Origin: Pseudomonas laurentiana | GTDB taxonomy: Bacteria; Pseudomonadota; Gammaproteobacteria; Pseudomonadales; Pseudomonadaceae | Reading direction: 5' to 3' | Assembly: GCF_014648275.1 (NCBI RefSeq) | Contig: NZ_BMQU01000002.1 | Span: 328,558 to 392,557 of the forward strand | DNA: 64,000 nt | Part shown: piece by piece, positions 1-64,000 of the stretch | Position numbering within the stretch: the first letter of the stretch is position 1 | Layout: each line of letters begins with the position of its first letter | The notes under the pieces: model-generated | What the model was told of the DNA's origin: nothing | Database searches by the model: none | The model's input: only the letters and a program-made list of their open reading frames with translations | Translations under genes and position numbers: made by a program

Positions 1-229
1 ACGACTTGCCGGCTCCGCTACGACCGATAATGCCGAACACCTCCCCGTGACGAATTGCCAGGTTGAGGTCGCTCAATGCCGGCTGGGGATTACCCGGGTA
101 GTGCTTGCCTAACCCCTGTAGACGAATGTGTGCTGGCTCGCGCAGGCTGCTCACCGCCGCACCGCTTCGGGCTGAAGGCACCTGGGCCAGATCATCAGGT
201 ACAACCTTGAGTGCAGTGTGCTGGGTCAT
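1..229 (-). CDS. metN: ABC transporter ATP-binding protein, MetN-like (partial, cut by window edge)
   Basis: Only the first 76 codons are present; the rest lies beyond the left edge. Reading the minus strand from the ATG at 229 gives an N-terminal extension of about 35 residues, then an ABC ATPase start (strand 1, then [16 protein letters not shown]). The last eight residues are a Walker A motif. It is the third gene after metI and metQ on the same strand, so it should be the energising subunit of a MetNIQ-type importer. Because an SfnB-like gene heads the operon, the cargo may be methionine or another organosulfur compound rather than methionine alone. The N-terminal extension before the ATPase core is longer than in typical MetN. 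Confidence 0.85.
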
Positions 230-267
230 CTGAATAGGCTTCCTGACAGCCACGATGCCGACGGGGC

Positions 268-1038
268 TTAGAAGCCCGGGGCAATCTGGCCTTTGTAACG
301 GGCAAGGATGAATTCGCGCACGTGTGGCGAGTTCAGCTCTTTGGCCAATTTCTGCAGGGCCGGGCTCTGCAGGTTGTCCGGACGGGCGACCAGGTATTCA
401 ACATAGAGGTCCTTGCCCTTTTCGACGATCAGCGCACTGCTGGTGTCGATACCGGCTTCAAGGGCATAGTTGGCGAACACGAAAGCCAGATCGACCTGGT
501 TCACCGATCGCGCCAACAGTGCGCCTTCCAGTTCACGAATCTTCAATTTTTTCGGGTTCTCGGCGATATCGCGCTGGGTCGCCAAGGTATTGCTTGGGTC
601 TTTCAGCGTGATCAGGCCAGCTTCATGCAGCAAGACCAACGCCCGGCCCGTGTTGACCGGGTCGTTGGGAATCGCCACCGAGGCGCCGTCCTTCAGTTCC
701 GACAGGTGCTTGATCTTGGTTGAATAAGCGCCAAAGGGCTCGATATGTACACCGACCACTGGCACCAGGTTGGTATGACGGGTCTTGTTGAATTCGTCGA
801 GGAACGGTCGGTACTGGTAGTAGTTGGCGTCGAGGTTCTTTTCTGCGAGTTGCAGGTTGGGCTGGATGAAGTCGGTGAACACTTTGATGTCCAGATCGAC
901 ACCTTCCTTGGCCAGTGCCGGTTTTACGAATTCGAGAATTTCCGCATGTGGAACCGGGGTGGCACCCACCACCAGTTTTTCACCCGCCTGAGCGCTGAAC
1001 GCGACCACGGCAGCCAGTATGGCAATAGCCTTTTTCAT
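268..1038 (-). CDS. metQ: MetQ/NlpA-family substrate-binding protein
   Basis: A 256-residue periplasmic binding protein of the NlpA/MetQ family. The start at 1038 is chosen because AAGGAGTC precedes it and it gives a clean signal peptide ([18 protein letters not shown], cleavage before GEKL); a longer frame upstream has no such support. The mature protein begins with the family pattern [14 protein letters not shown] and holds the typical [16 protein letters not shown] and [14 protein letters not shown] segments. There is no lipobox cysteine, so it should be a soluble periplasmic protein, unlike E. coli MetQ. It sits 98 bp after metI and 38 bp before metN. The ligand (methionine or another sulfur compound) cannot be read from the sequence. 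Confidence 0.9.
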
Positions 1039-1136
1039 CACAGTGACTCCTTGAACAGTAGAGGATTGGCCGTCGTGGGGTGGACGTGGGGCCACAGTTG
1101 GCAGCACTACCCGGCTGCCACTCGGGAAAGCATTTT

Positions 1137-1802
1137 TCAGCGCCGGCTGTAGCGCACCACCAGCCGGTCACCACTGACCTGCAGGGCCTGCACCAGGACA
1201 ATCAACAGGAGCACGGTGACGACCATCACATCGGTCTGGAAACGCTGATAACCAAAGCGAATGGCCAGATCGCCCAAACCGCCGCCACCGATCACGCCGG
1301 CCATGGCGGTGTAATCCACCAGGACAATGGCGGTGACGGTCACCGCAGCGATCAGCCCGGTACGGGCTTCAGGCAGCAAGGTGTGCCAGATGATCTGCCA
1401 GGTGCTGCCGCCCATTGATTGGGTTGCCTCGACCAGGCCACGGTCGACCTCGCGCAGGGCGGTTTCCACCAGACGGGCGAAGAACGGCGTGCAGCCCACC
1501 ACCAGCGGCGGAATGGCGCCCGCCACCCCCAGTGAAGTACCCGTCAACAGGGTGGTTACCGGTACCAGAACAATCAGCAGGATAATGAACGGCAACGAAC
1601 GCAAGGTGTTCACCAGCACCGACAGGCTGCGGTACACACCCGGGGTTTCGTGCAGTTGCTGTTTGCCGGTGAGGTACAACCACACACCCAACGGCAGGCC
1701 CAGCAGCACGGTAAAACTCAGCGCTGCGCCGAGCATGGTCAAGGTATCGAGGCAGGCCTGAGCGATTTCCCCACCATTGAGATTGGCGAACAGTTCGTTC
1801 AT
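1137..1802 (-). CDS. metI: ABC transporter permease, MetI-like
   Basis: A 221-residue inner-membrane permease of the normal MetI length with about five or six hydrophobic segments. The EAA-type cytoplasmic loop is visible as EATQSMGGSTWQIIWHTLLP at about residues 124-143, and the family signature GVIGGGGLGDLAIRFGYQRF follows. It begins 26 bp after the SfnB-like gene on the same strand and precedes metQ, giving the order enzyme-permease-binding protein-ATPase. The partner ATPase is the partial gene at the left edge. Confidence 0.92.
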   Translation of the reverse strand: MNELFANLNGGEIAQACLDTLTMLGAALSFTVLLGLPLGVWLYLTGKQQLHETPGVYRSLSVLVNTLRSLPFIILLIVLVPVTTLLTGTSLGVAGAIPPLVVGCTPFFARLVETALREVDRGLVEATQSMGGSTWQIIWHTLLPEARTGLIAAVTVTAIVLVDYTAMAGVIGGGGLGDLAIRFGYQRFQTDVMVVTVLLLIVLVQALQVSGDRLVVRYSRR

Positions 1803-1828
1803 CCCTTCACTCCTCAGTGCAGTCCAGC

Positions 1829-3052
1829 CTACGACCAGTCATGGCGTGGCGGTTTAACCCCATTGAGCAACCAGTTGCCCACCACGTGGTACTTCCAGCG
1901 CACCGGGTCGTGCAAGGTATGCACGCGGGCGTTGCGCCAATGCCGGTCATGGTTGTGCACGGCCAGCGAGGAACGCGTGCCGCCCAACTCGAACAGACGG
2001 TTGCTGGCTTCCAGGGCAATTTCCGTGGTCAGCACCTTGGCCTTGGCGACCGCCACCGAAGCCAGCGCCACCCCCTCTTCGTCCGGGGCCGCCCGCACGC
2101 TGTCCATAACCTTGCCGGCGCGCTCCAGCAACGCTTCAGCGGCCTCCAGGCGAATGCTCAGGTTGCCGACCTGCACGATGGTCAGCGGATCTTCGCTGGC
2201 CTTGGCCAGCCCGGCATCGATCCAGGGCCGTGCATGTTCACGCACAAAGCGCACGGTGTCGCGCAGCGCAGCCTGGGCGATCCCGGCATCGATGGCGGCG
2301 GTCGTGATTTGTGCAAACGGCCCGGCCAGGGTCGGGCTCTCGTACGAGCGATAGGTCTGGAACACATTGAACGCCGGTACCCGCAGGTTCTGCGCCAATA
2401 CCGTACCGCTGGCGGTATTGCGCTGCCCGATACTGGCCCAATCGTCGACCACGGTCAGCCCAGCCGTGTGGCGAGGCGCAAACGCCAGGTGCGCCCTGCC
2501 CTCGGCATCCAGCGCCAGCACGCCCAGCCAGTGAGCGTAGAGCGAACCGGTGCAGTAACCCTTGCGCCCATTGATGACGATGGACTCGCCATCGCGGGTA
2601 AAGTGCGTCTGGATGTCCTGTACCGTCTTGCCGCCGGTTTCCGACAGTGCGTTGGCGAAGCGATTGCCTTTGAGCGCCAGGCCAAAGAAAAAGCGTTTCT
2701 GCGCTTCACTGCCCTGCAGACGGATGTCTTCGAGCAAGCAATAGTGGTTTTGTGGAATCTGCCCCAGCGAAGCATCGGCAGCGGAAATAATGGCAATCAC
2801 TTCGGCCAGGGTGGCATAGGACACCTCCGCGCCGCCGAAAGCCTTGGGCACGGTAATCCCCCACAGGCCACTGTTGGAAAACACGTCCACCACCTCAGCG
2901 GGTACCTGGCGCTGACGGTCTCGCTCAGCGTCGCCCTCCAGCAGGAATGCCGCAACCTTATGCGCAACGGCAATGGCTTCGGCATCACTGCGAATGACAT
3001 GCGCATCCGGTTCAGAAAGCGGGTAATGGGCGCTGGTCAGGTTGTTTGACAT
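1829..3052 (-). CDS. sfnB: SfnB-family sulfur-acquisition flavin oxidoreductase (acyl-CoA dehydrogenase fold)
   Basis: A 407-residue protein with the acyl-CoA dehydrogenase/DszC fold: N-terminal helical domain (about 25-130, with LWGITVPKAFGGAEVSYATL), middle beta domain (about 135-240, RKGYCTGSLYAHWLGVLA) and C-terminal helical domain ending ARVHTLHDPVRWKYHVVGNW, as in FMNH2-dependent sulfur-compound monooxygenases. The SfnB group is known in Pseudomonas as part of the sulfur-starvation response to sulfones and sulfonates. Leading an operon with MetNIQ-type transport genes fits uptake and desulfurisation of one compound. A sigma-54-type promoter lies about 60 bp upstream, which fits control by an SfnR-like activator. 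The exact substrate is unknown. Confidence 0.85.
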   Translation of the reverse strand: MSNNLTSAHYPLSEPDAHVIRSDAEAIAVAHKVAAFLLEGDAERDRQRQVPAEVVDVFSNSGLWGITVPKAFGGAEVSYATLAEVIAIISAADASLGQIPQNHYCLLEDIRLQGSEAQKRFFFGLALKGNRFANALSETGGKTVQDIQTHFTRDGESIVINGRKGYCTGSLYAHWLGVLALDAEGRAHLAFAPRHTAGLTVVDDWASIGQRNTASGTVLAQNLRVPAFNVFQTYRSYESPTLAGPFAQITTAAIDAGIAQAALRDTVRFVREHARPWIDAGLAKASEDPLTIVQVGNLSIRLEAAEALLERAGKVMDSVRAAPDEEGVALASVAVAKAKVLTTEIALEASNRLFELGGTRSSLAVHNHDRHWRNARVHTLHDPVRWKYHVVGNWLLNGVKPPRHDWS

Positions 3053-3112
3053 AGGTTCCTCACGGCTTACTCATCGTCGGCCACCACCCTCGGCGGCCTT
3101 TCAATGCGTCAG

Positions 3113-3128
3113 TGCAGGAGCCGTGCCA
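3113..3128 (-). promoter_or_regulatory. Sigma-54 promoter for sfnB-metIQN
   Basis: The minus strand reads TGGCACGGCTCCTGCA. Against the consensus TGGCAC-N5-TTGC it has a complete -24 TGGCAC, the right spacing, and CTGC at -12 with the essential GC retained. It would put the transcript start about 50 bp before the SfnB start codon. Sigma-54 control is established for sfn genes through SfnR, so match, position and gene type agree. Confidence 0.75.
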
Positions 3129-3437
3129 GTATTTTTATCCTTATATTTCAGCAGCTTATAAATATTGTTGAAATCGATACAGCGCAAAAACCAGCAAAGT
3201 GTTGGACACCTGTTGCCTGGCGAACAGGTGGCCGGGCATCACAACCCTGTTGCGTGGCAGCCGCACGGCGATAAACAAAAACGATACCCGCTTAAAGATT
3301 TCCAAGAGGCCGCCCCACGGCCTGCGGCCGTAGACTCACCCCACTCCGCGATGCGGTCAGGTGATTCCTGCCGGTCATCACTGTTTTCGAATGCCCGGCG
3401 GAATTTTCACCACTACAAAAACAAAAGGTGAATGCGC
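3129..3437. other. Divergent intergenic region between sfnB and galT
   Basis: About 310 bp without a convincing gene. The left part (about 3130-3180) is AT-rich and could carry activator sites for the sigma-54 promoter. The right part should hold the galT promoter and a site for the gallate regulator, but no clear LysR-type motif was recognised. An 88-codon open frame on the plus strand has no ribosome-binding site and low-complexity composition, so it is not called. Confidence 0.5.
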
Positions 3438-4775
3438 ATGCTTAATCAAACTGTCGATGTGAAAGCGTGGATCGACAACCGGCCCGTGACACGCTACCAG
3501 TGGCTTATCCTTGGTTTGTGCTTCCTCATCGTCCTGTTCGACGGCTTCGACGTCGCGGTCATGGGCTTCATCGCCCCTTCACTGATGCAAGAATGGGGAC
3601 TGTCCCGTGCGGCTTTCGGCCCGGTGATGAGTGCGGGCATGGTGGGCCTGGCAATAGGGGCCCTGACCGCCGGCCCCTACGCCGACCGCTTCGGGCGCAA
3701 GCGCGTACTGGTTTTCGCCGTGACCGGCTTCAGTCTCCTGAGCCTGGGCTGTGCATTTGCTCGCAACCCTTATGAGCTGGCGACCTTGCGCCTGCTGATC
3801 GGTATCGCGCTGGGCGCGGCATTGCCAAACACCACGACCCTGCTCTCGGAATACCTCCCCGAGCGCAACCGTTCACTGCTCATCACCCTCATGTTCACCG
3901 GGTTCAACCTGGGCTCGGGTGCCGGTGGCCTACTGGCGGCCTGGCTCATCCCTTTGCATGGCTGGCAATCGGTACTGATGGCTGGCGGTATTCTGCCCTT
4001 GCTGCTCCTGCCCGGTCTTTGGTTCCTGCTGCCGGAGTCGGCGCGCTTCCTGGCGGCACGCAATGCGCCCGCAAGCCAGATTGCCAAGGTCTTGAACCGG
4101 CTGGGCGGTACCTTCGATGCGAACACCTGCTTTACCGTTGCCGAACCCAAGGCGCAGCATAAAGCACCTGTACGCATGCTGTTCAGTGAGCGCTATCGCC
4201 TCGGTACCCTGGCCCTCTGGATGACCTACTTCATGGGCCTGCTGGTGATCTACCTGACCATGGGCTGGCTGCCAACGCTACTGCGTGACAGCGGCCTGAG
4301 CATCGAGCGAGCAGCCACCCTTACCGGGTTGTTCCAGATCGGCGGCACCGTCGGTGCGATCGTCGTCGGCTGGATCATGGACCGTCGCAACCCGAACGGC
4401 GTTATCGCCACATCCTATGCCTTGGGGGGCACCTTCATCCTCTTGCTTGGGGCCTTGAGCCTGGAGTCGAACGTGCTGGCCGTGGGCGTGATCGCCGCCG
4501 GCTTCTTCATGAGCGGCGCACAAACCGGTCTGAATGCCTTCGCACCCAACTACTACCCAACGGATTTTCGCGCCACCGGCGTCAGTTGGATGCTCGGCAT
4601 CGGCCGCTTCGGGGCGATTTTTGGCTCGCTGATCGGTGGCGTGATTCTAAGCTTGGGGCTAGGCCTGCCTACCCTGTTCACCCTCCTTGGCCTGCCGGCC
4701 TTCATCGCGGCCCTGGCGATTCTGGCCAACGGTCAGGCAAGGCGCCGCGCCAACCAGACGTTGATCGCGCAATGA
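3438..4775 (+). CDS. galT: Gallate/aromatic acid:H+ symporter (MFS, AAHS family)
   Basis: A 12-helix major facilitator of about 445 residues in the PcaK/BenK-type aromatic acid:H+ symporter family. Visible marks are FDGFDVAVMGFIAPSL in helix 1, the loop 2-3 motif GPYADRFGRKR and the helix 4-5 region RLLIGIALGAALPN. Two in-frame ATGs lie at 3432 and 3438; the AAAGGTG ribosome site ends one base before the first and seven before the second, so 3438 is preferred. galA follows after 25 bp, which identifies gallate as the probable substrate. The order matches the gal cluster known from P. putida. Confidence 0.9.
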   Translation: MLNQTVDVKAWIDNRPVTRYQWLILGLCFLIVLFDGFDVAVMGFIAPSLMQEWGLSRAAFGPVMSAGMVGLAIGALTAGPYADRFGRKRVLVFAVTGFSLLSLGCAFARNPYELATLRLLIGIALGAALPNTTTLLSEYLPERNRSLLITLMFTGFNLGSGAGGLLAAWLIPLHGWQSVLMAGGILPLLLLPGLWFLLPESARFLAARNAPASQIAKVLNRLGGTFDANTCFTVAEPKAQHKAPVRMLFSERYRLGTLALWMTYFMGLLVIYLTMGWLPTLLRDSGLSIERAATLTGLFQIGGTVGAIVVGWIMDRRNPNGVIATSYALGGTFILLLGALSLESNVLAVGVIAAGFFMSGAQTGLNAFAPNYYPTDFRATGVSWMLGIGRFGAIFGSLIGGVILSLGLGLPTLFTLLGLPAFIAALAILANGQARRRANQTLIAQ

Positions 4776-4800
4776 TCCGCTTCGTTTAAAGGAAACTCTC

Positions 4801-6063
4801 ATGGCACGTATTATTGGTGGTCTTGCGGTCTCGCACACCCCAACCATCGGCTTCGCAGTCGATCACGATAAACAGGACGAGGCGGCCTGGGCGCCAATTT
4901 TCCAAGGCTTCGAACCGATCAAAGCCTGGCTGAAAGAGCAGCAGCCCGATGTGTTGTTCTACATCTTCAATGACCATGTCACATCGTTCTTCTTTGACCA
5001 CTACGGTGCCTTCACCCTGGGTGTGGACGAGCGCTATGACGTGGCCGATGAAGGTGGCAACCCGCGTGCACTGCCGCCCATTGGTGGCCATGCGGCACTG
5101 TCACGGCACATCGGCGAAAGCCTGATGAGCGATGAGTTCGACATGGGCTTTTTCCGCGACAAACCCCTGGATCACGGTTTCTTCTCACCGATGTCGGCCC
5201 TGCTGCCCTGTGAGCCCGACTGGCCGGTGGAAATCGTCCCCCTTCAGGTCGGCGTCCTGCAGTTTCCAGTTCCCAGCGCAGCGCGGTGCTACAAACTGGG
5301 CCAGGCCCTGCGCCGTGCCATCGAGAGCTACCCGCAAGACCTCAAGGTTGCGATCGTGGCGACTGGCGGTGTGTCGCATCAGGTGCATGGCGAGCGCTGC
5401 GGCTTCAACAACCCACAGTGGGACGCCCAGTTCATCGACCTGTTCGTCAACGACCCGGTGCGCCTGACCGAAATGACCCTGGCCGAGTACGCTACACTCG
5501 GCGGCATGGAGGGTGCCGAAGTGATCACCTGGCTGATCATGCGCGGCGCGCTGTCCTCGACGGTGAAGCAACTGCACTACGACTACTACCTGCCATCCAT
5601 GACTGGCATCGCCACGCTGCTGCTGGAAAACCAGGCGCGTCCGGTACCGGCCGAATTGAATGCACGTCATCTGCAACACATGGGCCGTCAGTTGGCGGGT
5701 ATCGAGAAGCTGGAAGGCACTTACCCGTTCACACTGGAACGCAGTGCCAAAGGCTATCGCCTGAACAAGTTCCTGCACCGCATGATTGAGCCCAACTGGC
5801 GCCAGCGCTTTCTGGACGAGCCCGAAACCCTGTTCAAGGAAGCCGGGCTGAGCGAAGAAGAGTGTGAACTGGTGCGCCGACGTGATTGGCGGGGACTGAT
5901 TCACTACGGCGCGATCTTCTTCGTCCTGGAGAAGCTCGCCGCCGTACTCGGCATCGCCAACCTGCACGTCTATGCAGCGATGCGCGGCCAAAGCCTGGAA
6001 GACTTCATGAAAACCCGCAACCAACAAGTGCTGTATTCGGTGGCAGGTAAAACCGCACGCTGA
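4801..6063 (+). CDS. galA: Gallate dioxygenase
   Basis: A 420-residue extradiol dioxygenase of the LigAB superfamily, the length expected for GalA. The N-terminal LigB-like catalytic domain shows the iron ligands H12 (in LAVSHTPT), H59 (in FNDHVTSFFFD) and E240 (in GGMEGAE), plus H193 in GGVSHQVHG. The C-terminal part from about residue 290 is the fused LigA-like domain. It opens the gallate ring to 4-oxalomesaconate in the cytoplasm. It lies just after galT, and galBCD nearby encode the remaining steps to pyruvate and oxaloacetate. Confidence 0.95.
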   Translation: MARIIGGLAVSHTPTIGFAVDHDKQDEAAWAPIFQGFEPIKAWLKEQQPDVLFYIFNDHVTSFFFDHYGAFTLGVDERYDVADEGGNPRALPPIGGHAALSRHIGESLMSDEFDMGFFRDKPLDHGFFSPMSALLPCEPDWPVEIVPLQVGVLQFPVPSAARCYKLGQALRRAIESYPQDLKVAIVATGGVSHQVHGERCGFNNPQWDAQFIDLFVNDPVRLTEMTLAEYATLGGMEGAEVITWLIMRGALSSTVKQLHYDYYLPSMTGIATLLLENQARPVPAELNARHLQHMGRQLAGIEKLEGTYPFTLERSAKGYRLNKFLHRMIEPNWRQRFLDEPETLFKEAGLSEEECELVRRRDWRGLIHYGAIFFVLEKLAAVLGIANLHVYAAMRGQSLEDFMKTRNQQVLYSVAGKTAR

Positions 6064-6072
6064 TCGACGGAC

Positions 6073-6100
6073 GGGGCCTGAGCCAAAAAGCGAAGGCCCC
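6073..6100 (+). terminator. Hairpin after galA
   Basis: GGGGCCT and AGGCCCC can pair around a 14-base loop directly after the galA stop. There is no run of Ts, so it may be a partial terminator or an mRNA-stabilising stem limiting read-through into galP rather than a full intrinsic terminator. Confidence 0.4.
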
Positions 6101-6121
6101 GCTCCGCACCCTCCACCCCCT

Positions 6122-6151
6122 GCACCAGCACCAGCACCAGCACCAGCACCT
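6122..6151 (+). repeat. Hexanucleotide tandem repeat between galA and galP
   Basis: Four perfect GCACCA units followed by GCACCT, in the non-coding gap upstream of the porin gene. Copy number could vary by slippage. It does not contain a start codon or ribosome site. Confidence 0.85.
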
Positions 6152-6237
6152 GCCCAGGCTCATCCAGCCACAGCCCCATTCGACCTGCCCTGCAACTGGG
6201 CAGCGGCCACGCTTTGCTCAAAAAACGGAGAACAACA

Positions 6238-7485
6238 ATGAAAACAACCGTCACCCCGCGCCTGCTCTGTACCCTGGCGATGGCATCCGCACTGCCACTG
6301 GAGGGGTTCGCTGAGGGTTTCAGTGATGACGCCAGTGCGACACTGACCCTGCGGAATTTTTATCTGAATCGAAACTTCGTCGATCAGACCAGACAGGGCA
6401 AGGCCGAAGAATGGACGCAGAGTTTCATTCTCGACGCCAAGTCTGGCTTCACCCAGGGCACCGTCGGCTTTGGCCTGGATGTACTCGGCCTGTACAGCCT
6501 CAAGCTCGATGGCGGCAAAGGCACCACCAACACCCAGTTACTGCCAGTACATGACGACGGTCGGCCAGCAGACGACTATGCTCGCCTGGCCCTCGCAGCC
6601 AAGACCCGCGTATCGAAAACCGAACTGAAAGTTGGCGAGTGGATGCCCGTGTTGCCGATTCTGCGCGCCGATGACGCACGGTCGTTGCCGCAGACCTTCC
6701 AGGGCGCCCAGATCAGCTCACGGGAAATCGACCACCTGGCACTCTATGGCGGGCAACTCCGCGGCAACAGCCCACGCAACGACGCCAGCATGGAAGACCT
6801 GTCACTGTTCAACCGTAGCGCCTACACCTCTGACCGGTTCACCTTCGCGGGCGGCGAGTACCGCCTGAATCAGGACCGCACATTGATTGGCGTGTGGAAT
6901 GCCGAACTCAAGGACATCTACCAGCAACACTACCTGCAACTGCAGCACTCTCAACCGCTGGGGCGCTGGGTGCTAGGCGCAAACCTCGGCTATTTCTGGG
7001 GTAAGGAAGACGGCAGTGCACGTGCTGGCGAACTGGACAACCGCACCGCGTCCGGGTTGTTCTCCGCCAAGTACGGCGCCAGTACCGTCTACCTCGGGCT
7101 GCAGAAAGTCATGGGCAAGGACGAGTGGTTTCGTGTCAACGGCACCAGCGGTGGCGTGCTGGCCAACGACAGCTTCAACTCCAGCTATGAAAACGCCAGG
7201 GAGCGCTCCTGGCAGTTGCGCTACGACCACGATTTCGCCGGTTTCGGCGTCCCGGGCCTGACCTTCATGACCCGCTACATTCATGGCACCGACGTGCATA
7301 ACAGCAGCACCACCGACGGCACCGAATGGGGCCGCGAGAGCGAACTGACCTATACCGTGCAAAGTGGCAGCTTCAGGGCCCTCAATGTCAAATGGCGCAA
7401 CTCCAGCATCCGCCGCGACTGGGGCAGCACCAACAGCTTCGATGAGAACCGTCTGATCATCAGCTACCCACTCAGCCTGCTCTGA
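6238..7485 (+). CDS. galP: OprD-family outer-membrane porin, gallate cluster
   Basis: A 415-residue OprD/OccK-type porin. ATG 6238 follows an ACGGAG ribosome site and starts a signal peptide (MKTTVTPRLLCTLAMASALP, cleavage near EGFAEG). The mature protein has the family's opening FSDDASATLTLRNFYLNRNF, the conserved KVGEWMPVLPILRADDARSL segment near residue 135, alternating beta strands, and an end in NRLIISYPLSLL typical of a final outer-membrane strand. OprD porins admit small carboxylates, and placement between galA and galR makes gallate or related aromatic acids the likely cargo. It is separated from galA by a hairpin and a repeat, so it may be partly independently transcribed. Confidence 0.9.
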   Translation: MKTTVTPRLLCTLAMASALPLEGFAEGFSDDASATLTLRNFYLNRNFVDQTRQGKAEEWTQSFILDAKSGFTQGTVGFGLDVLGLYSLKLDGGKGTTNTQLLPVHDDGRPADDYARLALAAKTRVSKTELKVGEWMPVLPILRADDARSLPQTFQGAQISSREIDHLALYGGQLRGNSPRNDASMEDLSLFNRSAYTSDRFTFAGGEYRLNQDRTLIGVWNAELKDIYQQHYLQLQHSQPLGRWVLGANLGYFWGKEDGSARAGELDNRTASGLFSAKYGASTVYLGLQKVMGKDEWFRVNGTSGGVLANDSFNSSYENARERSWQLRYDHDFAGFGVPGLTFMTRYIHGTDVHNSSTTDGTEWGRESELTYTVQSGSFRALNVKWRNSSIRRDWGSTNSFDENRLIISYPLSLL

Positions 7486-7494
7486 CCCACCACC

Positions 7495-7526
7495 AACAGG
7501 CTGGCCGAAAGTCCGGTCGGCCTGTT
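7495..7526. terminator. Bidirectional terminator between galP and galR
   Basis: AACAGG and CCTGTT bracket an imperfect stem enclosing GGCC/GGCC complements, located between the convergent galP and galR genes and touching the galR stop. It could terminate both transcripts; U-tracts are short. Confidence 0.5.
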
Positions 7527-8733
7527 ATCCATCCACCTGCTCGCGAATCGCCTGGCGAATGATCGTCATCATGACCTGCGCGGCGGGCGAATGCAGGCAA
7601 CCATTGCGGTAGGTCAGGCCAATGGCACGGGTGGTCTGCTTCAACTGCACCGGCAGGATGCACAATGCCCCGGAGGCAATCTCCTGTTCCAGTTGGTGGG
7701 CAGACACGATGGCCAGCATGTCCGAGCACAGCAACAGCCCGCGAATGATTGCCAGGTCGCCACTTTCGACCACAGGCCAGGGCACGGCCAGGCCCGAGTC
7801 AGTGAACCAGGCGTCCAGCAATTGCCGCGCCGGCGAACCGGCCCGTGGCAATACCCAATGCGCCTCACTGAGCGCTTCGCGTCCAACCGGCACGCCGCAC
7901 AGCGGGTGGTCACGGCGCGCCAGTATGACCATTTCCTCAGTCAGCAAAGCCTCGCCGACCAGGTCCGACGCATAGTCAGCCGAACGCAAGGCCCCCAGGA
8001 TGAAATCGACATCGCCGGCTCGCAGCTCCGTAGCCAACAGGTCGAACGGGCTCTCATTGGTGATCACCCGAATGCCGGGGTGCGCGGCTGTGAGCCGAAC
8101 GATGGCGTCCGGCAGTATGCGGGTGCGGCCCAGCGGCAGCGCGCCGACATGCACCACGCCCTGCAATGTGCCCCGCATTGCAGTGATATCGGCCTGGATA
8201 TGCCGCAGTTCGTTCAGCGCACGGCGAATCGGAAAGACCATCTCGTGGCTGGCCCGCGTCGGTTGCAAGCCCCGTGGCGTTCGCTCGAACAGCGATTGCC
8301 CACAACCACCCTCCAGCACCTTGAGCGCTGCGCTGACGGCAGGTTGGCTCAAGCCAAAATGGCGCGCCACCGTCTGCATGTGACAGGTCTCGCAGAGCTT
8401 GACGAACACCTGCAAGCGCCGGGCCTGGAACAGGTAGAGCGGTTCGACCGCTTTGCCAACGGCACCCTCCAACAGGCGCGGCACGCTCTCCAGCTCCGCC
8501 AGAACACGTCGTGCCCGAGGCAGCGCCCGGGCGCCATAGTCGGTCAGGCGCATGCCGTTGACATGCCGCTCAAACAACGGCACCTCCAGGCGCGCCTCCA
8601 GCTCAGCGATTGCCCGGGTTACCACGGACTGCGCCCGGTAAACAGCCTCGGAGGCCTTCGACACACTGCCCAGTTCCGCCACCCGAACGAACGCTCGCAC
8701 CTGCATCAGGTTTGGAAGCTCATCAGCCAACAT
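7525..8733 (-). CDS. galR: LysR-type regulator of gallate genes with two N-terminal HTH units
   Basis: A 402-residue LysR-family regulator, about 100 residues longer than usual. Residues about 9-67 form a normal LysR helix-turn-helix (VRAFVRVAELGSVSKASEAV to LFERHVNGMRLTDYG). Residues about 106-162 form a second one (LQVFVKLCETCHMQTVARHF to LFERTPRGLQPT). A single LysR effector-binding domain follows (about 185-395, GVVHVGALPLGRTRILPDAI). It is convergent to galP and divergent from galBCD, so it is well placed to control both groups in response to gallate. Which HTH contacts DNA is not known from the sequence. Confidence 0.88.
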   Translation of the reverse strand: MLADELPNLMQVRAFVRVAELGSVSKASEAVYRAQSVVTRAIAELEARLEVPLFERHVNGMRLTDYGARALPRARRVLAELESVPRLLEGAVGKAVEPLYLFQARRLQVFVKLCETCHMQTVARHFGLSQPAVSAALKVLEGGCGQSLFERTPRGLQPTRASHEMVFPIRRALNELRHIQADITAMRGTLQGVVHVGALPLGRTRILPDAIVRLTAAHPGIRVITNESPFDLLATELRAGDVDFILGALRSADYASDLVGEALLTEEMVILARRDHPLCGVPVGREALSEAHWVLPRAGSPARQLLDAWFTDSGLAVPWPVVESGDLAIIRGLLLCSDMLAIVSAHQLEQEIASGALCILPVQLKQTTRAIGLTYRNGCLHSPAAQVMMTIIRQAIREQVDG

Positions 8734-8890
8734 TCGCGCTCATACCTTCTGAAAGTCTCATGCCGACGGAACTATGCCCCGGCACCCCGAGGACATCAAT
8801 AAGAAAAACGCATACCTCGAACAACTGAACGCATTATTCGCCTGTGGCGGTGAATGACATGCTTTTCAAAAAGCAGGAGGACACCTCGCC

Positions 8891-9625
8891 ATGATCGATG
8901 TACAGAAAACCGCCCTGATCGTCAGCGCACATTCCGCCGATTTCGTCTGGCGCGCAGGCGGCGCCATCGCCCTGCATGCCGCACACGGCTATGCGGTGCA
9001 TATCGTCTGCCTGTCGATGGGTGAACGCGGTGAGTCTGCCAAGCTGTGGCGCAAGGGCGACATGACCGAGGAGCGGGTCAAGGCCGTGCGCCGTGACGAA
9101 GCCCTGGCCGCAGCAGAGGTATTGGGTGCCAGCGTCGAGTTCTTCGACATTGGCGACTACCCGATGCGGGCCGACAACGACACGCTGTTCCGCCTGGCGG
9201 ATGTGTTTCGTCGACTGCAACCCGCGTTTGTCCTCAGTCATTCGCTGAAAGACCCCTACAACTATGATCACCCCCTGGCCATGAACCTGACTCAGGAGGC
9301 CCGTATCATCGCCCAGGCCGAAGGCTACAACCCCGGCGAAAAAATCCTCGGGGCGCCGCCGGTCTACAGCTTCGAGCCGCACCAACCAGAGCAATGCGAG
9401 TGGCGCCCGGATGTGTTCCTCGACATCACGGAGGTGTGGGACAAGAAATACGCGGCGATCCAGTGCATGGCCGGCCAGGAACACCTCTGGGAGTACTACA
9501 CCCGTGTGGCCTTGCAGCGGGGCGTACAGGCCAAACGCAATGTCGGCATCACCTCCAGCCGCAACATCGTCTACGCCGAAGGTTACCAGAGCCTCTTTCC
9601 GCGGGTTACGGAGCACCTGGCATGA
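8891..9625 (+). CDS. galB: 4-oxalomesaconate hydratase, PIG-L/LmbE fold
   Basis: A 244-residue PIG-L-type metalloenzyme. The family AHPDDE motif is replaced by AHSADF (residues about 13-18), and the second motif is [10 protein letters not shown], as in the GalB branch that hydrates rather than deacetylates. In the gallate pathway it converts 4-oxalomesaconate (enol or keto form) to 4-carboxy-4-hydroxy-2-oxoadipate. A strong AGGAGG precedes the ATG. The stop overlaps the galC start (ATGA), so the two are translationally coupled. Confidence 0.9.
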
Positions 9626-10338
9626 GCACGCTGATCGGAAAAACCGGGATTGTCGTGCGCAATGCACCACGTGCCGACGCCACGTTGATCGACGAACTGG
9701 GACGCTTCGGCGTGGCCACGGTGCATGAAGCACAGGGGCGCAAGGGGCTGCTCGGCGCTTCGCTGCGGCCCATCCAGCAAGGGGTGTCGGTCAGCGGCTC
9801 GGCCGTCACGGTGCTGGTGGCACCGGGCGACAACTGGATGTTTCATGTCGCCGTCGAACAGTGCCGACCAGGCGATGTTCTGGTCGTGGCGCCCAGCTCA
9901 CCCTGCACGGACGGCTATTTCGGCGACTTGCTGGCCACCTCGCTCAAGGCGCGTGGTGTACGCGCACTGGTGATCGATGCCGGCATCCGTGACAGCCACA
10001 CACTGCGGCAGATGGGTTTCCCGGTCTGGTCCAGCGCCATCAACGCTCAGGGTACGGTGAAAGAAGTGCTGGGTTCGGTCAACCTGCCGCTCGTCTGCGC
10101 CGGCCAGTTGATCAACCCGGGGGATGTCCTGGTGGGCGACGACGATGGTGTCGTGGTCGTACGCCATAACGATGTGCATCAGGTCGTAGAGGCCACACGC
10201 AAACGCGCTGATCTGGAGGAGCAAAAGCGTGTCCGCCTGGCCAATGGCGAACTCGGCCTGGACCTCTACAACATGCGTCAGCGCTTGGCCGAAAAGGGCC
10301 TGCGCTACGTCGATAGCCTGGACGAACTGGAGGGCTGA
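9622..10338 (+). CDS. galC: 4-carboxy-4-hydroxy-2-oxoadipate aldolase
   Basis: A 238-residue class II pyruvate aldolase of the HMG/CHA aldolase (RraA-like) fold. The start ATG at 9622 overlaps the galB stop; a longer upstream reading frame is only the shadow of galB. Typical segments include [17 protein letters not shown] near the start, the active-site loop [20 protein letters not shown] and [18 protein letters not shown]. It cleaves 4-carboxy-4-hydroxy-2-oxoadipate to pyruvate and oxaloacetate, the last step of the gallate route. galD follows two bases after its stop. Confidence 0.93.
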
Positions 10339-10340
10339 GC

Positions 10341-11417
10341 ATGAGCCAGGTACGTATACCTTGCCTGCTGATGCGCGGCGGCACCTCCAAGGGTGCCTAC
10401 TTCCTGGCCAGCGACCTTCCCAGCCAGCCGACACAGCGCGATCGCCTGTTGCTTGCGGTCATGGGCTCACCGGACAAACGCCAGATCGATGGCATTGGCG
10501 GCAGCGACCCGCTCACCAGCAAGGTCGCCATCATCAAGCCGTCTGAGCGAGCCGATGCCGACGTTGACTACCTGTTTGCCCAGGTGCTGGTGGATGAACC
10601 CCGGGTGGATTACGGCCAGAACTGCGGCAACATCCTTGCGGGTGTCGGCCCGTTCGCCATCGAAAAGGGTCTGGTCGCGATTCACGCAGCCATCACACCG
10701 GTACGGATCTTCATGGAAAACACGGGGCAAATCGCGGTCGCGCAGGTGCCGACACCGAACGGTGCCATCTGCTACGCCGGCGACACCCGGATTGACGGCG
10801 TACCCGGTCAGGCCGCGCCCGTACTTATCGAGTTCTCGGATGTCGCCGGCTCCAGTTGCGGCGCCTTGCTGCCGACCGGCAATGCGTGTGATGTGTTCGA
10901 CGGTGTCGAAGTGACCTGCATCGACAACGGCATGCCGGTGGTGCTGGTACGTGCCGCAGACCTGGGTTGCAGCGGCGAGGAAAGCCCAGAACAACTGGAG
11001 GCCAACACGACGCTGAAGGCCCGCCTTGAGTCGATCCGCCTGCACGCAGGGCCGCGCATGAACCTGGGTGACGTGAGCACGCGCAATGTGCCGAAAATGT
11101 GCCTGATCGCACCGGCGCAGTCGGGGGGCGCTATCAACACCCGCTCGTTCATCCCCCACCGCTGCCACAGCGCTATCGGCGTGTTCGGCGCCGTGAGTGC
11201 GGCCACCGCCTGCCTGATCGAAGGTTCTGTCGCACACTCGATCGCGCACATACCGGACGGCGAGGTAAAACGGATATCGGTGGAGCACCCAAGCGGCGAA
11301 TTCAGCGTCGAAATCCGTCTGCACGACGGCCAGATCGCCGGCTGCGGCCTGATTCGTACCGCCAGGCTATTGTTCGAGGGAAGGGTCTGTGTACCGGAAT
11401 CGCTGTCGCGGCAGTGA
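10341..11417 (+). CDS. galD: 4-oxalomesaconate tautomerase (PrpF family)
   Basis: A 358-residue PrpF/GalD-family isomerase with the diagnostic opening PCLLMRGGTSKGAYFLASDL, the central motif VDYGQNCGNILAGVGPFAIE and the second-half motif FIPHRCHSAIGVFGAVSAAT; the two halves each form a diaminopimelate-epimerase-like lobe. It interconverts keto and enol 4-oxalomesaconate between GalA and GalB. It is last in galBCD. Nothing recognisable lies in the 105 bp after it before the convergent small gene. Confidence 0.93.
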   Translation: MSQVRIPCLLMRGGTSKGAYFLASDLPSQPTQRDRLLLAVMGSPDKRQIDGIGGSDPLTSKVAIIKPSERADADVDYLFAQVLVDEPRVDYGQNCGNILAGVGPFAIEKGLVAIHAAITPVRIFMENTGQIAVAQVPTPNGAICYAGDTRIDGVPGQAAPVLIEFSDVAGSSCGALLPTGNACDVFDGVEVTCIDNGMPVVLVRAADLGCSGEESPEQLEANTTLKARLESIRLHAGPRMNLGDVSTRNVPKMCLIAPAQSGGAINTRSFIPHRCHSAIGVFGAVSAATACLIEGSVAHSIAHIPDGEVKRISVEHPSGEFSVEIRLHDGQIAGCGLIRTARLLFEGRVCVPESLSRQ

Positions 11418-11522
11418 GCATGGACGATGGGGTTGCACGGTGGTGGCGGGCCAGCTGACAAAGGGAGCGCTTGGTTTCATACCCAACGGTGACTTTGCCA
11501 GCGGCATCGCGCCCATCACAGG

Positions 11523-11801
11523 CTATTTGGCGATCACTGCGGCGAGTAACGGCGCCGCCTGCTCATCGGTCAGTGCGGGGTGAATATCCATGGTCATGAG
11601 GTCGGTCCATTCGAGCGCCCATTTCTGCATGAGCGCGGCATCGTTGGCCTCCGCGATGCCGACACCGGTCATGCGTCCGATGGCATGCCAGCGTCCCAGC
11701 ATGGTCACACCTGCGGGTGGCGCCCCTCCCGTCTTGAGAAACCGTTCGATTGCCGCGTTACGACGTTCCGACGAAATTGACCAACTGACAATGAATAACA
11801 T
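11523..11801 (-). CDS. Small DUF3303-like protein
   Basis: A 92-residue protein starting MLFIVSWSISSERRNAAIER, preceded by a perfect AGGAGGT ribosome site that decides the start at 11801 over longer frames. The body (GVTMLGRWHAIGRMTGVGIA and ALEWTDLMTMDIHPALTDEQ) fits the ferredoxin-like DUF3303 family of small stress- or dimer-barrel-like proteins. No catalytic residues can be named. It is convergent to galD and unlikely to be part of gallate catabolism. Confidence 0.75.
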   Translation of the reverse strand: MLFIVSWSISSERRNAAIERFLKTGGAPPAGVTMLGRWHAIGRMTGVGIAEANDAALMQKWALEWTDLMTMDIHPALTDEQAAPLLAAVIAK

Positions 11802-12014
11802 CGGCCACCTCCTGCCAGGCATTGGCACCTGTTTCTTGGTCGCGTACCGAGTGTGCGTCACCACCCGGATGCGCTGCGGTTTGCACATTCAACCCTGAAT
11901 GAACGGAAGCACTGCTCCCTTTTGAAGGCATAGCAGCCGCAAGTCCTTTGCGTACGACCACTGATCCTCTTTGCGCAGCCCCGCGCGCCAGTTCAAACCC
12001 GTAATGCTTCAGGT

Positions 12015-12470
12015 TCACGGCGTCACTTGGTAGCCGCGTTGCTGCATGCATGTGCTGTAGGCAGAGGATGTGCTTGTCTGGTCTGCAGTGCGCCGGTCTT
12101 GACGCCGCTCCTGACGCTGCCGTGATCCACCTACCGCCATCCCGGCTACTGCGGCATTCTTGGCCTGGTTCTGCCGGTAGTCTTGCTTGATGTCATCGTC
12201 TACCCGGTCATACACCTCGTCATGCTGACGCATACGCGCCCCGGCAACCGCCGCCCCCGCGACCGCGCCGGTAGCGGCACCACGGGCGCGGCCACCCGAT
12301 TGCGTAGTGTTGGTGCTGCTGGTGCTGCCAGCCTGTGCCTGACAGGCGCTGATGTCCTGCTGGACAGTCTCCGGAGACTGGCCCTTGAGCGGTGTGACGG
12401 TCTCGGCCGTGGCGCCAAGAGAAAACAGCGAGAGGAGCACTGCGACATAGGGAACACGAGAAACATTCAT
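12015..12470 (-). CDS. Secreted glycine-zipper protein
   Basis: A 151-residue protein from ATG 12470 with a signal peptide (MNVSRVPYVAVLLSLFSLGA, cleavage near TAETV). A glycine-zipper stretch follows (GRARGAATGAVAGAAVAGAR, residues about 60-79), then a charged Q/R-rich segment and a C-terminal YSTCMQQRGYQVTP. A YMGG-like glycine-zipper envelope protein is the closest description; the zipper could insert in or lie along the membrane. Two cysteines (one in DISACQAQ, one near the C terminus) may form a disulfide. The ribosome site is weak. Function unknown. Confidence 0.75.
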   Translation of the reverse strand: MNVSRVPYVAVLLSLFSLGATAETVTPLKGQSPETVQQDISACQAQAGSTSSTNTTQSGGRARGAATGAVAGAAVAGARMRQHDEVYDRVDDDIKQDYRQNQAKNAAVAGMAVGGSRQRQERRQDRRTADQTSTSSAYSTCMQQRGYQVTP

Positions 12471-12641
12471 GAGGACCCCACTGCTGATCAACATGGTTCG
12501 AGTCTTTAAGTCTAACCTCACGACTCACCCATGCTGGCCATGCCAGACACGCGGTGATGATCCGGGTACAACGGGATTCAGCCCACCACTGACAAGCCTG
12601 CCCAGCCACTGAATCAGCGAGTTAAATAAGTATTAATATCA

Positions 12642-12660
12642 ATTGATAATACGTATCAAT
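12642..12660. promoter_or_regulatory. Candidate Fur box upstream of the fecI-like gene
   Basis: ATTGATAATACGTATCAAT is a perfect 7-5-7 inverted repeat, AT-rich and similar to the Fur consensus GATAATGATAATCATTATC. It lies about 50 bp before the ECF sigma gene, where Fur normally represses iron-responsive fecI genes. Metal specificity cannot be decided from the site alone. Confidence 0.55.
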
Positions 12661-12707
12661 AGAATTAATATCGCCGCGCTTGCTGGTCGTCATCGTGTTT
12701 AACGAGC

Positions 12708-13223
12708 GTGGTCGTTGTGTCAGAACACCGTCAAAAACTTGAGCTCTACCTCTCACACCGCAAGGCGCTGGTGGAGTATGCGTCGCCGATCGTCGGCTGC
12801 CGGTCCAAGGCCGAAGACGTGGTTCAAGAGGCCTGGCTGCGTTTCAGTGACATCAATGCCGATCGAACACCTTTGGTTCAACCCGTGGGTTACCTCTACC
12901 GTATTGTGCGTAATCTCGCCATTGACCTGAACCGGCGCCTCACCCGGGAAAACCCTCACCCCGCCAGCGAGGACGAACTCGAAGGGTTGCCTTCCGAGAA
13001 TCCTTCGCCAGAATGTGAAGCCCTCTACAACGATGAGTTGCAGCAGCTTCAAAATGCCCTGGCCCAGTTACCCGAACGATCTCGCCAGGCATTTGTCATG
13101 CACCGGTTGCACGGCATGACGTTCAAGGACATCGCACAACACCTGGGCATTTCCTTGAGCCTTGCCCATCAACTCGTTCGGGACGCCCTCACCTACTGCG
13201 CGGAGCAATTGAGTGATGACTGA
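12708..13223 (+). CDS. FecI-type ECF sigma factor
   Basis: About 171 residues with ECF sigma region 2 (VEYASPIVGCRSKAEDVVQE, then YLYRIVRNLAIDLNRR) and region 4 (LPERSRQAFVMHRLHGMTFK, HLGISLSLAHQLVRDAL), as in FecI/PvdS iron-starvation sigmas. The start is GTG 12708 or GTG 12717; neither has a strong ribosome site. A FecR-like gene and a FecA-like receptor follow, so it should direct RNA polymerase to the receptor promoter when the receptor senses its ligand. A Fur-like palindrome lies upstream. Confidence 0.9.
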   Translation: MVVVSEHRQKLELYLSHRKALVEYASPIVGCRSKAEDVVQEAWLRFSDINADRTPLVQPVGYLYRIVRNLAIDLNRRLTRENPHPASEDELEGLPSENPSPECEALYNDELQQLQNALAQLPERSRQAFVMHRLHGMTFKDIAQHLGISLSLAHQLVRDALTYCAEQLSDD

Positions 13224-13252
13224 CAACACACCACCGGCACACCTGCATCCGA

Positions 13253-14290
13253 ATGCAACAGGTGCCGCCCTCACGCGCTCCAATCCCCGTGCTTGAGCCG
13301 CGCACCGAAGCACCCGCAGTGGTGTGCGATCGCCCCAAGGATCCGGTCTGGGAAATGGCCCTGGACTGGCTGCTGCGCATGCAGGAACAACCCGGTGACC
13401 CGGTTCTGCACCGTCGGCTGCATACCTGGCTCGAGGCATCCCCAGCGCATCTGCGGGCCTATCGCAAAGCTGAGAAAGTCTGGCGGATGAGCGGGCAACT
13501 GATGAACAGCCCACTGCTCGACTGTTCCCTGCCTGCGCCGGCTAACCCGCCACGCGCGCGACGCCACTGGCTGCGCCGGAGGGTCGTCAGTAGCGCTGTG
13601 GCCGCCTGCGCAATGCTGCTGGTACTACCCGACTGGCAAGGCATCACGGCCGATTACAGCAGCCCTGTCGGCGAGCACCGCCAAGTCACCCTGGCCGATG
13701 GCAGCGTAGTGGAACTGGACAGCGGCAGCGCTATCGATGTCCAGTTCAGCGCTGATAAACGCCAGGTAACCTTGCTGCGCGGGCATGCGTTCTTCTCCGT
13801 CCAGCCCCAGCCTCAGCGCGTGTTTCAGGTAGCCGCCGAAGCAATAACCGTTACCGTCACAGGCACCGCCTTTGCGGTGGAACTGTCGCCCGATACCGTT
13901 GATGTGAGTGTGGCAAACGGCTCAGTCAACGTTGCCGACCAACGTCGCCACGACGCAACACTGGAACCGCTCAAACCCGGTCAGCGCATCAGCTTCTTGC
14001 GTCAGGGCGAGGGTGTTCAACGAGCGCCCATCCCGGTGGATCAGATTGCCGCCTGGCGCCAGTGGCAGCTAGTGGTGATCGACCAGCCCGTGAGTGACAT
14101 CGTTGCGCGCTTGCGTGCATATCAACCCGGGCTGATCGTGCTCAACGACGACGCGCTGGGCAAACGCCGGATAACCGCTGCACTCGACTTGCGCTCGCCA
14201 CAGCAAGCGCTACGAGCAGCCATTGCGCCGCTGGGTGGCCAGGTGAAGACCTTAAGCCCCTATGTATTAAGGGTGTCCGGCGCCGACTGA
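13253..14290 (+). CDS. FecR-type anti-sigma/sigma-regulator membrane protein
   Basis: About 345 residues: a cytoplasmic DUF4880-like domain (VWEMALDWLLRMQEQPGDPV, LHTWLEASPAHLRAYRKAEK), one membrane segment near residue 110 (VVSSAVAACAMLLVLPDW), then a periplasmic FecR domain (GEHRQVTLADGSVVELDSGS, VTVTGTAFAVEL) and a C-terminal STN-like part. It relays the receptor signal to the sigma factor. The start is uncertain: ATG 13253 lacks a ribosome site, while an ATG overlapping the fecI stop (13216) opens only 26 codons in another frame. A frameshift or a short leader peptide is possible. Confidence 0.88.
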   Translation: MQQVPPSRAPIPVLEPRTEAPAVVCDRPKDPVWEMALDWLLRMQEQPGDPVLHRRLHTWLEASPAHLRAYRKAEKVWRMSGQLMNSPLLDCSLPAPANPPRARRHWLRRRVVSSAVAACAMLLVLPDWQGITADYSSPVGEHRQVTLADGSVVELDSGSAIDVQFSADKRQVTLLRGHAFFSVQPQPQRVFQVAAEAITVTVTGTAFAVELSPDTVDVSVANGSVNVADQRRHDATLEPLKPGQRISFLRQGEGVQRAPIPVDQIAAWRQWQLVVIDQPVSDIVARLRAYQPGLIVLNDDALGKRRITAALDLRSPQQALRAAIAPLGGQVKTLSPYVLRVSGAD

Positions 14291-14351
14291 GCCGGCGCAC
14301 TCCCCTACAGCTCCAGCGCAGCCTCCACTGACCTGCTATCCGCTATCCAGC

Positions 14352-14384
14352 AATCGCCGTTTCATCGATTCGGCGATTTTTTTG
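14352..14384 (+). terminator. Rho-independent terminator after fecR
   Basis: AATCGCCG pairs with CGGCGATT around an 11-base loop and is followed by a run of Ts. It separates the fecI-fecR transcript from the receptor gene, which therefore needs its own promoter. Confidence 0.85.
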
Positions 14385-14393
14385 TTTATTTCT

Positions 14394-14420
14394 GGAAATT
14401 TCGAAAGACCGAGCGTCGTT
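14394..14420 (+). promoter_or_regulatory. Candidate FecI-type promoter of the TonB receptor
   Basis: Directly after the terminator, GGAAAT (14394-14399) is followed 17 bases later by CGTT (14417-14420). GGAAAT is the -35 element of the E. coli fecA promoter and the 17-base spacing agrees. It lies about 65 bp before the receptor start, as expected for the target of the neighbouring sigma factor. Confidence 0.55.
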
Positions 14421-14484
14421 AACCTGAATGCCACTGATAAGGATTCGCATTGGCGAGTCCGAATTTCACGTCACAGGTGCATGA

Positions 14485-17289
14485 ATGTCTCGCTCGAAGC
14501 GTTTTGCCTACTCCGCGTCGCCGTCTCTCTTGCCAAGGTCCAGCCTGCTAACCCTGCTGATGGCGATGCCATGCCTGGCGCAGAGTGCGCCTACAGAAAC
14601 CACTTCGCACCTGCTGGCGCCTTCGGCACAACGCGCCTACTCGTTCGACATACCTGCTGGCTCACTGAGCAACGCGCTCATGCTGTTTGCCCGGCAGTCC
14701 GGCGTACAAGTCAGTGTCGAGAGTGCATTGCTGCACGGGCTTTCCTCACGGCCTGTCCATGGTCAGATCGACCTGGAACACGCGCTGGAGCAACTGCTCG
14801 CCGGCAGTAACCTTGCCTGGCAACACAGCACCGACAACGCACTCTCTATCCACCGGCGCGAAGCGGTCGATGTGCTGCAGTTGGACAGCACCCGCGTCGA
14901 TAGCCAGGCCGCTGAGTACCAGGCTGATCGGACCATCGACCGGCGGACCATCACATCACTGCCCAGCGGCAACGGTGACATCACCAGCCTGTTGCGAACC
15001 AACCCCAGCGTGCAGTTCGACGACGGCCAGCTCACGGGCAAGGCCCCCGGGGAGATCGGCCCGGCCAACGTCAGTATCAATGGAGCCCGTTACTGGCAGA
15101 ACCTGTTTGTGGTCGATGGCATGAGCATAAACAACGATATCGATCCTGGTTCGACAACCAACAATTATGACCAGGTTGAGGGCCGCAGCCAGGGCCTGGC
15201 ACTGGACACCGATCTACTGGAAGAGATCAAGGTGTATGACAGCAACGTGCCGGCTGCCTACGGCGGTTTCAATGGAGGGGTGATTGAGGCCAATACCCGT
15301 ACCCCCAGCAAAGAACTGCATGGCAAAGTGTCGACCCAAATGAGCCGCTCATCCTGGACCCGCTATCACCTGGACAAGGACGATCCGGCCCTGGATGAGT
15401 TCGAGGCTGGATACGGTACTGGCAATCAACCTGAGTTCGACAAAGTCATCACCCGCGCCACGCTAGAAGGTCACCTGACCGACACGTTTGGCTTGATGGG
15501 CAGTTTTTCGCGCAAGGATTCCACCATTCCGACCCGTACCTTTGCCCTGAGCCACCATTCGGCGCAAGCCAACGAGGAGCACGAACAGACCCGCCGGATC
15601 GACAACTACTTCCTCAAATCGGTCTGGCAGATCAACGATGACTGGGGCCTGGACGTCAGCCTGACCCATGCGCCGGAAACCGCGCACACCTATGGCAACA
15701 ATGCGTTGTATTCGGCCAGGGACACCACGGCCGGCGGCAACAGCATCGCCGCACGGTTGGTGTGGAACGCACCGCTGGCCAGGGTCGAACAGAACCTGAG
15801 CTGGAGCCAACTGGAAAACTCCCGCTCATCCGAGTCTGATTACCTCATCGCCTGGCGCTCTTCGACCACCAAGAACTGGAGCAACTCGACCACCGCCAGT
15901 GAAGGTGGCCTGGGAGACATCGAGCAGGAACAGAACAACCTGAGCTACAAGCTCAAGGCGGACTGGAACAGCTTCCGCACCTTTAGCCTTGAGCACACGT
16001 TGCAAACCGGCCTGGAGCTGTCACACAGCTCAACAGCCTACGACCGCTCATCGCCCTATACCAGCTACAGCGTCTCGGGGATGACCAAGACGTCTACCTG
16101 TGTTGGCGACGATCCGTTGTGCTCGATCGGCAAGACCGTCAACGGCTGGGACGGACAATATGCACGAACCAAAACCGTCACCCAAGGCAAAATAGACTTC
16201 GATACCCAGTCCTGGGCGCTGTTCCTTCAAGACGATATGCGCTGGGGACGCGTGAAGATCAGGCCTGGCGTACGTGTCGACGCCGATGACTACATGAACA
16301 CCACCACGGTTGCCCCGCGCCTGGCGGTGGAACTGGACGTGTTTGGCGACGGCCAGACCCGAATCACCGGCGGTGCCAACCGCTATTACGGACGCAACCT
16401 CTCCGCCTATCGTCTGCGCGATGGGGTCGCCGCCCTGCAAAGCTACTACACCCGTGCCAGCCAGACCTCGGAATGGGTCTACACGTCCCGCGTGGCCAAC
16501 GGCGCCAAATTCAACGAGCTGGATGTACCCTACGACGATGAGTTGACCCTGGGCCTGACACACATCCAATGGAACACCGAGTTCGCGCTGAAGTACGTCA
16601 ACCGCAAAGGCCATGACCAGATTTCGCGGGCATGGGGCGCTCAGATCGGTCAGCCCAGTACCGACACCCACGTACTGGCCAGCAACTACTTCACCTATTA
16701 CAACGGCGGTGAAAGCGAATCCGACATCTACACCTTGACCATCACCCCGCTGCGCGACTTCGCCTTATGGGGCACGCGCAGCAGCGGCCAGTTGGCGCTC
16801 GACTGGACCAAGGTGCAAAGCTCAGGCCTGTCCGATTACACCACCAGCATTGGCCTGCTGTATGTCGACGATCCGATCATTCAGTACCAGGGCACGTTCA
16901 TGAACTATTCGGACCGTCCTGCGGAGAACTACAACCGGCCCTGGACCGTGCGCCTGACCACCCTCACGGAGATTCCCCAACTTAACCTCAACTGGGGCAA
17001 CTTCCTGCGTTACCGCGATGGTTACCGGCGCATTGCCGGCACCGGTGAGACGGTCGCTTACAACGGCCAACAGGTGCGCGTCTGGGAAGAAACCGATTAC
17101 GCCGCCGCACTGACCTGGGACACCCGACTGGCCTGGGAGCTGCCTACCGCCAAGGATCAGGCACTGTTCGTCAATCTGGATGTCAGCAACCTGCTGGACA
17201 AGGCCATCGTCAGCAACACGGACAGTGACGACATTGCCACTTACGAGGTGGGCCGCCAGTTCATGGTTGAAGTGGGGTACCGGTTTTGA
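14485..17289 (+). CDS. FecA-like TonB-dependent outer-membrane receptor/transducer
   Basis: 934 residues. A signal peptide precedes an N-terminal STN signalling domain (about 50-125, FDIPAGSLSNALMLFARQSG to GSNLAWQHSTDNALSI), then a plug (about 160-270, NVSINGARYWQNLFVVDGMS, AAYGGFNGGVIEANTRTP) and a 22-strand barrel ending VGRQFMVEVGYRF with terminal Phe. The STN domain plus upstream FecI/FecR identifies a cell-surface signalling receptor. The ligand is unknown: the downstream di-haem peroxidase resembles copper-peptide (methanobactin) or haem-linked systems more than a ferric siderophore system. Its stop overlaps the next gene. Confidence 0.93.
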   Translation: MSRSKRFAYSASPSLLPRSSLLTLLMAMPCLAQSAPTETTSHLLAPSAQRAYSFDIPAGSLSNALMLFARQSGVQVSVESALLHGLSSRPVHGQIDLEHALEQLLAGSNLAWQHSTDNALSIHRREAVDVLQLDSTRVDSQAAEYQADRTIDRRTITSLPSGNGDITSLLRTNPSVQFDDGQLTGKAPGEIGPANVSINGARYWQNLFVVDGMSINNDIDPGSTTNNYDQVEGRSQGLALDTDLLEEIKVYDSNVPAAYGGFNGGVIEANTRTPSKELHGKVSTQMSRSSWTRYHLDKDDPALDEFEAGYGTGNQPEFDKVITRATLEGHLTDTFGLMGSFSRKDSTIPTRTFALSHHSAQANEEHEQTRRIDNYFLKSVWQINDDWGLDVSLTHAPETAHTYGNNALYSARDTTAGGNSIAARLVWNAPLARVEQNLSWSQLENSRSSESDYLIAWRSSTTKNWSNSTTASEGGLGDIEQEQNNLSYKLKADWNSFRTFSLEHTLQTGLELSHSSTAYDRSSPYTSYSVSGMTKTSTCVGDDPLCSIGKTVNGWDGQYARTKTVTQGKIDFDTQSWALFLQDDMRWGRVKIRPGVRVDADDYMNTTTVAPRLAVELDVFGDGQTRITGGANRYYGRNLSAYRLRDGVAALQSYYTRASQTSEWVYTSRVANGAKFNELDVPYDDELTLGLTHIQWNTEFALKYVNRKGHDQISRAWGAQIGQPSTDTHVLASNYFTYYNGGESESDIYTLTITPLRDFALWGTRSSGQLALDWTKVQSSGLSDYTTSIGLLYVDDPIIQYQGTFMNYSDRPAENYNRPWTVRLTTLTEIPQLNLNWGNFLRYRDGYRRIAGTGETVAYNGQQVRVWEETDYAAALTWDTRLAWELPTAKDQALFVNLDVSNLLDKAIVSNTDSDDIATYEVGRQFMVEVGYRF

Positions 17290-18455
17290 ATACGCCTGAA
17301 TACGGTCACCCGTTCGAGCTGAAACGGCAGCTCACGTGCGCCTTTCTGACCACGGCCTGGCTCGTGACCTTGCCGATGACTGCCAGCCCAGCCGATGCCG
17401 CCGAACCCTGCGAAGCCCTGGCAGGAACGCTACCTGCCTACCAAGCCTGTATCGGTCAGCTGTACCGTAAACCCATCGCGCAATGGCCCGCACCGCAGAT
17501 TGACCCTGATGTGGCCTGGGAAGAAATGGGCCCCTTGCCTGAACGGGCCCCCTCCCCACCGGAAAACCCCTACACACCAGCCAAAGCGGCCTTGGGTGAG
17601 CGTCTGTTCAACGACCCGAAACTGTCCCGCTCCGGCCAGATCGCCTGTGCCTCCTGCCATGAACCTGACGAGGCGTTCGCCGACGGACGCCGGGTATCGT
17701 TCGGCCACGACCGCCGAAGCGGTCGGCGCAACGCCCCCAGTGTGGTGATGAGCGGCTTTACCCACCAGCTGTTCTGGGACGGTCGCAGCGCCAGCCTTGA
17801 GGCCCAGGCACTACGCCCCGTCAACGACCACGTCGAGATGGCATTCACCACCGATGAACTGCTCTCACGCTTGAACGCTGATGCCGAATACCCCGGTCTC
17901 TTTGACCGGGCCTTTGCCAGTAAAGGCCCGGTCACGGCTGAGCGCATTGCTCAGGCACTCGCCACCTACCAGCGCACGCTGGTCACGGCCACCCGCAACA
18001 CCGCGTTCGAACAATTCCTGCGCGGCCGCCCACAACGCATGAACGACGAGCAGCTGCATGGTCTGCACCTGTTCCGTACACAGGCACGCTGCATGAACTG
18101 CCATTTCGGCCCAAGCCTGAGTGATGACCAGTTCCACAACCTGGGGCTGACCTATTACGGCCGCACGTATCAAGACCTGGGGCGCTACGAAGTGACGGGC
18201 AATGTGGAGGATGTCGGTGCCTTTCGCACCCCGTCACTGCGCCTGCTAAGCAAGACCGCACCGTGGATGCACAATGGCCTGTTCGTCAACCTGGAGGGCA
18301 CTATCGCCCTGTACAACACCGGCATGCCTCGCCCACAGCCTGCCGGGCAACAGAAAAACGATCCGCTCTTTCCCAAGACCAGTGAGCGCCTGAAGCCGTT
18401 GGGGCTGGACATGAACGAACGCCGGGCACTGATGCGCTTTCTCGAAACACTGTGA
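17286..18455 (+). CDS. Di-haem cytochrome c peroxidase/MauG-family protein
   Basis: Up to 389 residues, read from a TTG that overlaps the receptor stop (TTGA). A signal peptide (CAFLTTAWLVTLPMTASPADA) is followed by two c-type haem sites, CASCH (about 121-125) and CMNCH (about 269-273). MauG/CCP-type segments include LGERLFNDPKLSRSGQIACA, FWDGRSASLEAQALRPV and FRTPSLRLLSKTAPWMHNG. It should be a periplasmic di-haem enzyme acting as peroxidase or high-valent iron oxidase. Coupling to a TonB receptor suggests it processes the receptor's ligand; the MbnH enzymes of methanobactin uptake operons are the nearest known analogy. Confidence 0.88.
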   Translation: MNTPEYGHPFELKRQLTCAFLTTAWLVTLPMTASPADAAEPCEALAGTLPAYQACIGQLYRKPIAQWPAPQIDPDVAWEEMGPLPERAPSPPENPYTPAKAALGERLFNDPKLSRSGQIACASCHEPDEAFADGRRVSFGHDRRSGRRNAPSVVMSGFTHQLFWDGRSASLEAQALRPVNDHVEMAFTTDELLSRLNADAEYPGLFDRAFASKGPVTAERIAQALATYQRTLVTATRNTAFEQFLRGRPQRMNDEQLHGLHLFRTQARCMNCHFGPSLSDDQFHNLGLTYYGRTYQDLGRYEVTGNVEDVGAFRTPSLRLLSKTAPWMHNGLFVNLEGTIALYNTGMPRPQPAGQQKNDPLFPKTSERLKPLGLDMNERRALMRFLETL

Positions 18456-18487
18456 AACCGTCGGCTGCCCAGTCCTGCGGCCAGGCA

Positions 18488-18928
18488 TCACCAGCTCAGC
18501 AGGAACATGGCCTTGGCGAGAAACAGAATGCCGAGCATGTGCAGCAACACACTAAGGTGAAGCCGCCGTGACCGTGATGCGGTCATGCGGCCAGTACGCA
18601 TCAGGTACACCACGCAGATGAACTGAACGAGGATACTCACGGCCAGGCCGATTTTCAGCGCCATCATGGTGCCGAGGCTACTGGCCAGGGGGTTATGCAG
18701 CACCGCTCGATACTGCCAGGCCAAACCCAGGCCAGCACCGTAGAGCACGGGTATCACCCAGCGCATGACACTGCGCGCGCGGGTGCCCAGCACGTTGGAC
18801 AGTTGCTCACGTGACGCTGGCGCCAACTGTCGGGCCGAGCGACTGAGGATCATCACCTCGAAGAAAACACCGCCAATGAAGAACGCTGCCGCCGTCAGGT
18901 GGACAAACTTCAACAACAGATAACTCAT
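18488..18928 (-). CDS. Four-helix inner-membrane protein, CopD-like
   Basis: 146 residues with four predicted membrane helices (LLLKFVHLTAAAFFIGGVFF; ARSVMRWVIPVLYGAGLGLA; MALKIGLAVSILVQFICVVY; LLHMLGILFLAKAMFLLSW). The first helix begins with a His-containing KFVHLTAAA pattern like CopD-family membrane proteins. The start MSYLLLKF at 18928 lies 10 bp after the nnrS stop; longer upstream frames overlap nnrS and are not needed. The conserved His in helices 1 and 4 could bind haem or copper. Likely cotranscribed with nnrS. Confidence 0.75.
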   Translation of the reverse strand: MSYLLLKFVHLTAAAFFIGGVFFEVMILSRSARQLAPASREQLSNVLGTRARSVMRWVIPVLYGAGLGLAWQYRAVLHNPLASSLGTMMALKIGLAVSILVQFICVVYLMRTGRMTASRSRRLHLSVLLHMLGILFLAKAMFLLSW

Positions 18929-18938
18929 ACCGTCTCCA

Positions 18939-20126
18939 TCAGCCTGGATGGCCATCAGCGCGAGTGCGCCAGAGCATGGGCGCATAGCAGAAAAGATACT
19001 GGGCAAATGCCCCCGTCCAACAGGCTGCCGCGAGCCACAGTGCCAGCGGGTGCCAGAAGCCGACCGCCAATACGCGGAACAGGCCGCCCAGGTTGAGCAG
19101 CACAAATGCCCAGGCGAAACCGTGTGGCAGCACCAGCGGACGCCCGGTATGACCCAGCGAGACACGCGCCAGCATGGCCAGGATCAACCCGCCCAGGGCG
19201 CCGACCGTGACCCCGTGCAACGCCTGGCTTGCACTGCCGAGCAAGCCGAAGTGCCAAAGCGCCATGCCAATACAGGCCATTGCCAACCAGGCATACGCCA
19301 CATGCAGTGACCACAACAACGGCACCTTCAGCATGCCGCGATCAAACCAGCGCACCAGGCGAGTACCGTGCCCCGTGGCCAAGGCGACAAAGACCAGCCC
19401 CAGCCAGGCATGCACCTGCAGCGCGATTCCCAACGCATACAGCATCGCCAGCGAAACCGTGACAATCAACAACGCCCAGTCCAGCCAGGCCCACGGCTGA
19501 ACGGCAGCCGCACGCCCAAGCCCCCGTTGAGTAAAGAATGGGATCACCCGGCCCCCGATCAAACCCATCATGGCGGCGACCAGCCAGACTGCCGCCCAGA
19601 CGCCTTGTCGCTGCAAACCGTCGTTTGCCTGCTGTAACCCGAGCTGCGTCAACAGGTCGGCGCCCATCAGCAGCACCAGGACCGCCACAATGGGGTAGTT
19701 ACGGGTTTGCCGTACCGCCCAGAGGTGATGAGCCATGACCACGGCCACGCTGGCGAAGAACATCAGGTTGGCCGTCATCAGCACCAGTGGCGAACCCGTC
19801 CACCATGCCAGCCGTGCCGCCAACCAGACCACCACCAGCACACCGAGGGGCGTGCCAGACACGCCGGGACGCCCGGTCCACGTCTGTACCGCCGTCAGCA
19901 GAAAGCCGGCAATGATCGCTCCGGCGAAACCGAAGACCAGTTCATGTCGATGCCACGCCAGCCAACCGCCCAGAGGCTGCGCTGTAACGGCATAGCCCTG
20001 CAAGGCGAAGATCCATAGCGGAATCGCCAAGGCGGCCAACAGGCTGCCCAGCAGAAAAAAAGGCCGAAAGCCCAAGCGCAACACGGGCCACGTGCTCATG
20101 GCCTGGCGTTTATCGAGAATCTGCAT
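18939..20126 (-). CDS. nnrS: NnrS family haem/copper membrane protein
   Basis: 395 residues with about 12 hydrophobic helices in the NnrS pattern. Visible marks are VLRLGFRPFFLLGSLLAALA at the N terminus, GWLAWHRHELVFGFAGAIIA with the His pair, GFLLTAVQTWTGRPG, GGRVIPFFTQRGLG and ARVSLGHTGRPL. NnrS proteins are haem- and copper-containing membrane proteins tied to nitric-oxide stress tolerance. ATG 20126 is chosen over an upstream start because GGAGAAACC precedes it. No denitrification genes are in the window, so a general nitrosative-stress role is more likely. The small CopD-like gene follows. Confidence 0.9.
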   Translation of the reverse strand: MQILDKRQAMSTWPVLRLGFRPFFLLGSLLAALAIPLWIFALQGYAVTAQPLGGWLAWHRHELVFGFAGAIIAGFLLTAVQTWTGRPGVSGTPLGVLVVVWLAARLAWWTGSPLVLMTANLMFFASVAVVMAHHLWAVRQTRNYPIVAVLVLLMGADLLTQLGLQQANDGLQRQGVWAAVWLVAAMMGLIGGRVIPFFTQRGLGRAAAVQPWAWLDWALLIVTVSLAMLYALGIALQVHAWLGLVFVALATGHGTRLVRWFDRGMLKVPLLWSLHVAYAWLAMACIGMALWHFGLLGSASQALHGVTVGALGGLILAMLARVSLGHTGRPLVLPHGFAWAFVLLNLGGLFRVLAVGFWHPLALWLAAACWTGAFAQYLFCYAPMLWRTRADGHPG

Positions 20127-20313
20127 GGTTTCTCCGGGAGACAGGCCACTCATCCACGTCAGTCTTGCAGTTCTATGCCCACGTCGCCATGACGAACATC
20201 AAGTATCAGGCCACTGCCCCCACCATCAGCCCCCTCGCTTTACCCGACCTGGCGGCAACCTTGAGCATCAGCGCCTATAGTCCATTCTCTTATCGCTGAC
20301 AGGGAGGCGTGCG

Positions 20314-23214
20314 ATGCCATCGCGTCGAATTCCACTTTACGTCCATATCGCCTATCTGTTCGTCGGCTTGCTGCTGACCTTTGCCATTGTCAGCAATGGC
20401 TATCAGTTCCTGCAGAACCGCGAACAGATGGTCAATGGCGCGAAAAAACACTTTGAACTGGTCCGCCAGCTCGCGCTTTCCGAACTGGACGCCCTCTATC
20501 GGCCAACGGTAAGCACGGTGTCATTGTTGGCCCATCAGCGCCTGATGCGGGCGCAGACGGTTGAAGCGCGGCTCGATAGCCTGCAGTTCCTGGTGGCAGC
20601 CCTGGATAGCCAGCCGGCCTTGACCTCACTGTACATGGGCTACGACACGGGCGACTTTTTCATGATCCGCCCCTGGCGCGATGAAGCTGCACTGATTCCC
20701 CTGTTCAACCCTCCCGCTGGCACACGATGGATCGTGCAGAGTATCCAGGTGATTGACGGCCAGACGGTAGGCGAGCATCTGTTTATTGGTGCGGACTTTC
20801 AGGTCATAGAGCGGCGAGCGCGGCCAGACTACCGCTACGATCCTCGTAGCCGCCCGTGGTTTGTCTCCGCCAAAGAGCGCGGTGGCCTGTACGTCACCGA
20901 CCCCTACCTGTTTTTCTCCACAGGGCAACCCGGCGTGTCCTTCGCTCACCCGACCGAAAATGGCAGCGGCGTTGCCGGCGCAGACATCACCCTGAACTCA
21001 CTGAACGCCCTGCTGCTGGCGCTTAAAGCCACCCCAGACAGCCGCATTGCCTTGCTCAATGCCAAGGATGAAGTGCTGAGCTGGCAAAAAGGCGCCCCGC
21101 AGATGATGGATGCCGGCGCGGGCAAACTACGGTTGCCACATCTGGACGAGTTGCAGGCGCCGATACTGCAGCGCCTGGTCAACACGCTGAACCAAGCCGC
21201 AGAGGACAGCCTGAGCTTTCAGACTGCGGGAGATGACTGGCAAGGCATCCGCATTGCCCTGCCCACCGTTGGCGGGCAAACCTTGACGCTGTTGATGGCA
21301 TCGCCCTACCGCGAGTTGTTGGCGGACGCTATCGCACTGCGCAACCGCGGCATGCTGATTGCCTTGGTGTTGCTTGCCCTCGGTGTACTGATGGCCTTGG
21401 CCATGGCACGCCTGGCGTCCAGACCCTTGCAAGCCTTGACCGTCGAGGCGGCGAAGATCGAGCACTTCAACTTCGACGAGCCGATCGAAGTGGAGTCGCA
21501 GATTGCCGAGGTGGTCGACCTGTCCCGGGCCATGGGCAGCATGAAAAACACCATCCACCGCTTCCTTGAACTATCGATTGCCCTGTCCAGCGAGACCAAT
21601 TTTCAACAGTTGCTGGCCCATCTAGTGCGTGAAATGCAGGAAATCACCAACGCCGAGGTCAGCCTGATCTACCTGGCAGATGCCGATGCCACTCGCCTGC
21701 AACTGGCGCGAGCCCACTGTCGTAGCGGCCTGCTCGACGTCGAGCCCGGCACTGATATCGACCTTGCCGTGGCCGAGGATCACCCGCTAGTGCGGGCCAT
21801 GCATGAAGCCAGGCCCTGTTCACTGTCGACCGAAGTGCTGCAGCGCCACTTCCCCCAGTTCAGCGGCATCAACCCGCCCTCGTCGTTGTGGGTGCTGCCA
21901 TTGAAAAACCGAGCGGGCCATCTGCTTGGCGCACTGGCATTGCTCGTCGACGAACAGCAACACCCACTCAGCCCGGAACTGATGGCCTTTGTCGAGGCAC
22001 TGTCCACGACCTCGGCGGTGGCGCTGAACACCCAGCGTCTGGTCGATGAGCAGAAGGTTCTGCTGGAAGCGTTCATTCAGTTGATCGCCGGTGCGATCGA
22101 TGCAAAGAGCCCCTACACCGGCGGGCACTGCCAGCGTGTGCCCGAGTTGACCAAGATGCTCGCACGCGCCGCCTGTGCCGAACGCAGCGGACCGTTCGCG
22201 GCATTCAACCTCAGCGAGGATGAATGGGAAGAACTGCACATTGCAGCCTGGTTGCACGACTGCGGCAAAGTCACGACACCTGAGTACGTGGTGGACAAAG
22301 CGACCAAACTGGAAACCCTGCATGATCGTATCCATGAAATACGCATGCGCTTTGAAGTGCTCAAGCGCGACGCTGAGCTGGCCTGCTGGAAGGCAATCGC
22401 TGCCGGTGGCGATACTGGGCCGCTGCAGACCGCACTGGACGAGCAGTTGCGTGAGCTGGACGAGGAATTCGCCTTCGTTGCCGAGTGCAATGAAGGCGGC
22501 GAGTTCATGGCGCCAGAGCGTGTCGAGCGGCTACAACGCATCGCCGCACGCACCTGGCGCCGTACCCTGTCCGATCGCATTGGCATTTCCCATGAGGAGA
22601 AAGCACGCAAGAACCTCACCCCGGAGCCAGCACTGCCCGTCGACGAGCCGCTGCTGGCCGACAAGCCCGAACACATCTTCCCGCGCGGGCCGCGCGAACA
22701 GATGCCTGCAGACAACCCCTGGGGGTTCAAGGTCAAGGTGCCCGAACACCTGTACAACCGTGGCGAACTCTACAACCTCAGCATTGGCCGAGGTACCCTC
22801 GTCGAGGAGGAGCGCTACAAGATCAACGAGCACATCATCCAGACCCTGATCATGCTGGATAAACTGCCGTTTCCACGGCACCTGCGACGGGTGCCGGAAA
22901 TTGCTGGCGGCCATCACGAGAAAATGGACGGCACGGGCTACCCCAAGGGCCTGACACGCGACCAGATGAGCATACCCGCCAGGATGATGGCCATAGCCGA
23001 TATCTTCGAGGCACTCACCGCCGTCGACCGTCCCTACAAACAGGGCAAGACCCTGTCCGAGGCGATCAGGATCATGGGCTTCATGCGCAAGGACCAGCAC
23101 ATCGATGCCGAGCTGTTCTCACTGTTCCTGCGCTCAGGTACCTATCGCACGTACGCCGAACGCTACATGCCCCCGGCGCTGATTGATGAGGTGGACATCG
23201 CCGCCTACCTGTAG
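20314..23214 (+). CDS. Membrane HD-GYP phosphodiesterase with Cache, HAMP and GAF domains
   Basis: 966 residues. A membrane helix (about 8-28), a large periplasmic dCache-like sensor (about 30-340, with RPDYRYDPRSRPWFVSAKER), a second helix (about 345-368), HAMP (about 370-420), GAF (about 440-590) and an HD-GYP domain. HDCGK is at about 648 and HHEKMDGTGYP at about 867; some 200 residues, including a glutamate-rich helical insert, separate them, longer than in a minimal HD-GYP. The metal and GYP residues are intact, so c-di-GMP (or cGAMP-type) hydrolysis is expected. The Cache domain suggests a small-molecule periplasmic signal. It is monocistronic. Confidence 0.9.
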   Translation: MPSRRIPLYVHIAYLFVGLLLTFAIVSNGYQFLQNREQMVNGAKKHFELVRQLALSELDALYRPTVSTVSLLAHQRLMRAQTVEARLDSLQFLVAALDSQPALTSLYMGYDTGDFFMIRPWRDEAALIPLFNPPAGTRWIVQSIQVIDGQTVGEHLFIGADFQVIERRARPDYRYDPRSRPWFVSAKERGGLYVTDPYLFFSTGQPGVSFAHPTENGSGVAGADITLNSLNALLLALKATPDSRIALLNAKDEVLSWQKGAPQMMDAGAGKLRLPHLDELQAPILQRLVNTLNQAAEDSLSFQTAGDDWQGIRIALPTVGGQTLTLLMASPYRELLADAIALRNRGMLIALVLLALGVLMALAMARLASRPLQALTVEAAKIEHFNFDEPIEVESQIAEVVDLSRAMGSMKNTIHRFLELSIALSSETNFQQLLAHLVREMQEITNAEVSLIYLADADATRLQLARAHCRSGLLDVEPGTDIDLAVAEDHPLVRAMHEARPCSLSTEVLQRHFPQFSGINPPSSLWVLPLKNRAGHLLGALALLVDEQQHPLSPELMAFVEALSTTSAVALNTQRLVDEQKVLLEAFIQLIAGAIDAKSPYTGGHCQRVPELTKMLARAACAERSGPFAAFNLSEDEWEELHIAAWLHDCGKVTTPEYVVDKATKLETLHDRIHEIRMRFEVLKRDAELACWKAIAAGGDTGPLQTALDEQLRELDEEFAFVAECNEGGEFMAPERVERLQRIAARTWRRTLSDRIGISHEEKARKNLTPEPALPVDEPLLADKPEHIFPRGPREQMPADNPWGFKVKVPEHLYNRGELYNLSIGRGTLVEEERYKINEHIIQTLIMLDKLPFPRHLRRVPEIAGGHHEKMDGTGYPKGLTRDQMSIPARMMAIADIFEALTAVDRPYKQGKTLSEAIRIMGFMRKDQHIDAELFSLFLRSGTYRTYAERYMPPALIDEVDIAAYL

Positions 23215-23224
23215 CCGTTGGCGT

Positions 23225-23911
23225 CTAGACGGAAATCCCTGCCTGCTGTACGAAGGCAAGGGCCTGACGGGTCAGTTGATCGAGGTGTCGGTCACGCTGC
23301 TTTTCCGCGTCCACCATTGCTTTCTTGCCCTGTTGCTGGAGCAGGTAGGTGTGTATCTGGCGTACCTCCACGGAGCGGTAAATCGGCGCGACATCCAGCA
23401 CCGCAAACTGTCCGTGAGTCCGGTAATCACGGGTGTTCATCAGCACCTGCGGGCCACGCACACCGATGACCTGAAACCCCATCGACTCAAAGCACGGCAC
23501 CTTGCCAGTAACGCACGCCAGCTCGGCATGGGGGTATCGGCCGAGCATGGCCTGTACCATCGACCGGGCAATCCCCTGACGCCGGTGGCTGAGCGACACC
23601 GCCATGTAGGCCAGCGAGCAGGCTTCGGGATCGCCCGTGGCAGGCAAATACAGTAGAAAGCCGACAACCGTTGCCGGGTCGTCGGCATCCAGGGCCACGA
23701 TCAATTCGACAGGCATCTCCCTGGAACCGTCCATCGCCTCCAGATAAAGATGAACCTCGTAGCCGACACCGTATTGGTAGAGCCGGTAAAGCGGGTTGCT
23801 CGGCGCAATGGCCACCGCGCTGATGTCCGTGACGTAATCGACGACCATCTGCATGATCTGGCTTCTGATCGCCTCGGGGGGTGGGCTTTCAAGGCGGGTG
23901 ACAGTGAACAT
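23225..23911 (-). CDS. GNAT-family N-acetyltransferase
   Basis: 228 residues. The GNAT core spans about 60-165: VELIVALDADDPATVVGFLL, the acetyl-CoA loop SLAYMAVSLSHRRQGIARSM (R/Q-x-x-G-x-A pattern) and ELACVTGKVPCFESMGFQVI. A C-terminal helical tail of about 50 residues (QQQGKKAMVDAEKQRDRHLD) is extra. The acceptor is unknown. It lies convergently just after the HD-GYP gene; a shared function is not implied. Confidence 0.8.
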   Translation of the reverse strand: MFTVTRLESPPPEAIRSQIMQMVVDYVTDISAVAIAPSNPLYRLYQYGVGYEVHLYLEAMDGSREMPVELIVALDADDPATVVGFLLYLPATGDPEACSLAYMAVSLSHRRQGIARSMVQAMLGRYPHAELACVTGKVPCFESMGFQVIGVRGPQVLMNTRDYRTHGQFAVLDVAPIYRSVEVRQIHTYLLQQQGKKAMVDAEKQRDRHLDQLTRQALAFVQQAGISV

Positions 23912-24059
23912 TGTGTTTCGAACTCCGGGACTAAGGCCTGCCCAAAGCCTGGGGGTTGGCGCTGGGGGTCATATGATAACGCGTGTTTGCGCCGCTGAGC
24001 TGCTGCATGGCTCTGCGCCAATGATGAGGGGGTATCCGTGCGCCGGCACACCCAGGTAT

Positions 24060-26237
24060 TCAAGAAGGCTCGTCACCATCATCGTCATTGAACACGTCTT
24101 CCCAGTTGAACGCCAACACGCGATCGTCATCAGCAGAGACCGGAGCCATGGCCAACTGCTCAGCCTTCAGGTTCTCCGGATGCTGCCGCCAACGCTCGAG
24201 GCTGGCAGTCAATATCGCTGCCTGAGACGCGTAATGGCCGTACACATCCTCCGCATGGAGGCGAATGGTGTGTAGCATGAGTAAACGTTCCCGGGTGTTT
24301 TTCACCTGTTCGGCTTCACGCGCCAGCGCCCTGACCTCATGCTCGTGGGCATTCACGTAAGCATCGGGCCGAGCGAAAAGGTTGTGATGCTGCTGGCGCA
24401 GTTGCGCCTCGATGCTCACCAATGCCTCATCCACCTGGTTGAACTCGCGCCGGGTGACCAGGTAACGCTTGAGCTCATATGTTTCCTGCCATCGACGCAA
24501 CGTCGCCCAACAGCTTGGGATATACCCACCCACCATCGAATGATTACCGGCACTGAACATTTGCGCCAACAGCGACTGACGCTCCGGCAAGCCATTGCGC
24601 TGCCTGAGTGCCAGGGAGCAGGCGGCATGCTGGCTCACCGTATCGCAACCCGGCGACCAGAGAATCGAAGATTGCTCATGGGTGTCGAACTGCACCGGGA
24701 AGAAGTGCCACAGGAGGCCATGGTGTGCATAAGGCTCCCCCCCCCAATTGCTGATACCGGCGACAAACACCGAGAGGCCGACGGGCACATTGGCGAAGGT
24801 CATCGCAACCCCGGAGCCATACACCGACGGTTTGGTGTTCAACCAGGTACCAGGCACGCTCGGCACCGGGTCGTTGTGGTTGACCATTCGGTAGTGCTTT
24901 AACGCCTCGGCGCCCTTGACGAAGGTGGCATCCCCCGCCCGGGGTGCGCCGTAGGTGTAGAGCGAAATACTGTAACCATCAGGCTTGCGGCGCAGCATCT
25001 CCGAAACCAGCAAGGCTATGGCGCCGCCCAGGCTGTGGCCGCAGATCATTAGCCTTTGCCCGGCATAGAACTTCTCCAGGTAATTCAAGACAAAACCCAA
25101 AACCACTTGGGCGGCTTGATAGAAGCCTCGATGTACCTTACCTTCGCCCTCCTCGAAGGGCACCTGCAGCGCGTCGACATCACGCAAGGCGTCCCAAGGC
25201 ATCTCACTGGTGCCACGAATGGCAATCAGGATCAGTTCGTCATTATGGGTGATGAACGCCTGGCTATCCGTGCCCCCTGTGCTTTGCCTCGAGTCATCGA
25301 GAAAATGGAGGCTCTCGGGGTTTTCCTGCTTATCCCTGAGTTCGGGGTTGTTCTGGGGGTAGAGGCCAGAGTCAAAGGGCACCACTTCCAAACGCCGGGA
25401 ATACGCCACGTCTTCGTACAACGGGTAGTAGGCCTGTTTTTGCCCGGCATCGACCTGCCAGACCTCATCGAAACGGCACAGCGCGTCCCCCAGCATATTG
25501 CCCACGCTCGGCTGCCGCGGAAAGCTCACCAGACCACCCCGCACCGGTAGATCGCGGGGCGACTGCCCGAACGGGCAATAACTCAGGGTGGCCATCAACG
25601 CCAGTTGATAAAGGTTCAGGGCGCAGAACTGCGGGCGGGTTGAGAGCATCGGCAGCAGTGCGCGCAGCGGGCGGACCTCCAGCACCGTGTGCCGGTTCGG
25701 CAACAGGCCAAACCCTTGCTCGCCGTACTTGCCCATCAGCCGCCGTAACCCAAGGGTGCGCTTGAAATGGCAGGCGACCTCGGGAGGCAGATGCGCGACA
25801 TGCCTGACCAGGTGCCGAACCTCGACCTGATAATACGCATCCGCACAGGCCTGGGCCGGGTTGCTGGTGGTACGCGCACCATCGTGATTGCGGTAGCGGG
25901 TCTGTTCCGCGCGGACCTGAAGTTCGGTGATGGGGAGTGGGTAGGACTGCCTATCCATTAAGCGTGAGTAAAGTGGGACGCTTTGGTTATGCAAACTATT
26001 AAAGTTCACAGCAACCGGCCCCGCGAAGTGATTGTCTACTTTGCCCTTGCCTGCACTGTCCAAACTCCCCTTATAAACATGACCTTCGCTGTCAATGACC
26101 TCATAAAGAAGACCCGCATAGGGCTCACCAGACCCAAGCTCGTCTACCAATTGAAAGCTGGTCCATCGACCTTGTCGAGGGCAAGAAAACATACGACTAC
26201 CCAATGGGGCTTGTAACTCGTCATCCGACTTTGACAC
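24060..26237 (-). CDS. T6SS lipase effector, class 3 lipase domain
   Basis: 725 residues from a GTG at 26237 preceded by AAGGAG. A lipase class 3 domain lies in the middle: nucleophile in ICGHSLGGAIALL (Ser at about 402), YTYGAPRAGDATF, Asp candidate in VNHNDPVPSVPG and His in GEPYAHHGLLWHF. The C-terminal part (about 560-700) is helical and may be a toxin accessory or membrane-contact region. No signal peptide is present, fitting export on VgrG. It is the last gene of vgrG-DUF4123-immunity-immunity-effector, so it is best read as a Tle-type phospholipase attacking target-cell membranes, with the two lipoproteins as immunity. Confidence 0.85.
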   Translation of the reverse strand: MSKSDDELQAPLGSRMFSCPRQGRWTSFQLVDELGSGEPYAGLLYEVIDSEGHVYKGSLDSAGKGKVDNHFAGPVAVNFNSLHNQSVPLYSRLMDRQSYPLPITELQVRAEQTRYRNHDGARTTSNPAQACADAYYQVEVRHLVRHVAHLPPEVACHFKRTLGLRRLMGKYGEQGFGLLPNRHTVLEVRPLRALLPMLSTRPQFCALNLYQLALMATLSYCPFGQSPRDLPVRGGLVSFPRQPSVGNMLGDALCRFDEVWQVDAGQKQAYYPLYEDVAYSRRLEVVPFDSGLYPQNNPELRDKQENPESLHFLDDSRQSTGGTDSQAFITHNDELILIAIRGTSEMPWDALRDVDALQVPFEEGEGKVHRGFYQAAQVVLGFVLNYLEKFYAGQRLMICGHSLGGAIALLVSEMLRRKPDGYSISLYTYGAPRAGDATFVKGAEALKHYRMVNHNDPVPSVPGTWLNTKPSVYGSGVAMTFANVPVGLSVFVAGISNWGGEPYAHHGLLWHFFPVQFDTHEQSSILWSPGCDTVSQHAACSLALRQRNGLPERQSLLAQMFSAGNHSMVGGYIPSCWATLRRWQETYELKRYLVTRREFNQVDEALVSIEAQLRQQHHNLFARPDAYVNAHEHEVRALAREAEQVKNTRERLLMLHTIRLHAEDVYGHYASQAAILTASLERWRQHPENLKAEQLAMAPVSADDDRVLAFNWEDVFNDDDGDEPS

Positions 26238-26249
26238 TTTGCGATCTCC

Positions 26250-27083
26250 TTATTCTGTGCAGCTCGGGTAAACCGTACATCTACGCCCATCAGGCATCAT
26301 GAAGTCGGTGAACCTAGGTGGGCTTATACAACTTTCTTCATTTTCCGTACCCCACCGGCCTGTGCATGGGCGCCAGCCCTCTTTCGTTTTCAACCAAAAA
26401 CCGTCGTAATACGGTTCTTCACTTTCATCGACCCTTACATTCAGCCTCACTGTTTTACCCGGCAGTTGCTCAAGGGTATACCCTGCAAAAGGATGCCCAG
26501 CACCCAACTGACCCTCCGCATCAATGGCTTTACAATCCAGTATTTTCACAATGCGCCGCTTCGGCCCCATCGTGCGAAAAAACCATTGGCACTGGCCATG
26601 AAACGTACTTTCACCTGCAGCATTGAATATTTCTCTGTACTGCCCCTCTCGTTCATAGCGAATCGCGACTAAACCCGTATCTTCGCCAAAATCAAACCAG
26701 TCGTCGCTATACGCAGCTGCAATCTGTAACTCTATGCGACGCAGTACCAACGGACACCCGCTGACCGTTCGATACAAGGCAATGACCGAATTGGGCTCGT
26801 ACTCTTTTCGCCATTTCAAGTTATAACCCACCTCGGTTTTTCGCCCGCCCGGCACCGTACAGGTTTCCCCTTCGTCGGGCACGTAAACCGCAATCGCCTT
26901 GTAGGCAAAACCTGGCGGCAAATCGGCGGTGAAGGTGAAGTGGTTCGGCGGCGCGCTTGTGCAACCTGCCAACAATGTGAAACCAAAGTAAAAGAGCAGC
27001 CGTGCGCAACTACTGATTTGCACTTGCTCAGTCACTGGCCCATTACCCAATAATAAATTCAAGACTTTATCCCGTGGTGGCAT
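26250..27083 (-). CDS. T6SS immunity lipoprotein, copy 2 (Tli-like)
   Basis: 277 residues with a signal sequence and lipobox (LLFYFGFTLLAGCTS), so a periplasm-facing lipoprotein as expected for protection against a periplasmic lipase. The start has AAGGAC seven bases upstream. It is a close paralogue of the preceding gene: near-identical N-terminal block (PPNHFTFTADLPPGFAYKAI) and C-terminal block (PPRFTDFMMPDGRRCTVYPS), with a diverged middle. The effector start is 12 bp away. It may be a Tli3-like immunity family; that assignment is by context and appearance only. Confidence 0.82.
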   Translation of the reverse strand: MPPRDKVLNLLLGNGPVTEQVQISSCARLLFYFGFTLLAGCTSAPPNHFTFTADLPPGFAYKAIAVYVPDEGETCTVPGGRKTEVGYNLKWRKEYEPNSVIALYRTVSGCPLVLRRIELQIAAAYSDDWFDFGEDTGLVAIRYEREGQYREIFNAAGESTFHGQCQWFFRTMGPKRRIVKILDCKAIDAEGQLGAGHPFAGYTLEQLPGKTVRLNVRVDESEEPYYDGFWLKTKEGWRPCTGRWGTENEESCISPPRFTDFMMPDGRRCTVYPSCTE

Positions 27084-27095
27084 CGCGTAATGTCC

Positions 27096-27866
27096 TTATT
27101 CTGTACAGCTCGGGTAAACCGTACATCTACGCCCATCAGGCATCATGAAGTCGGTGAACCTTGGCGGATTAATGCAAGGCTCCTCGTTTACCGTACCCCA
27201 TCGCCCCGTACATGGCCGCCAACCACCCGGACTCTTAAGCCACCAGCCGTTATAATAGGGGCTCTCTTCTTCCGCCAACTTTATGTGCAGTCTTACGACC
27301 TTACCTGACAACTGCTCAACTGCATAAGCAGCAAAGGGTTTTCCGCGACCCAATCGGCCCTCTTCGTCGGTCGATGTGCAATCAAGAATTTTGCGAAGCA
27401 CACGATGCTTACCCATCGTGCGAAAAAACCATTGGCACTGGCCATGAAAAGTGCTTTCGCCAGCAGTGTTGAATGTCTCTTTATACTGCTCATCCAGCTC
27501 ATAGCGAATCGCTACACCGCCGGTGCTATAGCTCCTATCCCAAACACTTTCACCATAGACCGAACCAATGTTCAAATTGATACTTCTTAACACCAACGGA
27601 CACCCACTGACGGTCCGATACAAAGCAATAACCGAATTGGGCTCGTACTCTTTCCACCACTTCAAGTTATAACCCACTTCAGTCTTTCGCCCGCCCGGCA
27701 CCGTACAGGTTTCCCCTTCGTCGGGCACGTAAACCGCAATCGCCTTGTAGGCAAAACCCGGCGGCAAATCGGCGGTGAAGGTGAAGTGGTTCGGCGGCGC
27801 ACTTGTGCAACCTGCAAGCCATGTAAAACCGAAGTACGCGAGCCCTCGTTGCATAGCCCGGATCAT
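27096..27866 (-). CDS. T6SS immunity lipoprotein, copy 1 (Tli-like)
   Basis: 256 residues from ATG 27866, which overlaps the stop of the DUF4123 gene (ATGA). Signal and lipobox are GLAYFGFTWLAGCTS. It shares both end blocks with the second copy; the middle (SINLNIGSVYGESVWDRSYS) differs. Several cysteines (in GETCTVPGG, SGCPLVL, RPCTGRW, RCTVYPSC) suggest disulfides in the periplasm. Tandem diverged immunity copies ahead of the effector would neutralise the own lipase and possibly related ones from neighbours. Confidence 0.82.
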   Translation of the reverse strand: MIRAMQRGLAYFGFTWLAGCTSAPPNHFTFTADLPPGFAYKAIAVYVPDEGETCTVPGGRKTEVGYNLKWWKEYEPNSVIALYRTVSGCPLVLRSINLNIGSVYGESVWDRSYSTGGVAIRYELDEQYKETFNTAGESTFHGQCQWFFRTMGKHRVLRKILDCTSTDEEGRLGRGKPFAAYAVEQLSGKVVRLHIKLAEEESPYYNGWWLKSPGGWRPCTGRWGTVNEEPCINPPRFTDFMMPDGRRCTVYPSCTE

Positions 27867-28717
27867 CGACTGCCACCTTGGGTACAAAATCGGGTACGCA
27901 GGTACACGCGTTCAAAATGTGCGCTCGGCCTTTCACCCGGCTGTACCTCCCACCATTCCGGCAGCCGATAGTCGGGCGACTGCAAACTCTGGGTCAGTAG
28001 AAATTCCAGCTGCGCTGCTTGCTTCCACCCCCATCGCTCTGCCAGTTCCAGCAAGCGCGTCAACCAGAGGTCCGGTGGATGACGCTCGGCCAGGGCTGCG
28101 TAGGCCTCGAGGTGCTCGGCCAGCAGGTAGCGATGGGCGTTGGTATACCGCAACTCAGCCGTGAGCTGTGCGGGCGCGGGAACGTGCAACCACGCTGGAT
28201 CAGGGGGTAGCGGGTATCGACCTGGCGCGGGGTTTTCGGTGACAGTCCAGCACGCCCCCTGCCAGTAACAAACGCTGATGGCCGTACCCAAGTATTCGGC
28301 AACGACCGATACTGGCAAGTACGCCAGTGCCCGGCTCAGCACACGAGGATCCTGGAAACGGTAGAGTGCCTGGTGCGGTCGGGGGCCAATCAGCAAGCGC
28401 TCGCGCCAGTGTTCGACCCATTCGGACAACCCGCCTTCAGGAAGGCTGGCGAACCAGCCCCACTGGCAGTCCGGGGCGTTGATGAGTCGATCGAGTTCGT
28501 CATCATCGCCCTCCCCCAGGATAAACAGGAACGGGCCAATACCTGCCAGCTCCGCAACCGGGGTCGCGCTGCAAACACTGCTGTAGCGATCAGGGCTACG
28601 GCGGCCCGCCAACGCCTGCCGGGTTTCGAACTGATCCTGGGCATCCAGCACCAGGCACAGCGAGTAACCGTGGCGCAGTTGTTCGGCCATCCATTGACGG
28701 GGCGATAGTATTGTCAT
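27863..28717 (-). CDS. DUF4123 T6SS effector chaperone/adaptor
   Basis: 284 residues of the DUF4123 (Tap/TEC) type: MAEQLRHGYSLCLVLDAQDQ at the start, PFLFILGEGDDDELDRLINA, then LIGPRPHQALYRFQDPRVLS, the characteristic DUF4123 F-R-x-x-D-P motif. Such proteins load an effector onto its cognate VgrG and are not secreted. The ATG overlaps the vgrG stop (ATGA) and its own stop overlaps the first immunity gene, so the whole island is translationally coupled. Confidence 0.9.
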   Translation of the reverse strand: MTILSPRQWMAEQLRHGYSLCLVLDAQDQFETRQALAGRRSPDRYSSVCSATPVAELAGIGPFLFILGEGDDDELDRLINAPDCQWGWFASLPEGGLSEWVEHWRERLLIGPRPHQALYRFQDPRVLSRALAYLPVSVVAEYLGTAISVCYWQGACWTVTENPAPGRYPLPPDPAWLHVPAPAQLTAELRYTNAHRYLLAEHLEAYAALAERHPPDLWLTRLLELAERWGWKQAAQLEFLLTQSLQSPDYRLPEWWEVQPGERPSAHFERVYLRTRFCTQGGSR

Positions 28718-30756
28718 GGGGTTTCCCCCTCAGGCACACAGAAACCGGCCTTGCAGGCCTCGCACACCGGACAGAAATCAGCACCGAGCGCTTTGCTGGC
28801 CGACATCAGTGCGTGCTGTGATGGTGCGACACTCAGTGCCAACGGCAGCGGAGCATGTAGCGCCGGTAGACCGTCCGGCAGTACCACGGCCCCCGCCCCC
28901 AGTGCAGCGCCGAGCTGTATGTCGCAGCTACTGAAGATTCCCCCGGCACCGATCACGATGTGTTGGCCACCCGCGCTCAAGGTAATGCTGGCGCCAGCCA
29001 TGATATGCACGTTCTGCCCTGCCTCAAGTACTGCGCTCTGCCCAACCTGGGTGTGACGGTTGTCAGCCACCTGAAGGTAATCATTCGCTTCAAGCTTTAC
29101 CTTGCGGTTGCCATGAACACTATGGTGCTCCTCAGCGTTCAGTACGCTGATGCTATTGCCCTTGACCGTGACCGTGCGCTGGTTACCGATCTCCATGCGG
29201 CTGTCGTGCTCGACCTTTTGCTCAAGGTCGCGCTGGGCGCGCAGGTAGATCAACTCCTGACCAACCCGGTCCTCGATGTGCAGTTCGTTAAACCCGCTAC
29301 TGCCTGTGGAACTGCGACTGCGAAAGACGCTGCGGGTCTTGTGTGCCGGCAGTTCGTAGGGCACCGGGTTGAGGCTATTAGGTAGGCAACTGCTGACCAC
29401 CGGCCGGTCAGGGTCCCCTTCCAGGAAGGAAATCAGTACCTCCATACCCACCCGTGGAATGCTGATGCTGCCGTAACCATTGCCCGCCCAACCGGAGGCA
29501 ACCCTCACCCAACAACTGCTGTGATCGTTGTACGCACCTTCACGGTCCCAGTGAAACTGCACCTTGACCCGACCGTACGAATCGCAATACACCTCTTCCC
29601 CCTTTGGACCGGTCACCCGCGCAGTCTGTTGCCCTAGCACCCGCGGTTTGCGGTAGACCTGTTGCGGGCGATAGAACACATCCCAAGGGGTTGCGATAAA
29701 ACGATTACGGTATCCCTGCAGAAAACCGCGCTCAGGGTCGCCTGCCTCGTGGCTGATGCTTTCCTCCAGTACTTGGGGTTGCCTACCCTCGTGATGGATC
29801 TCGGTCAGCAACCAAAAGTCGTTCCACGCCTTGCGTGGATGCTCGGTCAGCGGCAGCAAATGACCGCTGACCAGTAGGGCTTGGTCGCTGTGGCCTTCGG
29901 CCTGCCGGTGGTCGATACGGTGACGCTCCAGAGCTCTCTGGCTGAGTTGTTTACCGCGTTCGCCTTCGCTGAAGCCGCCCGGGTAGGTGTAATCCTCCAG
30001 GTCCGGCTCGGGGTAATGCGTGTCTTCACGGTGCTCGGCTTGCAATACAACGCTGGACTTTTCAAAGTCGTAATCACGCCATGTGGTACGCCTGGTACGC
30101 GCCTCCAGACGCAATTGAAAGCGCTTGATTACCGGTTCATCGGCGACCAGACCGCTGTCCTGAGCATAGGCCGTGGGCTTTTCAAGTTTGGGGAAGAAGG
30201 TCTGGTGATCGCTGAACACCACCCGATGGCCTGCGGGGCTATGCCTGAAGGAGTAACTGACGCCCTCTTCAAAACACAGCCGCTGGATGAAATGCAGATC
30301 GGTTTCGCCGTACTGCACGCAGTACTCCCGCTCTGTGGCGGTCTTCTCGAGGTGCATCTGGTAGGCATTGCTGAGAATGCCGTGCTCCTTGAGGATCTGC
30401 GCGATGATCTGCTCCACCGTGCGCTTCTGGAAGATACGGTGATTGCGACGCAGCTCAAGGTAAGCCAACTGCGGTACCAATGTCAGGTGATAACGCGTAA
30501 GACGCTTGCCAGCCTCACCCAGGGCTGCCCGGAACACCTGACCGTGGATACCAGCCCCTCGGTCATCGAATGCCAGAAACGCCTGTTTGTGCAACAGGGT
30601 TTCAAGCGCCAGATCGGCGCGCTCGCTGACCAGTTCCACATCAAACGCGTAGGGTGTGCTGATGGCCTCCTGGCCGCTAAATGACAACACTTGCAGGTCA
30701 TGCTGAAGACCCTCAAGCGTCAGGCTGAATTGCACCGTATTGGCGGCTGTGAACAT
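28714..30756 (-). CDS. vgrG: Type VI secretion tip protein VgrG
   Basis: 680 residues. The N-terminal gp27-like part (about 10-370, with RIFQKRTVEQIIAQILKEHG and YCVQYGETDLHFIQRLCFEE) and the gp5/OB region (YGRVKVQFHWDREGAYNDHS, SCWVRVASGWAGNGYGSISI, VLISFLEGDPDRPV) are complete, followed by the DUF2345-like needle (VEHDSRMEIGNQRTVTVKGN, ASITLSAGGQHIVIG). The tail ends in a Cys-rich FCPVCEACKAGFCVPEG. No toxin domain is fused, so the cargo is the lipase downstream. The start MFTAANTVQF at 30756 is preferred over an upstream frame. No Hcp, sheath or baseplate genes are nearby: this is an orphan VgrG island. Confidence 0.95.
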   Translation of the reverse strand: MFTAANTVQFSLTLEGLQHDLQVLSFSGQEAISTPYAFDVELVSERADLALETLLHKQAFLAFDDRGAGIHGQVFRAALGEAGKRLTRYHLTLVPQLAYLELRRNHRIFQKRTVEQIIAQILKEHGILSNAYQMHLEKTATEREYCVQYGETDLHFIQRLCFEEGVSYSFRHSPAGHRVVFSDHQTFFPKLEKPTAYAQDSGLVADEPVIKRFQLRLEARTRRTTWRDYDFEKSSVVLQAEHREDTHYPEPDLEDYTYPGGFSEGERGKQLSQRALERHRIDHRQAEGHSDQALLVSGHLLPLTEHPRKAWNDFWLLTEIHHEGRQPQVLEESISHEAGDPERGFLQGYRNRFIATPWDVFYRPQQVYRKPRVLGQQTARVTGPKGEEVYCDSYGRVKVQFHWDREGAYNDHSSCWVRVASGWAGNGYGSISIPRVGMEVLISFLEGDPDRPVVSSCLPNSLNPVPYELPAHKTRSVFRSRSSTGSSGFNELHIEDRVGQELIYLRAQRDLEQKVEHDSRMEIGNQRTVTVKGNSISVLNAEEHHSVHGNRKVKLEANDYLQVADNRHTQVGQSAVLEAGQNVHIMAGASITLSAGGQHIVIGAGGIFSSCDIQLGAALGAGAVVLPDGLPALHAPLPLALSVAPSQHALMSASKALGADFCPVCEACKAGFCVPEGETP

Positions 30757-30781
30757 TCCTTGTCCCTCTCGCGATGGCAGC

Positions 30782-30813
30782 GAAAAGGCGCCCACTGTGA
30801 AACAAGCGCCTTC
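30782..30813 (-). terminator. Hairpin in the region upstream of vgrG
   Basis: On the minus strand GAAGGCGC pairs with GCGCCTTTTC around a 14-base loop with a short T run, 25 bp before vgrG. It may terminate the GGDEF/EAL transcript or act as an attenuator in the vgrG leader. About 30 bp further upstream, TTCGGAAGGGT and TTCGGGAAGGGT form a short direct repeat. Confidence 0.4.
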
Positions 30814-30911
30814 AATTACGAAGGACTGGAACGCTAGCAGATACCCTTCCCGAAGGATGTAGGACCCTTCCGAAAGTGCTTACTGCACGACCATTGTTCT
30901 GGCGCCCGCGC

Positions 30912-33089
30912 TCAACCGCGAAGGCGTCTCACCAGTGCCGGGATCACTTCCGCTGGCACCGGGCGCGCCAACAGATAACCCTGGCCCAGCTCACACCCCA
31001 ACCGCAGCAGTTCGTCGGCGGTGCATTGATCTTCGATGCCTTCGGCCAAGGTTTCCAGCCCCAGCGAGCGGGCCATCTGGATGATCGCCTCGACGATGGC
31101 GTGGCCATCGGCGGCACTGGTCATCCCGCGCACAAAGGACTGGTCGATCTTGAGCGTGTCTACCGGCAGCCGACGCAAGTACGCCAGCGATGAATAGCCG
31201 GTGCCAAAATCGTCGATAGACAGTTTGATGCCATAGGATTTAAGGCTGATCAGCGTCGCCAGCACCTGCTCGGTGTCTTCGATCAGGCTCGACTCCGTCA
31301 ACTCCAGCTCCAGTGCCGATGCCGGCAGGCTGGCATCGCTCAGTGCCCGTTTGATCACCGCCTCCAGCGAGTGATGATGCAGTTGCACGGGCGACAGGTT
31401 GACCGCAACCCTTGGAATATCCAGCCCATTGGCCCGCCATTGTGCGGCCTGCCGGCAGGCTTGCTGGATAATCCAGTCGCCCATTGGAACGATCAACCCG
31501 CTTTCTTCAGCAGCAGTAATGAAACGGTCTGGTGAAATCAGCCCTTGCGTTGGATGCTCCCAACGTACCAGCGCTTCGGCACCGACAATTCGCCCGCTGC
31601 CCAGCTCGAACTGCAACTGGTAATGCAGCGTCAGCTCATGCTGGTCGATAGCCTGGCGCAGGCTGTTAAGCAGTTGCAGGCGCTCACTGACCTCCAGGTT
31701 CATGGCCGCGCTGTAGAAACGCCAGGTCTTGCGGCCCGCCTGCTTGGCCTTGTACATCGCGGTTTCTGCGTTACGCAGCAACTCAGCCGGTGCGTCGCCA
31801 TCGTGGGGCGCCACGGCGACGCCAATGGACACCGACGCTGCAATCGCTTGCCCGCCAATCTGGAAGGGTGCGGCCAGCAGGTCCAGGATAGTTTGCGGAA
31901 CGCTGGCAATGTCATCGGCATTCGTCAGGCCGGTCAGCAGTACAGCGAATTCGTCGCCGCCATAACGACACACGGTAGCCGTCGCCGGCAACCCTTCACG
32001 CAAGCGCTCACCTATCGCTCGCAGCAGATTGTCGCCGTGGGCATGGCCCAAGGAATCGTTGACCAGCTTGAACGCATCGACATCCAGAAACAGCAAGACG
32101 ACCGGGTTATCGTCACCGCGCACACTGACCAGTGCCTGCAGTATACGGTCTTGCAGCAGTACCAGATTAGGCAGGCCTGTCAGTGCATCGTAGAACGACA
32201 TCACCTCGATACGTTTCTCGGCAGCCTGGCGGTCGGCGATTTCTATCGCCAGGCGCTCATAGGGCTCGCGCACGCTTGAAACGAACACAATGCGGTAGAT
32301 CAAGCCGTACGAGAGGACCTTGTACAGGTGTCCGGTCAGGCTGTAGAGCCCGTTGACGTTGTGATACGCGGTGAAGCACAGCTCAGCGAGTATGGAAATC
32401 AGCGTAGCGGCGAGCAGGCCGTTGGCATCGTAAGCGCGGCTCTGCCGCGCATGCCAAAAGCAAACGGCCGCAATGGCCAGCAAGCCGATGATGGCCCATT
32501 CCATAGCGATCTTGAAGGGTGTGAGACCGCTGCCATCAATGAAGGTAGGCGGCCAGGCTTCAGGGAAAAACAGGCCGAATACATAAACCATGGCCACCAT
32601 CGTCAATGCCGTAAGCAGCATTGGCAGGCGCGGAGTGCGGCTAGTCAGCGGACGCCACGAGCGCACCGAAATCAGCAACAACGTGGCGGCGGTCAGTGCA
32701 CGCGACACCAGCCAGAAATCAATCGCCTTTTCGGGAGACGCAGGCGTAACGAATACCGGCATGCCCTTGTAGGACAGCACATGTGCCAGATCAAGCAACG
32801 CAATGGAAAGGAACGCACAACCGAGCAACAACAGGTTGCTGGGCTGCCCTGGCCGATAGCTGTGCCAGGTCACCGCGAATACCAGCACCGCAACCGTAAT
32901 GGCAAAGATTTCACAGATCGCATGCAACGCCACCGGGAACCAGTCGGCACTGCTGTGAACAGAAGGGGGGGCAAGCCATACGGCAAGCAGCACCACGCCG
33001 AGGACAAGGACCATGGTCAGATGGTTGCTGTCGCGAGGCTGACGGTCTGTAGCAGTGAATGTCGGAGAGGAACTGCTCGGATAGGTCAT
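30912..33089 (-). CDS. Membrane GGDEF-EAL protein with MASE3-like sensor
   Basis: About 725 residues. The N-terminal half (about 25-280) has eight or nine membrane helices of the MASE3 type (FLSIALLDLAHVLSYKGMPV, ELCFTAYHNVNGLYSLTGHL). A GGDEF domain follows with intact RYGGDEF (about 377) and then an EAL domain with GAEALVRWEHP (about 505) and DDFGTGYSSLAYLRRLPVD. Both active sites look complete, so it may make or degrade c-di-GMP. ATG 33089 is preferred; a GTG two codons earlier is possible. It complements the HD-GYP protein at 20.3 kb but is not linked to it. Confidence 0.9.
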   Translation of the reverse strand: MTYPSSSSPTFTATDRQPRDSNHLTMVLVLGVVLLAVWLAPPSVHSSADWFPVALHAICEIFAITVAVLVFAVTWHSYRPGQPSNLLLLGCAFLSIALLDLAHVLSYKGMPVFVTPASPEKAIDFWLVSRALTAATLLLISVRSWRPLTSRTPRLPMLLTALTMVAMVYVFGLFFPEAWPPTFIDGSGLTPFKIAMEWAIIGLLAIAAVCFWHARQSRAYDANGLLAATLISILAELCFTAYHNVNGLYSLTGHLYKVLSYGLIYRIVFVSSVREPYERLAIEIADRQAAEKRIEVMSFYDALTGLPNLVLLQDRILQALVSVRGDDNPVVLLFLDVDAFKLVNDSLGHAHGDNLLRAIGERLREGLPATATVCRYGGDEFAVLLTGLTNADDIASVPQTILDLLAAPFQIGGQAIAASVSIGVAVAPHDGDAPAELLRNAETAMYKAKQAGRKTWRFYSAAMNLEVSERLQLLNSLRQAIDQHELTLHYQLQFELGSGRIVGAEALVRWEHPTQGLISPDRFITAAEESGLIVPMGDWIIQQACRQAAQWRANGLDIPRVAVNLSPVQLHHHSLEAVIKRALSDASLPASALELELTESSLIEDTEQVLATLISLKSYGIKLSIDDFGTGYSSLAYLRRLPVDTLKIDQSFVRGMTSAADGHAIVEAIIQMARSLGLETLAEGIEDQCTADELLRLGCELGQGYLLARPVPAEVIPALVRRLRG

Positions 33090-33349
33090 GGGCACAATCA
33101 GGCTGTGTTTCCGATAGCAGCATGGATACCGTCAGCTGCGGGCGGTCGCCATTGTATAAGGCGGCCTGGGCTAAAACCATATTTAAAATGGGTTTACTGG
33201 TGCTCTTTAAAGCCCCAAAGCAGCGCAAAACAAGGCACGAACGTCCCAAGTATGCGGCAACTTTGTCCGCTTAAAGATTTCGATTCTCATCAGCAATGTT
33301 ATAGAGTAACCACACACGCGCACCTCAACCCCTGCACTGCGAACGACAC

Positions 33350-34516
33350 ATGAACGCTGCTCTTCCCCACACCACTACCACGGCCAACCGGCTGCTCTCG
33401 ATTGATGCCTTGAGAGGCCTGGTGATGCTCTTCATGCTGCTGGACCATGTCCGGGAGACCTTCCTGCTCCATCGGCAAGTGTCCGACCCGATGGACGTCA
33501 CGGTGACAGAGCCTGCGCTGTTCGTCAGCCGGACCCTGGCCCACCTGTGTGCGCCCGTGTTTGTCTTGCTGACCGGACTGTCGGCCTATCTGTTCGGCGA
33601 GAAGCATGCCGGCAAACGTGATGTGAGCGTTTTTCTGTTCAAGCGCGGGCTGTTTCTACTGGTGCTGGAGTTCACCCTGGTCAACTTCGCCTGGACATTT
33701 CAATGGCCACCCACAGTTATCTACCTGCAGGTCATCTGGGCGATTGGCCTGAGCATGATTGCCTTGTCGGCCCTGGTCTGGCTGCCACGCCAGATGCTGA
33801 TAGGTGTGAGCCTGATGATCATTGTCGGGCACAACCTGCTCGACCCGTTGCATTTTCCAGAGGGAACGGCAATGCACGTGCCCTGGGCGATTCTGCATGA
33901 TCGCGGCTGGATTGAGCTGTCGGATACGCTGCGGCTGCGCACCTCCTATCCCCTGCTGCCGTGGATTGGCGTCATCGGCCTGGGCTATGCCATCGGCCCC
34001 TGGTTCGCACGCAGCGCAGTGGCCGCTTCACGTCAACGAAAACTGCTGGGCTGGGCGATCATCGGTTTCACGGCCTTCATTGCCTTGCGCGTGATCAATG
34101 GCTACGGCGAACGCCCCTGGCGCTTCGGTGAGACCTCATTGCTCTCACTCATGAGCTTTTTCAACATCACCAAGTACCCGCCTTCGCTGCTCTTCCTCGC
34201 CTTGACCCTGAACCTCGGCCTGTTGCTGCTACTGAGCTTCGAACGCACACAGGTACACCAGGCAATCCGCCCGCTGAGTGTTCTGGGATCAGCACCGATG
34301 TTCTTCTACTTGCTGCATCTGTATGCGCTGAAAGCACTCTATGTGCTCGCTGTAGCGCTGTTTGGGCCGAACCAGGGCAACTATTTCGGATTCGATAGCA
34401 TCTGGGCCATCTGGTTGACCGCCGGGGTGCTGACGGTGGCGCTATACCCTGCAGTGCGCAGGTTCGCTACCCTGAAGGTTCAACGCCGTGATATTGCCTG
34501 GCTCAAGTATTTCTAA
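33350..34516 (+). CDS. DUF1624/heparan-alpha-glucosaminide acetyltransferase-like membrane protein
   Basis: 388 residues with about ten membrane helices. The start RLLSIDALRGLVMLFMLLDH is the family signature (D-x-x-R-G-x-x-M-x-x-M-x-x-D-H). Other segments are LTGLSAYLFGEKHAGKRDVS, YPLLPWIGVIGLGYAIGPWF and GSAPMFFYLLHLYALKALYV. The family includes membrane acyltransferase-like proteins; the substrate is unknown. It is preceded by 254 bp of intergenic DNA and followed by a strong hairpin. Confidence 0.8.
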   Translation: MNAALPHTTTTANRLLSIDALRGLVMLFMLLDHVRETFLLHRQVSDPMDVTVTEPALFVSRTLAHLCAPVFVLLTGLSAYLFGEKHAGKRDVSVFLFKRGLFLLVLEFTLVNFAWTFQWPPTVIYLQVIWAIGLSMIALSALVWLPRQMLIGVSLMIIVGHNLLDPLHFPEGTAMHVPWAILHDRGWIELSDTLRLRTSYPLLPWIGVIGLGYAIGPWFARSAVAASRQRKLLGWAIIGFTAFIALRVINGYGERPWRFGETSLLSLMSFFNITKYPPSLLFLALTLNLGLLLLLSFERTQVHQAIRPLSVLGSAPMFFYLLHLYALKALYVLAVALFGPNQGNYFGFDSIWAIWLTAGVLTVALYPAVRRFATLKVQRRDIAWLKYF

Positions 34517-34528
34517 CAGCCCTTGCAA

Positions 34529-34559
34529 AGCATCGCCGTGATCGGCCCACGGCGATGCT
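34529..34559. terminator. Bidirectional hairpin between convergent genes
   Basis: AGCATCGCCGTG pairs perfectly with CACGGCGATGCT around a seven-base loop, between two convergent genes. The 12-bp stem is strong but no T-run follows. Confidence 0.6.
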
Positions 34560-34568
34560 GACGCGGAA

Positions 34569-34856
34569 TTAAACCAGCAGTTCCGGATTGATCATGTCGC
34601 ACTCGAAGGCCAGCCAGCCGCCATTCGGTTCAGCATGGCCGTTAACAATCGGACCGTAGTAGGACAAGCCATTCTTAAGGGTAATGCACACATGCGTCGG
34701 TGCATCCGGAGCCGCCAACTGGCCAGTGAAATGCACCTTTTTCAGGTTATCCGTCACAGCTTCCAGGCCAATGGCTACGTTTTCATTGTCGACTGCCTCG
34801 ACCTCACCTGCGCTTTGCTCAGCGCTGACGGTCACGGTGGCTGTGTCTTGGTACAT
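34569..34856 (-). CDS. Small acidic hypothetical protein
   Basis: 95 residues starting MYQDTATVTVSAEQSAGEVE at ATG 34856 with GGAG nine bases upstream. No signal peptide or membrane helix is seen. The second half (THVCITLKNGLSYYGPIVNG, GGWLAFECDMINPELL) looks like a compact beta fold. No recognised family. It sits between the DUF1624 gene and the ABC transporter and has its own start signals. Confidence 0.65.
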   Translation of the reverse strand: MYQDTATVTVSAEQSAGEVEAVDNENVAIGLEAVTDNLKKVHFTGQLAAPDAPTHVCITLKNGLSYYGPIVNGHAEPNGGWLAFECDMINPELLV

Positions 34857-34991
34857 GCTTGAACTCCATCGGCAGGGCATTTGGCACAGTGTCGCGCCAA
34901 AAAGACACTAGGGTAAGCCAGTGGCGGCATTAGCTGAAGCGCCTGCACGAAAAGAGTTACCCGCGACATGCCTTTGGCGGCGGACAGCACA

Positions 34992-35759
34992 TCAGTTGAG
35001 CACCCAACGCTGACGAATGCGGTCACTGACAGCGTCGACAATCAACACCAGCGCCAGCATGGCGATGATCACCGTGCTGGCCCGCGACTCCTGGAACAGG
35101 CTGAGCGTCATGTACAGCAACTGGCCCAGCCCTCCGGCACCGACGAAGCCCAATACTGCCGCCATGCGAATGTTGTTTTCCCAGCGGTACAGGGTGTAGG
35201 CCAGCAGCTGTGGCCACAGGTTGGGCAGCATGCCATAGCAGAACGCCGAAACCTGGCTGCCGCCCTGCAAGCGAATGGCCCGGGCCGCTACGGTGGGCGT
35301 GTTCTCAAAGGCCTCGGCGTACAGTCGGCCCAGCACGCCCGCCGTGTGCAAGGCCAGCGCCAGGGTACCGGCATTTGGCCCAAGCCCGGCCGCCAGTACC
35401 ATCAACACCGCCCAGACCAGCTCGGGTATCGCCCGCAAGGCATTGAGCAGCAGCCGTGCAAGCCCGCGCAAGGCTGCGCCGAACAGCCCGGCCGCCGGCA
35501 ATGCCAGAAGCAGCCCCAGTACCGCTGCCAACAACGTGCCTATACCCGAAATAGCCAGTGTTTCCAGCGCACCCCGTGCCACGGCCTGCAGATGCTCGCG
35601 GCTGGTATCAGGGTTCAGGAAACGTGCGGCGTACTCCCCCATCTTGCCCGCGCCGCCCTCACCCACCAGCGCCCACAGATCCAGGCTCAAGTAAGCAAAC
35701 GACGACACTATCGCGGCCAACACGGCGAACAGCACCAGCAGGTTGATCAGGCGCCTCAT
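34992..35759 (-). CDS. ABC permease 2 of a selenate/phosphonate-type importer (PhnE-like)
   Basis: 255 residues, about six helices. The true start is ATG 35759, which overlaps the stop of the upstream permease; the much longer open frame is a shadow. PhnE-family marks are RAIPELVWAVLMVLAAGLGP, the EAA-like RLQGGSQVSAFCYGMLPNLW and VLGFVGAGGLGQLLYMTLSL. It pairs with the other permease to form the membrane channel. The transporter's neighbour is selD, which points to a selenium oxyanion rather than a phosphonate. Confidence 0.88.
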   Translation of the reverse strand: MRRLINLLVLFAVLAAIVSSFAYLSLDLWALVGEGGAGKMGEYAARFLNPDTSREHLQAVARGALETLAISGIGTLLAAVLGLLLALPAAGLFGAALRGLARLLLNALRAIPELVWAVLMVLAAGLGPNAGTLALALHTAGVLGRLYAEAFENTPTVAARAIRLQGGSQVSAFCYGMLPNLWPQLLAYTLYRWENNIRMAAVLGFVGAGGLGQLLYMTLSLFQESRASTVIIAMLALVLIVDAVSDRIRQRWVLN

Positions 35760-36583
35760 GCCAGCCTCCTGCGCAGCAAACCACTGAGTTGATCGGCCAG
35801 CCAGACCAGCCCCAGGAACGTCAACAGCATGCTGGCCACTTCCGCACCAGCAAACATGCGCATCGACAAGTCGATCTGCTGGCCCAACCCGCCAGCACCC
35901 ACAAAGCCCATGACGACCGAAGCCCGGATGGCGCATTCCCAGCGATAGACGGTGTACGACACCAGCTCGGTACCCGCACACGGCAAGATGCCGTAGAAGA
36001 AGGCTCCCAGACGACTGCTGCCGGCCTGCAGCAACGCGTGAGCAGGACGCTGATCGACCGACTCGAAAATTTCCGCATAGACCTTGCCCAACATGCCGCT
36101 GTAAGTAATGGCGATGGCCAGCACACCCGCTGTCGGGCCAAGGCCCACGGCCCGTACAAACAGCAGCGCCCAGACGATTTCCGGGACACTGCGCAGGAAC
36201 ACCATCAGCGCACGCACTGGCCAGCGCAGGGCCACAGCCAAGGCGCTGGGGCGACCGCCCCTCGAGGCTGCGGATAACGACAACGCTCGACTGGCCAGCA
36301 AGCTGGCCGGGATCGCCAGGAGTAAGGCCAGCGTCATGCCCGCCGTGGCGACCGCGAGGGTTTGCAGCGTAGCGCGCCATAACAACTCGAGGAACGCGTG
36401 GTCATGGGCGGGCGGCCAAAAGGCGCTGACGAAGCTGCCGATCTGACGACGGCTGTCGGCCTGGAACAACACACCGAGATCGAGTTCGCTCACGTGCAGC
36501 CCCGGCCAGAGCAGCACCAGCGCCAACAGGGTCAGCAACAGCCGTGGCGCGGCTGCCGGGTCGCGCTGGTCACGACTCAGCAT
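35756..36583 (-). CDS. ABC permease 1 of a selenate/phosphonate-type importer (PhnE-like)
   Basis: 275 residues with N-terminal helix (LLLTLLALVLLWPGLHVSEL) and a PhnE core: RSVPEIVWALLFVRAVGLGP, LLQAGSSRLGAFFYGILPCA, VVMGFVGAGGLGQQIDLSMR. The start ATG overlaps the end of the ATPase gene by seven bases and the stop overlaps the second permease. Two separate permeases mean a heterodimeric channel, as in several phosphonate/phosphite-type importers. Confidence 0.88.
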   Translation of the reverse strand: MLSRDQRDPAAAPRLLLTLLALVLLWPGLHVSELDLGVLFQADSRRQIGSFVSAFWPPAHDHAFLELLWRATLQTLAVATAGMTLALLLAIPASLLASRALSLSAASRGGRPSALAVALRWPVRALMVFLRSVPEIVWALLFVRAVGLGPTAGVLAIAITYSGMLGKVYAEIFESVDQRPAHALLQAGSSRLGAFFYGILPCAGTELVSYTVYRWECAIRASVVMGFVGAGGLGQQIDLSMRMFAGAEVASMLLTFLGLVWLADQLSGLLRRRLA

Positions 36584-37371
36584 CGGGGAATCTGCAGGGT
36601 CAGCGGCGCGACTGGCTGAGCAGGCAAGGTCAGTTGCTCATTGGCGTACAGGGCATCCAGCAAGTCCTCGGTCACGTCAGCAGCCGGTTTGTCAAAGACC
36701 AGGCGACCTTCACGAATACCGATCACCCGCGCGAAGTGGGCCAATGCCAGGTCTACCGCATGCAAGCTTGCGACCAGGGTAATACCTCGTACGCGGGCGT
36801 AGCTGCACAGGGTACCCAGGCTGTGTGCGGCGAGCACCGGATCCATCGCGGATACCGGTTCGTCGGCCAGCAGCAAGTCCGGCTGCTGGTACAGCACGCG
36901 GGCGATGCCCACGCGCTGCAATTGACCGCCGGACAATTGTTGGCACTGCACGAACAGTTTGTCTGCCAGGTCCAACGTCGACAGCACCGCACGCGCGCCC
37001 GCCACATCGATGGGGCGCAACAGGCTGAGCAACCCGCGCAACGTCCCCCACTGCCCCAGTCGGCCAGCCAATACCGTCGTGACCACCCGCTGACGCGGCG
37101 GCAAGGGTGGCACCTGATGAATCAGCCCCACCCGTGCGCGCAGCTTTTGCCGCAGTCGGGCCGGAAGGCGCCAGGGTCGCTGGCCAAGTACTTCCAGCTC
37201 GCCGCCAGCCGGCTCGATGGCCGTGGCAATCAGGTGCAACAAACTCGACTTGCCAGCACCAGAGGGGCCAATAATTGCCACCTGCTCGCCGGCCTCAATA
37301 GTCATGTTCAGGTCACGCAGGGCTTGCAGCGCGCCATGGTTGAGGCAGGCCCCGGTCAGTCGGATCGTCAT
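36577..37371 (-). CDS. ABC ATP-binding protein of a selenate/phosphonate-type importer (PhnC-like)
   Basis: 264 residues with Walker A GPSGAGKS (35-42), signature LSGGQLQRVGIAR (from 146), Walker B DLLLADEP (165-172) and the switch His in LVASLHAVDLAL. The motif LIHQVPPLPPRQRVVTTVLAG is the PhnC-type Q-loop region. It starts by overlapping the binding-protein stop (ATGA). Its C-terminal extension is short, so it lacks a regulatory domain. Confidence 0.9.
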   Translation of the reverse strand: MTIRLTGACLNHGALQALRDLNMTIEAGEQVAIIGPSGAGKSSLLHLIATAIEPAGGELEVLGQRPWRLPARLRQKLRARVGLIHQVPPLPPRQRVVTTVLAGRLGQWGTLRGLLSLLRPIDVAGARAVLSTLDLADKLFVQCQQLSGGQLQRVGIARVLYQQPDLLLADEPVSAMDPVLAAHSLGTLCSYARVRGITLVASLHAVDLALAHFARVIGIREGRLVFDKPAADVTEDLLDALYANEQLTLPAQPVAPLTLQIPRC

Positions 37372-38219
37372 TTCAGCAGTTCAGCAGCCCGCGCGGCCTC
37401 TTCGATACCGGCATAGTTCTCCGGGCGCGTTTCGATGAAACGAGTAGCCGCCTGCAGGTCCAGAATGGCCTTGTGCTCGGGGTTGGCTGGATCAAGGGCC
37501 AGGAACGCTGTCTTGATCTTCTGCGCCAGCACCGGATCGAGGCTGCCGCGCACGGTCCAGTTGTAGTCGAAGTAGGTAGGCGTAGTGGCGAACACATGCA
37601 CCTTGCTGGTATCGACCTTGCCTGAGGCTACCAGTTTGTCCCACACACTGGCGTTGAGCACACCGCCGTCGACCTTGCCCGCCTGCACCCAGGCAGCCGT
37701 CGCATCATGGGCCCCGGAATAGGCCACCCGACTGAAGAACGTTTCCGGCTTGATGCCGTCCTTGAGCATGAAGTAGCGCGGCATCAGGCTGCCGGAGGTG
37801 GACGATACCGAGCCAAAGGCAAAGGTCTTGCCCTTGAGGTCAGCCAACTGTTTGACCTGCGGGTCGGCCGTGATGAATTTGCTGGTAAACCGGGCGTCCT
37901 GCTCGCGCTGCACCAAAGGCATGGCACCCGGGCTTTTCTGGTGAACCTGGACGAAGGTGAAACCGCCGAGCCAGGCGAGGTCCAAGCGATCACTGGCCAA
38001 TGCCTCGACCACTGCCGGGTAGTCGGCCACCGGCACGAACTCCACCTTCATGCCCAACTGCTGCTCCAGGTAAGCGCCCAGCGGCTTGAACTTGCGCAGC
38101 AGCTCGGTTGGCGCCTCATCGGGAATCGCGCTGACGCGCAAGGTTTCGCTGGCCTGGGCCAGAAAAGCGGAACCACTCAGTACCAGGCCGGCAAGCAGTG
38201 CCAGGGTGTTTTTGAGCAT
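37368..38219 (-). CDS. Putative selenate ABC transporter substrate-binding protein (PhnD-like)
   Basis: 283 residues from ATG 38219, preceded by GGAGAATCCCC; an in-frame TTG upstream is less likely. The signal peptide ends at FLAQASETL. PhnD-like marks are VSAIPDEAPTELLRKFKPLG, DLAWLGGFTFVQVHQKSPGA and FGSVSSTSGSLMPRYFML. A defined subgroup of PhnD-like proteins occurs beside selD and is annotated as putative selenate-binding. The divergent selD-mnmH pair starts 118 bp away, so selenium supply is the best reading; phosphonate or phosphite remain possible. Confidence 0.82.
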   Translation of the reverse strand: MLKNTLALLAGLVLSGSAFLAQASETLRVSAIPDEAPTELLRKFKPLGAYLEQQLGMKVEFVPVADYPAVVEALASDRLDLAWLGGFTFVQVHQKSPGAMPLVQREQDARFTSKFITADPQVKQLADLKGKTFAFGSVSSTSGSLMPRYFMLKDGIKPETFFSRVAYSGAHDATAAWVQAGKVDGGVLNASVWDKLVASGKVDTSKVHVFATTPTYFDYNWTVRGSLDPVLAQKIKTAFLALDPANPEHKAILDLQAATRFIETRPENYAGIEEAARAAELLK

Positions 38220-38336
38220 GGGGATTCTCCGGTTCAACAGCGCAATAGGTAGGGCTTACAGGTGCCGAATTATAGGAGTTAGCAGCGCAAAGACCAGCTT
38301 TGCTAGAATCCGACGCGATAACTCCTGAGGTGTGAC

Positions 38337-39371
38337 ATGAGCGAACCCATTCGCCTGACCCAGTACAGCCACGGTGCTGGCTGCGGCTGCAAGATTTCTC
38401 CCAAGGTGCTGGACGTGATCCTGGCCGGTAGTGGCGCCCAACATCTGGACCCGAAACTCTGGGTCGGCAATGCCTCCCGCGATGATGCCGCCGTCTACGC
38501 ACTCGATGACGAACGCGGCGTGGTCTCGACCACCGACTTCTTCATGCCAATTGTCGATGACCCCTACGATTTCGGCCGTATTGCGGCAACCAACGCCATC
38601 AGCGACATCTATGCAATGGGTGGCGACCCACTCATGGCCATCGCGATCCTCGGCTGGCCGGTGAACCTGCTACCCGCAGAAGTGGCCCGCGAAGTGATTC
38701 GAGGTGGTCGCGCCGTATGCGATGCCGCAGGCATTCCCCTGGCGGGAGGCCACTCCATTGATGCACCCGAGCCGATTTTCGGCCTGGCCGTCACCGGCGT
38801 GGTCGAAAAACGCCACATGAAGCGTAACGACACCGCTACTCGCGGTTGCCGCCTCTACCTGAGCAAGCCACTGGGGATCGGCATCCTCACCACGGCGGAA
38901 AAAAAAGCCCGGTTGCGCGAACAGGACAAGTACCTGGCCCGCGACTGGATGTGCACCTTGAACACCCCCGGGAGCCGATTCGGCAAGCTGGAGGGTGTCA
39001 AGGCAATGACCGACGTCACCGGTTTCGGCCTGCTCGGCCACCTGGTGGAAATGGCCGACGGCAGCAACCTGACCGCACGCATCATCTACGGCGCCGTGCC
39101 GCGTCTGCCTGGTGTCGATTACTACCTGGCTGAAGGTTGCGTGCCCGGTGGCACGCAACGCAACTTCGACAGCTACGGCGAAAAGATCGCAGCCCTGAAT
39201 GATGAACAGAAAAACCTGCTCTGCGATCCACAGACCAGCGGCGGCCTGTTGGTCGCGGTAAGCCCTGAAGGTGAAGCCGAGTTCCTGACTGTAGCCGCCG
39301 AACTGGGCCTGACACTGGCCCCGATCGGTGAACTGGTCGAGCGACAGCGACACGCGGTAGAGGTGATGTAA
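38337..39371 (+). CDS. selD: Selenide, water dikinase
   Basis: 344 residues, very close to E. coli SelD throughout: [20 protein letters not shown] with catalytic C16 and K19, then [59 protein letters not shown] and [12 protein letters not shown]. It makes selenophosphate from selenide and ATP. The active-site Cys is encoded as Cys, not Sec. It is coupled to mnmH (TAATG overlap), so at least one use of its product is tRNA 2-selenouridine. Confidence 0.97.
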
Positions 39372-40474
39372 TGGCTGACAACACCTGTGACTACCGCACA
39401 CTGTTTCTCAAGGATGTTGCGCTGATGGACGTTCGCGCCCCCGTTGAGTTCAACAAAGGGGCCTTCCCCTGCGCAATCAACCAGCCCTTGATGAACGATC
39501 AGGAACGTCAGCGGGTTGGCACCTGCTATAAGCAGCATGGCCAGCAAGCCGCTATCGAACTGGGCCACCAACTCGTAAGCGGCAAAACCAAGGACGAGCG
39601 TATCGCCGCCTGGACAGCCTTTGCCAAGGCTAATCCAAGTGGTTACCTGTACTGCTTTCGTGGCGGGCTGCGCTCACAGATCACCCAGCAATGGCTCAAG
39701 GATGAGGCCGGTATCGACTACCCGCGTGTAGTCGGCGGCTACAAGGCGATGCGGACCTTCCTCCTGGAGACCACCCAGCAGGCGGTGGGCCACTGCGATT
39801 TCGTGCTGGTAGGCGGGCTCACCGGCACCGGCAAGACCGAGGTGATCCACGCCTTGCGCAACGCCATTGACCTGGAAGGGCTGGCCAACCACCGTGGCTC
39901 GAGCTTCGGCAAGCGCGCCACCGGCCAACCGGCACAGATTGACTTTGAAAACCGCCTGGCCATCGACCTGCTGAAAAAGCGCGATGCTGGTATCGAACAG
40001 TTCGTGCTGGAGGACGAAAGCCGCCTGGTCGGCAGCTGCAACCTGCCTCTGGAGCTCTACCAGGGCATGCAGCAGTACCCCATGGTCTGGCTGGAAGACA
40101 GCCTGGAACACCGTATCGAACGCATCCTTCAGGACTACGTCACAGGTTTGTGTGCCGAGTTCATCGCCGTCCACGGCGAGGAGACGGGGTTCGCACAGTA
40201 TGCCCAGCGCCTGCAAAACAGCATGGCGAACATCCAGAAACGCCTGGGTGGCGAGCGCTACAAGCGTTTCTCTACCCTGCTGCAGGACGCGCTCGATGAG
40301 CAGCAACGCAGTGCTCAGGTCGACTTGCACCGCGGTTGGATCGCAGGCCTGCTGAACGAGTATTACGACCCGATGTACGCCTTCCAGCGCGCCAGCAAGA
40401 ACGAACGGGTTGAGTTCGTCGGTAGCCAACAGGCGCTGATCGAGTATCTGCAACAGCGCGCAATACGTCGATAA
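39371..40474 (+). CDS. mnmH: tRNA 2-selenouridine synthase
   Basis: 367 residues. The N-terminal rhodanese domain carries the catalytic Cys in [12 protein letters not shown] (C95), and a P-loop domain begins at [14 protein letters not shown] (149-162). It replaces the sulfur of 2-thiouridine by selenium at the wobble position of Lys, Glu and Gln tRNAs through a geranylated intermediate. The start ATG shares a base with the selD stop. Also known as selU/ybbB. Confidence 0.96.
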
Positions 40475-40693
40475 CCGAAAAGTTTCATGAACGGCACCCG
40501 ACACACAAAGTAACATTCGCACGCACCGTTATAAGGTTACACGGCCTCAAACAATGCAGGGTCAACCATTGCACTGTGACCGGCCGTGAGCCCATGCATC
40601 TATCCGCCCCATGGGCTTTACTCAAAAAGCATGGCGCTTCCCCCGTCGACAGCCCGCTGAGCCATGCCCTGATCTTGAATGTACGGAGTGCTG

Positions 40694-42640
40694 ATGAGGG
40701 TCGACCTCGACACTGATAAAGCCCAGCTGGCAGCCCTGCCGCGCTTCCAGCATGCAGCCTTGCATGCCCGACACCTCCTGATCATGGGGCTGGTATCAGG
40801 CGTGCTGATTGGTCTGCTGTTGCTCGCGGCACTTTTTGTTGACTTGTTTGCCGCCGACTCAATCTGGCTGCCCCTGCTGTGCAACACTGCGGCCACGCTG
40901 CTCTTGCTGGCCGCTGCCACACAGGCGGCCTGGCGTGTTGCCAAATGGCGCGCCAGTGCCTTGCAGGATGAACCAACACCAGGCGCGGATGGCTCCAACA
41001 GCAATACCGAGCAATCCCTGGCAGCACTCAGCCCCTATGACCGCCTGCTGGAGCATGTCAGTCAGGGCAGCCTTGCCTTGCTACGCCACATTGGGCTCAG
41101 CGCAGTCTGGATCACCGGGCTTTCGCTGCTGGCATTACTCTGTGTAAAGGGAGGCTGGCGCCTCGACCTGCCCGCAGCGCCACTTGGGCAGAATGCAAGC
41201 GTAGCGGTCGGTGTGGCGTTACTGGTGGCTTTCGCACTGCTAGTGCTGGAGCGACAGCTCAGCGCCAACAGCTCACTGCAGTGGCCTGAGGCAGCTGGCC
41301 TGGCGATGCTCAGCCGGGTGGTTATCGCCAGCCTCCTGATCGCCGCCCTGTGCCTGTCCTTTGTCTCGGCCGAAACAAATTGGCCAGTACGCCTGGCGGT
41401 GCTGAGTGGCCTGCTGCCCGCACTGGTGGCGCTGGAGTTGATACTGCGCGCGCTGCTCTCTGTCTTCAGCCCACAACGTCCAACCATTGAGCCACAGTTC
41501 ATCGCTGAGAGTTTCATTGCCAGCTTGCTACAGTGGCCGCCACGCCCCCTGGACAGCCTGCAAGACGCACTGCAACAACGCTTTGGTATCGATCTGCGCC
41601 AGGTATGGGCATTCGGGTTCATGCGTCGAGCATTTCTGCCAGTGCTGACGCTGGTCGCGCTGGTAGGCTGGCTACTCAGCGGCATCAGCGAAGTGCCCAT
41701 GAACGAACGTGGCATCTACGAACGCTTTGGCAAGCCGATGGAAGTGCTCAATCCAGGGCTCCACGCCGGATTGCCCTGGCCGTTTGGCCGGGTACGAGCC
41801 GTGGAGAACGGTGTTATCCACGAAGTGGCGAGTAGCAGCGGCGAGCTTTCCTCGGAGACCGCAACCACTGCCGAAGGGCCTGCGCCAGACAGCGCCAACC
41901 GCATGTGGGATGCCTCGCACCAGAGCGAGAAGTCGCAAGTCATCGCCAGTGCGAACGACGGCAAGCAGAGCTTCCAGGTGGTCAACATGGACGTGCGCTT
42001 TGTCTACCGCATTGGTCTGAGCGATCAGGCCGCACTGGCGGCGACCTATAACAGTGCCGACGTGCCAGCCTTGATCCGCAGCACCGCCAGCCGGGTGCTG
42101 GTTCACAACTTCGCCACGCGCACCCTCGATGATCTTCTCGGAGAGGAGCGGCTGGCACTGGCTGCGGACATCGGCAATGCCGTACAGGGCGACCTCGACC
42201 GCATGAACAGTGGCGTCGAACTTCTCGCCACGGTCGTCGAAGCCATCCACCCGCCTGCGGGTGCTGCCAATGCCTATCACGGCGTACAGGCCGCGCAAAT
42301 CGGGGCCAAGGCACTGATTGCCCGAGAACGCGGCACAGCGGCCGAAACGACCCATCAGGCACGACTGCAAGCCAGCATTATCAGTGATCGTGCCAATGCC
42401 GCCGCCCATGAGACGCAGGCCGCAGCACACGCCGCCGGCTTGCGCTTCGATGCCGAGCAACGCGCCTGGCGCACTGCCGGCCAAGCCTTTATCAATGAAC
42501 AGTACTTCAGCCAACTTGGCCTGGGCCTAGCCAACGCCAAGGCGTTGATACTCGATCACCGTATCGCCGTGCAGGAACCGCCAACCCTCGACCTCAGAAC
42601 TTTTGCCGCGCCAATCGACCCCGGCAAAGCACATCCGTAA
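40694..42640 (+). CDS. SPFH/band-7 membrane protein, HflK-like, with long N-terminal membrane region
   Basis: 648 residues from ATG 40694 (GGAG five bases upstream); an ATG five codons earlier lacks a site. About seven membrane helices fill residues 30-330, which HflK does not have. The SPFH domain follows (about 335-560): VPMNERGIYERFGKPMEVLN, GLHAGLPWPFGRVRAVENGV, LATVVEAIHPPAGAANAYHG. A coiled alanine-rich region ends the protein. Such proteins form large membrane rings and modulate proteases or membrane proteins; no FtsH is nearby. It heads an operon of three SPFH genes plus a metal ATPase. Confidence 0.85.
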   Translation: MRVDLDTDKAQLAALPRFQHAALHARHLLIMGLVSGVLIGLLLLAALFVDLFAADSIWLPLLCNTAATLLLLAAATQAAWRVAKWRASALQDEPTPGADGSNSNTEQSLAALSPYDRLLEHVSQGSLALLRHIGLSAVWITGLSLLALLCVKGGWRLDLPAAPLGQNASVAVGVALLVAFALLVLERQLSANSSLQWPEAAGLAMLSRVVIASLLIAALCLSFVSAETNWPVRLAVLSGLLPALVALELILRALLSVFSPQRPTIEPQFIAESFIASLLQWPPRPLDSLQDALQQRFGIDLRQVWAFGFMRRAFLPVLTLVALVGWLLSGISEVPMNERGIYERFGKPMEVLNPGLHAGLPWPFGRVRAVENGVIHEVASSSGELSSETATTAEGPAPDSANRMWDASHQSEKSQVIASANDGKQSFQVVNMDVRFVYRIGLSDQAALAATYNSADVPALIRSTASRVLVHNFATRTLDDLLGEERLALAADIGNAVQGDLDRMNSGVELLATVVEAIHPPAGAANAYHGVQAAQIGAKALIARERGTAAETTHQARLQASIISDRANAAAHETQAAAHAAGLRFDAEQRAWRTAGQAFINEQYFSQLGLGLANAKALILDHRIAVQEPPTLDLRTFAAPIDPGKAHP

Positions 42641-42661
42641 CGGCCAGCAGGAGCGCACCCT

Positions 42662-43675
42662 TTGAGTTCATCGCACAGCCACTCCGGGCATGCCCACGAC
42701 CATCACGATCACGATCATGACCACCCACCGACGTCCGGTGCATTGCCTTGGCGGCGCATCGCCTTGGCGGCACTGCTGGTACTGTTCGCCGCCGCGTCCG
42801 CCTGCCTGGTGCAAGTACGCTCAGGCGAGGCCACAGTGATCACCCGCTTCGGCAATCCGGCACGGGTGCTACTGGATCCTGGCCTAGCCTGGCGCCTGCC
42901 CGCGCCCTTCGAGTCGGCAATACCGGTTGATCTGCGCCTGCGTACAACCTCCAGCGGCTTGCAAGATGTCGGTACGCGCGATGGCCTGCGCATCATCGTG
43001 CAGGCCTACGTTGCCTGGCAGGTACAAGCCGACCCGGAAAACATCCAGCGTTTCATGCGGGCGGTACAGAACCAGCCCGACGAAGCTGCGCGACAAATCC
43101 GCACCTTCGTCGGCTCGGCATTGGAAACCAGCGCCAGCGGCTTCGATCTTGCCAGCCTGGTCAACACCGACGCCAACCAAGTGCATATTGCCGACTTTGA
43201 GGCACGCTTGCGTGGGCAAATCGAACAACAGTTGCTCAGCACCTACGGTGTACGCGTCTTGCAGGTGGGCATTGAGCGCCTGACGCTACCCTCGGTCACC
43301 CTGGGGGCCACGGTCGACCGCATGCGTGCCGAACGTGAAACCATTGCCACTGAACGCACTGCCGAGGGCAAACACCTGGCCGCCGAAATTCGCTCTGCGG
43401 CTGAACGCGATGCGCGTATTTTGCAGGCCGATGCATCGGTACAGGCCGCCAGTATTGAAGCCCAATCGCGGGTCCAGGCCGCCGAGCTCTACGGTAAGGC
43501 CTACGCCAGCGCCCCCGAGTTGTACAACCTGCTGCGCTCGCTGGATACCTTGGGCACCCTGGTCAATGCCAACACGCGCTTGATCCTGCGCACCGACGCG
43601 GCGCCCTTCCGGACATTGGTCGAGGGGCCCGCGAACCTGGTACCTCCCGGGCATAACGGCGGACAGCAACCGTGA
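42662..43675 (+). CDS. SPFH/band-7 protein, HflC-like, with His-rich N terminus
   Basis: About 337 residues from a TTG start supported by AGGAG eight bases upstream. The N-terminal 20 residues are almost all His and Asp (SSHSHSGHAHDHHDHDHD), a likely metal-binding cytoplasmic tail, followed by one membrane helix (IALAALLVLFAAASACLV) and the SPFH domain (SGEATVITRFGNPARVLLDP, GVRVLQVGIERLTLPSVTLG, MRAERETIATERTAEGKHLA). HflC does not have a His-rich tail, which ties this protein to metal handling by the ATPase at the end of the operon. Its stop overlaps the next start. Confidence 0.85.
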   Translation: MSSSHSHSGHAHDHHDHDHDHPPTSGALPWRRIALAALLVLFAAASACLVQVRSGEATVITRFGNPARVLLDPGLAWRLPAPFESAIPVDLRLRTTSSGLQDVGTRDGLRIIVQAYVAWQVQADPENIQRFMRAVQNQPDEAARQIRTFVGSALETSASGFDLASLVNTDANQVHIADFEARLRGQIEQQLLSTYGVRVLQVGIERLTLPSVTLGATVDRMRAERETIATERTAEGKHLAAEIRSAAERDARILQADASVQAASIEAQSRVQAAELYGKAYASAPELYNLLRSLDTLGTLVNANTRLILRTDAAPFRTLVEGPANLVPPGHNGGQQP

Positions 43676-44718
43676 ACCCTGAACGTAACGTATCCGCATC
43701 AGACAGCCCTTGGCTACAGGCCAGCCGCCTGGCCTTTATCGCCCTCTACGGGATTACCCTGGTGGCCGCACTTGGCTGGGCAATTTCCAACATTCGCCAG
43801 ATTGGTCCTGAAAGCCGAGCGGTGGTACTGCGCTTGGGCGCACTGACGCGGATAGAGAACGCGGGCCTGCTGTTGGCCTGGCCGCGGCCCTTGGAGCAAG
43901 TGGTACTGCTGCCATCAGCCGATCGCATCATCGAACGACGCGTCGAAACCTTGCTGCGTTCGGCGCAGGCACAAAAAGCCGAGCTTGGCGCTGGACCGCT
44001 CGGCGATGCACTGGCCGGCTCCGGTTATTTGCTGACCGGCGACGCCGGGGTCGTCCAACTGGATGTGCGGTTGTTTTATAAAGTCACCGACCCCTACGCC
44101 TATGTCCTTCAGGGCGAACATGTTGCACCTGCGCTGGATCGCCTGGTAGCACGCAGTGCAGTGACCGTCTGTGCCTCACGCGACCTTGACACCATTCTGG
44201 TTGCACGCCCGGAACTGGTCGGTACTGACAACCAGCTTGCCGAACGCCGCGAGCGCCTGCGCAGTGACCTGGTACAGGGCATCAACACACAGCTGGCCGC
44301 ACTGGAGGCAACCGGCACCGGACTGGGCATACACATCGAGCGGGTCGATCTGCAATCGAGCCTGCCACGCGACGCCGTGAATGCCTTCAATGCCGTACTG
44401 ACCGCCAGTCAGCAGGCGGAAAAGAACGTCGCCAGTGCACGCAACGACGCCGCCAAGCAAATTCAAGCGGCAACGCAGGCGGCGGATCGCACCCTTCAGG
44501 TAGCCAAAGCCCAAGCCGGCGAACGTGTCGCCAGGGCCAACACCGACACGGCAACCATCATCAGCCTGGCCCAAACACAGCGTACGCATACTGACCCTGG
44601 CTTGCTGCTGCGCCTCTATCGCGAACGTATCACGAAGATTCTTGCACAAGCCGGCTCGATTACCACCCTTGACCCCCATGACGATGCCCACCTTATCCTG
44701 CAGGGCACGCAACCATGA
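43672..44718 (+). CDS. Third SPFH/band-7 membrane protein
   Basis: About 348 residues from a GTG overlapping the previous stop (GTGA). One membrane helix (LAFIALYGITLVAALGWAIS) is followed by an SPFH domain (IGPESRAVVLRLGALTRIEN, AGLLLAWPRPLEQVVLLPSA, LDVRLFYKVTDPYAYVLQGE) and an Ala/Gln-rich coiled coil (EKNVASARNDAAKQIQAATQ). It is more distant from HflC/HflK than its neighbours. The P-type ATPase start overlaps its stop, so all four genes should be made in fixed ratio. Confidence 0.83.
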   Translation: MNPERNVSASDSPWLQASRLAFIALYGITLVAALGWAISNIRQIGPESRAVVLRLGALTRIENAGLLLAWPRPLEQVVLLPSADRIIERRVETLLRSAQAQKAELGAGPLGDALAGSGYLLTGDAGVVQLDVRLFYKVTDPYAYVLQGEHVAPALDRLVARSAVTVCASRDLDTILVARPELVGTDNQLAERRERLRSDLVQGINTQLAALEATGTGLGIHIERVDLQSSLPRDAVNAFNAVLTASQQAEKNVASARNDAAKQIQAATQAADRTLQVAKAQAGERVARANTDTATIISLAQTQRTHTDPGLLLRLYRERITKILAQAGSITTLDPHDDAHLILQGTQP

Positions 44719-46688
44719 GTGAGCACACCGGGATGCCCCATACCCACGATCAGCGCGGCCATGATCACGCGGCCCACTGCCACTCGCATGCGCATTTCAC
44801 CACTGCACTGCTCAGCCAGGCTGAACAGCGCAGTGCCGCCCGACAACTGAGTCTGGCAATGGTCGCCCTGGGCCTTCTCGGCCTTGGGCTACTATGGCGC
44901 GGGTTCGCGGCGCAGCAGGAAGGCGTCAGCCAACTGTTGTTCGGGGCCGCCTCGTTGCTCGTCGCACTCCCGGTGTTGAAAGCCGCCTGGGGCAGCCTGC
45001 GCCATCCAAGCCTGCACGGCATCACTGATCAACTTATCGCACTAGCCATGATTGGCGCATGGGCCAGTGGTGACCTGCTGACCGCAGCGCTGTTGCCGAT
45101 CATCATGATATTCGGACATGTGCTTGAGGAGCGTAGCGTCATAGGCTCTCAAGAAGCCATCGAGGCGCTTGGGCGACTGACGCGCAGCCAGGCCAGGCTG
45201 ATTGACGCCGACGGCGGCATACGCGAAGTGGACAACACTGAACTGCGGTCCGGCGATCAAATTGAAGTGCGCGCCGGAGACCGCATACCCGCAGACGGCC
45301 GGGTGCTTGAAGGCCAGGCCAGCCTCGATACGGCGCCCATCACCGGCGAGTCGGTACCGCTTGAGGCCAGTGCAGGCACCGAGGTGTTCGGCGGAGCAAT
45401 CAACCTCGATGGATTGCTGCGTATCGAGGTCACCCGCATCGGCGAGGCCTCGACACTGGGCAAAGTCATCGCCTTGATGCAGAGCGCCGAACGCGCCAAA
45501 CCGCCCATCACACGCCTGCTTGAACGTTACGCCGGGCGCTACATGACGCTGGTCTTAATGATTGCAGCGGTAACCTGGTTCATCAGTAACGACGCCCAGG
45601 CCCTACTGGCCGTGCTGGTAGCGGCCTGCCCGTGTGCACTGGTGCTGTCGGCCCCGGCAACGGCCATCGCCGGCATCGCAGTCGCGGCGCGGCATGGCAT
45701 CCTGATCCGCAGTTCGGCATTCCTTGAAGAGTTTGCCGACCTCAGCTCATTGGTGATCGACAAGACAGGGACACTGACCTACGGCACACTGCAGCTACAA
45801 AGTATCAAGGCCTGCGACGACACAGGCGTCGATCAGGAAACACTGTTGCAACTGGCCGCAAGCCTGGGTGCCGCCAGCAGCCACCCGGTCAGTCGTGCGC
45901 TGGCCAACCTGACACCGCATGACGCCTACCATCCTCTGGAGGGTATCCACGAACGCAAAGGGCTTGGCGTGATCGCCAGAACGGCATCAGGTGAGGCGGC
46001 CCTAGGCCGCGCTGAACTGTTCGCCCAGCTGGGTATTGCAACGCCCGAAGTACCTCGACATGACGGGCCGATTGCCGGTCTCGCTTTGAATGGGCGCTTC
46101 CTGGGCTGGCTGCTACTCACCGACCGGGTGCGCCCAGAAGCATCTGTGGCGCTGGCCGATCTGCGTGAGCTTGGACTGGGTCGGCAGTTACTGCTGACCG
46201 GCGATCGCAAGCCGGTGGCAGACACCTTGGCACATGAGGTCGGTATTTCCGAGGTTGTCGCCCAAGCATTGCCCGAAGACAAACTGCATCGGGTCAATGC
46301 AGAAATCCGTAAAGGATTCCGTCCGTTGGTGGTCGGCGACGGCATCAACGACTCGCTGGCACTCAAGGCCGGTGTCGTGGGTGTCGCTATGGGCGCTGGT
46401 GGTGCTGACATCGCGCTGGCGTCAGCCGATATCGTGCTGATAGGCAGCGATTTGCGTCGACTGGGAACCTGTGTGCGACTCAGCCGCCAGTGCCGCCGTA
46501 CGTTACAGGTGAATGTCGCGATCGGTCTGGGCTGGACACTCGCCATCATCGCCGCTGCCGCGTTTGGCCTGCTCGGCAGCGCCGGAGCAATGATTGCCGC
46601 GATCCTGCACAACCTCAGTACCTTGCTGGTACTGGGCAACGCTGGTCGCCTGCTGCGTTTCGAGGAAGCACTACGCACGCTGGACTGA
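44715..46688 (+). CDS. Heavy-metal P1B-type ATPase with His-rich N terminus
   Basis: 657 residues. The N terminus is His-rich (HTHDQRGHDHAAHCHSHAHF) instead of a ferredoxin-like HMA domain. Core motifs are the actuator ITGESVP, the membrane metal site CPC (305-307, AACPCALVLSAPATA), the phosphorylation site DKTGTLTYG (D349), SSHPVSRAL and GDGINDSLAL. It pumps soft metal cations out of the cytoplasm; Zn, Co, Cd or Cu cannot be separated by eye. Coupling to three SPFH proteins is unusual and suggests a scaffolded pump. DmeR/DmeF-like genes follow. Confidence 0.92.
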   Translation: MSEHTGMPHTHDQRGHDHAAHCHSHAHFTTALLSQAEQRSAARQLSLAMVALGLLGLGLLWRGFAAQQEGVSQLLFGAASLLVALPVLKAAWGSLRHPSLHGITDQLIALAMIGAWASGDLLTAALLPIIMIFGHVLEERSVIGSQEAIEALGRLTRSQARLIDADGGIREVDNTELRSGDQIEVRAGDRIPADGRVLEGQASLDTAPITGESVPLEASAGTEVFGGAINLDGLLRIEVTRIGEASTLGKVIALMQSAERAKPPITRLLERYAGRYMTLVLMIAAVTWFISNDAQALLAVLVAACPCALVLSAPATAIAGIAVAARHGILIRSSAFLEEFADLSSLVIDKTGTLTYGTLQLQSIKACDDTGVDQETLLQLAASLGAASSHPVSRALANLTPHDAYHPLEGIHERKGLGVIARTASGEAALGRAELFAQLGIATPEVPRHDGPIAGLALNGRFLGWLLLTDRVRPEASVALADLRELGLGRQLLLTGDRKPVADTLAHEVGISEVVAQALPEDKLHRVNAEIRKGFRPLVVGDGINDSLALKAGVVGVAMGAGGADIALASADIVLIGSDLRRLGTCVRLSRQCRRTLQVNVAIGLGWTLAIIAAAAFGLLGSAGAMIAAILHNLSTLLVLGNAGRLLRFEEALRTLD

Positions 46689-46730
46689 GCAACAGGCACT
46701 CCATTCGACGGGTTCGAAGCCCGGATCGCC

Positions 46731-47006
46731 CTACTTCAGATAAGACCTGAGCAGCGCGGCGATCTGGTCGACTTCGGCTTGCCGCTGCTGCGCAGTCAAA
46801 TCTTCTGCTCCGAGGTGCTCACGAATGTGGCCCTCCATCACCTCGGTCATCAAGCCATTGACGGCGCCGCGAATGGCCGCGATCTGCTGCAGGATCGCGA
46901 TGCAGTCAGTGTCCTGCTCCAGTGCCGTCTCCAATGCCGTTGCCTGCCCTTTGATCCGGCGTACCCGGGTCAGCAGTTGCTTCTTGCCTTTGGTCGTGTG
47001 TGCCAT
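46731..47006 (-). CDS. dmeR: CsoR/RcnR-family metal-sensing repressor, DmeR-like
   Basis: 91 residues of the all-helical DUF156 repressor family: KKQLLTRVRRIKGQATALET, DCIAILQQIAAIRGAVNGLM and a C-terminal HIREHLG. His and Cys residues are in RcnR/DmeR-like positions (Cys in DTDCIAIL, His in EGHIREH), pointing to Ni/Co rather than Cu. It is divergent from the CDF exporter, and the gap holds an RcnR-type operator, so metal binding should release repression of dmeF and perhaps itself. Confidence 0.88.
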   Translation of the reverse strand: MAHTTKGKKQLLTRVRRIKGQATALETALEQDTDCIAILQQIAAIRGAVNGLMTEVMEGHIREHLGAEDLTAQQRQAEVDQIAALLRSYLK

Positions 47007-47026
47007 GGTGATCTCGTCAATTAGTA

Positions 47027-47041
47027 TACTGGGGTATAGTA
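47027..47041. promoter_or_regulatory. RcnR/DmeR-type operator
   Basis: TACTGGGGTATAGTA: TACT, a run of four G, three bases, then AGTA, the arrangement recognised by RcnR-like repressors (TACT-Gn-Nn-AGTA). It lies in the 59-bp gap between dmeR and dmeF. A second run of six C follows at about 47046-47051 and may be part of an overlapping site. Confidence 0.75.
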
Positions 47042-47065
47042 TGCAACCCCCCTGTTATCCCGAGC

Positions 47066-48022
47066 ATGATACCCATGAATTCGCAGACCTCCGAGTACCG
47101 GCATTCCCATGTCTTTGACGAGGGCAATCCGCTTGCGGAAAGAAAGACACGCTGGGCCTTGGGCCTGACGCTGGTGATGATGGTTGCGGAGATCTTCGGC
47201 GGCTGGCTGTCCAATTCGATGGCGTTGCTTGCCGACGGCTGGCACATGAGCTCACACGCCTTGGCACTGGGCCTGTCGGTGGTGGCCTATCGCGCAGCCC
47301 GGCAGTTGGCCAACGACGGGCGCTTTGCCTTCGGCACCTGGAAAATCGAGATACTGGGCGGCTACTCAAGTGCCATCGTATTGCTGGGTATCGCCGGTTT
47401 GATGCTGTTCCAGTCCGTCGAACGGCTGTTCAGCCCCAGCCCGATCCACTACGACGAAGCCATCGCGATTGCCGTTATCGGCTTGGCGGTCAACCTCGCC
47501 TGCGCCTGGCTGCTCAAGGACGATCACGCGCACCATCACGATCACCACCACGGGCACGCTCATGAAGGGCACGGGCATGACCACCACCATCACGACCTGA
47601 ACCTGCGCTCAGCCTACCTGCACGTCATGGCCGATGCGGCGACCTCGGTGCTGGCAATCATCGCCCTGATCGGCGGCAAACTGTGGGGGGCGGCATGGCT
47701 GGACCCGCTGATCGGGATTGTCGGCGCGGCAATGGTCGCGCTCTGGGCAATAGGCCTGCTACGTGAAACCGGGCGAGTGCTGTTGGATGCAGAGATGGAC
47801 GCGCCGGTCGTCGAAGAGATTCGCGAGGTGATCGAGCAGTTCCCCATCCAGGCCGACATTGTCGACCTGCATGTCTGGCGCGTCGGTAAAAGCAAGTACG
47901 CCTGCATCCTGTCCCTCGTCAGTCATGGCTCGCTGAGCGCCGACACGGTGCGTCAGCAGTTGAGCATTCACGAGGAACTGGTACACATTACGGTTGAGGT
48001 GAATCAGCCCAACGCGGCTTGA
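47066..48022 (+). CDS. dmeF: Cation diffusion facilitator, DmeF-like Co/Ni exporter
   Basis: About 318 residues with six helices: LGLTLVMMVAEIFGGWLSNS, MALLADGWHMSSHALALGLS (metal site HxxxD in helix 2), YLHVMADAATSVLAIIALIG (HxxxD in helix 5). A very His-rich loop lies between helices 4 and 5 (about 154-177). The cytoplasmic domain is IQADIVDLHVWRVGKSKYAC. This is the DmeF subgroup of CDF exporters. The start is ATG 47066 or 47075. The C terminus overlaps the convergent monooxygenase gene by 19 bp. Confidence 0.9.
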   Translation: MIPMNSQTSEYRHSHVFDEGNPLAERKTRWALGLTLVMMVAEIFGGWLSNSMALLADGWHMSSHALALGLSVVAYRAARQLANDGRFAFGTWKIEILGGYSSAIVLLGIAGLMLFQSVERLFSPSPIHYDEAIAIAVIGLAVNLACAWLLKDDHAHHHDHHHGHAHEGHGHDHHHHDLNLRSAYLHVMADAATSVLAIIALIGGKLWGAAWLDPLIGIVGAAMVALWAIGLLRETGRVLLDAEMDAPVVEEIREVIEQFPIQADIVDLHVWRVGKSKYACILSLVSHGSLSADTVRQQLSIHEELVHITVEVNQPNAA

Positions 48023-48306
48023 TCCAGTGCGCGCAGTACCTGAACCTCGGGGGAAGCCGCAAGCCAGCCGGTAATACGGCTGCGGTAGGCCTGATAATGC
48101 GCGCTGTCACGGTGCGCCTCCAGCGCGGTCTGATCGGCGTAGGTCTCGAACAGCGAGAACCCTGCGCCACCGTCAAGATCAGCAAACAGGTCATAACGCA
48201 GGTTACCCGGCTCACGGCGAGTCGCGGCAACCATCGTACGCAACTCAGCCTCGACCTGTGCCTGGTGCTCCGGCAACGCGATTACACGGGCAATGACGTG
48301 AATCAT
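48004..48306 (-). CDS. Antibiotic-biosynthesis-monooxygenase-fold (quinol monooxygenase-like) protein
   Basis: 100 residues with the ABM/dimeric alpha-beta barrel pattern: MIHVIARVIALPEHQAQVEA, TRREPGNLRYDLFADLDGGA, FSLFETYADQTALEAHRDSA. YgiN-like proteins act on quinols or reactive aldehydes. It precedes the flavin oxidoreductase on the other side by only 45 bp, both minus strand, suggesting one stress operon with the xenA-like and DJ-1-like genes. Confidence 0.82.
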   Translation of the reverse strand: MIHVIARVIALPEHQAQVEAELRTMVAATRREPGNLRYDLFADLDGGAGFSLFETYADQTALEAHRDSAHYQAYRSRITGWLAASPEVQVLRALDQAALG

Positions 48307-48351
48307 CAGTTCAATCCTCTCTTCGATATTCAGTGTTCACCGTCGGTCAGC

Positions 48352-49452
48352 TTACTGGCTGACCTGATAGCGTTCCAGCCAGTGGGCATAGGGCTTAGGT
48401 AGCACCCAGGATGGGCGTTCTACCTGCAACTGCAATGCCGCCTGGTAGGGCCAGTTCGGGTTGGCCAGGTGAGCACGGCCCACCATCACCAGGTCCATCT
48501 GCTCCTGGGCAAGGGTGTTTTGCGCGATTGCCGGGCTGTCAATGCCCCACGCAGCGGCCACTGGCAGCTCCGCTTCGCGGCGCACGCGCTCGGCAATCGG
48601 TGCAAGGAACGCTGGCCCCCAAGGGATTGACACCTCTGGGACAGTGAAGCCCACGCTGACACTGAGCAGATCCAGCCCGCCCCGGCGAAATGCCTTGGCC
48701 AGCTCAATGGACTCCTCAAGCGTCGCCTCGTCGCGACCATCATATTCAATGACACCGAAACGCGCGGTCAGCGGCAGGTGCTCTGGCCAGACCTCACGCA
48801 CCTGTGCGAGGGTTTCAAGCAGGAAGCGGCTACGGTTTTCAAAGCTGCCGCCGTAGGCATCATCACGCTGGTTGCTATGGCTGGAAAAGAAGCTCTGACC
48901 CAGGTAACCGTGAGCAAAATGCAGCTCCAGCCATTCAAAACCGGCCGCCAGGGCACGGCGTGCCGCTGCCACGAAGTCTGCGCGGACACGGGCAATATCC
49001 TCCAGCGTCATGGCCTTGGGCGTTTTTGGCAGATGAGCACCGAACGGAATCGCCGATGGCGCCAAGGTGTCCCAACCACGGGCATCCTCTGCGGCAATAT
49101 GATCGTCGCCTTCCCAAGGACGGTTGGCACTGGCCTTGCGCCCGGCGTGAGCGATCTGGATACCCGGTGCAGCACCGGCACGCTTGATCGCAGACGCGAC
49201 CTCAGCCAACGCTTCGGCCTGGGTATCGTTCCAGATACCGGCACACCCCGGGGTAATGCGCCCTTCCGGAGAAACGGCGGTGGCCTCGACAATGACCAGA
49301 CCGGCACCACCACGCGCCAGGCTGGTGTAATGCGCCAGGTGCCAGTCATTGATCAAGCCGTCATTGGCGGAGTATTGGCACATCGGCGGCACGGCGATGC
49401 GGTTGCGCAAGGTCACGCCCTTGAGCTGGAACGGGGTAAAGAGTGCGGACAT
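48352..49452 (-). CDS. xenA: Old yellow enzyme family flavin oxidoreductase, XenA-like
   Basis: 366 residues of the YqjM/XenA class: LFTPFQLKGVTLRNRIAVPP, CQYSANDGLINDWHLAHYTS with the active-site Cys at about 25, GIQIAHAGRKASANRPWEGD with the His-x-x-Arg pair, WLELHFAHGYLGQSFFSSHS and NRSRFLLETLAQVREVWPEH. Resemblance to P. putida XenA is strong. Uses NAD(P)H and FMN to reduce activated C=C bonds, nitrate esters or quinone-like toxicants. Neighbours are other electrophile-stress proteins. Confidence 0.9.
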   Translation of the reverse strand: MSALFTPFQLKGVTLRNRIAVPPMCQYSANDGLINDWHLAHYTSLARGGAGLVIVEATAVSPEGRITPGCAGIWNDTQAEALAEVASAIKRAGAAPGIQIAHAGRKASANRPWEGDDHIAAEDARGWDTLAPSAIPFGAHLPKTPKAMTLEDIARVRADFVAAARRALAAGFEWLELHFAHGYLGQSFFSSHSNQRDDAYGGSFENRSRFLLETLAQVREVWPEHLPLTARFGVIEYDGRDEATLEESIELAKAFRRGGLDLLSVSVGFTVPEVSIPWGPAFLAPIAERVRREAELPVAAAWGIDSPAIAQNTLAQEQMDLVMVGRAHLANPNWPYQAALQLQVERPSWVLPKPYAHWLERYQVSQ

Positions 49453-49532
49453 GTCATCAACTCGTCTGATGCTGAAGCGAAGAGAAAGCAGGCGGCGTAG
49501 CGCCTGCCTCAGGGGGAGGTACGCGATGGACC

Positions 49533-50207
49533 TCAGAGCAGCTTGAGCAAGGCGTGGGCAGTGGCGTCGGAGGATGCCGGGTTCTGACCGGTCACAAGCA
49601 GGCCGTCGACGGCCACGTGGTTATGCCAATCCTCGGCGCGGCTGTACACACCGCCATGACCCTTGAGCATGTCTTCGACCAGGAAAGGCACCACGTCCGT
49701 CAGATTGACAGCTGCTTCCTCCGTGTTACTGAAGCCGGTTACCTGCTTGCCCTTGACCAAAGGCGCACCGCTGGCATCCACCGCATGGCGCAGCACCGCA
49801 GGTGCGTGGCAAACGGCACCGACTGGCTTGCCCAGCGCCTGGAAACGTTCAATCAAGGCGATCGAGCGCGGGTCTTCAGCAAGGTCCCAGAGTGGGCCAT
49901 GACCACCGGGGTAAAACAGCGCATCAAAGTCTTCGGCGTTGACCTGCGCCAAGGTCAGGGTACTGGCCAAGGCCTTGCGGGCAGCCTCATCGGCATTGAA
50001 GCGCTCGGTAGCGGCAGTCTGCGCACCGGGATCGTCGCTCTTGGGGTCGATCGGCGGCTGGCCGCCCTTGGGCGAGGCCAGGGTGACCTGCGCCCCGGCA
50101 TCGAGAAAGGCGTAGTAAGGCGCCGCAAATTCTTCCAGCCAGAAGCCGGTTTTATGGCCGGTATTACCCAGGGTGTCGTGAGAAGTGAGCACCATCAAAA
50201 TGTTCAT
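49533..50207 (-). CDS. DJ-1/PfpI superfamily protein (class I glutamine amidotransferase-like)
   Basis: 224 residues from ATG 50207, with GGGGAA upstream. The nucleophile elbow is VGAVCHAPAVL with the Cys/His pair; the acidic partner is in TGFWLEEFAAPYYAFLDAGA, and FYPGGHGPLWDLAEDP follows. This is the Hsp31/glyoxalase III-like branch, which detoxifies methylglyoxal or acts as a holdase. It lies 80 bp from the XenA-like gene on the same strand. Confidence 0.88.
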   Translation of the reverse strand: MNILMVLTSHDTLGNTGHKTGFWLEEFAAPYYAFLDAGAQVTLASPKGGQPPIDPKSDDPGAQTAATERFNADEAARKALASTLTLAQVNAEDFDALFYPGGHGPLWDLAEDPRSIALIERFQALGKPVGAVCHAPAVLRHAVDASGAPLVKGKQVTGFSNTEEAAVNLTDVVPFLVEDMLKGHGGVYSRAEDWHNHVAVDGLLVTGQNPASSDATAHALLKLL

Positions 50208-50392
50208 CGGGTTCCCCTGCTGCGGCCGGTGGGCCAGTAATGAGTCAGTGCGAGGCATCTTAGAGTTAGGAGGTGGATTCGATAAATCGAACGCAGTGAT
50301 TTACGGTATTCAAAAAAATGAATAGCAGACGGCAACCCCAAGACCTCTCGGCAAAACCCCAGCAGCAAGGAGCGACTGTTGGCCCCGACCGG

Positions 50393-51145
50393 CTACAGGG
50401 CGGTGCCCAGCACCTGCCGCAACTGCGCGCCACGCACATCGGCCACATCACTGATCAATGCATAGTTGTAATCACCCCGGGACCAGTAGCGCGCCTGCAG
50501 TTCGCCCTCGGTGCGCTCACCGCTGGGCATCCGCACGTAACGCTCACTGGGAGAGCGCAGGAACAGGCTGACACGCTCACCGTTTCGGTCCTGGAACAGC
50601 AACAGCGCAGCAGGGCCCTGCTCATTGCTCAGCAACCGTGCCCCTACCGGGGTAAACCCATAGGCCGAGAGGTCCGGCAGATTGCCGGCATGCCTGAAAT
50701 GCTGGCCCAACCAGGCTTGCAGTTGCTCCGGGCTGTTTACCGACAGGTCCAAGGAGGATGTATAGGCGAACAACCGGTGCGCCTGCACGGCGTCAGCCAT
50801 CGGCGGGTTGCCTGCCATCAGGTTGACATCCCGCGCCTGCCAGCCACCCAGCCCACCAACACCCAACGCTACCAGCAGCATCGCCGCACTGGCCCAGCGT
50901 CGCTGGCGACGCTGACGCAGATCACGGCGAACCCAGGCCGGGTCGAGACGCGGATTAGGTGCGTGTTCGAGTTGCCCCGCCAGGGCGGCCCGCAAACGCC
51001 GGGCATCGGCACGCCAGGCATCGAGCTCAGCGGCCCGTTGCGGATGGGCCGCCAGGTACAGATCCACCTCACGCCGACGTTCGGGCAGCAACCGATCATC
51101 GACATAGGCCTGCAATTCTTCTTCGGATGGAATCAACTGACTCAT
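50393..51145 (-). CDS. Anti-sigma factor (transmembrane, zinc-finger-like N terminus reduced)
   Basis: 250 residues: an N-terminal cytoplasmic helical domain (IPSEEELQAYVDDRLLPERR, LAAHPQRAAELDAWRADARR), one membrane helix (SAAMLLVALGVGGLGGWQAR at about 84-103) and a periplasmic domain of about 145 residues. The usual H-x3-C-x2-C zinc motif is absent, so it belongs to a non-zinc anti-sigma class. Its start overlaps the ECF sigma stop (ATGA). It should hold the sigma factor inactive until a periplasmic, probably oxidative, signal arrives. Confidence 0.88.
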   Translation of the reverse strand: MSQLIPSEEELQAYVDDRLLPERRREVDLYLAAHPQRAAELDAWRADARRLRAALAGQLEHAPNPRLDPAWVRRDLRQRRQRRWASAAMLLVALGVGGLGGWQARDVNLMAGNPPMADAVQAHRLFAYTSSLDLSVNSPEQLQAWLGQHFRHAGNLPDLSAYGFTPVGARLLSNEQGPAALLLFQDRNGERVSLFLRSPSERYVRMPSGERTEGELQARYWSRGDYNYALISDVADVRGAQLRQVLGTAL

Positions 51146-51651
51146 TTAAACCTCCGCAACCCAGGGGGCAACGGCGCGCCCTCGGTCAGTTCTCGCAATG
51201 CTGCACGGGCCCGCGACAAGCGCGACATCACCGTGCCAATCGGTACATCCAGGGCCTGCGCGGCCTCCTTGTAGCTCATGCCTTCGACACTCACCATCAG
51301 CAACAAGGCGCGCTGTTCGACCGAAAGCCTGGCAAAGGCAGCCAGCCCGGACTGAGCTTCGACGATGTCCTGAGTATTGTTACCGACCTCCTCGCTCCCC
51401 CCGAACCAGCTCAGCCAGCGCAGGTGTCGCCGCTCTCGACGCTTGCTGTCGAGAAACTGCCGGTAAAGGATAGAGAACAACCAGGCCCGCAGGCTCCCAT
51501 GATCTCGCTGCTGCGCGCCACGGCTCAAGGCTCGTTCCACCGTCGCCTGCACCAGGTCGTCGGCGCTCGCGGCCTCGCGGGTCAACCATAAGGCGAAGCG
51601 GCGCAGCCGCTGAAGCATCTCGCGTAGTTGGTCGTCATCCAGTTCGTTCAT
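51142..51651 (-). CDS. ECF sigma factor
   Basis: 169 residues with sigma region 2 (LRRFALWLTREAASADDLVQ, RAWLFSILYRQFLDSKRRER) and region 4 (LSVEQRALLLMVSVEGMSYK, VPIGTVMSRLSRARAAL). The start MNELDDDQ at 51651 is chosen because the predicted promoter at 51692-51716 would start transcription near 51685, which excludes the longer upstream frame. Divergent from the catalase-cytochrome b561 pair with a matching promoter on that side, so it most likely drives both and itself. Confidence 0.92.
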   Translation of the reverse strand: MNELDDDQLREMLQRLRRFALWLTREAASADDLVQATVERALSRGAQQRDHGSLRAWLFSILYRQFLDSKRRERRHLRWLSWFGGSEEVGNNTQDIVEAQSGLAAFARLSVEQRALLLMVSVEGMSYKEAAQALDVPIGTVMSRLSRARAALRELTEGAPLPPGLRRFK

Positions 51652-51691
51652 CGGGTGATCCGTGATCTGTGTGCAGTCAGTGTACGAGGCA

Positions 51692-51716
51692 GACGGTCGA
51701 CAGCGAATTTTATTCC
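51692..51716 (-). promoter_or_regulatory. ECF promoter for the sigma/anti-sigma operon
   Basis: On the minus strand: GGAAT (51716-51712), exactly 16 bases, then CGTC (51695-51692). This is the standard ECF -35/-10 arrangement and is identical in sequence and spacing to the promoter facing the other way. Autoregulation of the sigma gene is inferred. Confidence 0.75.
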
Positions 51717-51724
51717 GAGCCAAT

Positions 51725-51749
51725 GGAATAAAACATCTGCTGGTGCGTC
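51725..51749 (+). promoter_or_regulatory. ECF promoter for the catalase-like/cytochrome b561 operon
   Basis: GGAAT (51725-51729), exactly 16 bases, then CGTC (51746-51749), about 33 bp before the peroxidase ATG. The two -35 boxes lie within one inverted repeat, TTTTATTCC-N8-GGAATAAAA (51708-51733). Confidence 0.75.
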
Positions 51750-51781
51750 GTACCCGCTCATTTACAGACCTGGATAGCCCC

Positions 51782-52828
51782 ATGAGCACTCCGCTAAACA
51801 GTCGCGCCCGTGCACTGCGCCTGACTGCCATCGGTCTTGGCGTCGCTGCACTGGGAGCAGGCTTCGCCTTCGCCGCCGGCTGGGTCGGCCCGGACCGGCT
51901 GACGCCGAAACGTATCGTCGACACCTTCGAAGCTCAGGCCGGGCACTACCCCGGCTACCGGAAAAACCATGCCAAAGGCGTGTGCATCAGCGGTTACTTT
52001 GAAAGCAGCGGCCAGGCCGCCGAGCTCTCAAGCGCTCGGGTGTTCAGCCAATCAAAAGTACCGGTCATTGGTCGCTTCGCCATCGGCGGTGCCAACCCGC
52101 ACAGTGCCGACGCCAGCGTAGCCACCCGCAGCCTGGCCGTGGAGTTCACCAGTGATGATGGGCAGCGCTGGCGTAGCGGCATGAACACCCCGCCGGTACT
52201 GGCGGTGAATACCATCGAGGGTTTCTACGAACAGGTGCTGGCCATGACACCGGTTCCGGCCACCGGCAAGCCCGACCCGGCAAGGTTGCAGGCCTTCTTT
52301 GCTGCACACCCGGAAAGCGCGGCCTTCCGTCAGTGGGTCAAGGACTACAGGCCCTCTGACAGCTTTGCCAACTCGGCCTACCACAGCATCAACGCCTTTC
52401 GTCTGATCGATGCCAAGGGCACCGTGCATTACATGCGTTGGAAACTGCAGCCACTGACCCCGTTTGACCCATTACCGGCTCAGGTGGAAGACCCGAACTA
52501 CCTGCAGAATGACCTGCGCCAACGCCTGGCTGAGGGTCCATTGCGCTGGAACCTGCTGCTGACCCTGGCCGAGCCCGGCGATGCGGTCAACGATCCCTCT
52601 CAACCCTGGCCTGCACAGCGGCGACAAGTCAACGCAGGCACCGTGGTCATTGAACAGGTCGACGCGGCCGAACAAGGCGCCTGCCGTGACCTGAACTTCG
52701 ACCCGCTGATTCTGCCAACTGGCATTGAACCGTCCGCTGATCCGATTCTGGCCGCCCGCTCGGCCGCCTACTCGGAGTCCTTCAACCGCCGCAGCCGCGA
52801 AGCGGCGCATTCTGGAGTACAACCATGA
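51782..52828 (+). CDS. Catalase-related haem peroxidase (SrpA-like), exported
   Basis: 348 residues of the minicatalase type, shorter than normal catalases. An N-terminal membrane/export segment (LTAIGLGVAALGAGFAFAAG) is followed by the catalase core: HAKGVCISGYFESSGQAAEL with distal His, VIGRFAIGGANPHSADASVA, RSLAVEFTSDDGQRWRSGMN, and RSAAYSESFNRRSREAAHSG with a proximal-Tyr candidate. It should act on peroxides in the periplasm using cytochrome b561 or the quinone pool. The start 51782 fits the predicted transcript start. The cytochrome gene overlaps its stop. Confidence 0.9.
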   Translation: MSTPLNSRARALRLTAIGLGVAALGAGFAFAAGWVGPDRLTPKRIVDTFEAQAGHYPGYRKNHAKGVCISGYFESSGQAAELSSARVFSQSKVPVIGRFAIGGANPHSADASVATRSLAVEFTSDDGQRWRSGMNTPPVLAVNTIEGFYEQVLAMTPVPATGKPDPARLQAFFAAHPESAAFRQWVKDYRPSDSFANSAYHSINAFRLIDAKGTVHYMRWKLQPLTPFDPLPAQVEDPNYLQNDLRQRLAEGPLRWNLLLTLAEPGDAVNDPSQPWPAQRRQVNAGTVVIEQVDAAEQGACRDLNFDPLILPTGIEPSADPILAARSAAYSESFNRRSREAAHSGVQP

Positions 52829-53346
52829 ACGCTACCTTCCATCCCCTGCTGCGCGGGCTGCATTGGCTGATGGCCCTGCTGATCCTGAGCATGCTGTTCA
52901 TCGGTGTGAGCATGATCAGCGACCTGTCCCCCCGCCACAGCCTGTTGGTCAACGTGCACAAGCTGATCGGACTGGCCCTGTTGGTGCTGGTAGTGGTCCG
53001 TATCGGGGTGCGTGTGTTCGTCGGCAGCCCCGCACTGCCCGGCGACCTGCCCTCGGCACAACGCTGGGCAGCCAAGGCCTCGCACCTGGTGCTCTACGGA
53101 ATGATGCTGGCCATGCCGCTGCTCGGCTGGGGCATGCTCTCGGCGGGTGGCTACCCGTTACCGCTGCAACTACCCGCACTGTTGCCCCAGGATATCCGTG
53201 TGTATGCCCTCCTTCGCCAGGCGCATGGCTGGCTCGCGTACCTGCTCTTCGCAACGGTCTTGTTGCACCTGGCGGCCGCGCTGGTTCACGGTTTGATACG
53301 TCGGGATGGTGTGTTGCGCAGCATGTGGTCGGGACGGGTCAATTGA
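52825..53346 (+). CDS. Cytochrome b561
   Basis: 173 residues, four membrane helices: LLRGLHWLMALLILSMLFIG (His), LLVNVHKLIGLALLVLVVVR (His), ASHLVLYGMMLAMPLLGWGM (His) and QAHGWLAYLLFATVLLHLAA (two His), the bis-His pattern of di-haem b561. Start overlaps the peroxidase stop (ATGA). It probably passes electrons from quinol to the exported peroxidase. Confidence 0.92.
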   Translation: MNATFHPLLRGLHWLMALLILSMLFIGVSMISDLSPRHSLLVNVHKLIGLALLVLVVVRIGVRVFVGSPALPGDLPSAQRWAAKASHLVLYGMMLAMPLLGWGMLSAGGYPLPLQLPALLPQDIRVYALLRQAHGWLAYLLFATVLLHLAAALVHGLIRRDGVLRSMWSGRVN

Positions 53347-53413
53347 GCGTGCGCTAATGAGGGCCTGAGTGTGCTTTAATGCGTCGCCATTTATTTCTGA
53401 CATTAAGGCAGCT

Positions 53414-53962
53414 ATGGACACGGGGACACGACTCAGACTGGTGCGTGAACGCAACAAGCTCTCGCAACGGGAACTGGCCAGACGCAGCGGCTTGACCAAC
53501 TCGACGATCTCGCAGATCGAGCAAAACCGCGTCAGCCCGTCGGTCAGTTCCCTGAAGAAACTACTCGAAGGCATCCCAATGTCGTTGGCCGAGTTCTTCA
53601 GCTTCGATGAACCGCCGCGTCAGGAACGCTTTGTGTTCCGCTCCAACGAACAGCCCGACCTGGGCAACAGCGGTCTGCGCCTGTTGCTGGTCGGCGCCAG
53701 TGTGGAAGGTCGGCAAATGCGTATGCTGCGTGAGCTCTATGCCCCTGGGGCAGACTCCGGTGATGAACCGATCGTGCACACCGAAGGTGAGGAATGCGGC
53801 CTGGTTACCCGTGGCACCATCGAATTACGTGTCGATGGTCAGGTCAGCGTGCTCAACTCGGGTGACGGCTACTATTTCCCCACCACCCTGCCCCACAGCT
53901 TCAAGAACATCGGCCCGGATGAGGCCGAAATCATCAGCGCCAACACCCCGGCGAACTTCTGA
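53414..53962 (+). CDS. Xre-family regulator with cupin sensor (PuuR-like)
   Basis: 182 residues from ATG 53414 (AAGG upstream; the longer frame is not needed). An N-terminal helix-turn-helix (LRLVRERNKLSQRELARRSG, LTNSTISQIEQNRVSPSVSS) precedes a C-terminal cupin (about 105-178, VHTEGEECGLVTRGTIELRV, DGYYFPTTLPHSFKNIGPDE). Length and layout match PuuR-type repressors of polyamine or amino-acid catabolism. No catabolic operon is adjacent, so the target is unknown. Confidence 0.88.
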   Translation: MDTGTRLRLVRERNKLSQRELARRSGLTNSTISQIEQNRVSPSVSSLKKLLEGIPMSLAEFFSFDEPPRQERFVFRSNEQPDLGNSGLRLLLVGASVEGRQMRMLRELYAPGADSGDEPIVHTEGEECGLVTRGTIELRVDGQVSVLNSGDGYYFPTTLPHSFKNIGPDEAEIISANTPANF

Positions 53963-54070
53963 CCTGCAGGCGCATGCGGGAACGCGGATGTCAGCGCGTT
54001 CGCGGTGCCTGCATCAGCGGCAAGCCAGTGCCCACAGGGTGTTGAAACAGGTCGACGTCTTGCGCTGTTT

Positions 54071-55561
54071 TCACATCCAGCCCAACCAGTGCCACCAGGT
54101 CGCCGCGAACACCAGCATCAACAGGTAGCCGATCAGGGTAATCAGCACCCCAACCCGGGCAAACTGCCTGGCATTGAAGGTTTCTGTACCCAGGCAGACC
54201 ATGTTCTGCGGCGCATTGATCGGCAAGATAAAGCCGTAGCTGACGACAAACCCCAAGGCCATGCTCATCCCCAGTCGGCTGAAGTCGCCGGGCAGGGTCT
54301 GCAGTACGGCGATCAGAATCGGCAGCAGCGCCGAGGTCAATGCCGTGGCGCTGGCAAAGCCGAGGTGGATGAGAATCAGGAACGCGGCAAGAATCGAGAA
54401 CACACCCAAGGTACCGAGCTGGTCCAGGCCGGTATGGGCGACGACCTGCTGCCCCAGCCACTGCCCCGCCTGGGTCGTGAGCAAGGTAGTACCCAGGCTG
54501 ATGCCGACACCGAAGACAATCACCGTGCCCCAGGGAATACGCGACTGCACGTCTTTCCAGGTCATCACACCAAAGCGCGGCAACAACAGGAAGACCAGCC
54601 CGGCATAGGTAGTCGATGTGGTATCGAAACGATGCAGCTTGCCTTCCGTCGCCCAGGCCAGCAGTAACAGTACCGAAACGCCCAGCAAGCGCTTCTGCGC
54701 AGAGGTCATCGGTCCCAGCGCGGCCAACTGATCAGCCACCGCCGCCTTGCCGCCGGGAATGCTGTCACTCTCCGGCGGGAGCATCTTCAGTACCACGACA
54801 ATCAGCACCAACGACATGATCACAGCCCAAGGCGCGCCGGCGATCAGCCAATCGATCCACGAGACCCGCCCGCCGAGCATCTTGTCCATAAAACCCGCCG
54901 TCAGCAGGTTCTGTGCCGCTGCAGTCTGGATACCGATGTTCCAGATGCTGGTGCCCTGGGCGACGATGATCATGATGCCAGCAGCGATGTTCGAGCGTTT
55001 ATCGACACCAAAGGCTGCAATCACGCCTATCATGATCGGCACTACACAGGCACTGCGCGCCGTGGCGCTAGGCACCACCAGACTGAGCAGCACCGTGACC
55101 GCCACAGCCCCCAGCAGGATACGCCGGGTGCTGACACCGACACTGGACAAGGTCACCAGGGCGATACGCCGGTCCAGCCCGGTGTGGGTCATGGCTGCCG
55201 CGATGAACAAGGCGCCAACCACCAGCGCCAGCGCCGTGTTGGAAAACCCGGTCAACGCCATGGTGACCCCGGCGGACGAACCATACGTCACCGAAGGATC
55301 GGCCAGGGTCGGTGCCGTGCCGAGCAAGAACGCCATCAGCGAAGTGATCATGATGGCGCTGGCTTCGTACGACACTGCCTCGGAGATCCAGATGACTACG
55401 GCGAACGCGAGGATCGCCAACACCCGCTGCCCCGCCACAGGCAAGTCAGCCGGCAATGGCAACAACAGTACCGCGATCAGGGCGGCGATGCCGACCATAA
55501 GACCCAACGGCAGCGAAGCCTTGGCGGTTTGCGAGGAAGGCGCTGCGGCCGGTGAACTCAT
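54071..55561 (-). CDS. DASS/SLC13-family anion:Na+ symporter
   Basis: 496 residues, about 11-12 membrane segments. Start ATG 55561 with GGGAGATC upstream is preferred over an earlier frame. Family marks include AFAVVIWISEAVSYEASAIM, VGALFIAAAMTHTGLDRRIA, SATARSACVVPIMIGVIAAF (the SNT-like motif as SAT) and ILPINAPQNMVCLGTETFNA near the C terminus. Substrates of the family are dicarboxylates, tricarboxylates or sulfate; which one applies here cannot be read. Confidence 0.88.
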   Translation of the reverse strand: MSSPAAAPSSQTAKASLPLGLMVGIAALIAVLLLPLPADLPVAGQRVLAILAFAVVIWISEAVSYEASAIMITSLMAFLLGTAPTLADPSVTYGSSAGVTMALTGFSNTALALVVGALFIAAAMTHTGLDRRIALVTLSSVGVSTRRILLGAVAVTVLLSLVVPSATARSACVVPIMIGVIAAFGVDKRSNIAAGIMIIVAQGTSIWNIGIQTAAAQNLLTAGFMDKMLGGRVSWIDWLIAGAPWAVIMSLVLIVVVLKMLPPESDSIPGGKAAVADQLAALGPMTSAQKRLLGVSVLLLLAWATEGKLHRFDTTSTTYAGLVFLLLPRFGVMTWKDVQSRIPWGTVIVFGVGISLGTTLLTTQAGQWLGQQVVAHTGLDQLGTLGVFSILAAFLILIHLGFASATALTSALLPILIAVLQTLPGDFSRLGMSMALGFVVSYGFILPINAPQNMVCLGTETFNARQFARVGVLITLIGYLLMLVFAATWWHWLGWM

Positions 55562-55928
55562 GAGGATCTCCCTGAAAGGCATGTGCCAGCCATGATCCGC
55601 CATCTCGATGACAGCCGCGCTGATGCGGATCAATTAGCGCTGACCCTACATTGTCGGACAATATGTAGTGCCGATAAAAAAACACTACAAACCCTATTGA
55701 CGCCGTTCATCGCCGCTTGCATGATGCAGACGTCTCCCCGATCGGGAGCGCTGGCAAGGGTGTTCCAGACCGCTCAACGGATCCAAGAGCTGTCCCTGGA
55801 TGGGTACTGCCCAAAAGGCAGAAAGTAGAAGCCCCCTGTTGTGACGCTGCTGTAGCAGCTTTCTGTCAACGCTACATGATTGGCGCCAAGCAATAACTCA
55901 ACAATTAATGGTGGTTAAGGGGGCTTTA
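55562..55928. other. Intergenic region upstream of the DASS transporter
   Basis: About 365 bp. It contains an operator-like palindrome at 55650-55662 and presumably the divergent promoters for the transporter and the small plus-strand gene. An 81-codon open frame (55583-55828) has no ribosome site and unremarkable composition and is not called. Confidence 0.5.
55650..55662. promoter_or_regulatory. GntR-type operator candidate
   Basis: ATTGTCGGACAAT is a perfect ATTGT-N3-ACAAT inverted repeat, the form bound by FadR/FCD-type GntR regulators. It lies about 90 bp upstream of the DASS transporter gene. No GntR gene is in the window. Confidence 0.5.
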
Positions 55929-56261
55929 ATGATGAACTTGAACAATCAACCTACTATCGACGAATTGGCCCGGCTGTTCGCAGCACGCAAGGACAGTCTC
56001 GACAGCCACATCCTCTGGGTCTGCGACTCGGGTGAAGTTCGCATCGACAAAGTCTCGCCGCTGGCCGGCGAAGAAGAGTTCGAGCAGCGCAACCCGAACA
56101 TGCGTGCCCGCTTCAAGATGTACCGTCGTGGCCATGGCTACGTCGGCAAGAAGGCTGCTGCCGATACCCACTTCATCGGTAACGTCCTGCAGACCCTGCA
56201 ACATGAATGGGCTGCCGTACAAAACCAGCCTGGGGTCCGCTTGATCGACCGCTACAGCTGA
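55929..56261 (+). CDS. Conserved-looking small hypothetical protein
   Basis: 110 residues from ATG 55929 (ATG 55932 equally possible), with AAGGGGG upstream. Soluble, no signal peptide: NNQPTIDELARLFAARKDSL, LDSHILWVCDSGEVRIDKVS, RYKxHR-like RRGHGYVGKKAAADTHFIGN. Charged, codon use like neighbouring genes and followed by a good terminator, so it is a real single-gene unit. Function unknown. Confidence 0.8.
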   Translation: MMNLNNQPTIDELARLFAARKDSLDSHILWVCDSGEVRIDKVSPLAGEEEFEQRNPNMRARFKMYRRGHGYVGKKAAADTHFIGNVLQTLQHEWAAVQNQPGVRLIDRYS

Positions 56262-56279
56262 TCAATCGATCCAATGAGG

Positions 56280-56309
56280 AAGCCCGGCCTGAAAAGGTCG
56301 GGCTTTTTT
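56280..56309 (+). terminator. Rho-independent terminator
   Basis: AAGCCCGGCC pairs with GGTCGGGCTT (one mismatch) around GAAAA-like loop bases and is followed by a T-run. It ends the small gene and marks the left border of the AT-rich block. Confidence 0.88.
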
Positions 56310-56349
56310 CGTTCAAGTGCGGCAGGAGTACGACAAGTAACGCCAGCGA

Positions 56350-57648
56350 TTATTGAGCCAGAGCGCTTCGCCGATGTGTATCAGTAAACCGAATATATCT
56401 TAACACCAGAGACACCATAAGTATGAAAGTGCAGCCTGTTAAAGCCAAAATTATCGACTTGACGCCCGGCTGATACATTATGAAAAGACCCCAAGTAAGA
56501 AGCAAGCCGATACCGTTAAGACAGACTAACGTCATAGCCGTTGGCAACCAAGAATCACCAAGACTGCGCAAGACCATGCGGGTCACCACGTAGATAAGCT
56601 CAAAGACCAAAAAAGGGGTTGCTAGCTGTATACTTCCGGCTACCATAGCAGCTACCTGCTGATCTGAAGTATATAACAACGCTACGTAGTCCGGTAAAAA
56701 CACACATACTACGAGGCAAGGAGCCATTAGCAAACTACCAAATACAATACCTTCGACTAGCCTAGACCGAGAAATGGTAACGGAATCTCCTTGAGTATCT
56801 CCTGCTATCAATATCGCCGCGGCGTTTCCCACGCCAATGGATATCATGTATATAACACTTAGAAAGTGCATGGAGATTTGATAGGCAGCGAGCTCTATAT
56901 CGCCCATTTCTCTAGAAATTAGCGATAGTGCAAAATAAAGAAAACTTTCCCCACCAAAACATAGAGCCAGCGGTGCTCCGCTTGAAATAAGTTTAGCCTG
57001 ACCGAGCCAGTTGTTTTTACCTAAACGCCAAAGACTATAATGGCGCAGATCTACTCGCACAACGAAAAATATAACCAGCACTACCCCAACCCACCGTAAC
57101 AGGACATATGCAACAACATATTCAATTATACTTATTAGGGGCCTGTAATAGAGATACACCAAACTAGCCACTATGAATAACGCATTGATTGACCACAGAT
57201 AAAACAGCTCATACCTTGCCTTTCCCTGAGCATTAAGAAAATTAAAAACAACTATCTGGCAGTACAAAGCTGGAACTGCGAGTGACATTACCAACAATAT
57301 TTTTTGACCTGAAGGAATTTTTTGAATTGAGCCACTTACACCTATCACATAGATAAATACCAAGCCAACAATGACGAAACCAAATGTCAATGCTAGCTGT
57401 ATGGCCGCAGAAAGCAGGCGCGCTAGTTTATCAACACAAGTATTCCCGAACACCGCAACATCAATTAAAATCGTTGAAAAAAGACCTATTCCTAGCACCG
57501 TAATAAAAGAAATGAATGCCCAGGCAAACGACGCTCGCCCCACAAAATCGGGTAGATAATGCCCGACGAAAGCTAGAAACAAAAAAGAGGCTGTCATATC
57601 CCCCAACCTCGACACTATCAAAGGTGTCGCTAGCTTTGCTATTTTCAT
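56350..57648 (-). CDS. MATE-type/flippase membrane exporter
   Basis: 432 residues, twelve predicted helices, with the MATE/MVF pattern: KLATPLIVSRLGDMTASFLF at the start, AWAFISFITVLGIGLFSTIL, FGGESFLYFALSLISREMGD, AAYQISMHFLSVIYMISIGV (typical MATE Q/H region) and MVLRSLGDSWLPTAMTLVCL. It is the last gene of the AT-rich operon; its ATG overlaps the stop of the SAHH-like gene (ATGA). The role fits export of a small-molecule product or self-protection. Codon use is AT-rich compared with the flanks. Confidence 0.85.
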   Translation of the reverse strand: MKIAKLATPLIVSRLGDMTASFLFLAFVGHYLPDFVGRASFAWAFISFITVLGIGLFSTILIDVAVFGNTCVDKLARLLSAAIQLALTFGFVIVGLVFIYVIGVSGSIQKIPSGQKILLVMSLAVPALYCQIVVFNFLNAQGKARYELFYLWSINALFIVASLVYLYYRPLISIIEYVVAYVLLRWVGVVLVIFFVVRVDLRHYSLWRLGKNNWLGQAKLISSGAPLALCFGGESFLYFALSLISREMGDIELAAYQISMHFLSVIYMISIGVGNAAAILIAGDTQGDSVTISRSRLVEGIVFGSLLMAPCLVVCVFLPDYVALLYTSDQQVAAMVAGSIQLATPFLVFELIYVVTRMVLRSLGDSWLPTAMTLVCLNGIGLLLTWGLFIMYQPGVKSIILALTGCTFILMVSLVLRYIRFTDTHRRSALAQ

Positions 57649-58817
57649 GGAAGCTGTATCTCGGCAATTATTTCTGAATAGACATCTTCTTCCCAGTCAG
57701 ACGACAGCGAAAAGCCTAACGAGCTCAAAAATATTGAAAATATCCTACCGAAGAGAATGTGCAGTGATAGATTTCTCGCATCGAAGGCGGCGTAAACCGA
57801 TAGATTAACCGGCCTTCCGCGATTAACTACATTAATCCTCTTTCCGCGCCAATCAAAAAAACTCTCACCCCCTTCTTCAAAAAGACGCTTAACAGGCTCA
57901 TCAAACTCATCATCGTAAGACGTTACCACCGAGACATACGAGTTACTTCTCAATGTTGAAAGAACTTCGGTAGTTACCCCTTTTTGTCCTGACATAGAAA
58001 AACAATAATCAAATCGATCAGCTAAGCCCACTAGTTGCTTTGATGCTTTAGCTTCGAACCCTTCAGTTGATGCCATGAAAAGTCTAGCCTTATCTGCGTC
58101 GACCACAACAATATTTCTAACCCCTCTGCTACGCAATCCAAAACAGAGTGAGCGACCAATCCTTCCATAACCAATGACTAGTGTTGCCTTATATGTAGAC
58201 CAATCAGCAACAAAGGAATGTAAGTGACCTAAAATCATATTTGCCACCATTACATTTTCTGCCATTTTGTATGAATCGTAAGCTACTGACTTGAACCTCT
58301 CGGACGAGCTGTAGCCTGTGTCCCTGTACTTGATATGGCCGTTGGCAGTATCCTCCAAAACAAGCAGAAGGCGATCACCCAGTCGTTCAGCTAGCCGATC
58401 TATGTATGGGGCAAAATACCCCCCAATATCAAATAGAATAACTGGAAGACCAGTCTCAACTACGATAGCATCTATTTCCTCGACCGTTCTGTAAAACTCA
58501 GCCCGGTCACGTGATTTAAGTATGCGCGTAGGATTATTTATATGCCTAAGCAAGTTAGCATTAAGCGAAGACTTTTTGGGTATCAAATAGATATTTTCAA
58601 ATATCTTCATCCAACTATTACAGATACTGAGATTCACCGTCGTCGAAAGATGACAAAAACAGAATACCAAACAATTCTTTAATTCATTACTCTCGGCTGC
58701 CTTATGAGCAACCATGACCCGACCATAAAATAGCTCCGCAATACGGTGGGCGCTTATATAATTAAGCCGGTTCGAAACTGGTGAATTCCGGAAGAGACTT
58801 TCGACATTATTCATCAT
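57645..58817 (-). CDS. Diverged S-adenosylhomocysteine-hydrolase-like NAD-binding protein
   Basis: 390 residues. The Rossmann motif VIGYGRIGRSLCFGLRSRG (GYG at 216) with ribose-binding Asp in IVVVDADKARLFMASTEGFE matches the SAHH NAD domain. Upstream, VILFDIGGYFAP and LVLEDTANGHIKY align with the SAHH substrate motifs; D130 and E155 keep the 25-residue spacing of D131/E156 of mammalian SAHH, and K176/D181 may stand for K186/D190 with one extra residue. The normal SKFDN and GDNGG-type motifs are lost. It could be a repurposed NAD-using hydrolase/oxidoreductase on a nucleoside-like substrate. About 40-80 residues shorter than true SAHH. Confidence 0.7.
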   Translation of the reverse strand: MMNNVESLFRNSPVSNRLNYISAHRIAELFYGRVMVAHKAAESNELKNCLVFCFCHLSTTVNLSICNSWMKIFENIYLIPKKSSLNANLLRHINNPTRILKSRDRAEFYRTVEEIDAIVVETGLPVILFDIGGYFAPYIDRLAERLGDRLLLVLEDTANGHIKYRDTGYSSSERFKSVAYDSYKMAENVMVANMILGHLHSFVADWSTYKATLVIGYGRIGRSLCFGLRSRGVRNIVVVDADKARLFMASTEGFEAKASKQLVGLADRFDYCFSMSGQKGVTTEVLSTLRSNSYVSVVTSYDDEFDEPVKRLFEEGGESFFDWRGKRINVVNRGRPVNLSVYAAFDARNLSLHILFGRIFSIFLSSLGFSLSSDWEEDVYSEIIAEIQLP

Positions 58818-58848
58818 GACTTCCTGTCATTTAATTATTATAATCTTT

Positions 58849-59370
58849 CTAGTTCAGGATCATATTCAATAGCATAGTATAAATTAAGGATAGCGAGTTC
58901 AAAGGCAGATCAATCTGTTGCTCTGTGGCCCCCACCATGCTATTTGGGTGGCCGAACATAATCGAGTTAAAATCAGATAAAGCGTCGCTAAAAACTTCCA
59001 TATTTTTCGACTGACAAACTCCTCCTGCCCATTTAAACGCTAAACCGTTGGCCACTTCACCAGGAAGCTTAAGCGCGATACCTAAATCCACCTCAAGAGA
59101 ATTAGCATTACTCTCTTCACGCAATCGAACACACATATCGGAAATTCGTTTCGTGAGATACAGCAATCCCATTAGAGCTTGCACTCTTGCCTTAGTGAAA
59201 TCCTTAGTTTCGAGTGAATTAAATATCTTGGTAACCAGCTCACTTAGATCATTATCTGAAGCGACGGTAGTGCTTTTGAAATAGTTATCCCACACCAGAG
59301 TGGTTGTCACCATTTTTACAGCAGCTATGCACTCGAGCTCTTCCAAGGCGATCATATAATCATCATTCAT
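58849..59370 (-). CDS. Unknown protein of the AT-rich operon
   Basis: 173 residues, acidic and mostly helical: DDYMIALEELECIAAVKMVT, LSELVTKIFNSLETKDFTKA, VQALMGLLYLTKRISDMCVR, LNSLSLIYTMLLNMILN. No recognised family, signal peptide or clear catalytic motif. Its start overlaps the acetokinase-like stop (ATGA) and 31 bp separate it from the SAHH-like gene, so it is integral to the operon, perhaps as an accessory or carrier-like subunit. No guess at activity is offered. Confidence 0.75.
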   Translation of the reverse strand: MNDDYMIALEELECIAAVKMVTTTLVWDNYFKSTTVASDNDLSELVTKIFNSLETKDFTKARVQALMGLLYLTKRISDMCVRLREESNANSLEVDLGIALKLPGEVANGLAFKWAGGVCQSKNMEVFSDALSDFNSIMFGHPNSMVGATEQQIDLPLNSLSLIYTMLLNMILN

Positions 59371-60857
59371 AGTGTCACTACCGATCTAGTAGGAGTATCA
59401 AGGTAAATTTTTTTGCCCTCAATGAGGTTTAAATCAAAAGTCGAAGCTTCAAAAAATATAGTGGGTATACCCATATTACGCGCGCAGGAGGCCCTGAAAA
59501 AAAAATCACTTCGTTGGGCGCCTACAAGAATTAAGCCTTCAGGTAGATCGTCATTACCAAATAAAAAATCAGAGCCAGAACGGCACAAACAAATCTTTCC
59601 CTGCCCCCAACCATTTTTGCCCTCATGCACTGTTCCAATTGCAGTGCCCGGCACCTCACATACGCCCAGGCTTAGACCCAAACGATCTGTGACGCCACTA
59701 AATTTTTCGCACTCATCCAAAATACAAATTTGCTCATCAATATCAACCAAATACAAGGTGATGCCATCCGCTTCAACTGTTAAGGCCTCGGGTTTACTAA
59801 GCTTAGCGATCAGTTTTTCCATAGTTTCTATGGAAATCACTTTAGCGTTATATAGCAGTGTAGGTCCCAACCATCGATGCTTGGTCGCTAAGCCCCCAGA
59901 GAAAATAAAGCTGTTAGCGCTTGGGACTTCTGCGATAGTCCTGAAAAGCTCAACACCATTCGCTTTTAAATATGACAGCTTCACCTCATTAAACTTTGGC
60001 AAACACAAAATATCTTCAACAGTGGTAGTACTATCAGCTGGCAAACCCGCCAATCCATATATTCCGCTCAAACGATTATATACATGACTTAATGATGATG
60101 GATCAAGACCATACTTTAAAAGTCGCAGAGATATTCCGGGCGGTTGCGTACCCGCTCTATTGTGCATCACCGGACCATCGCAGGCCGCGTATTGCATAGT
60201 ATTGTAAATTAACTTTCCATTCTCAACCGCTGAAAAGCTTACGCCTGAACCAACCTGGCAAATAACACCCGAAAAATTTCTGATTTGATTATATTTTTTT
60301 ACTTGCTCAAGACATGCCTTGATCGCCAGCCCATGATATCCATGAGCTAATAGCCCGTACCTTCTGATCAGAGAATGACTAAACGGTATCTTATATTCCT
60401 TATGGAGAGACAAATCCTCCACTACCTGATCTCTCACCATCAGTTGGTTAGCCGAGGGGAAAGCTATTTTGCATCTACCTAACACCTCTAAGCAGAGGGT
60501 ATTGTGCCGAGAGCTCAAATAATCATTGAACTGCATCACCTCCTCTTTTGCTTTGGTAAATTTCTCAACGACCTTACCGTACCCTGCAAATTTTACGCGA
60601 TGACCGATCGTGCTCGGCTTCGGCCAGCCAAGTCTTTCCAAAGCTTCTACCACGTTATCAATGATAACCGTCGCCGCTTTTCGTAAATCGTCTCTGACGG
60701 CAACTTGATATATGTAATCACTCATCCCCAACAGGCCGCTGTACTTGACCTTTACTTTCTGAACAGCCAAACCAATAAAGTTTATATTTACATCGACCCG
60801 ATCAGACTTATAGAATACTGATGTTTTTATAGACGAACTTCCGACATTGACAGCCAT
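59367..60857 (-). CDS. Acetokinase-fold protein with C-terminal PEP-swivel-like domain
   Basis: 496 residues from ATG 60857, preceded by CCAGGA; two upstream in-frame starts are less likely. The N-terminal 380 residues follow the acetate kinase plan: MAVNVGSSSIKTSVFY (phosphate loop), IGHRVKFAGYG, IRRYGLLAHGYHGLAIKA (as RRYGFHG), CQVGSGVSFSAVENGKLIY (as HLGNG) and MHNRAGTQPPGISL. The region matching the catalytic FDTAFHQ reads FPSANQL, so the Asp seems absent. From about 400, VPGTAIGTVHEG, LPEGLILVGAQRS and ASCARNMGIPTIFF resemble a PEP-utiliser swivel domain without its His. Coupled to the genes on both sides. Confidence 0.65.
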   Translation of the reverse strand: MAVNVGSSSIKTSVFYKSDRVDVNINFIGLAVQKVKVKYSGLLGMSDYIYQVAVRDDLRKAATVIIDNVVEALERLGWPKPSTIGHRVKFAGYGKVVEKFTKAKEEVMQFNDYLSSRHNTLCLEVLGRCKIAFPSANQLMVRDQVVEDLSLHKEYKIPFSHSLIRRYGLLAHGYHGLAIKACLEQVKKYNQIRNFSGVICQVGSGVSFSAVENGKLIYNTMQYAACDGPVMHNRAGTQPPGISLRLLKYGLDPSSLSHVYNRLSGIYGLAGLPADSTTTVEDILCLPKFNEVKLSYLKANGVELFRTIAEVPSANSFIFSGGLATKHRWLGPTLLYNAKVISIETMEKLIAKLSKPEALTVEADGITLYLVDIDEQICILDECEKFSGVTDRLGLSLGVCEVPGTAIGTVHEGKNGWGQGKICLCRSGSDFLFGNDDLPEGLILVGAQRSDFFFRASCARNMGIPTIFFEASTFDLNLIEGKKIYLDTPTRSVVTL

Positions 60858-60892
60858 TTTGCTATCCTGGCAATTCACATTCCTTACCATAT

Positions 60893-61954
60893 TTAGTCCC
60901 ACTCTTTCAAAAGACTTACGAGCGAAGGTGTATCTTCTGCTGCAAAGAATTTCTTCCTAAAATAATATTCGCATGTGGAAATTTTGTGATCCGTATGTTT
61001 TCTGCTATTAAACTCGTAGTTAAGCGCCGCCAAGGATGTTTCAGATGAAGGAAAAATTGGGTTCTTCGCCAGCAAGACCTCAATGGCCATGAAGACTTTG
61101 TCCATATACTCTAATGCATCCTCAATATAGCTGCGACACTCCTCCTCTGTAACAGCTCCACGTCTGGACAGATCAAAAAAAGCCTTCTTCAGGTCCTCAT
61201 GCCCCTCAACCCTGAAGACGTTGGAATATACCCACTTCGGATGTTTATTAGTAATTCCCGTCAGGTATGTAAAACTCATAGTGGTCTTGAGCATCATGTC
61301 TCGAGTAATCTCACATCCCATCCATAAATTCCCTGATTGCCAGCAACCTTGGACATCTTGGAACGCGTAAAAAACTGGTAACTTCTCGCGGTGAGCAACG
61401 TAAATATGTTTATCCCGGGGGATTTGTTTTTTCAGCTCAATGAATTGTGCTTCATTAGCTAGTGCATATCCAGTTAGCGAGCGATGAATAACGTTGTTTT
61501 CGCGCTCCAACAAGACTGGGCTATACAAGAATCTTTGATCAAATGAAATTCTTTCGAACGCAAGTTCGATTTTTGAAATAACCTCCTTAACTTCACCGAA
61601 GGTGATATAGTCAGTATCAATGTGTAACCCGCTTTCGCCATAAAAGTCAGTAGTATTGTGAACTTCTTCATTACGTATCAGAAAGTGATAATTTATATCA
61701 GTTACAAGCGCGTGGTCATTTGCTTTTACATCGTTTGCTTTCGGCCTTTCATCACACAAAACGATACAATCAATATCAGAATGCGCTGTCCCGATCCCTT
61801 CAATGAGCGTACCCGAGACTATCAGGATACTCCCCTCTTCCAATCTAACCCTTTGACGGAGATAGTCTGTTGGAACAACAACCGCACCGTCCAAAACTGA
61901 TACTTCACTTTCCGTAATCTTAGACCTGGCCAGCTTGATTAGTTTACTTTCCAT
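60893..61954 (-). CDS. Nucleotidyltransferase (Pol beta superfamily)
   Basis: 353 residues from ATG 61954 with GGAG upstream. The NTase motif is VSGTLIEGIGTAHSDIDCIV (residues 46-65): Gly-Thr, then the SDID pair of metal ligands (D60, D62); a third acidic residue may be in LHIDTDYITFGE. The C-terminal 200 residues are helical with no recognised domain. It is the first gene of the operon. It could adenylylate a small molecule, or be a sensor; the association with an acetokinase-like protein and SAHH-like enzyme favours small-molecule chemistry. Confidence 0.78.
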   Translation of the reverse strand: MESKLIKLARSKITESEVSVLDGAVVVPTDYLRQRVRLEEGSILIVSGTLIEGIGTAHSDIDCIVLCDERPKANDVKANDHALVTDINYHFLIRNEEVHNTTDFYGESGLHIDTDYITFGEVKEVISKIELAFERISFDQRFLYSPVLLERENNVIHRSLTGYALANEAQFIELKKQIPRDKHIYVAHREKLPVFYAFQDVQGCWQSGNLWMGCEITRDMMLKTTMSFTYLTGITNKHPKWVYSNVFRVEGHEDLKKAFFDLSRRGAVTEEECRSYIEDALEYMDKVFMAIEVLLAKNPIFPSSETSLAALNYEFNSRKHTDHKISTCEYYFRKKFFAAEDTPSLVSLLKEWD

Positions 61955-62467
61955 CGGATGCTCCAATATTATGGGCTTAATTCGCGCCTTCGCGACCAAA
62001 GGGCGCAGGTACTTTTAAATCACTATGCTATAGACGAACGTCCGACAGACCAGAAAGCCCGGTGTTCGCTGTCCTGGCTTTGCTTAGCATTGAGGCAAAA
62101 CTTTAAAGCCTACATGCGGATACAGAAAATGGGGAATGGAACGGGAATACATAGTGTGTCCTTACCGTTTGAATACCTTAGCCTTTTTAGACAAGCAAAA
62201 GATTCTTAAATTGACAAGTCGTTTTTACGATTATTTTTACACACAGTTAAAAATCAAAAAAAATCATAGAGTTAGAGTTTAACTAACACTGTGTCTAGAT
62301 GGCTCTTCTGCATTCGATGTTTATGACTTGTGTTTCCTAAAGCGAATTATCTAGCCGCACACCTATATCAGTTTCAGACCTTTCCTACAAACCCGATCAT
62401 TGACCTCTATCCATTAATTGCATAGTGCCCAATGTATACCTAATAAACGTGTAACAAAGCGGCATAA
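61955..62467. other. AT-rich intergenic region upstream of the operon
   Basis: About 510 bp, low GC. It must carry the operon promoter (minus strand), but no unambiguous -35/-10 was identified. On the plus strand TTGACA occurs near 62211. Runs of A and T at 62217-62280 could be a bent or silencer-bound (H-NS/MvaT-like) region. Short open frames here are not supported. Confidence 0.5.
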
Positions 62468-62677
62468 GTGCACCCGATAGATACGGCTACTTCCTCTAAT
62501 TTGGAAAGCCCCGTAGACCGACTGGAAATGCTGATCCAGGCTCTGCAGATGAACTGCGAATGGGGTGACGTTGTTCCAGTGCTACCGCTGATCGGACAGG
62601 AACATGGAGCGCTTCTCGAAAACGGCGAGTGCGTTTTTCCACGTCGGAAGATGATTGCCGTCTTGCTGATGCGCTGA
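62468..62677 (+). CDS. Possible small protein
   Basis: A 69-codon frame from a GTG, with GC-normal codon use, lying just outside the AT-rich block: SPVDRLEMLIQALQMNCEWG, VVPVLPLIGQEHGALLENGE. A terminator follows after 45 bp. No ribosome site is obvious and no family is recognised, so this is tentative. Confidence 0.4.
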   Translation: MHPIDTATSSNLESPVDRLEMLIQALQMNCEWGDVVPVLPLIGQEHGALLENGECVFPRRKMIAVLLMR

Positions 62678-62722
62678 GAAACCGCAATTTCGTCGGTGCA
62701 GTGAAACCTGGCCTTGAAATAT

Positions 62723-62753
62723 AAAACGCCCGATGCGATGCATCGGGCGTTTT
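62723..62753. terminator. Strong bidirectional terminator
   Basis: AAAACGCCCGATGC and GCATCGGGCGTTTT form a long stem with As before and Ts after, so it could work on both strands. It closes the possible small gene and isolates the haemoglobin gene. Confidence 0.9.
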
Positions 62754-62845
62754 GAGGCTGAAATAGCTGTAAACCTATTTCAGCACTAGACAAAGGCTAC
62801 GCCAGCTCTCGCTACAATGACGCTTTCATCTCAAGAGTCCTGCAA

Positions 62846-63268
62846 ATGAACAGCACTGCATTCGGTACCGGAGACGCGTCCTACCAAGCCGCTGGCGGCA
62901 TTGATGGCCTGCACCGCCTGGTCGACGATTTCTATCGATTGATGGATGAGCGCCCGGAAGCCGAACTCATTCGACGCATGCACCCGCAAGATTTGAGCGT
63001 GGCCCGGGACAAACTGGCCTGTTTTCTCAGCGGCTGGCTGGGTGGCCCACGGCTGTTCAGCGAGCGCTATGGGTCCATCTCGATCCCGGCATTCCATGCA
63101 CAGTGGCCGATCGACGAAACCCATAGCACTCAGTGGCTGGAGTGCATGGCACAAGCCATTGCCTTGCAGCCCTATGACGCCGCCTTTGCCGAGTACCTGC
63201 TAACGCAGTTGCGCGTACCGGCCCAGCGCATTGTCCAGGCCAGCCACAACCGCCACGGCCAACCCTAG
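62846..63268 (+). CDS. Group II truncated haemoglobin
   Basis: 140 residues: AAGGIDGLHRLVDDFYRLMD (helix A-B), RRMHPQDLSVARDKLACFLS with CD/E residues, GWLGGPRLFSERYGSISIPA, then the proximal-His region FHAQWPIDETHSTQWLECMA. This is the TrHbII (YjbI-like) family, which binds O2 and other diatomic ligands and may act in NO or peroxide stress. It shares its CTAG stop with the convergent gene. Confidence 0.9.
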   Translation: MNSTAFGTGDASYQAAGGIDGLHRLVDDFYRLMDERPEAELIRRMHPQDLSVARDKLACFLSGWLGGPRLFSERYGSISIPAFHAQWPIDETHSTQWLECMAQAIALQPYDAAFAEYLLTQLRVPAQRIVQASHNRHGQP

Positions 63269-63567
63269 GCCTGCCGGCGTAACGGCTGTGTTTCGATCGC
63301 TATCGCCCCCGTGGCCAACGCCCGGGCACGATCGACACCCCACACCAGCGCCCGGGTCATGCTTTCGCATGGCCGGTTCGCATAGTACTCCTCGACCAAC
63401 GCCTTGCCATTGCGGGCATAAATGCCCACGAACAACTGTGTAGCGCCAGTACGTGAAAGGCGGGTTTTTACATCGATACTGATGCCGTCACTGAGCTTTT
63501 CATCATGGCTACGGCAGCTCAATTGCCGGTCTGCCCAGCGCCAATAAGTCGCTTCCCTGATACGCAT
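63265..63567 (-). CDS. Small hypothetical protein
   Basis: 100 residues from ATG 63567, preceded by AGGAGG eight bases upstream, which excludes the longer frame. Basic protein: EATYWRWADRQLSCRSHDEK, SIDVKTRLSRTGATQLFVGI, YARNGKALVEEYYANRPCES, TRALVWGVDRARALATGAIA. No membrane segment or signal peptide. Likely conserved in Pseudomonas but without a function that can be read. It is convergent to and overlaps the haemoglobin gene by four bases. Confidence 0.75.
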   Translation of the reverse strand: MRIREATYWRWADRQLSCRSHDEKLSDGISIDVKTRLSRTGATQLFVGIYARNGKALVEEYYANRPCESMTRALVWGVDRARALATGAIAIETQPLRRQA

Positions 63568-63720
63568 TGAGCGTCCTCCTCGATTGAATCGCACCTAGTA
63601 AGACACACAAGTGTTACAGCCGCGAGACCAACTGCTCAGGCGTTTGAGCGAGATCAAACAATCAGAAAAAATACCTTGCCCAACAGGCTGTTACCGACAA
63701 AAGGTATTAAAAAGCCCCAC

Positions 63721-63992
63721 ACACGTGTCCACCCTGTCTCCGGTCCATACATGCCGTTCAACAGTGGGTCGCCGTAAAAGGCGAAACCAGTCGCTGGTAC
63801 CACTGTAGGGAATGGATATGTTCACGAGATGAGTGCCAGTAACCACAAACATGCATTGCCCCTGATGGAGGCAGGCATATCCGTTTGCGATGTCGGGCGC
63901 AATACCCCTTTCCGCCTTTACGGCGTGTCACTTTTGAGGGGTGTATGGACCGGACACATGGTGGACACGTGTGCGGAGACATGGTGGACACT
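63721..63992. repeat. Inverted and tandem repeats resembling insertion-sequence ends
   Basis: A 30-bp block at 63721-63750 recurs inverted at 63943-63972 with two mismatches; shared core ACACGTGTCCACC and CCGGTCCATAC. The inner flanks also match in inverted orientation (AGTG-N4-GCCGTAAAAGGCG near the left arm against the complement near 63912-63933), so the arms are about 60 bp. A second copy of CATGGTGGACAC lies directly beyond at 63980-63991, in tandem with the right arm. The layout suggests a roughly 250-bp MITE-like element or the multiple-repeat end of an IS21-like element that continues past the window. No transposase is visible inside. The stretch 63568-64000 otherwise holds no supported gene. 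Confidence 0.7.
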
Positions 63993-64000
63993 TTTCGGCA

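Follow-up and report, generated by a model that had tools for sequence, protein, structure and literature searches.

Within the analysed stretch of Pseudomonas laurentiana DNA (64,000 nucleotides, hereafter the window), five minus-strand genes at 56350..61954 travel as one unit within Pseudomonas, and this operon is on balance probably a miniature biosynthetic cluster that moves horizontally and directs the making of a small, polar and most likely nucleoside-like antimetabolite. A more specific proposal, put forward tentatively, is an undescribed plug-in design in which a fixed protection and export pair, an antibiotic-type nucleotidyltransferase (NTase) and a MATE exporter, is combined with two unrelated enzyme sets across Pseudomonas species. 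The set in the window would make a new antimetabolite via an acyl-phosphate step, catalysed by an acetate kinase put to a new use, and via a rewired NAD enzyme of SAHH fold. The combination had not been recognised as a described pathway in the preliminary description, and literature searches gave no description of the five-gene operon among the papers listed either.

The five minus-strand reading frames reported earlier are all intact and their coordinates were confirmed. The first gene encodes the NTase (60893..61954, minus strand, 353 aa from ATG) and is followed on the same strand by an acetokinase-family kinase (59367..60890, 507 aa), a helical protein of unassigned function (58849..59370, 173 aa, predicted all-helical), an SAHH-superfamily NAD-binding protein with an altered active site (57645..58817, 390 aa) and, as last gene, the MATE-family exporter (56350..57648, 432 aa). 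The NTase and kinase genes are separated by a gap of 2 bp, which becomes a 10-bp overlap with a GTG start, the kinase and helical-protein genes overlap by 4 bp, an overlap kept in all five intact copies of the operon, and a gap of 31 bp precedes the SAHH-like gene, which in turn overlaps the MATE gene by 4 bp. A suspected broken NTase in the copy of one relative (G225) was rejected, its intact 352-aa reading frame having its own stop slightly earlier. The promoter scan was at chance level (13 found against 13.0 expected), the operon leader is unconserved among the copies compared, and checks of this leader for conservation, RNA fold and Rfam family gave nothing informative.

The operon was rightly seen as an AT-rich island between GC-rich flanks, its GC content being 0.422 compared with 0.606 in the remainder of the window. 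Comparison with two operon-free genomes (G015 and G025), in which the flanking genes lie about 110 bp apart as an empty site, delimits an insert between these two genes at approximately 56310..62806. At its right border a fragment of an IS3-family element (62706..62793) was found by sequence matches; 81-95 bases were matched at 78-89% identity in the 10 listed of 25 records, and seven of these 10 listed matches carry an IS3-family or IS3-like transposase annotation. No tRNA gene that could have served as integration site lies within the window. The terminator-like hairpin just beyond the 3' end of the operon (stem 56286..56304, plus strand), taken earlier for a clean terminator of the operon, has its T run on the plus strand and was therefore assigned to the neighbour gene 55908-56261; the scan from which it comes found 7 such sites against 5.9 expected, and inspection by eye shows similar hairpins with a T run at the corresponding place in two relatives without the operon (L153 and L154).

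Five intact copies of the operon with identical gene order were found, each with different neighbours, and close copies were found only in Pseudomonas. Unrelated cargo often gathers in AT-rich inserts, as would be expected if the five genes were accidental neighbours, but their order and the 4-bp overlap are conserved in five genomes with different surroundings, and the kinase (3/399 genomes), the SAHH-like protein (4/399) and the NTase (17/399) co-occur non-randomly. Accidental grouping, to which we give practically no weight, was rejected on this conserved order and co-occurrence. These findings uphold the earlier view of the five genes as one group.

The NTase and the MATE exporter are also present with a different enzyme set, referred to as the alternative architecture, which comprises a PRTase-like protein, a phosphatase of the IMPase family, a radical SAM protein and a kinase of the thymidylate-kinase (TMK) family; a PRPP-site-like motif was noted in this set by eye. 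Both members of the pair co-diverge, with r = 0.84 over 13 loci and r = 0.89 over the eight loci of the alternative architecture (0/5000 permutations in each case), the NTase being the slower-changing of the two with a mean distance of 0.28 versus 0.49 for the MATE.

Regarding the individual proteins, the NTase carries the motif SGTLIEGIGTAHSDID with D60 and D62 and a probable third acidic residue, D113, and keeps its acidic residues. Its sequence scored above the curated cut-off of no Pfam or NCBIfam family, and 14 relatives gave weak matches to MTPAP-like (6), NTP_transf_2 (4) and Polbeta (3). The structural model shows the two-domain ANT/Lnu fold, in support of the initial assignment at the level of fold and family, and the folds closest to this model are mostly those of antibiotic-inactivating NTases. 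It resembles the antibiotic O-nucleotidyltransferases KNTase/ANT(4''), AadA and LinB in fold, with a sequence identity of 7-11% and an rmsd of 4.9-6.5; Foldseek TM-scores of 0.34-0.50 where E<=1e-3 make this likeness a distant one, and the operon NTase, unlike these enzymes, is encoded beside biosynthesis-like genes. A class-level search recovered it in 1/274 genomes, the source genome itself, and phage and viral searches gave no useful lead. For the last gene the MATE call is correct, as PF01554 is matched at 83.9 bits (cut-off 24.9). The fold search with the helical protein found no fold or function, absence of a family from its matches, or from those of the NTase model, not amounting to exclusion of that family, and a plasmid search with the same protein returned zero matches.

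The second gene had been described as an acetokinase-swivel fusion, of which the acetokinase part stands and the swivel part is weak. The kinase matches PF00871 at 71 bits (cut-off 22) and acetate kinase in the PDB at 9.4e-15, and the acetate kinase catalytic residues N7, R91, D148, H180, R241 and E384 are identical in 5/5 copies and in 19/19 AckA-type rows of the alignment. With 66.6 bits it lies far below 293.4, the cut-off of the NCBIfam ackA model for acetate kinase proper. Compared with AckA-type matches, to which it is 22-34% identical, it has Phe for the His after GHRV, Ser for N211 and Gln for H208 in four of five copies, and its C-terminus is extended by some 110 residues (about residues 398-507). 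The PF00391 profile of the PEP-utiliser swivel found no match in the kinase, and hhalign of the extension against PEP-utiliser swivel domains gave a probability of 17% (E 0.0014) over just 15 columns, with 25 domain sequences, one apparently in the wrong frame; four stretches taken from elsewhere in the kinase reached 0.1-0.4%. By eye, the position of the swivel catalytic His is Phe in the extension. A plasmid search with the kinase returned 293 records, the annotated ones among the 30 listed being acetate/propionate kinases, and a viral scan gave no useful lead.

The fourth protein shows a Rossmann NAD-binding region, with a GYGRIG motif and a TrkA_N score of 26.5 bits (cut-off 23.8); AdoHcyase_NAD reached 26.0 bits, just below its cut-off of 27, and the PDB search listed adenosylhomocysteinases from 6.3e-8. 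The SAHH catalytic residues D131, D190, H301 and H353 (human numbering) are replaced by I131, N188, S300 and F345 in 5/5 copies, while H55, K186 and N346 are retained and E156 is changed to D. The fold had been named correctly; given these replacements, neither SAHH- nor AgmF-type chemistry can be taken for granted. A role as SAH hydrolase or in the methylation cycle was rejected on these residues and on the presence of a separate 469-aa AhcY-like protein in the source genome. An alignment search over the phylum gave matches in 285/299 genomes, those listed besides the window's own scoring like ordinary SAHH (level set by the genome's own AhcY, 1.7e-27).

A comparison was made with AgmF, an NAD-dependent dehydratase of angustmycin biosynthesis in which H56, D129, K184, D188 and H299 are reported as essential (PMC8599513). 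Like AgmF, the operon protein sits in a small-molecule-type cluster and keeps the His56 and Lys184 positions; D129, D188 and H299, however, correspond to I131, N188 and S300. With AgmF positions placed through the alignment of the genome's own AhcY and the residue spacing, 2/5 essential residues are kept, which weakens an AgmF-like dehydratase as a firm identity.

The neighbourhoods of remote relatives agree with the earlier suggestion of a small biosynthetic pathway that includes export or self-protection. On an Agrobacterium plasmid, a remote NTase relative (such relatives share 23-27% identity) adjoins an MFS exporter gene in a cluster that also includes TMK, ATP-grasp and PLP-enzyme genes, nucleoside-metabolism genes lying nearby. 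A weak match (E 5e-3) on a Parageobacillus plasmid is clustered with MFS and HAD genes and with those for myo-inositol-1-phosphate synthase and methionine adenosyltransferase, and in Neorhizobium and Pasteurella a relative stands alongside a peptidase C26 gene. SAHH-like plasmid relatives (22-37% identity) occur with HD-domain and MFS genes in Lactiplantibacillus, Lentilactobacillus and Staphylococcus; four of those examined are without an HD or exporter context. Among known systems, thmA-C, the 4'-thiothymidine cluster of Photorhabdus, is a small cluster for a nucleoside, contains a protection gene of its own and is likened to the alternative architecture by a radical SAM gene adjoining a nucleoside-kinase-like gene (PMC12691670). 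This likeness is one of gene types, the thmA-C enzymes differ from those of the five-gene operon, and the word 'nucleotidyltransferase' does not appear in the main text (PMC12691670).

We infer a nucleoside- or acyl-phosphate-derived product, as the preliminary description did. None of the operon's own five genes encodes a nucleoside-specific enzyme, and the nucleoside reading draws on the enzymes of the alternative architecture and on the remote relatives, both of which lean that way. In the proposed pathway the kinase would convert a precursor bearing a carboxylate into an acyl phosphate, the SAHH-fold protein would use NAD+ to trigger, by redox chemistry, a rearrangement of a sugar-like substrate or an elimination from it, and the small helical protein may assist or accept the activated acyl group. 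The NTase would then nucleotidylate a hydroxyl of the product, as self-protection or as last tailoring step, and the MATE would export it; the alternative set would lead to a related product along a different path.

A biosynthetic NTase, placing a nucleotide early on a carrier or precursor so that the kinase and the SAHH-fold protein act on a tagged intermediate and a nucleotide conjugate is exported, seems rather unlikely. It fits with the NTase being the first gene, changing more slowly than the MATE (0.28 against 0.49), being retained with both enzyme sets and having a relative beside peptidase C26 genes in Neorhizobium and Pasteurella, yet its nearest folds are mostly antibiotic-inactivating, and in four contexts it adjoins an exporter gene or shares an operon with one. 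Those folds and the exporter, together with the insertion, the IS fragment and the patchy distribution, would also suit a resistance or detoxification island in which the NTase inactivates and the MATE expels a foreign-made compound that the middle enzymes degrade. Such an island is improbable in our view, since the middle genes form two unrelated sets that look synthetic rather than degradative, one of them including radical SAM, kinase and phosphatase genes, and since close copies were found only in Pseudomonas. An anti-phage or signalling system, whose NTase would make a nucleotide signal to which the other genes respond or on which they act, is highly improbable; PADLOC anti-phage families gave weak partial matches only to the five proteins (best E 5.9e-4), short of family membership.

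If the proposed biosynthetic cluster holds true, antimetabolite biosynthesis would gain an acyl kinase of the acetate kinase family and an SAHH fold with altered catalysis, in a five-gene pathway of a size suited to lab-strain testing. Small nucleoside-type clusters without classical NRPS/PKS signature genes are difficult to detect, and the fixed NTase-exporter pair is a searchable handle for more of them. Plasmid searches with the alternative set gave zero matches for the PRTase-like protein and 80 records, all below 60% identity, for the radical SAM protein, the best neighbourhood examined for the latter containing a second radical SAM, NUDIX, GalE and MFS genes.

The segment 56350-61954 was found, by translation of the window, to be filled by five intact open reading frames on the minus strand (NTase, acetokinase-family kinase, 173-aa helical protein, SAHH-like protein and MATE exporter), in agreement with the preliminary description, and its AT-richness was confirmed as well, with a GC content of 42.2% in the operon compared with 60.6% in the remaining window. 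The coupling claimed for three of the four gene junctions corresponds to two exact 4-bp overlaps and one 2-bp gap, the fourth junction having a 31-bp gap. The terminator that had been assigned to the operon proved to be misattributed, as the terminator-like hairpin by the operon 3' end faces the wrong way and is oriented for the plus strand neighbour gene. A 19-nt repeat with one mismatch was also seen at 60828-60846, at the start of the kinase gene, and at 62029-62047, in the operon leader; the leader as a whole displays no conservation across the other operon copies.

The five genes form a genuine unit. Among 399 sampled Pseudomonas genomes, the NTase was recovered in 17 (own genome and one remote copy counted), the SAHH-like protein (E<=1e-15) in 4 and the kinase (E<=1e-30) in 3, and the whole operon was present in all three genomes with the kinase; in the fourth SAHH-like genome (G150), the SAHH-like gene is truncated by the contig start, and a MATE gene comes next. 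The NTase was also searched by alignment in one genome per species over 84,980 species, using exact peptide patterns that distant copies can escape, whereby 48 pattern matches, 21 relatives and 20 loci were obtained. Of these loci, 18 are close copies in Pseudomonas, with 61-80% identity, and the other two are remote copies in Pseudomonas and Pasteurella, respectively. Intact five-gene order is found in the window, G129 (L050), P. akapageensis (L055/L072), P. guariconensis (L066) and Pseudomonas sp. R5(2019) (L067), these five copies differing in their surrounding genes as read by eye from translations. The order was not found beyond Pseudomonas in the exact-pattern species scan and 274 class-level genomes, the NTase search of the latter returning the own genome only (1/274). 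At 15801-18651 of the G129 locus, the operon is followed by class III aminotransferase and decarboxylase genes resembling, by eye, a diaminobutyrate pair.

The operon is an insert between its left (55908-56261) and right neighbour genes, present respectively in 50 and 13 of the 59 Pseudomonas genomes searched (own genome counted in both), the right one being globin-like when read by eye. Both are present in four relatives: they lie about 110 bp apart in two of these (G015 and G025) and about 0.9 kb apart, with unrelated intervening sequence, in G007, while in G006 the right gene is a weak match only (40% identity) on a different contig. In the window, 6.6 kb separate the same two genes. Homology to the empty sites stops at about 56262, except for a 28-bp hairpin match in one empty site, and restarts at about 62807; a fragment of an IS3-family element (about 88 bases) lies at the right border, and no tRNA was found within the 64-kb window.

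The 17 NTase genomes of the 399-genome sample comprise 3 with the five-gene operon, 1 with a remote copy (L065) and 13 in which a second set of genes accompanies the NTase. This set is complete at 8 of the 13 loci, where, with family assignments drawn from one copy (L054), it consists of NTase, MATE, a 350-aa protein, an IMPase-family phosphatase, a radical SAM protein (NCBIfam NF045502) and a thymidylate-kinase-family protein; at the remaining 5 the MATE is absent or split, or the loci are worn remnants. The 350-aa protein matched no Pfam family, and its motif WLI(V/I)DK(A/S)YTGGSL is PRPP-site-like by eye. In the species scan, the 15 second-set loci, which share some genomes with the 13 sample loci, divide into 7 complete, 1 with a split MATE, 2 without MATE and 5 remnants or cut. 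Remnants with the NTase and pieces of the radical SAM or TMK genes were seen at L073, L075, L078, L081 and L083, those of L073 and L078 also reaching a contig edge; their presence in several copies suggests repeated cluster loss. The alternative operons are AT-rich too (GC 0.41-0.42 vs 0.58-0.62, six measured). In the NTase tree (n=17), which took in four operon copies and left out L055, these four stand on one side of a branch with a support of 100/99 and, consequently, these data can be accounted for by a single exchange of the middle genes. The distances of NTase and MATE are correlated over 13 loci (r 0.84, 0/5000 permutations), and also when restricted to the eight alternative loci (r 0.89, 0/5000). 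Since shared vertical descent also produces such a correlation, it shows that the pair stays together and does not imply physical contact. The operon was rated as a compact biosynthetic cluster coupled to an exporter, whose enzyme combination is unusual and whose middle is swappable. The preliminary description had not recognised this combination as a described pathway, and no description of the five-gene operon was found in the part of the literature covered, so that one may exist elsewhere.

Relatives on plasmids point partly towards small-molecule clusters. SAHH-like relatives occur on 57 of 72,556 plasmid records (E<=1e-3), eleven neighbourhoods of which were examined. The order MFS, HD-domain, SAHH-like is found at four lactic-acid-bacterium loci (L021, L022, L030, L031), the SAHH-like frame being unannotated in one; in most of the matches listed these genes are annotated as SAH hydrolase, and H301 and D131 are replaced in both proteins aligned (L022, L031). 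On a 25-kb S. epidermidis plasmid (L023), the SAHH-like gene, flanked by HD and MFS genes, belongs to a nucleoside-type run (TIGR00730-type, ParB-N, HpaB-like, NUDIX, peptidase, PLP enzyme, OPRT, HD, SAHH-like, MFS); the L022 and L023 HD proteins match a phosphohydrolase model with scores under its cut-off. Methyltransferase, phosphoribosyltransferase and HAD genes lie downstream in L029, no such context was seen by annotation or eye in L024, L025, L026 and L028, and L027 carries no annotation. NTase relatives occur on three of the 72,556 records (E<=0.01). That of Agrobacterium adjoins MFS, dTMP kinase, ATP-grasp and PLP-enzyme genes, and has nucleoside phosphorylase and pyrimidine genes close by. 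The Parageobacillus caldoxylosilyticus relative (L119), a weak match (E 5e-3), lies among MFS, HAD, myo-inositol-1-phosphate synthase, methionine adenosyltransferase, PqqD-family and DegT-like genes, possibly a pathway of carbocyclic-nucleoside type. The unannotated Neorhizobium record (L118) holds two NTase copies, and a peptidase C26 (glutamine amidotransferase-like) gene stands beside one of them, as it does beside the relative in Pasteurella oralis (L085).

The reading that we adopt, rated slightly more likely than not, is that of a mini-cluster for a nucleoside-like antimetabolite, which the NTase would nucleotidylate as self-protection and the MATE would export. Computation showed co-inheritance, folds or families, kinase catalytic residues and NTase acidic residues; substrate, product, step order, the role of the helical protein and the protective role of the NTase are inferred. 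There are two precedents. In one, angustmycin C is dehydrated by AgmF, which is homologous to SAHH (PMC8599513). The other is the 4'-thiothymidine cluster, whose three genes encode a radical SAM enzyme, a homologue of nucleoside kinases and an NTPase for self-protection (PMC12691670). Against the nucleoside-antimetabolite reading count the rewired active site of the SAHH-like protein, the distant fold match of the NTase and the five-gene operon itself, which is without a nucleoside-specific gene.

Elsewhere in the window, an AT-richer minus-strand stretch (24060-28717) holds a 725-aa lipase-like protein, a 284-aa gene and a pair of small lipoprotein-like genes that resemble each other (277 and 263 aa). 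Judged by eye, these perhaps represent a lipase effector of type VI secretion accompanied by an adaptor and duplicated immunity genes.
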